Under the pieces are notes generated by a model, which saw nothing but the letters and a program-made list of their open reading frames with translations, was not told where the DNA came from and searched no databases. Both the position numbers and the translations under genes were made by a program. This document shows positions 1 to 35,810 of a DNA stretch of 35,810 bases, one piece after another (within the stretch, counting starts at the first letter, position 1; each line of letters begins with the position of its first letter). The DNA lies in IMG/VR virus record IMGVR_UViG_3300020442_002641, positions 1 to 35,810 of that record; one strand, written 5' to 3'. This stretch comes from a virus.

Positions 1-396
1 GAAGAGACAGGTGAAGTCGAAGAGAAGGAGATTGTCTGTGGATGGTATCTCACAGAAGACGGTCATACTTCCTCTGTTGCTCACTGGCTCGATGAAGATG
101 AATTCCGCAAGAACGGCGGTGTGATGAACCATGAGACCATTGAAACCCTCACAAAGCGTAAGAAACCCTTCACATGCGACTATACTGGTTTTGGATGGGT
201 ACTGATCAAGAAGGGCGTCTTTGAGAACCTGGAGTATCCTTGGTTCGCTCCTAAGATGCAAGTCTTTGAATCTGGTGCAGTCCAAGACATGTGTGGTGAG
301 GACGTATCATTCTGTCTCGATGCTATCGAAGCAGGCTTTAAGATCTGGTGTGACCCCCGCGTTCGTGTTGGTCACGAAAAAACTCGTATTATCTGA
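1..396 (+). CDS. Glycosyltransferase-like protein, 3' part (5' end outside window)
   Basis: The frame is open from the first base to the stop at 394-396, so the N-terminus is missing and the ATG at 124 is internal. The visible 131 residues resemble the C-terminal half of GT-A fold (family 2-like) glycosyltransferases. There is an aromatic/glycine stretch, DYTGFGWVLIKKGVF, and then CGEDVSFCLDAIEAGFKIW followed by DPRVRVGH. The GED triad with a downstream His is typical of the catalytic and metal-binding end of these enzymes, which move a sugar from a nucleotide-sugar to an acceptor. In a phage the acceptor could be DNA, a virion protein or a host glycan; the sequence does not say which. It is separated from gp25 by a small basic gene and a terminator, so it probably belongs to the preceding transcription unit. 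Family assignment is by motif recognition only. Confidence 0.6.
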   Translation, partial: EETGEVEEKEIVCGWYLTEDGHTSSVAHWLDEDEFRKNGGVMNHETIETLTKRKKPFTCDYTGFGWVLIKKGVFENLEYPWFAPKMQVFESGAVQDMCGEDVSFCLDAIEAGFKIWCDPRVRVGHEKTRII

Positions 397-411
397 TTCG
401 GAGATTTAATT

Positions 412-546
412 ATGGCAATGATGAAAGGTGGATCTTATATCCCCGGTAAACCGAAAAAAACTCGCCAAGGCAACTCGAAAAATACGCTTTTCTCGGCATC
501 ATCGAGAAATAACAAGAAGAAAAAATATAGAGGACAAGGCAAATAA
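412..546 (+). CDS. Small, very basic hypothetical protein (44 aa)
   Basis: ATG at 412 is preceded by GGAG (400-403) at a normal ribosome-binding distance, and the frame closes with TAA at 544-546. The product begins MAMMKGGSYIPGKPKKTRQG and ends in a run of Asn, Lys and Arg. I count 13 Lys/Arg and no Asp or Glu in 44 residues, so it is strongly positively charged and likely unstructured. I believe similar short basic proteins occur at this place, just before gp25, in marine T4-like phages, but I cannot name a function. Binding to nucleic acid or to an acidic virion surface would fit the charge. It lies 15 nt after the glycosyltransferase-like gene and directly before a terminator, so it is probably the last gene of that unit. 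Confidence 0.7.
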   Translation: MAMMKGGSYIPGKPKKTRQGNSKNTLFSASSRNNKKKKYRGQGK

Positions 547-554
547 ACAGATAT

Positions 555-582
555 GAGGGTGAGTCAATCACCCTCTTTTTTT
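555..582 (+). terminator. Rho-independent terminator
   Basis: The arms GAGGGTGA (555-562) and TCACCCTC (568-575) pair perfectly over 8 bp around a 5-nt loop (GTCAA), followed by seven T (576-582). It begins 8 nt after the stop of the 44-residue gene and ends 4 nt before the late-promoter-like box of gp25. It therefore closes the upstream unit and insulates the baseplate operon. Confidence 0.9.
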
Positions 583-586
583 GTGA

Positions 587-593
587 ATAAATA
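587..593 (+). promoter_or_regulatory. Late-promoter-like box upstream of gp25
   Basis: ATAAATA matches the core of the T4-type late promoter (TATAAATA), the -10-like element read by the phage gp55 sigma factor. It lies just after the terminator and 27 nt before the gp25 ATG, so it probably drives gp25, gp6 and the giant gp7-like gene. Confidence 0.65.
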
Positions 594-620
594 ACCTTAT
601 TAAAGTGCGTTTCTATACAT

Positions 621-1022
621 ATGCCTCTGCAAAGAGTCAGTCAAGGATTTAAAGATATATCGATGTCATTCGGAATGAATCCATTGACGGATGATCTTGT
701 AGCACTTAAAAATATCAATGCGATTAATCGATCGATAAGGAACATTGTTCTTACAATACCAGGTGAGGTTCCTTTTAATCCGACTTTTGGTTCTCATATC
801 GGTGCATCCTTATTTGAAAATATGGATGAATTCTCGGCAAGAGAAATTAAAAATGAAATTATGATGTCGATTCGAAATTATGAACCAAGGGTTAATCTCA
901 ATGAGGTAATCGTAAGACCCAACTTTGATGCTAATACTTTTGATGTCATAGTTAAATATGATGTAATTGGTATTGCGGCTCCATCGCAAACATTAGAATT
1001 TGCTCTCGTATCAGCAAGATAA
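621..1022 (+). CDS. gp25: Baseplate wedge subunit gp25
   Basis: At 133 residues it is almost the length of T4 gp25 (132). It shows the GPW/gp25 family core: IPGEVPFNPTFGSHIGASLF, then LFENMDEF, then IRNYEPRVNL. T4 gp25 has close counterparts (RPFDPEFG, LFENMTPL, VRNYEPRI, recalled from memory). This small lysozyme-like-fold protein joins gp6 and gp53 in the baseplate wedge and contacts the tail-tube and sheath initiation layer. The start at 621 follows a late-promoter-like box by 27 nt; no good Shine-Dalgarno is visible. The stop TAA is directly followed by the ATG of gp6 (TAAATG), so translation is probably coupled. Confidence 0.95.
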   Translation: MPLQRVSQGFKDISMSFGMNPLTDDLVALKNINAINRSIRNIVLTIPGEVPFNPTFGSHIGASLFENMDEFSAREIKNEIMMSIRNYEPRVNLNEVIVRPNFDANTFDVIVKYDVIGIAAPSQTLEFALVSAR

Positions 1023-2948
1023 ATGACACTTCAAAACTTTACTTCACTAGATTTTGATCAAATAAAAGCACTTCTGATTGAATACATACGATCAGATCCA
1101 AACTTTACTGATTATGATTTTGAAGGATCTAACCTAAGTTCAATCATTAATTTGATGGCATATAACACATATGTCTCATCTTATAATGCAAACATGCTTG
1201 CGAATGAGGTATTTCTTGAGTCTGCCACACTTAGAGAAAATGTAGTTGCACTTGCACGATCGATTGGTTATACACCAAGATCAAGAAGAGCAGCAAGAGC
1301 AACTGTAAGTTTCTTTGTCAATTGTGATGGTATTACTCCTAAACCTACATCATTAACACTGCAAAAGGGAATTGTTGCAGCATCTACAGGAAACTTTGCA
1401 GGACAGAGTTTTGTCTTCTCATTACCAGAAGATACAACAGTTTCCGTTGTAAATGGTGTAGCATCCTTCGATGAATTAGAGATATATGAAGGCAATCGTA
1501 TTAGACAGGAATATACTTTTGACACAACAGACCCAAATCAACGCTTTATTATCGATAATGTCGGAGTTGATACTGATACTTTAGTCATAAGAGTTAAAGA
1601 TTCTGCAGCATCTAACACATGGGTCTATTATCATCGTAAAGAAGACCTCTTTGGATTGAATAGTGAGTCCAAAATCTTCTTCTTACAGGAAATTGAAGAC
1701 GAAAGATACGAAATTACCTTTGGTGATGGCGTTTTTGGTAAGCAATTACAGGAAGGTAACATCATTGAAGCGGTTTATATCACCTCAAGTGGCGATAGTG
1801 CCAATGGAGTGAACGGTTTTGCCTTCAGTGGACGCCTTGTATACGTTAGAAATGGCATTGAATATGTCGTTTCATCGGGAATTTCGGTTGTAAACACTGA
1901 TCTTAGTGCTGCTGGAGGAGATTCAATCGAATCTATTGAGTCAATTCGTCAATTTGCACCTAAAATCTACGCTTCACAGAACAGAGCACTCACGGCAACC
2001 GACTATGAAGTGCTAATTCCGACAAAAATCTACCCAGAAACCGAATCTATCTCCGTTTTTGGCGGAGAAGACCTAGTTCCACCTCAATATGGTAAGGTTT
2101 TTATCAGCATTAAACCCAAATTTGGTGATTTTCTGCCAAATTTGATCAAACAGAACATTACTAGGGAGTTAAAGAGGTATTCCGTAGCAGGAATCGTCCC
2201 AGAAATCCTTGATTTGAAGTATCTTTACCTTGAAACTGAGTCTCAGGTATATTATAACACAAATCAAGCGGCAAATGCGGCAGAACTTTCGTCAATTGTT
2301 CGTGGAAATATCGAAAAATATGCAGATTCGACGGAATTGAACAGATATGGCGCAAGATTTAAGTATAGTAAGTTCCAAAAAATCATTGATGACAGTAATC
2401 AGGCAATAACATCCAATATTACAAAGGTTAGGATGAGAAGAGATCTTCGTGTCCTGTTAAATACTTTTGCGGAATATCAAATTGGTTTTGGAAATGAATT
2501 TTATATCGGCAATTTGACTGGATACAACATTAAATCCACTGCATTTAGAGTTAGAGGAATTACTGGTGATGTTTATCTGTCCGATATCCCAGATTCGGAT
2601 AGATTGAACGGTTCTATCTTCTTATTCAGTGTTCCTTCCCCAAATTCTAATTCTGTAACCATCAGAAGAAGAAATGTTGGAAGAATTGATTATAAGAGTG
2701 GCATTATCACCTTAAGTGCTATAAACATCCAATCTGGTAAAGAAAAGGATGGTCAACAGATGATAGAGATTTCCGCAGTTCCTCAATCTAATGATGTGGT
2801 TGGTTTTCAAGATCTCTATTTGCAATTAGATGTTTCTAATAGCACTGTCGAAATGGTATCGGACAATATTGCATCTGGTCTCGATGTTTCGGGATCGAGT
2901 TATATTGTATCTTCTAGCTACACCAATGGGAATTTAGTAAGAGTATAA
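1023..2948 (+). CDS. gp6: Baseplate wedge subunit gp6
   Basis: The 641-residue product compares with 660 in T4. Recognisable blocks are the N-terminal helical part with NLMAYNTYVSSYNANMLANE, then LRENVVALARSIGYTPRSRR (about residues 69-88), which matches the T4 gp6 'NVV-A--LGYTP-S-R-A' signature. A baseplate-J-like middle region follows, including FGDGVFGKQL, and then a C-terminal dimerisation part. gp6 forms the continuous ring that links neighbouring wedges of the baseplate around the hub. It starts on the base after the gp25 stop and is followed after 3 nt by the gp7-like gene, so gp25, gp6 and gp7-like form one operon of wedge proteins. No truncation or frameshift is seen. Confidence 0.95.
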   Translation: MTLQNFTSLDFDQIKALLIEYIRSDPNFTDYDFEGSNLSSIINLMAYNTYVSSYNANMLANEVFLESATLRENVVALARSIGYTPRSRRAARATVSFFVNCDGITPKPTSLTLQKGIVAASTGNFAGQSFVFSLPEDTTVSVVNGVASFDELEIYEGNRIRQEYTFDTTDPNQRFIIDNVGVDTDTLVIRVKDSAASNTWVYYHRKEDLFGLNSESKIFFLQEIEDERYEITFGDGVFGKQLQEGNIIEAVYITSSGDSANGVNGFAFSGRLVYVRNGIEYVVSSGISVVNTDLSAAGGDSIESIESIRQFAPKIYASQNRALTATDYEVLIPTKIYPETESISVFGGEDLVPPQYGKVFISIKPKFGDFLPNLIKQNITRELKRYSVAGIVPEILDLKYLYLETESQVYYNTNQAANAAELSSIVRGNIEKYADSTELNRYGARFKYSKFQKIIDDSNQAITSNITKVRMRRDLRVLLNTFAEYQIGFGNEFYIGNLTGYNIKSTAFRVRGITGDVYLSDIPDSDRLNGSIFLFSVPSPNSNSVTIRRRNVGRIDYKSGIITLSAINIQSGKEKDGQQMIEISAVPQSNDVVGFQDLYLQLDVSNSTVEMVSDNIASGLDVSGSSYIVSSSYTNGNLVRV

Positions 2949-2951
2949 AGA

Positions 2952-5900
2952 ATGACAAGCAACAGAATTAAATTCAATCAAATCGTAGCCGATCAGTTCC
3001 CTACGTATATCAGAGAAGAGTTTCCAGCCGTACAGGAATTCTTTACTAAGTATTACTTGTCTCAAGAATATCCAGGTGGAGTTCTGGATATTTTAAACAA
3101 TATCGACAAATATTCCAAGATTGAAGAAATCTCTGATCGCTATGTCGATGATGCGGAACTGACGCAGCCTGTAGGAATCTTTGATACGGAAATTAATGTT
3201 GCATCGACAAAAGGTTTCCCTGATAACTACGGATTGATCAAAATTGATGATGAATTAATTCTGTATACAGAAAAAACAAAAATTCAATTTAAGGGTTGTG
3301 TTAGAGGTTTTCTAGGAATCACCTCATATGACAATCCAGTTAATATTGAGAATTTTATTTTTTCTGACTCAACTCAAGTAAAGCACGAATTAACATATAG
3401 TCCACAAGGAGTTGGACTCAAAAGAGTAACAAACTTAAGTTCCCTTTTCTTAAAAGAATTTTTCAATAGAGCAAAATATAGACTTGCTCCTGGTTTTGAG
3501 AATAGAGAACTATTTTCTGGTTTAGATGAAGCGACCAGTAAAGAAATTGCTGTCAAACCATCACGCTTCATAAAGCAGATAAAAGACTTTTATAAAACAA
3601 GAGGAACAGACGAATCTTTTAAAATTCTGTTCAAAGCTCTTTATGGCGAAAACGCTGAGGTAGTTAGACCCAGAGAATTTTTATTCAGACCATCTGATTC
3701 TCAATTCCAAGTTACAAGAGACTTTGTTGTAACACCCATCAGTGGAAATCCTTCTGAGTTGGAGAGAAATACTCTTCAACAAGATGCTTATAAAAATATA
3801 ACCAAAGCATATGCTCCTGTTGCTAAGGTAGAAAAGATCACTACAGGTCTTACTACCTCAAACTATTGGAAGATTAGTATTGATGCTGACTATAATAGAG
3901 ATATTTTAGTAGAAGGATCTATCTATGGCAATTTTACTGCACATGCCAAGACAAAAACAATAGGAAGTATTTCTAAGGATTCCAGTTCTATTGATGTTGA
4001 TTCGACTGTAGGATTCCCTCAAGATGGAGAATTGTATGTCACTTATTCTAATGGGACTGTTGGTGTCGTATCCTATACTGACAAATCATTAACTCAATTT
4101 TCTGGTTGCACAAATGTAACCGAAACAATTAAAGATGCAGAGACCATCTTTATCAACAGTTTTGCATATGGATATTCAAATGTAGATCAATCTCTCATCA
4201 AAGTAAGGATTACTCCTGTATTAGAAAACCCCACAGAAAGTCAAGATAACCACTATTATGAAAGTGGTGAATTGATTGACATCAAATCTTTGGGTGAAGA
4301 TAAAAAGAATAAAGAAGTTTGGATTGTAAACTCTTGCCCAACGTATAATGTAAAGAGTCTTTCTTTAACAGACTCTCAGCAAAAATTATATTCCTTTTCT
4401 ACTTTCGATGAAATCTTATTGAAAGTTGGAGATACTGTTTCAGTTGAAGACACCACTGGAAGCACTACTGATGCAGAAGTATTCGATATCACATCTTCAA
4501 ACACTCTGACATTAAGAGCGGATAGTCTCTTAGATGTGAACAAAAAGTATACTTTCACTAAAAAACTATCCAAAGTTAATGCGACTTATTTTACTGGTAT
4601 AGATGATCTCAATTCAAACGTAGACAATCTGTATACCGATGGAGTTAATACTCTTGTTGCGTCTTCGTCTTTACCAACTTATAAAAATCAACCTCTTAAT
4701 GCACCATCGAGAAAAATTGAATTCTCTGGAACTTTCCCACCTGTAGGAGTTGGTTCGACTAATGTATATAATATTTCTCCCCTTAAGGATCACGGTCTAT
4801 ACACTGGAGATGCAGTTTTCTATTCTTTCCCAATAAAAGAAGAATATGATATTTTCTCTGGAAATACAGTAACCACATTCCCAGAAGGAAATCTAGGCAC
4901 TAATTATGAAAAAGGTCTTTACTTCGTCAAGAGAATTGATGAAAACAATGTCCAATTTGCAAAAGGAAGATCTGATCTTTATCATGGGAATTTTGTAAGT
5001 ACACCAACCCCAGTAACAATCACAGGGCAGGTTATTGATCTTTACAAGTTCAAAGATAAAACATTATCATCCCAAAAACTTATCAGAGAAATTGCTCCAC
5101 CAGAAAAAGATGGAGTTTCATATAAAACAATTCCAGGATCTAAAACAGGAATATTTGCAAATGGTGTAGAACTACAAAATTATAAGTCTACGGATACAGT
5201 ATACTATGGTCCTATTCAAAAGATTGAGGTGTCTTCTCCTGGAGAAAATTATGACGTTATCAATCCACCAATTCTTCACATCGATGATTCTGTAGGAACT
5301 GGTGCTACTGGATATGTTTCTGTTTCTGGATCACTGCAACAAATTGATATTATTTCTCCAGGTTTTAATTATATTGAAACACCAATTATTAGAATTGTTG
5401 GAGGAAATGGAAAAGATGCACAGGCAGTTGCTAAATTAAATCAAATAACTCATTCAGTAGACTTCAATTCAACTGTTCTTGCTCAAAGAGTTGGATTAGG
5501 CACGACTGTATCTACAATTGGTTTTACCACATACCATAAGTTTACGAATGCAGAGAAGGTTTTATATAAGAATAATGGAGAACAAGTAATCTCTGGTCTT
5601 TCCACTAACTCAAACTACTATGTTGGTGTTGTCGATGCATACACAGTAAAGTTGTATCCAACCGAAAACCAAGCAGTTTTGGGAGTTGGAACCGTAACTC
5701 TACTTGATTATGGTACAGGAAATCATACACTCGAATCTGTCGCTAAGAAGAATGTAATTTCAAAAATTAATGTAATTTCTAATGGTGAGGGATATACCAA
5801 TAGAAAATTAACTACTGGAGTCATTGGCATTAACACAGCAGATAATTGCATTACAATTCCAGATCATAAGTTTTCTTCAGGCGAAAAAATTGTATACAAT

Positions 5901-8900
5901 GTAGAAGGAACTACTGTTTTAGGATTAACTCCTAATACAAATTACTATATTGACAAAAAAGACAACAATTCGTTTAGATTATTCCAATCGGGTATCGGAT
6001 CTGATGGTCAAGTTTATAACACCAAAACATATGCAGATCTGAAAAATGTTGGTGTAGGAACTCATATTTTCAATTATCCAGAAATAGAAGTTATTGTTGA
6101 AGGAAAGATTGGAATCTCTTCTCTATCGACAGAAGATTTTAAAGCAAGAGTTCAACCAATTTTTAGAGGTGAAGTACAATCTATCCATCTCTCAAATACT
6201 GGAGTAGGTTATGGTTCTTCTGAAATCATAAACTTCAACAGAGAACCTCTGATTGAACTTCAAACTGGAACTGGAGCACAATTGACTCCAATCGTTAACA
6301 ATGGTCAACTTGTAGAAGTTTTAGTCAATAACAAGGGTTCGGGATACAATGCTCCTCCAGAACTGAGAATAGACGGTGCTGGTATTGGTGCGGTTATAAC
6401 ACCAGTTATAGTTAATGGTGAAATCGAATCTGTAAATATTATTCAAGGTGGAGTCGATTATACTAGAGAAGATACCTTTATCAATGTAATTCCATCTGGA
6501 CAAGAAGCGAAGTTTTCCACAGTAATAAAAACATGGACAGTCAATAATGTTGTTAGAAACTATGAACTGTTTACTGCTGATGATGGTTTTATTACAAATG
6601 GAACTAATTCGGAATATGGACTTCAATATACTCACTTATATGCACCAAGACCTTTAAGAAAAACTCTATTTGGAACAGATTCAAATGGCAATAAAGTATA
6701 TGGGTCTGCAGATTTAAAAGTTAATAACGGTTTTGAAATCGATTCTTCATATCACTCTCCTATTATTGGATATGCGTATGATGGTAATCCAATTTACGGA
6801 CCATTTGGATACTCAACTTTAGTTGGAGGCGTAATCAGACAAGTTAAGAGTGGTTATAGACTCAATATTGCAAATGATCGCCCACCATTCCCAGAAGGAT
6901 TTTTTGCGGAAGATTTTACTTTCTATCCAAGTTCAGATCCTCTTACTCTGGATGAGAATAATGGAAGATATTGTGTTACACCAGAATATCCAAATGGAAT
7001 ATATGCTTATTTTGCAACTCTCAGCGAAACCCCAGACTCTACTGGAATTTACAAGGGATTCAAATCTCCAGTATTCCCATACATCGTAGGAAATTATTAC
7101 AATAATGTTCCAAACAACTATAACTTCAAATCTTTATCAAATCAAGATCGAGTAGATCTAAATGAGACTGATTATGTAAGAATTACAAGCACCCATAAAA
7201 TCAAGGGTAATGCAAGTTCTTACAAATATGTCGATATTCCTAATAACCTATCTCAGAAGACTGAAATTAAATTTGCGTCTACTGGTTCTATTGATGGTGT
7301 AGGAATTATCACTGGAGGTAGGAATTATAAAGTTGGTGATAGACCGATTATTGATTTTGCTAGAAGTGGTGGATACGGAACTCTGCTTGAGGTTGATAGA
7401 GTTTCTGGAAAGGATATCACAAACATTAGTGCTGCTACTAGTTCAATTTCTAATATCGAATTTTTACCTGAGTCGCAAGGAGGATCATTCTTAGCAATTG
7501 CCCCAAATCCTCATTATTGGACAAATACAGACCGAGTGGTCATATCTGGTCTAAGCACAACAAACACCCTCCTTGCAGGGGCATATAGGGCAGGTATAGC
7601 GACAGATAAGTATGTTCTCACAGTCGGAGTTGATACGTCTGGTGTTACGGGAATAGTAACTTATTTCAACATTTTTGGAAATTTAGATTACCCATCATTG
7701 AAAGAAAATGATATTCTTTCAATTGGAACAGAAGAGGTAAAAGTCCTGTCTGTAGATTATGATACTTCAAGAGTTAAAGTTCTTAGAAGTCAAAATGGAA
7801 CGGTTTCTACCGCCCATACATCTACAACAGTAATAAGACAAAATCAAAGAAAATTCAAGATTAATGTTGGATATAAAACAACATTCAACTACAAAATAAA
7901 CAAAGAGTTTTATTTCAATCCTGCAGATTCTTTGGCTTTAGGTGTTGGAATTGGAACAACAATAGTATTCTCAAATCCAGGTGCAGGGGACACAAACATA
8001 TTTGTTCCACAGAGATCAGTTTATCTTCCCAATCATGGTCTCAAAACAGGAGATAGACTTTTATACAACACAAATACCGGAGATCCTATTGAAGTCTCTG
8101 TTGGTGGAGTAAGTGCCGATTATACTGTATCTGACCAAGAAACTTTCTATGTTGCTAAAATTAGCAATGATCTGATTGGTATTGCTACCGTTAAAGTAGG
8201 TCTTGGATCTACAGGATCTTTTGTTGGTGCTGGTGATAGTATCAGAACATCTTCAACTTTATACTTTACTGGTATTGGAACTGGAGTCTATCATAGTTTC
8301 CAAACTCAATATGAAAATGTAGTCACTGGATCTGCAGAGAAGAATGAAGTAACAGTATCTCTTGCAAATACTCATGGTCTTTTCAATGGAGAGACTGTAT
8401 TTGTTGATGTAAATGTTGGAGGTTCTAAGACTGTTACTGTCAAATACAATGATAAGTCTAGAAGAATCGTAATTGATTCGAAATCCTTTACTTCTTCAGG
8501 CGTAAGCACTTCTACTTCTCAGATTAATATTGCTAATCACGGATTTAAAGCAGGCGATAAAGTTTTACATACTGCTACTGTAGATGGTTATGGACCTATC
8601 GATGGTGAACTGTATTATGTAATCTTTATTGATGACAATAACATCAAACTGTCTGAAACTAGATCTGGAGCACTGAATTCGATTCCTTCTTATGTTGGAA
8701 TTACTAGCTCTTATTCTGGAGAGATTGGATTAGTCAATCCACCTATCGAAGCTTATGAAGACTCTACTCTTGTTTTTGATGTTTCTGATTCTTCTTTAAG
8801 ATTCTTACAACAATCGACCGAATACTCCGCATTTGAAATGTTGTTCCATTCGGACTTATCGTTTGATTCCGTTTTTGAATCATCTGGTACTTCAAATGAG

Positions 8901-11900
8901 TTTGAAGTTTCTAGAACAGGTGAAATTGGAATATCCTCCAATGCAAAAGTAGAACTAAAGATAAACAAAAATATTCCAAAAGTTCTGTATTATGAATTTT
9001 CTCCAACAAATACAAGTATTCTTCCAAATGAAAAAAGTACCATCATAAAAGATGATGGTGTAATTGGATATAATGAAATTATTAGAAATAAGAGTTTATA
9101 TTCTGGAGAATATACTGCAATTGTCTCCGCAGGAACAAGTTTTAAATATACAATCGATAAATCTCCAGAATCTACTTCATATGACAGATCTTCTTCAGTA
9201 TTAAATTATTCCACGAACTCTAGAAATGCATATGGACCTGTAAAATCGATTTCGATCAAGAATAAAGGAAACAAATTCACCAAACTTCCAGGGTTGTCCA
9301 CAACCTTCGACACTGATTTGGGAAGTGATGCGATCATATCTGTTTCTGGTTCTAATATCGGTAAGATTGTATCTAAGAGCATAATCGATATTGGTTATGA
9401 TTTGCCAACTGATAAGACATTGAGACCAAAGGCAAAATTACCACAAATTTGTGCTGTAGAAACGCTTTCTTCATTGGAGAGAGTTTCTGTAACTTCATTC
9501 GGAAGAGGATATACATCTGCTCCACAACTAATTCTCATTGATGGAAGTAGAAAAGAAGTTCTGCCCGAAGCAGATCTCAGATTTGAGTTGGGAAATGTAG
9601 GCGTTGAAATTCTGAATAATACATTCGCTCTTTCCCCAATTAATCCAACTATAATACCTATTCATAATTCTAATGGTGTTGGTATTTCTAGTTTAACATT
9701 TGATTCAACATCTCAAACTGTTACTGCTACTTTATCTGTTGGATTTAGTACAGCAGAATCGTTCCCATTTGATGTTGGCGATGAAGTTTTTGTTGAAAAT
9801 GCAAGTGTAACTGGGGCAACTGGTAACATTAAGGGATTCAATTCAAACGAGTATAATTTCAACTTCTTCGAAGTTACGCAGGTATCGAAAAATATCGGTG
9901 GAATTGGAATTGTTACTTATAGCATGTCCAATGTTCTGGATGATAACGGTGATGTTGCTGATTTTGACGACGCTAATTCTGCAGTAAGAATTATTCCTCG
10001 CAAACATATGCCTGAATTTGATATTGTAGTAAATTCAAATTCTTTTGCTATTGGTGAGGAAGCATCTTTCGGAGATGGATATGAAGGAATTATTGAAGGA
10101 TACAACCAAGATGCAAATATATTAAAACTGAGATCTCAAAATGAGGTTTCTGTTGGTGATGTCATCACGGCAAAATCCACTAGAACAAAAGCGACTATTA
10201 AAGAAGTCAGCAATTATGACGGTTTCTATCAACTTTCCAGTTCTTCAATTAAAAAAGGTGGATGGGAAAATAATGCTGGATTCTTAGGAGATAACTCTAC
10301 CAGACTCCAAGATAATGATTATTATCAGAACTTCTCATACTCTATTAAGTCAAGAGTTCCATTGGAAACCTGGGATGACGCCGTTAGCACATTAAATCAT
10401 ACGACAGGATTTAAAAAGTTCTCTGATCTTCAGATTGAGTCTAAACTGGGTTATGTCTCTAGTCAGGATATGGCTATCGGTCTTCCTGCTCCAAACGATA
10501 TTCCAGGAATTCAAATCATTGTAGATTTGATCGGATCAGGAGATCTTAATTGTGTTTATGATTTTGATTTGGTCAAAGAAAACTCCTTTACCATCGACGG
10601 TAGAGTCGTATCCGATGAGATAATCTTCCAAAATGCAGTTCTCACAGATTACTCTGAGTCTATTGGTAATAGAGTATTGATTATTGATGATGTTTCCTAT
10701 CTCTTTAATAGCAATCCAAGACCAACAAGATTTAGTGAAATTGCTAGATTCAATCTTGCTGATGCTAGAGTTAAAAAATTCATCACATATGCAAAAGATA
10801 TTAGATTTACTGGAGAAAGACAAGTTCTCTTAGTAACTCTTCTCTATGATAATGACAATCTTGCATACATGAACCAATACGGAAGAGTTGAATCTGTTTC
10901 CGATCTTGGATCTTTTGACTTCTCTATTTCTGGAACAGAAGGAGTTCTCAACTTCTATCCAGTAAAATATTCTGTAAATGATTATTCGGTTTCCACATTA
11001 ACAATTGGAATCAATGGTTCGTATGTTGCTGGATTAGGAACAACTACACTCGGAGACGGTGTAAGAATAGTAGGAGCCTCAAAATCGGATACTGTTTCTT
11101 CTATTGTAGAAATTCCAAGTTACTACAGTTCTGTCAAAGGAATCGTTGAAGTAACTGGACATAATGGAGAATATGAATACAACGAATTCAACTTGACTCA
11201 TAATGGAACTGAAATTGAATTCATTGATTATGGTCAATTGTCAAATCATAGTTACGATACTTTCTCTGGAACTGGATTAGGAACTTTCTGGCCATACATT
11301 AGTGGTTCCACCTTAAAGGTTGACTTTACATCTAATTTGGGTCTTTCTACAACTGGTTTTGGTGCTACTGTAAATACTTGGTTCGTTGCTCTTGCTGACA
11401 CAGATTACAGTGGAGTTGGATCAACATCTCTTAGATATGGAAAACTTAAGTCTTCTTATGTCGCTATCTCTTCATCTTCATCACCAACTTCTCACATAGT
11501 ATCCGATTACATCAATCTGTATGACGGTGGATATTTCTTAGTACAGGCATCTGATCCTGATAGTGGAGATCATCAATTCTCTGAGGTTGTTGCCGTTGAT
11601 GATGACAATGATGGATTTATTACTGAATTTGCTGTTCTTGAAACAAATCAAAATCTTGGAACAGTTGGAATTGCTAAGACTAATGATATAACCAAGATAA
11701 CATTTGAACCTGTAGCAGACAGAAACATCCAGGTCAAGGTATTCTCTCATCTTGTCCGTCCTACGAATGATTCTGGAACAGATATTTCATTAGACTTCAA
11801 CAATTCTAGTGTTAATAGTTTCCAAGGAACGTATGAAGGAACTCTTTCAAATATTAAGAGAGACTTCCCACTGAATCATAACAATCTTCCAATTTTCAGA

Positions 11901-14900
11901 AGAGAAGTAGATTGCTCATCTTCCACAAATGTTAATGTATCAAATAACAGCATTCAGATCCCAGATCACTACTTTGTATCTGGTGAGGAAGTTCTGTATA
12001 GAGTTGCTGGAACTGGTTCTTCTAATGCAATTGAAATTGCAGAAACAAGTTTCGTTGGAGTAGGAACAACTACAAAACTTCCTGGATCCGTTTATATTAT
12101 TAAACTCAACGAATCTGAGATTCAGTTGGCTAGAACTGCTGCAGAGGCATTGTCATTCGTTCCTACCCCAATTGACATTACTTCAGTCGGTATTGGCACA
12201 TCTCACAGTTTCACTTCGAAAAAACAAAACTCCAAAGTTGTTGTTGCTATCGATAATGTTATTCAATCTCCAATCGTTTCTACTGCTATTACCGCAAGTT
12301 TGGCAAAAGCAGTAACAACTACGGAAAATGTACTTGTATTCTCTGGAATTACATCCTTCTTCGGAACGGATTTGATTCAGATTGATGATGAAATCATGAG
12401 AATTCAATCTATTGGTGTTGGCGGAACCTTTAATGTAAGAGTAAGAAGATCTTGGATGGGAACTGGTCTTGCTGGTCATGGAACAGATGCGAAAATTACC
12501 AAGATTGGTGGAAACTACAATATCATCGACAGTACGATTAATTTTGTTGATCCTCCATATGGTCAAACACCATTATCCACTTCAACAAATAAGCCATCAG
12601 AAAGAGACTGGACTGGCATAACAACTGGTTCCAAGTTCCAAGGAAGATCCTTCATGAGATCTGGTGTACAAGGATCTGATGAGGAATCTTACACCAAGAA
12701 CTATATCTTTGATGATATTTCCGAAAGTTTTGATGGTCAAACTCGTAAATTTACCCTTACATCAGCGGGTTCGAGTCTGTCTGAGATAGCAGAAAATAAT
12801 GCTATCATCACTATAAATGATATTTTCCAAGGTCCAGGTCTAACCAGAGATTATACTTTAATTTCTGATGAAACTGTTGGTATTACATCTATTCAGTTCA
12901 CTGGAACTGCAAGTTCGGTAGGATATGATGTCAATAATGCATCTATTCCTGTTGGTGGCATAATTGTTTCTGTTGGATCCACCTTCGGTTTCGGATTACA
13001 AGATCTAGTTTCTGCTGGAGGAACTGCTGTTGTTTCTGCTGCAGGAACAATTGCATCGATCAGTATTGGAAACAGTGGATCTGGTTATAGAGCAGGAATC
13101 CAAACAGTTGTAAACGTAGGACTTTATACGTCTTCCACTGGAACTTACAGTATAACCAATATTGGAACAGCAGCAGTTAGCAATGGTCACATCGTCAGTG
13201 TTGCCATTACTAATCCAGGAACAGGATATACCAGTTCCAATGTTCCATATGTCGTATTTGATGATCCATTATCTTATTCTGATATTCCTCTCGTATACAG
13301 TTCACAGTCAACTCCAGGGGTAGGAACACAGGCGAAGATTAATGTTGTTGTTGGCGCTGCTTCCAGTGTTATTGATTTTGAACTCACTAATCTTGGATAT
13401 GGATATGGTAATGGAGAAATTCTTACTATTGAAACTGGAGGACTTGCAGGAATTCCAACCGATCCAACCAAACCTTCCAGTGAATTCCAAATAACAATTC
13501 AAGAAGTCTTCAATGATAGATTTGCTGGTTGGTCAATTGGACAACTCCAAATAATCGATGATGTATCATCTCAATTTAATGGATCCGATGTTATCTTCCC
13601 AATTAGAGTTGCTGGAGATTTGATCTCTATCAGATCTGCTAGAGGTTCTAATATTAATGTTGAAGCAACATTATTGGTATTTGTCAATGATGTTCTCCAA
13701 GTTCCAGGAGAAGGTTATTTCTTCCCTGGCGGTAGTTTGATTGAATTCTCTGAACCACCTAAGGCAGGAGATACTGCTAAGATTCTATTCTATAAGGGAA
13801 GTGGAGATGTTGACGTTGTTGATAGAGATATCGTCGAAACCGTGAAGGTTGGAGATGATTTGACAATCAATTACAATCCTGATATTGGACAAACTTTAAT
13901 TTTCCAAGAAGAAGAAAGAACAGTGACACAAATCAAATCTATTGATTTTGTTGGCACAAATCCATACTTCGGACCAGGAAATACTAATAATTCTAAGATG
14001 CTTAGACCAGTTACTTGGTGTAAGCAAACTGAAGATAAGATTATTGATGAAAAGGAAGTTGGAAAGGACAGAGATCAATACGAAGCGAATATATTCCCTG
14101 CTGCATATGTAACACAAACAGTAGGAACTGGTGTAACAATTGTCTATGTTGATACATTAAGAACTCTGTTTAATGCTGCAAATGAAAATAATGCATCTCT
14201 TCTCTTCCAGAAGAAGATCAATATCCTATCTCAGGATTCATGCACTTCTGCCGCTGCTACAGCAACAGTTTCTTCTGCTGGAACTGTAACTTCATTCACA
14301 ATCAGCGATGGAGGATCTGGATTTGCATCTATTCCTTCCGTAACTCTTTCTAATCCAGTCGGAACTGGATCAACTGCATCTGCTACAGCAACTATTCTCA
14401 ATGGTTCTGTAGTTTCTATTGCGGTCTCCAATCCTGGATCTGGTTATGCATCAACAAATCCACCAAAAGTTCTTATTCAAGATCAATCATCTGTATTAGA
14501 AACAGATGAGGTTCAAAGTTTCAGTGGAGACTATGGAACTATCGTTGGATTTGGTCTTTCTACTACTGGTTTGACCACAAAAGTGATCTTTGATCTCTTC
14601 ATTCCTACAGATTCGGACTTGAGAGGAACTCACTATGTTTCTTCAGCAAGTACGATCAGTGGAATTAGCACTGGTGACTATTTCGTAGTCAGAGACTCTA
14701 ATATTGGTCTTGCGGTTACTCACTTTGAAACCAGAAGAACTAACAGCACTAAGATCGGTATTTGCAAGTCTCACTTTGATGGCATATACCAGGTAAATAA
14801 CTTCCATGTAACATACAAACCTGTTGCTGGAGTTGGTACCGTATCTGTAGTAAGAGTATTCTGCAATGTTGCTGGAATTGGTTCTTCCAGTCTTACAAAT

Positions 14901-15251
14901 ATTACGGGAATTGGATCTATTGGACTGGGCGTCACCTCCATTGGTGGAAATATTGATTTTACTCCAGTCGCGATTAGTACCAGTGCCGCAACTTTCGATA
15001 GTACTTCGGTTACTTTTGATAGTACATTATATTCCTTTGATAATCAAGGAAATGTATCTTCACTTGATTTTAGTGGTAATGTCTTGGATTCGGCATTCTT
15101 CGGAAGATACAGTTGGGGCAAAATTGTTGTTGAAGGAAGAACTTCTACAAACGAATTCAGTGCCTACAACGATAACGGAGTTATCGGAATCAATACTTCT
15201 TCTCTGGTTACAAGAGAAAAATACTTGAAATACAAGAACTACATCAATTAA
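2952..15251 (+). CDS. Giant gp7-like baseplate wedge protein with YHYH domain (4,099 aa)
   Basis: One uninterrupted frame of 12.3 kb encodes a protein of roughly 430-450 kDa. Residues 1-250 resemble the C-terminal part of T4 gp7, the 1,032-residue wedge initiator. The clearest match is DFYKTRGTDESFKILFKALY at residues 212-231, against FYSTKGIEASYKFLFKVLY recalled for T4. The remaining 3,800 or so residues have no T4 counterpart I know. They hold GSGY repeats, HGF-GD-Y units, IDDE-RG units, three 'IND-Q-P' units and a YHYH domain near residues 1225-1395. The product is rich in Gly, Ser, Thr, Val and Ile and looks like a long string of beta modules. I see no signal peptide or membrane segment. 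It sits between gp6 and a fibre-like gene, starting 3 nt after gp6. Role as a wedge component is well supported; the extension is probably surface-exposed. Confidence 0.85.
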   Translation: MTSNRIKFNQIVADQFPTYIREEFPAVQEFFTKYYLSQEYPGGVLDILNNIDKYSKIEEISDRYVDDAELTQPVGIFDTEINVASTKGFPDNYGLIKIDDELILYTEKTKIQFKGCVRGFLGITSYDNPVNIENFIFSDSTQVKHELTYSPQGVGLKRVTNLSSLFLKEFFNRAKYRLAPGFENRELFSGLDEATSKEIAVKPSRFIKQIKDFYKTRGTDESFKILFKALYGENAEVVRPREFLFRPSDSQFQVTRDFVVTPISGNPSELERNTLQQDAYKNITKAYAPVAKVEKITTGLTTSNYWKISIDADYNRDILVEGSIYGNFTAHAKTKTIGSISKDSSSIDVDSTVGFPQDGELYVTYSNGTVGVVSYTDKSLTQFSGCTNVTETIKDAETIFINSFAYGYSNVDQSLIKVRITPVLENPTESQDNHYYESGELIDIKSLGEDKKNKEVWIVNSCPTYNVKSLSLTDSQQKLYSFSTFDEILLKVGDTVSVEDTTGSTTDAEVFDITSSNTLTLRADSLLDVNKKYTFTKKLSKVNATYFTGIDDLNSNVDNLYTDGVNTLVASSSLPTYKNQPLNAPSRKIEFSGTFPPVGVGSTNVYNISPLKDHGLYTGDAVFYSFPIKEEYDIFSGNTVTTFPEGNLGTNYEKGLYFVKRIDENNVQFAKGRSDLYHGNFVSTPTPVTITGQVIDLYKFKDKTLSSQKLIREIAPPEKDGVSYKTIPGSKTGIFANGVELQNYKSTDTVYYGPIQKIEVSSPGENYDVINPPILHIDDSVGTGATGYVSVSGSLQQIDIISPGFNYIETPIIRIVGGNGKDAQAVAKLNQITHSVDFNSTVLAQRVGLGTTVSTIGFTTYHKFTNAEKVLYKNNGEQVISGLSTNSNYYVGVVDAYTVKLYPTENQAVLGVGTVTLLDYGTGNHTLESVAKKNVISKINVISNGEGYTNRKLTTGVIGINTADNCITIPDHKFSSGEKIVYNVEGTTVLGLTPNTNYYIDKKDNNSFRLFQSGIGSDGQVYNTKTYADLKNVGVGTHIFNYPEIEVIVEGKIGISSLSTEDFKARVQPIFRGEVQSIHLSNTGVGYGSSEIINFNREPLIELQTGTGAQLTPIVNNGQLVEVLVNNKGSGYNAPPELRIDGAGIGAVITPVIVNGEIESVNIIQGGVDYTREDTFINVIPSGQEAKFSTVIKTWTVNNVVRNYELFTADDGFITNGTNSEYGLQYTHLYAPRPLRKTLFGTDSNGNKVYGSADLKVNNGFEIDSSYHSPIIGYAYDGNPIYGPFGYSTLVGGVIRQVKSGYRLNIANDRPPFPEGFFAEDFTFYPSSDPLTLDENNGRYCVTPEYPNGIYAYFATLSETPDSTGIYKGFKSPVFPYIVGNYYNNVPNNYNFKSLSNQDRVDLNETDYVRITSTHKIKGNASSYKYVDIPNNLSQKTEIKFASTGSIDGVGIITGGRNYKVGDRPIIDFARSGGYGTLLEVDRVSGKDITNISAATSSISNIEFLPESQGGSFLAIAPNPHYWTNTDRVVISGLSTTNTLLAGAYRAGIATDKYVLTVGVDTSGVTGIVTYFNIFGNLDYPSLKENDILSIGTEEVKVLSVDYDTSRVKVLRSQNGTVSTAHTSTTVIRQNQRKFKINVGYKTTFNYKINKEFYFNPADSLALGVGIGTTIVFSNPGAGDTNIFVPQRSVYLPNHGLKTGDRLLYNTNTGDPIEVSVGGVSADYTVSDQETFYVAKISNDLIGIATVKVGLGSTGSFVGAGDSIRTSSTLYFTGIGTGVYHSFQTQYENVVTGSAEKNEVTVSLANTHGLFNGETVFVDVNVGGSKTVTVKYNDKSRRIVIDSKSFTSSGVSTSTSQINIANHGFKAGDKVLHTATVDGYGPIDGELYYVIFIDDNNIKLSETRSGALNSIPSYVGITSSYSGEIGLVNPPIEAYEDSTLVFDVSDSSLRFLQQSTEYSAFEMLFHSDLSFDSVFESSGTSNEFEVSRTGEIGISSNAKVELKINKNIPKVLYYEFSPTNTSILPNEKSTIIKDDGVIGYNEIIRNKSLYSGEYTAIVSAGTSFKYTIDKSPESTSYDRSSSVLNYSTNSRNAYGPVKSISIKNKGNKFTKLPGLSTTFDTDLGSDAIISVSGSNIGKIVSKSIIDIGYDLPTDKTLRPKAKLPQICAVETLSSLERVSVTSFGRGYTSAPQLILIDGSRKEVLPEADLRFELGNVGVEILNNTFALSPINPTIIPIHNSNGVGISSLTFDSTSQTVTATLSVGFSTAESFPFDVGDEVFVENASVTGATGNIKGFNSNEYNFNFFEVTQVSKNIGGIGIVTYSMSNVLDDNGDVADFDDANSAVRIIPRKHMPEFDIVVNSNSFAIGEEASFGDGYEGIIEGYNQDANILKLRSQNEVSVGDVITAKSTRTKATIKEVSNYDGFYQLSSSSIKKGGWENNAGFLGDNSTRLQDNDYYQNFSYSIKSRVPLETWDDAVSTLNHTTGFKKFSDLQIESKLGYVSSQDMAIGLPAPNDIPGIQIIVDLIGSGDLNCVYDFDLVKENSFTIDGRVVSDEIIFQNAVLTDYSESIGNRVLIIDDVSYLFNSNPRPTRFSEIARFNLADARVKKFITYAKDIRFTGERQVLLVTLLYDNDNLAYMNQYGRVESVSDLGSFDFSISGTEGVLNFYPVKYSVNDYSVSTLTIGINGSYVAGLGTTTLGDGVRIVGASKSDTVSSIVEIPSYYSSVKGIVEVTGHNGEYEYNEFNLTHNGTEIEFIDYGQLSNHSYDTFSGTGLGTFWPYISGSTLKVDFTSNLGLSTTGFGATVNTWFVALADTDYSGVGSTSLRYGKLKSSYVAISSSSSPTSHIVSDYINLYDGGYFLVQASDPDSGDHQFSEVVAVDDDNDGFITEFAVLETNQNLGTVGIAKTNDITKITFEPVADRNIQVKVFSHLVRPTNDSGTDISLDFNNSSVNSFQGTYEGTLSNIKRDFPLNHNNLPIFRREVDCSSSTNVNVSNNSIQIPDHYFVSGEEVLYRVAGTGSSNAIEIAETSFVGVGTTTKLPGSVYIIKLNESEIQLARTAAEALSFVPTPIDITSVGIGTSHSFTSKKQNSKVVVAIDNVIQSPIVSTAITASLAKAVTTTENVLVFSGITSFFGTDLIQIDDEIMRIQSIGVGGTFNVRVRRSWMGTGLAGHGTDAKITKIGGNYNIIDSTINFVDPPYGQTPLSTSTNKPSERDWTGITTGSKFQGRSFMRSGVQGSDEESYTKNYIFDDISESFDGQTRKFTLTSAGSSLSEIAENNAIITINDIFQGPGLTRDYTLISDETVGITSIQFTGTASSVGYDVNNASIPVGGIIVSVGSTFGFGLQDLVSAGGTAVVSAAGTIASISIGNSGSGYRAGIQTVVNVGLYTSSTGTYSITNIGTAAVSNGHIVSVAITNPGTGYTSSNVPYVVFDDPLSYSDIPLVYSSQSTPGVGTQAKINVVVGAASSVIDFELTNLGYGYGNGEILTIETGGLAGIPTDPTKPSSEFQITIQEVFNDRFAGWSIGQLQIIDDVSSQFNGSDVIFPIRVAGDLISIRSARGSNINVEATLLVFVNDVLQVPGEGYFFPGGSLIEFSEPPKAGDTAKILFYKGSGDVDVVDRDIVETVKVGDDLTINYNPDIGQTLIFQEEERTVTQIKSIDFVGTNPYFGPGNTNNSKMLRPVTWCKQTEDKIIDEKEVGKDRDQYEANIFPAAYVTQTVGTGVTIVYVDTLRTLFNAANENNASLLFQKKINILSQDSCTSAAATATVSSAGTVTSFTISDGGSGFASIPSVTLSNPVGTGSTASATATILNGSVVSIAVSNPGSGYASTNPPKVLIQDQSSVLETDEVQSFSGDYGTIVGFGLSTTGLTTKVIFDLFIPTDSDLRGTHYVSSASTISGISTGDYFVVRDSNIGLAVTHFETRRTNSTKIGICKSHFDGIYQVNNFHVTYKPVAGVGTVSVVRVFCNVAGIGSSSLTNITGIGSIGLGVTSIGGNIDFTPVAISTSAATFDSTSVTFDSTLYSFDNQGNVSSLDFSGNVLDSAFFGRYSWGKIVVEGRTSTNEFSAYNDNGVIGINTSSLVTREKYLKYKNYIN
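3168..3370 (+). repeat. IDDE-RG module copy 1, inside the gp7-like core
   Basis: It encodes about residues 73-140 of the gp7-like protein, with GFPDNYGLIKIDDELILYT, then FKGCVRGFLG. It separates two blocks that both look like T4 gp7 (the start of the protein and the FYKTRG block), so it reads as an insertion. Related units occur at 3955-4160, 7675-7860, 12325-12515, in the DUF4815 protein (25230-25470) and at the gp15 C-terminus (29904-30130). Confidence 0.55.
4775..6075 (+). repeat. HGF-GD-Y modules 1-3 of the gp7-like protein
   Basis: Three units follow a shared plan: a His/Gly start with 'tGd/GE-v-Y', a Tyr-rich 'YYV/YFV' strand, an 'n-v-L' strand and a final 'GTG-H' turn. They are seen as DHGLYTGDAVFYSF (from about 4790), YHKFTNAEKVLYK (from about 5532) and DHKFSSGEKIVYN (from about 5862). 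Further copies lie at about 7500-7675, 8025-8310, 8365-8480, 8520-8760 and 11940-12215. The fold is unknown to me; short beta domains are likely. Confidence 0.55.
5215..6555 (+). repeat. GSGY-type repeats, N-terminal cluster in the gp7-like protein
   Basis: The copies carry the pattern 'i-s-i-n-G-GY/nY--pP-i-i-g--GtGA-a-a-v-gg-i'. They include VSSPGENYDVINPPILHI, ISPGFNYIETPIIRI, LSNTGVGYGSSE, NNKGSGYNAPPELRIDGAG and IQGGVDYT. The cluster interleaves with the HGF-GD-Y units and ends just before the YHYH domain. Related copies are in gp8, gp14 and the DUF4815 protein. Confidence 0.7.
6620..7135 (+). other. YHYH domain embedded in the gp7-like protein
   Basis: Residues about 1225-1395 contain YHSPIIGYAYDGNPIYGPFG (from residue 1267) and later GRYCVTPEYPNGIYAYF (from about 1338). 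The 'SP-iGyA-DG-PIYGP' block and the 'Y--T-eyPnG-YaYf' block are the hallmarks of the YHYH family (Pfam PF14240). That family is found in secreted bacterial and phage proteins and has no established activity. Here it lies between the first GSGY cluster and a second stretch of repeats. Confidence 0.75.
7285..9545 (+). repeat. Mixed module array, middle of the gp7-like protein
   Basis: GSGY-like copies are at 7285-7440 (IITGGRNYKVGDRPIIDF) and 9230-9545 (SFGRGYTSAPQLILIDG). HGF-GD-Y units lie at about 7500-7675, 8025-8310 (NHGLKTGDRLLYN), 8365-8480 (THGLFNGETVFV) and 8520-8760 (NHGFKAGDKVLHT). An IDDE-RG-like unit is at 7675-7860. The copies are diverged at the protein level and not alike enough as DNA to be recent duplications. 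Confidence 0.55.
11940..13800 (+). repeat. Module array with three IND-Q-P units in the gp7-like protein
   Basis: An HGF-GD-Y unit (PDHYFVSGEEVLYR) opens the array and an IDDE-RG unit follows at 12325-12515 (IDDEIMRIQSIG, then RVRRSWMG). Three units share 'v-iNdv-Q-P', as found in phage fibre proteins: IDNVIQSPI (about 12247), INDIFQGPG (about 12811) and VNDVLQVPGEGY (about 13681). GSGY copies lie at 13030-13450. Confidence 0.5.
14240..14485 (+). repeat. GSGY repeats near the C-terminus of the gp7-like protein
   Basis: Two adjacent, well-formed copies: ISDGGSGFASIPSVTLSNPV and VSNPGSGYASTNPPKVLI, joined by an Ala/Thr-rich strand (GTGSTASATATIL). They are the copies most like those in gp14. 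Confidence 0.75.
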
Positions 15252-15253
15252 TC

Positions 15254-15260
15254 CTAAATA
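15254..15260 (+). promoter_or_regulatory. Late-promoter-like box upstream of the LamG fibre gene
   Basis: CTAAATA, a common variant of the T4-like late box in cyanophages, begins 2 nt after the stop of the gp7-like gene and ends 21 nt before the next ATG. Confidence 0.6.
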
Positions 15261-15281
15261 CTTTTAAAATCTTTTGCGATA

Positions 15282-17384
15282 ATGGCAGTACAAGGAATAG
15301 GCACAGGATCTAGTCCAAATGATGGTAATGGTGATAGTTTACTAGCGGGTGCTCTAAAAATAAATTCTAATTTTGATGAATTATATACTCTCCTTGGAGA
15401 TGGGGCTACATTAACTTCTAATGTAGTCAATGAACTTGTTGCGGGAAGCAATGTTTCTCTTTCCGCTACAACGGGAAAAGTTACCATCAATGCAACTGCA
15501 TCTGCAAGCGCATTAGATTCCGTTTGGAGAACCACAGACGTAGGAATTAATACAGTTTCTAACGTTGGAATTGGAAGCACTGGTCCTGAGTCTGCATTGA
15601 CCGTTTCTGGAGACGCTAAAGTTTCTGGTGTTGTCACTGCAACTTCTTTTGTTGGAGATTTGACTGGTGATGTGACTGGTGGCGCTTCGCAAGTATTCAT
15701 CAGCACAACCACCACTAACTCAGTAACTAATACTTCATGGTTAGTTCCTTTTGTGGATGGATCTGGTGGTTCAAATAAACCACTTTATATTACTGGTGCT
15801 GGATGGGGTATAAGATGGTTCAATCCATCAAAAGCACTATTCGTTACCAATTCCACTGATGCTGACCAATCTGCCGATCCTGGAGCAGGAAAAGCAATTA
15901 TTAGACCCAATGATATAACAATTGGAGCAAATGTCAAGATTGATGGAAGTTCTGGAATTATTACCGCAACTACATTAGAAGGCAATGCTACAGGTCTTAC
16001 TGGAACTCCAGATTTGAATGTTGGAATTGTAACTGGAGTTAGTTTTGTTGGATCTGGTACTGCCCTGACTGGAGTTTCTGTTGGTAGCACTGATTATGTC
16101 ACTGGTATTGCAATTACCATGGGGACAGGAACCTTCACTGGTAATGTTTCTATTGGAGGAACCACTTCTATTGAAGGTGGTGTAACTTTAGCAACTAATA
16201 ATGCAACTGTTTCTGGAACTATTGGAACAACTGGAGAAATTAAACAAATTGGTGGAGTTCCATTTTATTATGATGGATCTGACTGGAGAGAGTTTGTTCT
16301 TTCTACAGGTGTTAGCACTACTCAAACTGCGGATACCAGTTGGGACAATGTTATCTTAAGATCCACTTATGATACAAACTTCTTTGACTCCAAATTTGAA
16401 GTTCATCCAATTAACACGGGAGCTGGTGCTACTAACGTATCCAGTCCTGTCAAAATCGGAACAAAATCATATAGGAATAATGGATCTGCTGGTGCTGGTT
16501 TATCCTATGCATATAGATCCGAATATGACTTTTCTGGTCCATGGACAATAGAATTTTGGGTATACTTTGATGCAACACCCGGTCAAGCTGTAAGTCTTGT
16601 ATCACAATTTTACGAAACTGATACCATTAATAACTGGACATTTGGTTTAGTGCCTATTAGTAATAATGTATATTGGGTGTGGTCTAATGAAGCTGGTGGT
16701 GAACTAACTTTAGAAGTAACTGGCAGCACTACCTTTGGTAATGATTGGGTCGAAAACTGGAATCATGTGGCACTTACTAGAGAATCTAGTGATGGCAGCA
16801 TACACCTTTACTTAAATGGTGTTGAAACCACACGAACTAGTGGAGTTAGTGGTTCTGTTACTGATAATGACATAACAAGCACAAATGGAGCTGGATTGTA
16901 CATTGGAGGTATATTCCGAGATACTATAGAAAGTCGCGCTTATAATAATACTGCTACCGTAGATGCTTTCTTTGATGATCTTAGAATTTCTACTGTATCA
17001 AGATACACTTCGGTAGGAATTAGTACAACCACTACATTCAGTCCTTCTACCACTGCTCTTGAAACAACAGGAACACTTACAAGTTCATATACTCCACCTG
17101 GAAACAAACGCGGAGTAATTGCTTTAGGAGCAAGTCCAAGTTGGAAAGGAAGTCCTGGTTGCACAGTTTCTCAACAATCTAGTGGAAATTATCGTGTAAG
17201 TTTTGCAACTTCATATATTAGTAATCTTGATTATTTGGTCCTGTCACAGGCAGCAGATCAAGGATATGCTTCATATGTCGGCATCGCTAGATCAACTGAA
17301 CACGTAGATATTTCGGTCAACAAACAGAGTGATGATTCTGCTGTTGATACTGGTTATCTGTCCGTTCAGATTACCAATCTGTAA
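15282..17384 (+). CDS. gp10-like fibre/adhesin protein with LamG-type lectin domain (700 aa)
   Basis: The N-terminus (GTGSSPNDGNGDSLLAGALK, then INSNFDELYTLLGDG) matches the 'NDGtGD-LR-GgiKIN-NFdELY-ELGDG' start of T4 gp10, probably the part that anchors to the baseplate. Residues 100-320 are fibre-like beta repeats with GVVTATSFVGDLTGDVTGG. Residues about 365-578 look like a LamG/concanavalin-A-like domain (Laminin_G_3 type): GPWTIEFWVYF, then NWNHVALTRESSDGSIHLYL, then FFDDLRIS. This is a sugar-binding fold. The last 60 residues resemble a phage fibre tip (NYRVSFATSYISNLDYLVLS). The protein probably presents a glycan-binding head at the baseplate edge. It could also be a gp9- or gp12-like fibre. 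It has its own late-promoter-like box and lies between the gp7-like gene and gp8. Confidence 0.75.
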   Translation: MAVQGIGTGSSPNDGNGDSLLAGALKINSNFDELYTLLGDGATLTSNVVNELVAGSNVSLSATTGKVTINATASASALDSVWRTTDVGINTVSNVGIGSTGPESALTVSGDAKVSGVVTATSFVGDLTGDVTGGASQVFISTTTTNSVTNTSWLVPFVDGSGGSNKPLYITGAGWGIRWFNPSKALFVTNSTDADQSADPGAGKAIIRPNDITIGANVKIDGSSGIITATTLEGNATGLTGTPDLNVGIVTGVSFVGSGTALTGVSVGSTDYVTGIAITMGTGTFTGNVSIGGTTSIEGGVTLATNNATVSGTIGTTGEIKQIGGVPFYYDGSDWREFVLSTGVSTTQTADTSWDNVILRSTYDTNFFDSKFEVHPINTGAGATNVSSPVKIGTKSYRNNGSAGAGLSYAYRSEYDFSGPWTIEFWVYFDATPGQAVSLVSQFYETDTINNWTFGLVPISNNVYWVWSNEAGGELTLEVTGSTTFGNDWVENWNHVALTRESSDGSIHLYLNGVETTRTSGVSGSVTDNDITSTNGAGLYIGGIFRDTIESRAYNNTATVDAFFDDLRISTVSRYTSVGISTTTTFSPSTTALETTGTLTSSYTPPGNKRGVIALGASPSWKGSPGCTVSQQSSGNYRVSFATSYISNLDYLVLSQAADQGYASYVGIARSTEHVDISVNKQSDDSAVDTGYLSVQITNL
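16381..17014 (+). other. LamG/concanavalin-like domain in the gp10-like protein
   Basis: About residues 365-578. The 'p-tiEfWvyf' strand, the 'W-hvAlTre--g-i-lYlNG' strand and the closing 'fDdlRIs--aryt' strand appear in the family's order and spacing. The family binds carbohydrates or matrix glycans; the ligand here is unknown. Confidence 0.8.
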
Positions 17385-17390
17385 TCCCCA

Positions 17391-17397
17391 ATAAATA
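17391..17397 (+). promoter_or_regulatory. Late-promoter-like box upstream of gp8
   Basis: ATAAATA in the short gap after the LamG fibre gene, 17 nt before the gp8 ATG. Confidence 0.65.
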
Positions 17398-17414
17398 ACT
17401 AAAAAATTTGCAAA

Positions 17415-18965
17415 ATGGCTGCAATAATCACTGATCAGATAAGAATTTTAAATGCTGGTAATTTTGTTTCTGGAGTAACAACCGGAACAGATAGTTACTA
17501 TACCTGGATTGGACTTCCCAATCCAAGTGACTATAAAAGTGATTGGGACGTAAGTCCCCCTTCACCAAAGGATAACTTTGATGAGGAGAATGCATATTGG
17601 GATAATATGATTGCTCTGAAAAAAGTTAATGAATCTGATATCAGACAAGTAGTTACTAAGAGATTTTGGTCTTCTGGTACCAAATATGAGATGTATCGTC
17701 ATGACTATAGCAGAACTAATACTGCTAAGGTTTCTGGTGCATCGAATCTTTATTCAACTCCTTTCTATGTCTTAAACAGTGATTATAGGGTTTATATTTG
17801 TCTTCAAAATGGAACTAGTCCAGAAAACCCATCAGGAAGACCTTCTCTCGATGAACCAAGATTTACTGATTTAGAACCAAGAGCAGCAGGAAATAGTGGT
17901 GATGGTTATATTTGGAAGTATCTTTACACAATCAAACCATCTGAAATTGTAAAATTTGACTCTACAGCATATATGCCAGTCCCTCAAGACTGGGAAACAA
18001 ATGCAGATGTAGCTCCAGTGAGAGATAATGCTGTTGATGGTTCGATTAAGATCGTAACAATTACCAACAGAGGTGCTGGCGTAGGAACAGCGAACCAAAT
18101 CTATACTAGAGTTCCTATTAAGGGAGATGGTGCTGGTGCAGAATGCACATTGGTTATTAATAATGACCAGCAAGTAGAATCGGTTACAATTTCCAACCAA
18201 GGAAGTGGATACACTTTTGGAAACATTGATTTAGATGCTGGTAATGTTCCAGTTTCGACAACTAAACCACTATTCAACATTATAGTTTCACCTCAAGGTG
18301 GACACGGTGCAAATATCTACAGAGAATTGGGAGCAAGCAACGTTCTTCTCTATTCTAGAATTGAGAATGACAATGAAAATCCCGATTTTGTCACAGGAAA
18401 TCAAATTGCAAGATTAGGTCTTGTAAAGAACCCAAGAGTCTTTAATTCCTCTCAAGTTTTAACATCAGATAAAGCTAGTGCTGTTTATGCTGTTAGACTC
18501 ACTGGAATTGGATACAGCACAGCTACATTTACAGCGGATTCTTATATTACTCAAACAATTGGAACAGGAGAAACTGCTGCTGGAAGAGTTGTTAGTTACG
18601 ACCAAGTAACTGGTGTTCTTAAGTATTGGCAAGATAGAACTGTTGCAGGATTTAATACAGTAGGAACTGCACAAAGCAATCCTCAATATGGATATGACAT
18701 GTTCAGGTTTACTGCTTCTCCATCTTCGGGAGGATCTTTAAACATTAACGGAGGATCTACTACTTTATCCATTAGTACAAACTTTACGGGTATTTCGACC
18801 GTAATAAATAATAAAACCTATTACTTGGGTCAATCTTTTGTCTCTGGTGTGTCCAATCCAGAAGTTAAAAAATACTCTGGAGACATATTATATGTTGATA
18901 ATCGACCTGCCATTACAAGGTCGTCTAGTCAAAAAGAAGATATCAAGATCATTTTGCAGTTCTAA
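17415..18965 (+). CDS. gp8: Baseplate wedge subunit gp8
   Basis: The product is 516 residues; T4 gp8 has 334. The N-terminal MAAIITDQIRILNAGNF, then TWIGLPNPSDY, is typical of marine T4-like gp8. GDGYIWKYLYTIKPSEIVKF corresponds to GDGYVWEYLFEIPP in T4. The C-terminus YVDNRPAITRSSSQKEDIKI corresponds to T4 YMENRPPI...EEINILFTF. gp8 is a dimeric wedge protein that joins the gp10/gp7 and gp6 layers of the baseplate. Residues about 210-280 hold two GSGY-type repeats (ITNRGAGVGTANQIY and ISNQGSGYTFGNIDL) that account for part of the extra length. The stop at 18963-18965 is 6 nt before the next ATG. Confidence 0.92.
   Translation: MAAIITDQIRILNAGNFVSGVTTGTDSYYTWIGLPNPSDYKSDWDVSPPSPKDNFDEENAYWDNMIALKKVNESDIRQVVTKRFWSSGTKYEMYRHDYSRTNTAKVSGASNLYSTPFYVLNSDYRVYICLQNGTSPENPSGRPSLDEPRFTDLEPRAAGNSGDGYIWKYLYTIKPSEIVKFDSTAYMPVPQDWETNADVAPVRDNAVDGSIKIVTITNRGAGVGTANQIYTRVPIKGDGAGAECTLVINNDQQVESVTISNQGSGYTFGNIDLDAGNVPVSTTKPLFNIIVSPQGGHGANIYRELGASNVLLYSRIENDNENPDFVTGNQIARLGLVKNPRVFNSSQVLTSDKASAVYAVRLTGIGYSTATFTADSYITQTIGTGETAAGRVVSYDQVTGVLKYWQDRTVAGFNTVGTAQSNPQYGYDMFRFTASPSSGGSLNINGGSTTLSISTNFTGISTVINNKTYYLGQSFVSGVSNPEVKKYSGDILYVDNRPAITRSSSQKEDIKIILQF
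18046..18255 (+). repeat. GSGY repeats inside gp8
   Basis: Two units lie between conserved gp8 blocks. The first ends in GDGAGAECTLVINNDQQVES, the second in NQGSGYTFGNIDLDAGNV. They follow the same plan as the repeats in the gp7-like protein and gp14. Confidence 0.65.
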
Positions 18966-18971
18966 AAAGTC

Positions 18972-21900
18972 ATGCCACAAGAAATTAACCTTAACGTATC
19001 ACCATACTTCGACGATTTTGATTCGGGAAAGGAATATTACAAGGTACTTTTTAAACCAGGTTATCCCGTTCAAGCAAGAGAACTGACAACCCTTCAATCT
19101 ATTCTTCAGAATCAGATTGAACAATTTGGACAATCTTTTTACAAAGAAGGCGCTAAAGTAATCCCAGGTCATTTTGCATATAATAAGTCTTATTATGCGA
19201 TAAAAATTGACAATATTTCAAATGGAATTCCTGTAGATGCATATCTCACAGAACTGATTGGACTCAAAATCACAGGTAAAAGTTCTGGAGTAACAGCAAC
19301 CGTTTCTGGATTCTTATTTTCAGATGAATCGGAAACTTCTAATGCTACTTTATACGTAAATTATCTCGGTTCAAGTACCACTGATAATTCTTCTCAGTTT
19401 TTCCGTGATGGAGAAGATCTATTTGCAAGCGACACAATTATTTCTGGATCTCTCGCTACTCCTGTAATTGAACCTGGAGAAACATTTGCAACTACAATTT
19501 CCAATGGATCAAATTGTACTGGTTCTTCCTTTTCAATATCGGAAGGAGTATATTTCATAAGAGGAAGATTTGTTTCTGTTAGAGATGAAACACTTGTTCT
19601 TGATCAATATACAAACAATCCTTCTTACAGAGTTGGTCTGTATGTCAATGAAGAGATTGTAAATGCTGATGAAGATGATACATTAAACGATAATTCTCAG
19701 GGATTTAATAACTACTCCTCCCCTGGCGCAGATAGACTTAGGATTACTGTATCTCTTTTCAAAAAACCATTAGACGATACAGATGACGCAAATTTCGTAG
19801 AATTAGTCACCATTCAAGATGGTGTTTTAAGATCTCAAGAGAAAACAGAACTTTCCAACAGAGTTGGAGATGAAATTGCTAGAAGAATTCATCAAGGAAC
19901 TGGAGATTATGTTATTGATCAATTTTTAGTATCAGCAAAAGAAACTTTAAATGATCTGCAAGGAAATGGTGGAATCTATGAAGAAGGACAACTCACCGCA
20001 AACGGAGGAGTCCCATCACCTGACCTTGCAACATATCAAATTTCCCCAGGTGCAGCAGTAGTTAAGGGATTTGATATAAAGACTATTGCTTCAACCTTTA
20101 TTGATTTTCCAAAAACAAGAACTACGAAGACTTTAGAGAATCAATCAATAATTTACAATACTGGTTCTACTCTTGTTCTCAATAGAGTATTTGGATCTCC
20201 TACCATTGGTGTGGGAAATACTTATGTTTTGAGTTTAAGGAGTGAAAGAGTTGGTCTTGGATCCACTACTCCTGGAGGAAAAGAGATTGGATTAGCAAGA
20301 GTATATGACTTTAAATTAGAATCTGGAACATATGAAAGTGAAAATACAAATCTAAACAGATGGGATATTTCCTTATTCGACGTTCAAACTGTAACTGAAA
20401 TTAATTTAAATGAACCGATTACTCTGTCGGTTCCAACTTTCGTAAAAGGAAATAAGAGTGGTGCTACGGCATTTTTAAACAGTTCTGTTGCTGCTGGAAC
20501 TGCTCTAACAGTATATCAAACAGCTGGAGATTTCCTCGTAAATGAAACCTTCTCCTTCGATGGAATTTCAAATACTAGAGTAGCAACTTCAGTAACCTCA
20601 TATGGAATGTCAGACGTTAAGTCTGTTTATGGTGTAGTTGGAGCAGCAAATTCTTTCACTGCAGATGTTATACAAACACCTACATCGACAATTGGAATTG
20701 CTACTATTAGTGCAATTGACGTGCCAACAGGGTTTAGTTCAATTCGTTCATCAAACGAATTTTTCCCAGGAACAATATCAGTCGATAATCTTGTAAGATT
20801 TACTGATACATCTGTTCCAGATCCAATTATCGCTAGAGTTGTTAGTGTAGGAACTACTCATGTAGTAATTGCAGGAGTCACTACAGTAACAGGAATTACA
20901 TCCAGTAAACTTCCAAGTTCTACTCTTCAAGTAACAGATTTAACATATCTCACAACAAAATTAGGGGATTCTTCTGATAATACTCTCTATACCAGACTTG
21001 CTAAGAATAACATTTCTAACATTTCTATTGATAAGACCAATATAACAGTTAGAAAAACTTATACTAACCTTGTAATTGATTCCACCAAAAAATTATCAAC
21101 AGTCGTCGATGCTGGTGAAGATCTTAAGTTCTTACCTTTTGACGAAGAAAGATACACACTTTTCAGATCTGACGGAACATATGAAGTTCTCACTGCTGAT
21201 AAATTTGAATTTAGTTCTGATGCGAAGGAACTTCAGATTTATAACTTAAGCGGTGCTAACTCTGGAGCAACTTTAGTAGCTACCCTCACAAAAACAAAAG
21301 TAAAGGAAAAGGTAAAGAGAAAAAATAGAGTAGGATCTTTTGTAGTCTCATATTCAAATAATTCTGCTTCTGGCGTAGGAAATACCTCTCTTGATGATGG
21401 ATTGACATATGGAAATTATCCATATGGAACAAGAGTTCAAGATAAGGAAATTTCGTTGAATGTTGGTGATGTTACCGATGTTCTCGGAGTTTATGAGTCA
21501 TTTGGATCTTCAGATCCATCTGCACCTCAAATGACATTGACAACCATTTCTGGTCCAAGCAGCAAAACTTCTGATTTAATCATCGGAGAAGAGTTTGTCG
21601 GACAGACTAGTGGTGCTGTTGGAATGGTTGCAGAAAGAATAGACGATTTGACTATTTCTTTCATAAGTTTGAATGAAGTTGGATTTACTGAAGGAGAAAC
21701 TGTAATTTTTGCTGAAACTGATATTCAATCGGTAGTTACAAATTTATCTGCTTCAAGTTCTAATATTTCTGGTGAGTATACTTTCAAAAATGGTCAAACT
21801 GGCACTATTTTAGGGCATAGTTCTATCATTAGATCAGAAAAGTATTCTGCTCCAACAAGAAAACTCAAAATTTACTACACAAACGGATTCTTTGAGTCTT

Positions 21901-24900
21901 CCGATGAAGGAGATTTTGTAACAGCAAATTCTTACAAAGAATTTGATTACACCGATGATATTCAGTTTATTGGAAACTCCAGAAATACTGATATTATTGA
22001 CATTAGACCAAAAGTTTCTGATTATACGGTTTCTGAAGGATCAAGATCTCCTTTAGAATTCCATGGAAGAACATTTGGAGCTACTGGAAACAGTGCTGCA
22101 AACGTACTTGCTTCAGATGAATCGATTACATTAGATTATTCTTACTATCTTGGCAGAATTGATAGAATTTTCTTATCTAAAGATGGAAAATTCCAAGTTA
22201 AGTATGGAATTCCTTCAGATAAACCAGAAATGCCTGTAGGTGTTGATGAATCTATTGAAATTTGTCAGGCAAAAATACCTCCGTATCTCTACGATGTAAG
22301 AAACGTATCATTTAATTTCTTACAGTATAAGAGATATACTATGAGAGATATCAAGAGACTTGAAGATAGAATCAGAGGTCTCGAATACTATACTACTCTT
22401 TCTTTATTGGAAACTGACACCAATAATATGTTCATTTCCGATGATGAGGGACTGAATAGGTTTAAGTCTGGATTCTTTGTAGATAATTTCTCAACATTAC
22501 AACCACAAGATACTACTAGACAAATTAAAAACTCAATTGACTATAGTGCAAGAGAGGTAAGACCATCTCATTACACTACATCAATCGATCTTCAACCATA
22601 TCCAACGAAATTGCCTTCCGAGGATTTAAGATTTAAGCAGCCTACTGGAATTAACATTAGAAGAGGAGAAGATATTGTAACTCTTGACTACACCGAAGTT
22701 GAGTGGTTAAGTCAACCATATGCTACTAAATCTGAAAGTGTAACTCCATTTATCCTTAACTTCTGGGAAGGAACTATTACATTAACTCCTTCTTCTGATG
22801 TTTGGGTCGATCAAAAGAGAATCGATGCCAAGATTATTGAAGCTCAAGGAAATTATAATGAAGTTCTGGAAAACGCAGTAGAAAATCTTGGAATTGATCC
22901 TCAAACTGGTCTTGCTCCAGTTGTTTGGAATTCTTGGGAAACTTTCTGGACAGGAAGACAAGTTATTGGTGGTGAAAGAACTGTAACCAGAAGTTTTGGT
23001 GGAGAATGGAGAGGAAACTTGGGTGGAGGCAATAGAATTGCTGCATTTGGAACAAGAACCACTCAAGTTGTTAGAGAACAAATTCAAGAAACCATTGATA
23101 CTGGATTTAAGACCAGAACAGGCACACAACAACAGTTTGTGGAGCAATGGGATAATACCTCTGTTGGTGATAGAGTCGTAAGCAAAGACTTAATCACAAG
23201 CATGAGATCAAGAAACATTACCGTTGACGGTAAGAGATTCAAACCAAAGACAAGAGTTTATGCTTTCTTTGATGGAGTTGATGTAACTAAGTTTGTTACT
23301 CCAAAACTTCTTGAAATCGAAATGCTTTCTGGCGCTTTCCAGACAGGAGAAAATGTCGTTGGAACTGTCAGAGCGACAGGTCTCGGTGAAGATAAAGACA
23401 AGTCTAAACCATATATTAAGTTTAGATTGTGCTCTCCAAATCATAGAGAAGGAGAATTCAATGCTCCAACAGTAGTTTATCCGATTAATCCGTATAATGA
23501 TGAGGCAATGCCTACGACATATTCGGCAACATCGTCTCTTCTCAATGTAGATACATATTCGCTGTCTAATCAAGTAGATGGAGATTATTACGGATTTGCT
23601 GAATCTGGAATGATATTAAAAGGAGAAACTAGCGGTGCTCAAGCAGTAATATCAAATACAAGATTGATTAGTGATATTGCTGCAAATGTGCAGGGAAGTT
23701 TCTTCATTCCAGATGGAGATGTTATCGGATTCCCTCGTTTTGAAACTGGTTCGAAGACTTTTGAACTCAGTAGTGACAATGCTAATAACAGAGATTTGGC
23801 AACTACTCATGCAGTCGAAACATTCGAATCTTCTGGAACCTTAGAAACTGTTCAGGAAAATATTGTTTCTGTCAGAAATGCTAGAATTGAAACTATTGAA
23901 ACATCTCAAACAGAAGACGTAAGAAGAACCACAGGAACAGTTGTCGTAGATTCTCAAGTTCTTTCTCAAACACAAAGACAAGTTATTATTGGTTATTATG
24001 ATCCTCTTGCACAAACTTTCTTTGTTGAAGATGAGACTGGAATACACTTATCAAAGGTAGATCTTTTCTTCAGAACCAAGGACGATGCAGACATTCCTGT
24101 CGGCATTCAACTCAGAACTACTAAACTTGGAACTCCGACTCAAACTATTGTTCCTCTGTCTGAAGTTTACTTGGATCCTGCTAATATCAATGTTTCTAGT
24201 GATGGATCAGTTCCAACAACGTTTACATTCCCAGCTCCAGTTTATCTGGACGGTCAAACAGAATACGCTCTTGTAGTAAGATCTGATTCAGCAAAATATA
24301 GCGTATTCATCTCCAGAGTTGGTGAAAATGATTTGATTAGCCAAGAATTCGTTGCACAGCAACCTTACTTGGGATCCCTATTCAAATCACAAAACGCTGC
24401 TGTTTGGGAACCTTCGCAGTGGGAAGATCTCAAATTCAATCTCTATAGAGCTGAATTTGTGGAAAGTGGAACAATTGATTTCTTCAACCCAACTCTTTCT
24501 GTTGGAAATGGACAAGTTGCTCCTCTAACTCCAAACCCACTTTCTTTAGAGTCTAGAAGAATTAGACTTGGAATAACTTCTGCAGTCCTGGATACCAGTC
24601 TAACATTTGGAAATACTATCTCACAGAAGAATTCGAATGCAACTGGTAAGTATGTTGGTGGAGCAGGAATTTGTACTGGTTCACTTCAGGTAATCAATCC
24701 AGGTATAGGATATACTCCTTCTGCTGCTGATGGTGGAAACTTTACTTTCACTGGAGTTGCATTAACATCTATCACTGGAAACGGAATTAATGCAACAGCA
24801 GATATTCTAGTATCTGGTGGAATTATCCAAAGTGCAACTATCGTAAATGGTGGAAACGGATATGTTTCTGGTGATGTAGTTGGCGTATCTTCCCTTGGAA

Positions 24901-26435
24901 ATACACCAGCAGGTTCTAATCTGAGACTTTCTATTGTTTCTATTGCAAGCACAACTGAACTGATTCTCGAAAATGTGCAAGGAGACTTCAAAACTGGAGC
25001 AGGTTCAACTATTCAATACCTCAACAATAGTTTAGTCACCGTAGATCTTAATGCTGATAGTGAAGGTGGAGTAGAAGCAAATCTGGTTACAGTCGAAAAT
25101 ACTGGATTATCGTTCAAGGTAAATCACAAAAATCATGGAATGAACTTCGAAGGAAATAAAGTTATTATTTCCGATGCACAATCAGATGTAATTCCAACTA
25201 AGTTGACAGCTCCATATTCTATAGATTCTACTGATCCAATTTCAGTAGAAACAGCATCTAATTTTGGATTGTTTGAGAATGTTGGTGTTGGAACGACCAA
25301 TAAAGGTTATGTGATTATTGGTGATGAGGTTATTTCTTATACCAGCACATCATCTAATCAAATTGGTGGAGGAATTGTTAGAGCAATTTCAGGAAACAGC
25401 AAAAATTATCCTGTAGGAACTCCTGTTTATAAGTATGAACTTGGCGGTGTTTCTCTCAGAAGAATCAATAAACCGCATTATGTATCATCCTCTAACCTTG
25501 AGTTTGATTCTTATTACATTGATCTTGATATGTCCACCAATGGTACGGACAGAACTGTAGGAACAAGTCATCCTAAGTTATATCTTGGAGAACAAAAGTC
25601 TGCAGGTGGAAGATCAGCAAAAGCAACACAAAACATTGCTTATGAACTTATTTCTCCAATGATTCAAAATTCGACTGTAAGAGGAACTTCTCTGAACGCT
25701 CAGATAAGAACAGTTACAGGTCAGAGTATTGATGGATCTGAAAGAACATTTATCGATAAGGGATTTGAAAGTGTATTGCTTAATCAAACAAATTATCTCG
25801 ATAGTCAGAGACTTATTTGTTCCGAAGCAAATGAAAATGAATTCTTGACAACTCTTCCAAATAACAAATCTTTCAACATGAGAGTTCTTCTTGGAACTAC
25901 CGATCCAAGAATCAGTCCTGTAATAGATCTGCAAAGATGTAATGCGATTCTGACAACAAATAGAATCAATGCTCCTATAACGGATTATGCTAATGATCCA
26001 AGAGTAAATACCATCGACGAAGATCCAAACTCGTTCCAATATCTTTCCAAAGAAAACAGACTTGAGACTCCAGCATCTTCTATTAAGATTATTTTAGATG
26101 CTCATGTCAACGTTTTCAGTGATATTCGTGCTTTCTATGCAGTTTCAAATGAAGAAAAGTTTGAACCTGTATTCACTCCTTTCCCAGGATGGAACAATGT
26201 GAACGGAATTGGCAATGTTATTGATCCAGCTTTAAATGATGGATCTCCTTATCAGTTTGTAAATAAATCATCATCCTTAGGATTTACTCCAGAGGACCTT
26301 GAATATAAGGAATATCAATTTGAAGTAAATAACTTGCCAGACTTTAGATTATACAGAATTAAACTCGTATTGTCTTCAACAAATCAAGCGTATCCGCCAA
26401 GATTCAAAAACTTACGAGTAATTGCCCTTGCTTGA
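18972..26435 (+). CDS. Large virion structural protein with N-terminal DUF4815 (2,487 aa)
   Basis: The N-terminus (EINLNVSPYFDDFDSGKEYY, then VLFKPGYPVQARELTTLQSI, then GQSFYKEGAKVIPGHFAYN) is the DUF4815 signature (PF16075), a domain of large phage tail proteins. Other landmarks are LKRLED-type helix DIKRLEDRIRGLEYYTTLSL (about residue 1122), MRSRNITVDGKRFKPKTRVY followed by AFFDGVDVTKF (about 1410), DPLAQTFFVEDETGIHLSKV (about 1677) and a C-terminal domain ending FRLYRIKLVLSSTNQAYPP. Shared modules are GE-G-TSGA units (about 21575-21840), one GSGY pair (24685-24895) and NHGM/IDDE units (25105-25470). It lies 6 nt after gp8 and ahead of the neck genes, so a baseplate or fibre-attachment role is likely. 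I know no T4 equivalent. There is no truncation and no hydrophobic segment. Confidence 0.8.
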   Translation: MPQEINLNVSPYFDDFDSGKEYYKVLFKPGYPVQARELTTLQSILQNQIEQFGQSFYKEGAKVIPGHFAYNKSYYAIKIDNISNGIPVDAYLTELIGLKITGKSSGVTATVSGFLFSDESETSNATLYVNYLGSSTTDNSSQFFRDGEDLFASDTIISGSLATPVIEPGETFATTISNGSNCTGSSFSISEGVYFIRGRFVSVRDETLVLDQYTNNPSYRVGLYVNEEIVNADEDDTLNDNSQGFNNYSSPGADRLRITVSLFKKPLDDTDDANFVELVTIQDGVLRSQEKTELSNRVGDEIARRIHQGTGDYVIDQFLVSAKETLNDLQGNGGIYEEGQLTANGGVPSPDLATYQISPGAAVVKGFDIKTIASTFIDFPKTRTTKTLENQSIIYNTGSTLVLNRVFGSPTIGVGNTYVLSLRSERVGLGSTTPGGKEIGLARVYDFKLESGTYESENTNLNRWDISLFDVQTVTEINLNEPITLSVPTFVKGNKSGATAFLNSSVAAGTALTVYQTAGDFLVNETFSFDGISNTRVATSVTSYGMSDVKSVYGVVGAANSFTADVIQTPTSTIGIATISAIDVPTGFSSIRSSNEFFPGTISVDNLVRFTDTSVPDPIIARVVSVGTTHVVIAGVTTVTGITSSKLPSSTLQVTDLTYLTTKLGDSSDNTLYTRLAKNNISNISIDKTNITVRKTYTNLVIDSTKKLSTVVDAGEDLKFLPFDEERYTLFRSDGTYEVLTADKFEFSSDAKELQIYNLSGANSGATLVATLTKTKVKEKVKRKNRVGSFVVSYSNNSASGVGNTSLDDGLTYGNYPYGTRVQDKEISLNVGDVTDVLGVYESFGSSDPSAPQMTLTTISGPSSKTSDLIIGEEFVGQTSGAVGMVAERIDDLTISFISLNEVGFTEGETVIFAETDIQSVVTNLSASSSNISGEYTFKNGQTGTILGHSSIIRSEKYSAPTRKLKIYYTNGFFESSDEGDFVTANSYKEFDYTDDIQFIGNSRNTDIIDIRPKVSDYTVSEGSRSPLEFHGRTFGATGNSAANVLASDESITLDYSYYLGRIDRIFLSKDGKFQVKYGIPSDKPEMPVGVDESIEICQAKIPPYLYDVRNVSFNFLQYKRYTMRDIKRLEDRIRGLEYYTTLSLLETDTNNMFISDDEGLNRFKSGFFVDNFSTLQPQDTTRQIKNSIDYSAREVRPSHYTTSIDLQPYPTKLPSEDLRFKQPTGINIRRGEDIVTLDYTEVEWLSQPYATKSESVTPFILNFWEGTITLTPSSDVWVDQKRIDAKIIEAQGNYNEVLENAVENLGIDPQTGLAPVVWNSWETFWTGRQVIGGERTVTRSFGGEWRGNLGGGNRIAAFGTRTTQVVREQIQETIDTGFKTRTGTQQQFVEQWDNTSVGDRVVSKDLITSMRSRNITVDGKRFKPKTRVYAFFDGVDVTKFVTPKLLEIEMLSGAFQTGENVVGTVRATGLGEDKDKSKPYIKFRLCSPNHREGEFNAPTVVYPINPYNDEAMPTTYSATSSLLNVDTYSLSNQVDGDYYGFAESGMILKGETSGAQAVISNTRLISDIAANVQGSFFIPDGDVIGFPRFETGSKTFELSSDNANNRDLATTHAVETFESSGTLETVQENIVSVRNARIETIETSQTEDVRRTTGTVVVDSQVLSQTQRQVIIGYYDPLAQTFFVEDETGIHLSKVDLFFRTKDDADIPVGIQLRTTKLGTPTQTIVPLSEVYLDPANINVSSDGSVPTTFTFPAPVYLDGQTEYALVVRSDSAKYSVFISRVGENDLISQEFVAQQPYLGSLFKSQNAAVWEPSQWEDLKFNLYRAEFVESGTIDFFNPTLSVGNGQVAPLTPNPLSLESRRIRLGITSAVLDTSLTFGNTISQKNSNATGKYVGGAGICTGSLQVINPGIGYTPSAADGGNFTFTGVALTSITGNGINATADILVSGGIIQSATIVNGGNGYVSGDVVGVSSLGNTPAGSNLRLSIVSIASTTELILENVQGDFKTGAGSTIQYLNNSLVTVDLNADSEGGVEANLVTVENTGLSFKVNHKNHGMNFEGNKVIISDAQSDVIPTKLTAPYSIDSTDPISVETASNFGLFENVGVGTTNKGYVIIGDEVISYTSTSSNQIGGGIVRAISGNSKNYPVGTPVYKYELGGVSLRRINKPHYVSSSNLEFDSYYIDLDMSTNGTDRTVGTSHPKLYLGEQKSAGGRSAKATQNIAYELISPMIQNSTVRGTSLNAQIRTVTGQSIDGSERTFIDKGFESVLLNQTNYLDSQRLICSEANENEFLTTLPNNKSFNMRVLLGTTDPRISPVIDLQRCNAILTTNRINAPITDYANDPRVNTIDEDPNSFQYLSKENRLETPASSIKIILDAHVNVFSDIRAFYAVSNEEKFEPVFTPFPGWNNVNGIGNVIDPALNDGSPYQFVNKSSSLGFTPEDLEYKEYQFEVNNLPDFRLYRIKLVLSSTNQAYPPRFKNLRVIALA
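24685..25470 (+). repeat. GSGY, NHGM and IDDE-RG modules in the DUF4815 protein
   Basis: VINPGIGYTPSA and IVNGGNGYVSGDVVGVS are GSGY copies at 24685-24895. NHKNHGMNFEGNKVIISDAQ at about 25123 is an HGF-type start, followed by VIIGDEVISYTS and GGGIVRAISGNS as an IDDE-RG unit up to 25470. The order resembles the arrays in the gp7-like protein. Confidence 0.55.
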
Positions 26436-26440
26436 TAACT

Positions 26441-26668
26441 ATGGATTATATTAAGGTTGAGGGTCACTCAAATTTAAAGAGAGACCCTCAAACAAATGCT
26501 ATCATCAATGATAATATGAAAGATTATAATGAATACAAGAAGAGGAAACAGATCAAATCCAAAGAGATTGATAAGATACAGAACATGGAAGATGATCTTG
26601 ATAGAATCAAGGATGATATCAACGATATCAAATCACTATTAAAGGAGTTAATCAATGGATCCAAATGA
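26441..26668 (+). CDS. Small conserved-looking hypothetical protein (75 aa)
   Basis: I place the start at ATG 26441 (MDYIKVEGHSNLKRDPQTNA). The frame extends to a TTG at 26432, but that overlaps the stop of the previous gene and the 'M-Y-kVEGHs-L-RD--TNAI-N' beginning is the form I recognise from marine T4-like phages. The C-terminal half (about residues 25-73) is charged and heptad-like, with NMEDDLDRIKDDINDIKSLL, so a coiled coil is likely. It begins 5 nt after the DUF4815 gene and overlaps the next small gene by 14 nt. Its function is unknown. A virion or assembly role is suggested only by position. Confidence 0.75.
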   Translation: MDYIKVEGHSNLKRDPQTNAIINDNMKDYNEYKKRKQIKSKEIDKIQNMEDDLDRIKDDINDIKSLLKELINGSK

Positions 26669-26819
26669 AATTGAAATAAAAAGTCTCTCAAAGCAGTTTG
26701 CATATCAAAAGATTGCAACTGATATAGATAAGTGTGATGATCCTGAGATGCTAAAGGACATTGCAAAGTCTTTTGCAAAATTATACTATAAACAGCAAGA
26801 AACGATTTCTGTAATATAG
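26655..26819 (+). CDS. Small hypothetical protein (54 aa) overlapping its upstream neighbour
   Basis: ATG 26655 is preceded by a strong ribosome-binding site, AAAGGAG (26641-26647), placed inside the end of the previous gene, and the frame closes at TAG 26817-26819. The product starts MDPNEIEIKSLSKQFAYQKI and is predicted helical, with alternating charged and aromatic residues (FAKLYYKQQE near the end). It overlaps the previous gene by 14 nt in another frame, which suggests translational coupling. I recall short proteins beginning 'M-PNEIEIKSLSK' next to neck genes in marine T4-like phages. I can give no function. Confidence 0.75.
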   Translation: MDPNEIEIKSLSKQFAYQKIATDIDKCDDPEMLKDIAKSFAKLYYKQQETISVI

Positions 26820-26827
26820 GATCGACC

Positions 26828-26834
26828 ATAAATA
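26828..26834 (+). promoter_or_regulatory. Late-promoter-like box upstream of gp13
   Basis: ATAAATA in the 34-nt gap between the 54-residue gene and gp13, ending 19 nt before the gp13 ATG. Confidence 0.65.
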
Positions 26835-26853
26835 CTCAAAAAGTGTTGAATAA

Positions 26854-27708
26854 ATGGCACAGCCTACGACTAGAGCAACCCTGATCGAATATTGCAAGAG
26901 AAAACTGGGTGCTCCAGTTTTGGAAATCAATGTTGCCGATGAGCAGATTGATGATCTTGTAGATGATGCTATACAATTTTTCCAAGAAAGGCATTTTGAT
27001 GGCGTCTATCAAACATATTACAAGTACAAAATCACTCAATCAGATATCGATAGAGGTAGAAGTAGAGGTGGGTCCAACACTGCGGTAGGAATCGCAACCA
27101 CCACTGCATCTACCACTATTGCAGGAGATAGTTCTGCAACTACATTTACTTTTGAGGAAAATAGCAATTATCTGCAAGTTCCTCCAAATATAATTGGCGT
27201 AAATAAGATTTTTAAGTTTGATGGTAGTAATACTATCACCAATAACATGTTCAGTATTAAATATCAACTGTTCTTGAATGATATTTACTACTGGGGAAGC
27301 ACAGAACTTCTTTCTTATTCTATGGTAAAGTCATATCTAGAGGATATTGACTTTTTACTCAATACAGAAAAGCAGATAAGATTCAATAAGAGACAAGATA
27401 GACTATATTTGGATATTGATTGGGCAGGCGCTAGTGTAGATGACTATATCGTTATTGACGCATATAGCACATTGAATCCAAATGATTATTCTAGAGTTTG
27501 GAACGATTCTTTCCTCAAGTTATATTTGACATCTTTAATTAAAAAACAGTGGGGACAAAATTTAATCAAATTCCAAGGAGTTAAACTTCCTGGTGGAATA
27601 GAATTGAATGGTAGACAAATATATGATGATGCTCAAAAAGAATTGGAAGAGATTATGGAGAGAATGTCCAATACTTATGAACTTCCACCAATGGATATGA
27701 TCGGATAG
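26854..27708 (+). CDS. gp13: Neck protein gp13
   Basis: The product is 284 residues; T4 gp13 has 309. The N-terminus TLIEYCKRKLGAPVLEINVA, then DEQIDDLVDDAIQFF-ERHFDG, matches T4 '[23 protein letters not shown]...ALELYGEYHFDG'. The C-terminus VKLPGGIELNGRQIYDDAQK, then ending PPMDMIG, matches T4 'MMLPGGVTIDGQRLIEEAR...PPFGILVG'. gp13 forms the neck with gp14 and closes the DNA-filled head for tail joining. A Ser/Thr/Gly-rich stretch at about residues 68-105 (GGSNTAVGIATTTASTTIAG) is a low-complexity insertion. The gp14 ATG follows 4 nt after the stop. Confidence 0.95.
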   Translation: MAQPTTRATLIEYCKRKLGAPVLEINVADEQIDDLVDDAIQFFQERHFDGVYQTYYKYKITQSDIDRGRSRGGSNTAVGIATTTASTTIAGDSSATTFTFEENSNYLQVPPNIIGVNKIFKFDGSNTITNNMFSIKYQLFLNDIYYWGSTELLSYSMVKSYLEDIDFLLNTEKQIRFNKRQDRLYLDIDWAGASVDDYIVIDAYSTLNPNDYSRVWNDSFLKLYLTSLIKKQWGQNLIKFQGVKLPGGIELNGRQIYDDAQKELEEIMERMSNTYELPPMDMIG

Positions 27709-27712
27709 TAGT

Positions 27713-29134
27713 ATGCTAAATCCATTTTTTCAACAAGGTTCGAAAACAGAGCAAAGTTTAGTCCAAGACCTCATTAATGAGCAGTTGAGGATGTATGGTG
27801 TTGAGGTTCATTATATGCCTCGACAATTTATCACCACAAACACGGTGATTGAAGAGTTAATCGAATCTTCCTTCAAAGAAGCATATCCAATAGAAGCATA
27901 TCTAGAAAATGTAGATGGATATGCCGATAATTCTGTTATTCTTTCTAAATTTGGAATACAGTCTCAGCAAGAGATAACACTGACTATTTCAAGAGAAAGA
28001 TATGAACTCTACATAAAACCATTAGCACAACAAAATTCTCAAAATCGTCTTCCAGAGAGACCATCAGAGGGAGATTTGATTTATTTCCCATTGGGCGGAA
28101 GATTGTTTGAGATAAAATATGTGGAGCATGAAAAACCATTCCATCAGTTACAATCCACATATGTCTACACTCTAAGATGCGAACTCTTCAGACTCGAAGA
28201 CGAAGTTATTGATACTGGAATTGATACTATTGATGATGAACTCGTAGGAAGCACAAGTGTAGATGGAGTAACTCCTCTTGGTGTTTATGGAAGTATGATG
28301 ACCTTGAATATGGTCGGTGTTGCTTCCACTGCTACTGTATACACTGGTCTCGTTAATGGTGCTATCAGTGCCGTTTATATTAGCAATCGTGGTGGAGGAT
28401 ATTCATATGCTCCTCAAGTTGGATTCTCCTCTTCTCCCGAATATGGCGGAACTGGTATTGGAACAGCGATCATGATTGGTGGAATAGTTGTATGTAATAA
28501 AAATGTAGACCCAAAAGATAGATCTGTTCAAGAAATTGGTCTTATCAATCCAGGATTCGGATATACAGTCGCTCCTTTAGTTGCAGTTAAAGGTGACGGA
28601 ACTGGATTTGCAGCTACGACAGGAATAACCACATCTGGAGCAGTTGGATTTGTAACCATTACTTCTGGTGGAAGTGGTTATACCACAGTGCCGACTGTTA
28701 CATTCTCCTCTCCTGGAAGTGGAACCACCGCTGCTGCTACCGCTGTAATCAATTCTACTGGAAATGTAGAATCGATTTATCTCACTAATGCTGGTGCTGG
28801 ATATACAATAGCACCAACAATTACAATTGCGGGTGCAGGATCGACTTCATCTGGAACATTCGAACTTAATGAACTTGTTACTGGTCAAACATCAGGAACT
28901 ACAGCAAGAGTTAAGAATTGGAACAAACCAACATCGGTATTAGATGTTTATGCCGTAGATGGATCATTTACATATGGAGAAACCATAGTTGGATCCGCTT
29001 CTTCCGCAAGTTACAGGTTGAAGAGTGTTAATGAATTCCCAAGAGACGATGGATTTGCTTCTAATGCCGAAATTGAGTCTGAAGCAGATGCAATTTTAGA
29101 CTTCACAGAGCAAAATCCATTTGGAGTCCCCTAA
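27713..29134 (+). CDS. gp14: Neck protein gp14 with inserted GSGY repeat domain
   Basis: The product is 473 residues; T4 gp14 has 256. Residues 1-178 are the gp14 core: MLNPFFQQGSKTEQSLVQDL, YGVEVHYMPR, SVILSKFGIQ, REGD-like SEGDLIYFPLGGRLFEIKYV and DTGIDTIDDEL. The last 28 or so residues (EADAILDFTEQNPFGVP) are also gp14-like. Between them, about residues 179-446, lie GSGY repeats and one GE-G-TSGA unit with no T4 counterpart. gp14 works with gp13 at the head-tail connector. The insertion point between the 'DTGI--IDDEL' block and the C-terminal tail suggests a surface loop that became a decorated domain. It is followed after 33 nt by gp15. Confidence 0.95.
   Translation: MLNPFFQQGSKTEQSLVQDLINEQLRMYGVEVHYMPRQFITTNTVIEELIESSFKEAYPIEAYLENVDGYADNSVILSKFGIQSQQEITLTISRERYELYIKPLAQQNSQNRLPERPSEGDLIYFPLGGRLFEIKYVEHEKPFHQLQSTYVYTLRCELFRLEDEVIDTGIDTIDDELVGSTSVDGVTPLGVYGSMMTLNMVGVASTATVYTGLVNGAISAVYISNRGGGYSYAPQVGFSSSPEYGGTGIGTAIMIGGIVVCNKNVDPKDRSVQEIGLINPGFGYTVAPLVAVKGDGTGFAATTGITTSGAVGFVTITSGGSGYTTVPTVTFSSPGSGTTAAATAVINSTGNVESIYLTNAGAGYTIAPTITIAGAGSTSSGTFELNELVTGQTSGTTARVKNWNKPTSVLDVYAVDGSFTYGETIVGSASSASYRLKSVNEFPRDDGFASNAEIESEADAILDFTEQNPFGVP
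28247..29050 (+). repeat. GSGY repeat domain inserted in gp14
   Basis: Four units are visible: ISNRGGGYSYAPQVGFSSSP, INPGFGYTVAPLVAVKGDG, ITSGGSGYTTVPTVTFSSPG and LTNAGAGYTIAPTITIAGAG. One GE-G-TSGA unit follows (ELVTGQTSGTTARVKNWN, then FTYGETIVGSASSASYRL). The units are about 50-70 residues apart and look like regular beta repeats. Confidence 0.85.
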
Positions 29135-29138
29135 ACTG

Positions 29139-29145
29139 TTAAATA
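29139..29145 (+). promoter_or_regulatory. Possible late-promoter-like box upstream of gp15
   Basis: TTAAATA, one base off the ATAAATA/CTAAATA pattern, in the 33-nt gap between gp14 and gp15, 22 nt before the gp15 ATG. Its position supports it more than its sequence does. Confidence 0.4.
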
Positions 29146-29167
29146 GTACTTATTAGACCTTGGCAAA

Positions 29168-30163
29168 ATGTTTGAATACTTTTATAACGAGATTTTTCGA
29201 AAGACTATCATTGCTTTCGGAACACTTTTTAATAATATAGAAATCCAAAAAACGGATTCTAATGGCGATGTGAGCAGCGTCATTAAAGTTCCTCTTGCCT
29301 ATGGTCCAACACAAAAGTTTTTGGCAAGGATTAATCAACAGGGAGATTTGGATAGTCCAGTTGCAATGACATTGCCAAGGATGTCATTTGAATTTACTGG
29401 AGTTACTTATGATCCATCCAGAAAAGTAACAACAACACAAAGATTTCTACAAAAAGACTCAGGTGACGGAACTAAGACTAGAAAGGCATATATGCCAGTT
29501 CCTTACACAATGCAATTTGAATTGTCTATCATGTCAAAATTGAATGACGATGCATTGCAGATAGTAGAGCAAATTTTACCATATTTTCAACCACAATTTA
29601 ATCTGACCGTAGAGTTAGCAGCAGATATAAAAGAGAAGAAAGATATTCCAATTATTTTGGAAAATATCACTATGATTGATGATTATGAGGGTGATTATAC
29701 GACAAGGAGAGTTTTAACTTATACGTTAAGGTTTAGTGCTAAAACATACCTGTTTGGACCTATTCCAGATGTATCCAAGGATGTCATCAAGAGAGCTACT
29801 ATTGCTATTGGTGCTGGGGATCCAAGTCAAACAAGAGAACTTACATATACTCAATCTGTAAGAGCAATCAGGAATTACACTGGAAATGTTCTTACATCTT
29901 TGTCGGGTGATGTTAAAACCACTGACAGTATGATCACAGTAGATGATGCAACTGGAATTGAAAAAGATACTTATTTAGATATCAACCAAGAAGAAGTATA
30001 TGTAAGACTTGTAAGTGGAAATAATCTTACAGTGGATAGAGGAGTCGATGGATCGGCAATTAAATCTCACTTGAAAGGAGATAGTGTCAAATCGATTACT
30101 GCTGCCGATAATGATTTGGTACCCTTTGGAGATGACTTTGGTTTTAGTGGGAGTGTAGTATGA
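29168..30163 (+). CDS. gp15: Tail terminator / sheath stabiliser gp15
   Basis: The product is 331 residues; T4 gp15 has 272. The start MFEYFYNEIFRKTIIAFGTL, then LFNNIEIQK and VPLAYGPTQKFLAR, and the DRVLTYTL-like block TTRRVLTYTLRFSAKTYLFG fit the gp15 family. That family caps the tail tube and sheath and docks the tail onto the neck. From about residue 246 the protein continues with an IDDE-RG unit (SMITVDDATGIEKDTYLDIN, then LTVDRGVDGSAIKSHLKGD). This resembles units in the gp7-like and DUF4815 proteins and explains the extra length. The stop overlaps the gp16 start by 4 nt (ATGA). Confidence 0.92.
   Translation: MFEYFYNEIFRKTIIAFGTLFNNIEIQKTDSNGDVSSVIKVPLAYGPTQKFLARINQQGDLDSPVAMTLPRMSFEFTGVTYDPSRKVTTTQRFLQKDSGDGTKTRKAYMPVPYTMQFELSIMSKLNDDALQIVEQILPYFQPQFNLTVELAADIKEKKDIPIILENITMIDDYEGDYTTRRVLTYTLRFSAKTYLFGPIPDVSKDVIKRATIAIGAGDPSQTRELTYTQSVRAIRNYTGNVLTSLSGDVKTTDSMITVDDATGIEKDTYLDINQEEVYVRLVSGNNLTVDRGVDGSAIKSHLKGDSVKSITAADNDLVPFGDDFGFSGSVV
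29904..30130 (+). repeat. IDDE-RG module at the gp15 C-terminus
   Basis: Residues about 246-321 follow the plan 's-itVdda-gi--dtyl-I--E-v-v--v-gn-ltVdRG-dgs---H--gd-v'. It is appended after the gp15 core, whereas copies in the gp7-like and DUF4815 proteins are internal. Confidence 0.6.
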
Positions 30164-30612
30164 AAATGACTAAGAAATTTGACAAATTAAATGAATCATT
30201 TGGAATGGGAGAAGATCCCATAGTTCCAGAGGTGGAAACTACTCCTGTTGAAGTTATTAATGAGGAATCGATTGAAGAATCTGAGAAAACACCAGAGATA
30301 AAAAAAGATTATAAGTATACCCGAAATCAATTATATTCCTTAATAGAAAAGGGACAAGATGCTATCAACGGTATCTTGGAGTTGGCAGCAGAAACGGAAC
30401 AACCGAGAGCATATGAAGTTGCGGCTCAGTTGATCAAAAATGTTGCAGATACCACCGACAAGTTAATGGATCTGCAGAAAAAATTGAAAGATGTGGAAGA
30501 AGATACAAAACAAAAAGGACCAACAAACGTTACAAATGCTCTATTTGTTGGATCAACCGCAGAGTTGACAAAACTACTAAAGAATAACCAACAGGAAGAG
30601 GATACTAAATAA
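30160..30612 (+). CDS. gp16: Small terminase subunit gp16
   Basis: The product is 150 residues; T4 gp16 has 164. The N-terminal third is acidic and Pro-rich (PIVPEVETTPVEVINEESIE). A helical core follows, with NQLYSLIEKGQDAINGILEL and EQPRAYEVAAQLIKNVADTT, matching the T4 'A--A-SPRHMEV-A-L-----T--' region. The C-terminal NVTNALFVGSTAELTKLL matches T4 'NIQNATVFMGSPTEL'. It oligomerises to recognise the DNA and stimulate the large terminase at the start of packaging. ATG 30160 overlaps the gp15 stop; ATG 30166 is an alternative start. The gene is not followed by gp17 here. Confidence 0.9.
   Translation: MKMTKKFDKLNESFGMGEDPIVPEVETTPVEVINEESIEESEKTPEIKKDYKYTRNQLYSLIEKGQDAINGILELAAETEQPRAYEVAAQLIKNVADTTDKLMDLQKKLKDVEEDTKQKGPTNVTNALFVGSTAELTKLLKNNQQEEDTK
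30605..30611 (+). promoter_or_regulatory. Late-promoter-like box at the gp16 stop
   Basis: CTAAATA overlaps the gp16 stop codon and ends 24 nt before the next ATG, a spacing like that of the other boxes in this window. Confidence 0.45.
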
Positions 30613-30635
30613 TAGTACGAATATAAAAAGGTAAA

Positions 30636-30971
30636 ATGTCCGTTGCCGCAGTAAACATAAGAATTGAAAAGGGCACTGATTTCGAATCGACTTTTACAAT
30701 TAATTCTTCAGATGGATCTGCTTTCAATCTGGCGAGTTATAGTGCTACAGCAAAGATTAGGAAACATCCTAATGCTGGAACTGCTAAAACCTTTTCGACA
30801 ACTATTACTGCATCCACGGGTGAAATAAAAATAGAAATGAGTGATACTAATACTTCTGATTTATCATCGGGAAGAAATTATTATGATGTTGTCATTCAAC
30901 ATACCAGCACAGAAAAGAAAACAAAAGTGTTTGAGGGAATGGCATTAGTATCGGACACCGTTTCTATATAA
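30636..30971 (+). CDS. Small virion-type beta-sandwich protein (111 aa)
   Basis: Start MSVAAVNIRIEKGTDFESTF, with 'G-dF---f-i---dG-afnLa-y-a-akiRk' and a later 'GeikieMsdt-t--L-sGrnyYDVvi'. This pattern is common in small phage baseplate or fibre proteins (BppU N-domain/Ig-like type), where a beta-sandwich anchors fibres. The assignment is by pattern only and I give no exact family. It lies between gp16 and a second small gene starting 4 nt after it, ahead of two fibre-like genes, so it probably belongs to the host-recognition set. Confidence 0.65.
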   Translation: MSVAAVNIRIEKGTDFESTFTINSSDGSAFNLASYSATAKIRKHPNAGTAKTFSTTITASTGEIKIEMSDTNTSDLSSGRNYYDVVIQHTSTEKKTKVFEGMALVSDTVSI

Positions 30972-30975
30972 AAAG

Positions 30976-31290
30976 ATGGAATTTAAAGTAACTCTTGCAA
31001 CTGGTCCAACTTATACCACTCGCCTAAAAGAGGACAACCAATTCAAAGTAACCACACAACTTGCACAAACAGAAGTGGCTAACATCTCAGACATAAGCGA
31101 TATTGACACTACAGGACAACAGGACGGATACGTTCTGATGTATGACTCTGCAACTGGAAAATACAAAGCAGTCGATCCAGACATGGTATTTACCAAAGCT
31201 GTTGCTGACGACAGTCTGCCTAGCGAATTCATCGATCAACTGGATGGAGATCTCGATGATAAGATCGATTTGGATGCTGGTTCATTCTAA
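30976..31290 (+). CDS. Small fibre-associated hypothetical protein (104 aa)
   Basis: MEFKVTLATGPTYTTRLKED begins a short beta-rich region. The middle holds QDGYVLMYDSATGKYKAVDP, the 'dG--L-yd--tgky--vd' motif of phage fibre proteins, and the end is acidic (DQLDGDLDDKIDLDAGSF). There are no signal peptide or membrane features. It starts 4 nt after the preceding gene and is followed by a late-promoter-like box, so it closes that small unit. Function unknown; a fibre-linked structural role is inferred from the motif and neighbours. Confidence 0.65.
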   Translation: MEFKVTLATGPTYTTRLKEDNQFKVTTQLAQTEVANISDISDIDTTGQQDGYVLMYDSATGKYKAVDPDMVFTKAVADDSLPSEFIDQLDGDLDDKIDLDAGSF

Positions 31291-31295
31291 GAATA

Positions 31296-31303
31296 TATAA
31301 ATA
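31296..31303 (+). promoter_or_regulatory. Late promoter upstream of the PKD fibre gene
   Basis: TATAAATA is an exact match to the T4 late-promoter consensus, in the 47-nt gap before the fibre-like gene, 34 nt before its ATG. Confidence 0.75.
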
Positions 31304-31337
31304 ACTACAGCTTAAAATATAATAAGGTTAAGACGCG

Positions 31338-34300
31338 ATGCCGGCACCCGTAATTCAATTTAAGAGGGGCATTTTATCGAATCTTCCTGGATTGCAGGTT
31401 GGTGAACCGGGTTTTACTACTGATAGTTACGATCTTTATGTCGGTCTATCTTCCGCACTAGCAACTAATAAGTTTGTTGGTTCTCATAGATATTGGACGA
31501 AAGATACCGCTACAACAGGAAGCGGAGTAAATTTAGTAGAAGGTACCGATAATGGTACCAATTATATAACCCTAAAGTCCCCAGATTCTCTAGCAGGGAA
31601 CGTAGTTTATGTATTGCCTGGTACACAAGGCGATGCATCAACAGTTTTAACGAACGATGGAGCAGGAAATTTAACCTGGTCTTCTTCTTCGGTAGACTTC
31701 ACTTCAATCACTACCTTTACTTCATCTCAAGAAGTAACCTTAGGAAATCCAGACACGGGTGCTCTTCAAGTTGATGGTGGTCTTGGAGTTAATAAAAGTG
31801 TTACTGTTGGTTCTGCTATCAGCGTTTCTGGAGAGGCACTTTTCGCAGGCATCACCACATTTGTTAGTGCTGTAGAAATATCCGATAGTGTAGAGGTTGG
31901 ATCAGCGGTAACAATTGCCGATTACGGGGTACATGCAACTGGAGTTGTAACTGCAACTTCTTTTGAGGGTGCAGGCGGCGAATTGACTTTAGGAAGTCCC
32001 ACAGACGGAAGTCTTACTGATGGGGCACTCACGCACTTTACTGGAAGTACTAAGATTGTCAATAGTATTGATGATCTGAATGAACTTGCACTAAACATCA
32101 TTAAAAACACTGCTGTTACTAATGTTGATTTTAGTGGTGTAAGCACAACTGGAGGATCTCCTCTAACTCCCACATTAACAATCACCAGTTCTGGAAATGC
32201 CAATCGATATGATATTGATTGGGGTGATGGCGATGTAACATATAATACATCAGACTCAACACCATCACATACTTATACCGAACCAGACGGCGGAACTTTC
32301 AATATTACTGTTACTGCGAAAAACTCTTCTGGTACTGGTGCTGGAAGTTCTCAGTCATCAACAAAATCTAATTTTGTTTTAGTCTATACTGGTGACCCAT
32401 CTGTTTCCTTTGCTCTTTATAGAGCGTCTAGTGGAGGAAGTGCTCTTTCTGGAAACGATCTGTATGTTGTAGAGGGTCAATCACTCTACTTGGATAATAA
32501 CACTACGAATGCAACTCAGGTTGGTTCTGGTGCAACATATACAGTCAACTGGGGCGATGGTTCTGATGTCAGTTTCGTCGCAAGTAACACTGTTGGTGGC
32601 GGCGCTAGCACTAGTGCAGATAGATTGCAGCATACATGGGCGCAAGGAACTAATAGTGGAACAGGTAGAGATACTTTAACACTTACTTTAAACACTCATG
32701 CGACCGCTGATCCAGCAGTAATTCCTGCTAGCGGAACAGTAACTCTCAAGGTTTATGATGATGCTCCTACTGCTCCAGATGGTTTAAGCAGCAAAACTCT
32801 TTCCAACGTTTCTAGTACTGGAACAAGTCCTAAACTCGCTCATGGATTTACAGACAATACTGGAGGATCGACTATTGCTGCAGGAGACGATGTAAATCGT
32901 GTAACTACTGGAACTGCGGTTGCAGGTCCAATTACTTCTTTCGCATACAACGGCGATTCTGGAACCTTAACGGCAAATGTCAACGGTTCTGGAGATGGAG
33001 ATGTAACACTTGCAAGTGGAGATCAGAGTGGAACTTACACAAGTCTGGTAGTTGATTCAGAAAGCGACTATCAACTCCTTGATTCTGGAGGTTCATCAAC
33101 TTCTTTCGCAAACAGCATTTACTATCCTGGTCTTTATAAAGGATTCAAAGCTAGAGTTTCTAAAGCGGTCTCTGGTTTGAGTGTTGGTGCTAACAGTATG
33201 CAACTATCGCATAGTGCAACTGGAAACACAAATACGGTAGAGTTTGTTAAAGACGATCTCACAGCAAATCCAACTACTAATGTCGGTAGTGCTACATTAA
33301 CCCAAAATACTGCAGGAACATTCAGATATGTTTCTGGTATTCCATATTACAATTCTGGTTCACCAAATCTAACCCTTGCTGGTGTAACTATCGATGACTT
33401 GGTTGGTCAATGTTATACAAACCAATCTAACATCGTAGAGGTCGATAGCGGAACAAATCAAGAATCTACTTCTAGTTCTGCTATTACCAGTTCTGATTTT
33501 ACTTATGCCAATATTGATGGTTCCACAACAATGTTGAATAGTGGAACTCCAAAGGCGAACACTGGAACTTCATCTGCATACGCTATTGGAAGTTTAACAA
33601 TTCCAATCACAAGCAGCAGTGTACGGACAGTCGATCGGATCAAAGTTCGTGCAAGAAACGTAAATGGAGTTGGTAATTACTCCAGTGATATTGCAACAAA
33701 CATTCAAGTTCATACTGCAGCACAATCGGGAATTTCCGAAATCGCTATTGCTGCTGCTGATGCTCTTGGTGCAACTTACGATGACGATGGCGTGAGAATC
33801 TTTGATTTCTCTGGAGAGACAACAAACACTCCAGGATTTACAACCACAACAAATTACTACACAAATAACGTTTACTCTGAATCAGCTGATCCAGGAATTT
33901 CCACTTCAACTGAGGCAGTTTTGAGACTCGGTACCATCAAACATGATGAGACAGATTATTCTTCAGGCTATCTGCCTGTAGGACCAGATCTTTCTTCTAG
34001 ATCGGGAACTCAATACTTCACCTTTGCATTCAGAAGAACGAACGTTGCTAGTTTTGATATCAACATAACATCGGCAGGAATCACTGGTCTCTTCATTGCA
34101 GCACCAGGCACGAACATCGATGCTACTAGTGGATTAAACGGTTGGTTGAGAGCAGATACCACTTACGCTGGAGCAGGTACACCTGGATCTGGCACTGGAG
34201 GTAATGGAAGTGATGGTTGTGCTTTCACTAGCGGGGATCGAATACAAGCGTCAACTGCTCTAAGTGGTGGATATACAATGACTCTCGGTGAAGAGAATAT

Positions 34301-34391
34301 GAGTAATGCTCAAGATAATGTAGTTCTTGTCCGAATTGCATTGGCGTCTGGGCAATCAGTCACAGCACTTAGCATAGGGGAGGCTTCTTGA
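31338..34391 (+). CDS. Tail-fibre-like protein with Mtd_N-like start and two PKD domains (1,017 aa)
   Basis: Residues 1-45 (MPAPVIQFKRGILSNLPGLQ, then VGEPGFTTDSYDLYVG) resemble the N-terminal domain of major tropism determinant and other phage fibres. A 'YVLPGTQGDASTVLTNDGAG' fibre motif and a GVVTATSF unit follow. Residues about 270-345 and 350-475 look like PKD domains, each with WGDG (295-298 and 405-408) and a later HTY or HTW strand. The C-terminal 130 residues contain FTFAFRRTNVASFDINITSA, GLNGWLRADT and VVLVRIALASGQSVTALSI, a tip type I recognise from marine phage fibres. The protein likely reaches the host surface. It sits 1 nt before another fibre-like gene. Confidence 0.75.
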   Translation: MPAPVIQFKRGILSNLPGLQVGEPGFTTDSYDLYVGLSSALATNKFVGSHRYWTKDTATTGSGVNLVEGTDNGTNYITLKSPDSLAGNVVYVLPGTQGDASTVLTNDGAGNLTWSSSSVDFTSITTFTSSQEVTLGNPDTGALQVDGGLGVNKSVTVGSAISVSGEALFAGITTFVSAVEISDSVEVGSAVTIADYGVHATGVVTATSFEGAGGELTLGSPTDGSLTDGALTHFTGSTKIVNSIDDLNELALNIIKNTAVTNVDFSGVSTTGGSPLTPTLTITSSGNANRYDIDWGDGDVTYNTSDSTPSHTYTEPDGGTFNITVTAKNSSGTGAGSSQSSTKSNFVLVYTGDPSVSFALYRASSGGSALSGNDLYVVEGQSLYLDNNTTNATQVGSGATYTVNWGDGSDVSFVASNTVGGGASTSADRLQHTWAQGTNSGTGRDTLTLTLNTHATADPAVIPASGTVTLKVYDDAPTAPDGLSSKTLSNVSSTGTSPKLAHGFTDNTGGSTIAAGDDVNRVTTGTAVAGPITSFAYNGDSGTLTANVNGSGDGDVTLASGDQSGTYTSLVVDSESDYQLLDSGGSSTSFANSIYYPGLYKGFKARVSKAVSGLSVGANSMQLSHSATGNTNTVEFVKDDLTANPTTNVGSATLTQNTAGTFRYVSGIPYYNSGSPNLTLAGVTIDDLVGQCYTNQSNIVEVDSGTNQESTSSSAITSSDFTYANIDGSTTMLNSGTPKANTGTSSAYAIGSLTIPITSSSVRTVDRIKVRARNVNGVGNYSSDIATNIQVHTAAQSGISEIAIAAADALGATYDDDGVRIFDFSGETTNTPGFTTTTNYYTNNVYSESADPGISTSTEAVLRLGTIKHDETDYSSGYLPVGPDLSSRSGTQYFTFAFRRTNVASFDINITSAGITGLFIAAPGTNIDATSGLNGWLRADTTYAGAGTPGSGTGGNGSDGCAFTSGDRIQASTALSGGYTMTLGEENMSNAQDNVVLVRIALASGQSVTALSIGEAS
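32150..32762 (+). other. Two PKD-like domains in the fibre protein
   Basis: The first (about residues 272-345) has YDIDWGDGDVTYN, then PSHTYTEPDGGTFNITVTAK. The second (about 350-475) has TYTVNWGDGSDVSF, then LQHTWAQGTN and DTLTLTLNTHAT. PKD folds are Ig-like spacers or binding domains in surface proteins. Confidence 0.75.
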
Positions 34392-34392
34392 G

Positions 34393-35810
34393 ATGGCAAT
34401 ATCTGACGCACAAAAGGTAGACTATCTCTGGAAGAAACTGGGATATGGTCGCGCCAAAACCGACACGAACGCAAACAAGAAAGCACCTAACGAATCTATC
34501 GCTAGTCCGCTTTTAATTAGAGGAGAGAATATTTGGGCACAGTCTGGATCTGTTCCAGCTACTATACCTGGAAGTAGCACTAGTATAGTTACTGTATATC
34601 CTACAACTGCTCCTATTGAAACTACTGTAGATGCTACATCTGCTTCAAATAGAACCTGGAAAACTGGACAAATTGATTGGATTCCTCCTGAAATTGGAGC
34701 GACATACTTGGTTAAGGTATACGTCCATACTTCTAGCGATGCTTCTAACGCTGCTGCAAATGGAACACAACTATTTGCAACTGGTTCTGGAAACAATGAT
34801 GAATGGTTCTTTGATTACCAGGCAGGTACACTTCACTTTATTGGAACTAATCTCCCCGATGGAGTAAGTTTCACAGGTAAGAGTGTTTATATTAGTGGAG
34901 CAAGATACGCTGGCAGTAAGGGAGTTGTTTCTTCGGGTGGAGATTCCGAATTCACAAATGTCAATGTCAGTGGACTGGGAACAGTCACAAACTTGGTTGG
35001 CACCACTGCAAATATCTCTGGTGTTGTAACTGCAACTGCTTTCCATACTGGAGCAGAAGGATCTGCTATCAGAGTCTCTAGTGACACTATTAGTGGTCCA
35101 TCTGAGATCGTTATTGATCCATCTGCAGTTGGCGATAACACAGGTGCCGTTAGAGTTAAAGGTGATCTGTTTGTAGATGGCACACAGTTTATTGTCAATT
35201 CTACTGCGATCGAACTTGCGGACTTTAATGTTGGTATTGCAACAACAGTAGGTAGTTCAGAGACTCTGAATGGTGCTGGTATTGGAATTGGTTCCGCAAA
35301 TGTTCGTAAGACATTTGTATATGACTTTAGCAGTGATAGTCTCAAATCTAGCGAGAATCTAGATTTAGCATCTGGAAAAGTCTACAAAATAAATGAAACT
35401 GAGGTATTAAGTTCTAGGCAACTTAGTATTGCAGACATAAATGCCACTGGAGTATCTACTTTTGCTAATGCAGAAGTAACTGGTATTGCTACCATTGCTA
35501 CTTTAGAAACCGTAACTGGAACGATCACAAATCTGACCAGTACAAGTTTAGAAACTACTAATTCAAAAGTAACTGGTATTGCTACCATTGCTACTGGAAC
35601 AGTAACAAATCTGACCAGTACAAGTTTAGAAACTACTAATGCCAAAATAACTGGTATTACTACTGTTTCTAATACTACTGAGAATACCTTAGGTAATTCA
35701 AATACAGGTGCGTTACTGATTGATGGTGGCGTAGGAATTGATAAGAATTTAACGATTGGTGGAAATCTAAACGTACAAGGATATTCTGAGTTTGTTGGTG
35801 TTGCCACATT
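34393..35810 (+). CDS. Tail-fibre-like structural protein, 5' part (3' end outside window)
   Basis: ATG 34393 follows the previous stop by 1 nt and the frame stays open to the window end, giving 472 complete codons. The start MAISDAQKVDYLWKKLGYGR, then NESIASPLLIRGENIWAQS, is a conserved beginning of fibre-like structural proteins in marine T4-like phages. Residues 60-175 form a beta domain with EWFFDYQAGTLHFIGTNLPD. Then come ISGVVTATAFHTGAEGSAIR, VKGDLFVDGTQFIVNST and repeated short strands (VTGIATIATGTVTNLTSTSL), typical of a trimeric beta-helical fibre shaft. The receptor-binding end lies outside the window. Confidence 0.8.
   Translation, partial: MAISDAQKVDYLWKKLGYGRAKTDTNANKKAPNESIASPLLIRGENIWAQSGSVPATIPGSSTSIVTVYPTTAPIETTVDATSASNRTWKTGQIDWIPPEIGATYLVKVYVHTSSDASNAAANGTQLFATGSGNNDEWFFDYQAGTLHFIGTNLPDGVSFTGKSVYISGARYAGSKGVVSSGGDSEFTNVNVSGLGTVTNLVGTTANISGVVTATAFHTGAEGSAIRVSSDTISGPSEIVIDPSAVGDNTGAVRVKGDLFVDGTQFIVNSTAIELADFNVGIATTVGSSETLNGAGIGIGSANVRKTFVYDFSSDSLKSSENLDLASGKVYKINETEVLSSRQLSIADINATGVSTFANAEVTGIATIATLETVTGTITNLTSTSLETTNSKVTGIATIATGTVTNLTSTSLETTNAKITGITTVSNTTENTLGNSNTGALLIDGGVGIDKNLTIGGNLNVQGYSEFVGVAT
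35474..35640 (+). repeat. Imperfect tandem DNA repeat in the last fibre gene
   Basis: A 29-nt segment at 35474-35502 recurs exactly at 35567-35595, and a 36-nt segment at 35527-35562 recurs exactly at 35605-35640. The offsets are 93 and 78 nt, so the second copy lacks 15 nt (5 codons) and stays in frame. Confidence 0.85.

Follow-up and report, generated by a model that had tools for sequence, protein, structure and literature searches.

Optional repeat cassettes in the arm of the neck protein gp14 of marine T4-like cyanophages

When tailed phages are examined for host-facing variation, attention usually goes to the tail fibres and to decorations of the capsid. In T4, the decoration niche of the neck is held by fibritin, which is bound to domain III of gp13 (PMC12270204). 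In T4 gp14, the beta-barrel ends at residue 177 and is followed by a segment, residues 178-256, that shows disorder as long as the neck is isolated and gains order once the tail attaches and gp15 is bound; in T4 without Hfq, this C-terminal arm inserts into the clip domains of the portal (PMC12270204). Phage surfaces are already known to bear variable beta domains: T4 Hoc combines a conserved attachment part with a variable number of surface beta domains, up to 10 (PMC10385173), fibritin (wac) is a variable neck decoration that evolves by module exchange, including swapping of its C-terminal domain (PMC3797505), and the Anabaena myophage A-1(L) has neck fibres made of beads and a distal carbohydrate-binding module (PMC10966104).

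Here we describe the gp14 gene of a 35.8 kb IMG/VR virus record, the whole of which we call the window. This gp14 resembles T4 gp14 (PDB 9mkb, 9lu4-9lu7) in core fold and sequence, in gene order and in a PF near the C-terminus, but it has an arm of 295 residues at the place where T4 has 80 residues of its own, with neither of the modules, GY and GET, described below. Hoc, with its Ig folds, is a capsid protein in its own right and is nonessential, whereas the string of domains here lies inside the gene for a neck protein that is essential in T4, and has no solved-fold match. Similarly, fibritin is a separate trimeric coiled coil on gp13, whereas the variable part here is an all-beta section of gp14 itself. 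The neck fibres of A-1(L) are likewise cyanophage neck appendages, but they consist of separate proteins, gp80-gp82, in a five-fold arrangement, and are not built into the head-closure protein. Phage Ig-like insertions share with gp14 the optional beta domains in variable number, but not the fold: no Ig family was found in the window gp14 by Pfam at E<=0.01. Lastly, the same type of GY repeat occurs in cyanophage gp8 (phrog_438) and in giant virion proteins, which are other carriers; in gp14 the repeats are paired and lie in the docking arm. PHROG family 460 already takes in the repeats. A full-text search, limited to open-licence papers, for gp14 insertions, cyanomyovirus neck structure and LamG or FG-GAP domains in cyanophages turned up no account in which the gp14 arm is a site of exchangeable cassettes, which is weak evidence.

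The gp14 gene and its conserved flanks

The window contains a T4-like block of gp6, gp10-like, gp8, gp13, gp14, gp15 and gp16 genes, with gp13-gp14-gp15-gp16 in the same order as in T4. The gp14 gene (positions 27,713-29,134) encodes a head closure (neck) protein of 473 aa; gp13, gp14 and gp15, and all the features within them, are on the plus strand. By sequence, core fold and gene order, the protein is a member of the T4 gp14/head closure Hc2 family: residues 1-175 match Pfam T4_neck-protein (E 5e-26), the protein matches phrog_460 (head closure Hc2; E 6e-123), phmmer against T4 gp14 chains covers residues 2-161 (E 5e-22), and an AlphaFold2 model matches T4 gp14 in 9mkb by Foldseek (E 1.8e-11, probability 1.00). 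The T4-homologous core, delimited by Pfam, phmmer, alignment and Foldseek, comprises residues 1-178 (27,713-28,246) and by homology would include the N-loop, a helix and the beta-barrel with its stopper loop. It is ~88% identical to that of the nearest relative, L095, with a dN/dS of 0.06.

The first-pass annotation had proposed that a 268-residue repeat domain at 28,247-29,050 cleanly splits gp14 between two blocks that fit T4. The interval is exact, corresponding to residues 179-446, and its lack of a T4 match was borne out: homology to T4 ends just before it, the segment is all beta with no T4 counterpart by sequence, and no residues beyond the core have a significant sequence match in PDB. 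The fit of the flanks to T4 held only in part. Ahead of the segment, DTGIDTIDDEL is a conserved block among cyanophages, whereas its conservation in T4 is not clear. Behind it, the alignments define a conserved C-terminal tail (residues 447-473 plus stop; 29,051-29,134); in the sequence given for this tail, EADAILDFTEQNPFG, the final ..xPF(G/D) aligns with T4, with PF invariant or nearly so out to T4, but the rest does not. The conserved flanks are features of cyanophages more than of T4.

Anatomy of the arm and its neighbours

We resolved the arm into modules using HMMs for GY and GET built from 80 relatives. A linker (residues 179-195; 28,247-28,297), modelled by AlphaFold2 with partly low confidence (pLDDT <50 at residues 180-183 and 187-190), is followed by four GY units: unit 1 (residues 197-240; 28,301-28,432; 69 bits; beta strands), unit 2 (250-292; 28,460-28,588; 72 bits), unit 3 (297-333; 28,601-28,711; 48 bits) and unit 4 (337-374; 28,721-28,834; 53 bits). 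Each unit has ~40 residues arranged as strand - strand - GxGYxxxPxV, with the motif G-x-G-Y-x(2-5)-P, and in unit length, motif and beta strands the window gp14 repeats fit a GY-repeat family of cyanophage virion proteins that we describe here. The units are followed by the GET module, 62 residues with two GExxxG hairpins (380-441; 28,850-29,035; 94 bits). In the AlphaFold2 model of full-length gp14, pLDDT is ~90 over most of residues 200-440 and low again towards the C-terminus, and the arm modelled alone is all beta, with a pLDDT of 93.2 and a pTM of 0.82; the insert is thus predicted to fold autonomously, on flexible linkers. A Foldseek search of PDB with the arm-only model returned nothing at E<=0.001; weak rows for EF-Tu/eIF2-gamma, with probability below ~0.2, were discarded.

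The GET module is a constant part of most cyanophage gp14 arms, with or without GY units. GET occurs without GY in the gp14s of S-PM2 and S-CAM3 (292 aa each), P-RSM6 (291 aa), S-SM1, P-SSM3, S-SSM4 and Syn30 (308 aa each) and S-TIM4 (310 aa), with HMM matches of 57-65 bits in S-PM2, S-SM1, P-RSM6 and S-SSM4. Since GET is found in these GY-free relatives, insertion of all 268 residues as a single segment is ruled out, and the true extra segment is ~180 residues, ahead of GET. The proposed repeat domain thus stands as four GY units, with its last quarter falling outside the insertion, and the split of gp14 is not a clean one: the constant arm of cyanophages accounts for ~62 residues of the supposed insert, and, because T4 has its own arm at this place, the segment in part takes the place of T4 sequence instead of interrupting it cleanly.

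The upstream gene encodes gp13 (adaptor Ad2; 26,854-27,708; 284 aa), identified by phrog_211 and alignment. In an alignment, the segment corresponding to the fibritin-binding domain III of T4 is missing from the window gp13 and from nine named cyanophage gp13s. A Fibritin_C match was found in RB33, and among ten cyanophages there was none in nine and a weak one in MC09; this model is insensitive, having also missed the annotated wac of nt-1, and an absence of fibritin judged by the model alone is therefore weak. wac has been described as missing from cyanomyoviruses, with S-PM2 described as collarless (PMC2984593), and the plain GET-only arm of S-PM2 is consistent with that description. According to the same review, an unpublished isolate from St Kilda has whiskers (PMC2984593); this isolate may or may not be S-SKS1, the gp14 of which has four GY units. 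Elsewhere, gp13 itself has insertions: that of S-CAM9 (L003 2871-3989; 373 aa) has ~95 extra residues, and phages near MC09 (L320-L323) have gp13s of 380-421 aa. Domain gain thus seems to be permitted throughout the neck.

The downstream gene encodes gp15, the tail sheath stabiliser and, in T4, the docking partner of the gp14 arm (29,168-30,163; 331 aa; Pfam T4-gp15_tss, E 1.8e-82). Alignment revealed an optional extra domain at residues ~238-311 (29,879-30,100), preceding a conserved DDFGF tail; the domain is present in S-SM2, S-CAM9, S-SSM7 and Syn30, and absent in S-RIM2, P-SSM2 and L144. Separately, the gp15 of Pelagibacter phage Mosig (L335 4280-5878) is twice the usual size, at 532 aa, and its gp14 is short, at 272 aa, with no GET.

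Variation and history of gp14 arms

Cyanophage gp14s range in length from ~290 to >950 residues, a spread accounted for by optional cassettes. Among 291 complete gp14s (each collection scan kept its best 80 hits, such that class frequencies are not population frequencies), the arm after the core has 44 to 774 residues, in discrete classes, and the number of GY units by HMM is zero (17 gp14s), two (139), four (118), six (3), seven (1), eight (2), nine (6) or ten (5). The count is even in 284 of the 291. Odd counts occur only in long arms, probably reflecting weak units that were missed there; L029, for example, has an HMM count of nine, but ten GY..P motifs by eye. We used HMM counts in place of counts by regular expression, which gave false odd numbers by picking up the GET hairpin or the C-terminal DGILDF..NPFG, or by missing units. 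We read GY units as being gained and lost in pairs: relative to L057 and L060, units 3 and 4 and no others are missing from L051, and L045 has two more GY units.

GY pairs are not the only cassettes. The gp14s of L206, L219 and L223 are 748-758 aa long, with ~350 extra residues that match FG-GAP_2 in Pfam for L206 (E 1.9e-69) and L219 (E 5.3e-77); the arm of L223 is 87% identical to that of L219. S-SSM7 gp14 has a Laminin_G_3-like domain, with a score just below the Pfam cut-off (E 7.6e-6; 26.6 bits against 27.6), and beyond S-SSM7 and S-SSM6a this domain was found only in the gp14 of Sf-FS3. At the DNA level, near-identical gp14 genes differ by clean insertions: L125 and L135 are 96.3% identical over positions 1-725 and 97.9% identical over 1039-1746, with 312 nt extra between; L223 and L235 have flanks of 87% and 96% identity around ~1.1 kb; and L209 and L222 have flanks of 92% and 86% identity around ~340 nt. 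Together, these comparisons show that gp14 arm cassettes are modular and mobile, and they support the earlier proposal of an extra domain in a neck protein at a place that tolerates variation. In a member of the S-RIM2 group, L228, gp14 stops within the arm, shortly beyond the core, at 232 aa, probably as a result of a frameshift or an assembly error.

We built a tree of gp13, the gp14 core and gp15 (57 rows, IQ-TREE LG+G4; L228 was left out). Phages with GY units before GET, including the window, form one clade (95/95), whereas those with GY units inside GET occupy two separate positions, each beside GY-free relatives; arm variation is thus the product of more than one event. Rooting on T4-like RB33, Vibrio phage nt-1 and Salmonella phage Vi01, Fitch parsimony shows GY repeats to be ancestrally absent, with five changes, although long outgroup branches make details at the base of the tree unsure. 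Ordinarily the arm is less similar between phages than the core, as for S-RIM2 and S-SM1 (69% vs 76%) or ACG-2014j and S-PM2 (60% vs 72%). The reverse is true of ACG-2014j and S-RIM2 (arm 68%, core 41%, gp13 39%, gp15 52%) and of S-SSM4 and P-RSM6 (arm 69%, core 47%, gp13 41%), for which the simplest reading is that arms were exchanged between lineages. Judging from these comparisons, arms have been gained, lost and exchanged repeatedly. For pairs with measurable divergence, dN/dS is 0.08-0.18 in the arm and 0.03-0.09 in the core, values that are rough because some dS estimates are near saturation; the arm is under purifying selection, looser than that on the core.

Possible roles of the arm cassette

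We propose that gp14 keeps its T4 job and that the optional cassette in its arm is most likely an adhesive or protective display ring borne by the neck, a reading that we hold with moderate confidence. Six copies of the core (residues 1-178) would close the portal channel together with gp13, and the tail (447-473) would dock on gp15. Between them would lie the constant GET module and the optional cassette, consisting of two GY pairs in the window and elsewhere of zero to five pairs, an FG-GAP propeller or a LamG-like domain. By homology to T4, the cassette would sit in the late-ordering arm, between the barrel and the conserved tail. Since the channel is filled with DNA, we infer that the cassette lies outside it, in which case six copies would stand out from the neck where gp14 meets gp15. 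Recombination would gain, lose and swap cassettes while the flanks keep the joint working, and the cassettes would thereby fill the variable neck-decoration niche held in T4 by fibritin. The outward position is suggested by homology to T4 and by the DNA in the channel; like the hexameric ring and the adhesive or decorative role it is inferred, and the role is the least secure of the three, being suggested by the types of domain inserted and by the likeness to Hoc and fibritin. Many cyanophages do without a cassette, which is therefore not essential and counts against a display function, and we know of no binding activity of GY repeats. Moreover, the carbohydrate-binding module on the neck fibre of Anabaena phage A-1(L) did not bind the host (PMC10966104). 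More tentatively still, marine T4-like cyanophages, lacking fibritin, may have made a six-fold display ring of the head-closure protein, with cassettes (GY-pair arrays of a previously unseen fold, lectin-like LamG domains and FG-GAP propellers) that pass complete from lineage to lineage and serve in attachment or particle protection, such that an essential DNA gate would be evolving as an adhesin.

An alternative possibility, which we consider rather unlikely, is that the GY/GET arm is a structural reinforcement of the head-tail joint, a clamp around the contact of gp14 with gp15 or around the first ring of the sheath, with a length that follows the partner surface, such as the extra gp15 domain. 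Homology to T4 does place the arm in the segment that docks on gp15, and long gp15s accompany long gp14 arms overall: gp15 is at least 300 aa in 93 of 97 phages with gp14 arms of 280-325 residues, versus 4 of 124 with arms of ~200 residues. However, this association is largely that of one clade and is broken within it, since L124 and L144 have closely similar gp14s of 660/661 aa and yet gp15s of 335 and 267 aa, respectively; Syn30 has the extra gp15 domain and no GY repeats. These cases rule out strict coupling of the arm with the gp15 domain. In addition, propellers and LamG-like domains would be odd clamps, and phages with no insert assemble anyway.

Autonomously folding beta modules might instead be promiscuous passengers that are tolerated and spread among virion proteins with little function in the neck, an idea already put forward for certain Ig-like domains of phages; this seems to us a good deal less probable than a display ring. 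Indeed, the module types of the gp14 arm are used elsewhere in the virion, since they recur in other virion proteins: the gp14 repeats match a 4099-aa protein of the same window (44% identity over 84 aa, E 8e-15) and the window gp8 (E 6e-10), and propellers like that of L219 are found in a structural protein of S-TIM5 and in a protein of S-MbCM6, annotated as gp8 in one record. The presence of cassettes is also patchy among close relatives. Nonetheless, the arm is under purifying selection, and hundreds of phages preserve its reading frame and repeat motifs, which argues against mere passengers. A role in assembly fidelity, with a bulky arm blocking the wrong insertion of the gp14 C-terminal arm into the portal that Hfq prevents in T4, is very unlikely: the cassette is located in the very arm that misinserts in T4 without Hfq (PMC12270204), but S-PM2, S-SM1 and pelagiphage Mosig exist without it, nothing ties arm size to host Hfq, and swapping with lectin- or propeller-like modules would not be expected. 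Lastly, GET is widespread in cyanophages and part of the arm is thus old within the family, but it is highly improbable that, contrary to the earlier proposal of an insertion, the segment is ancestral to T4-like phages, carried by all relatives and lost in T4, given that the repeats are absent from RB33, nt-1, Vi01, Mosig, C48C1, P-RSM6, S-PM2, S-SM1, S-CAM3 and the MC09 clade, that the rooted parsimony state is "none", and that GY pairs lie at two different arm positions.

Whichever role it has, the cassette is an exchangeable part of a connector protein that is essential in T4, and the marine viruses in question are a very abundant group. If the arms bind something, the neck would be an overlooked site of interaction; if they bind nothing, gp14 would clearly exemplify how a joint under pressure can tolerate added domains. 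A practical consequence is that repeat cross-hits can blur annotation among gp14, gp8 and the giant virion proteins.

Several other proteins of the window merit description. The 4099-aa virion protein (2952-15,251) has several GY units, around residues 3353-3440 and 3765-3843, which resemble the gp14 units more than any others in the window do, and gp8 (17,415-18,965; 516 aa) contains GY-like units and also hits phrog_460, the family of gp14. A second giant protein (18,972-26,435; 2487 aa) has three DUF4815 stretches (E 5e-58) and weak GET- and GY-like matches. Downstream of gp16, a 1017-aa protein (31,338-34,391) matches Mtd_N (major tropism determinant N-terminal) above the Pfam cut-off and, in its C-terminal half, phrog_8578, and is a possible receptor-binding protein.
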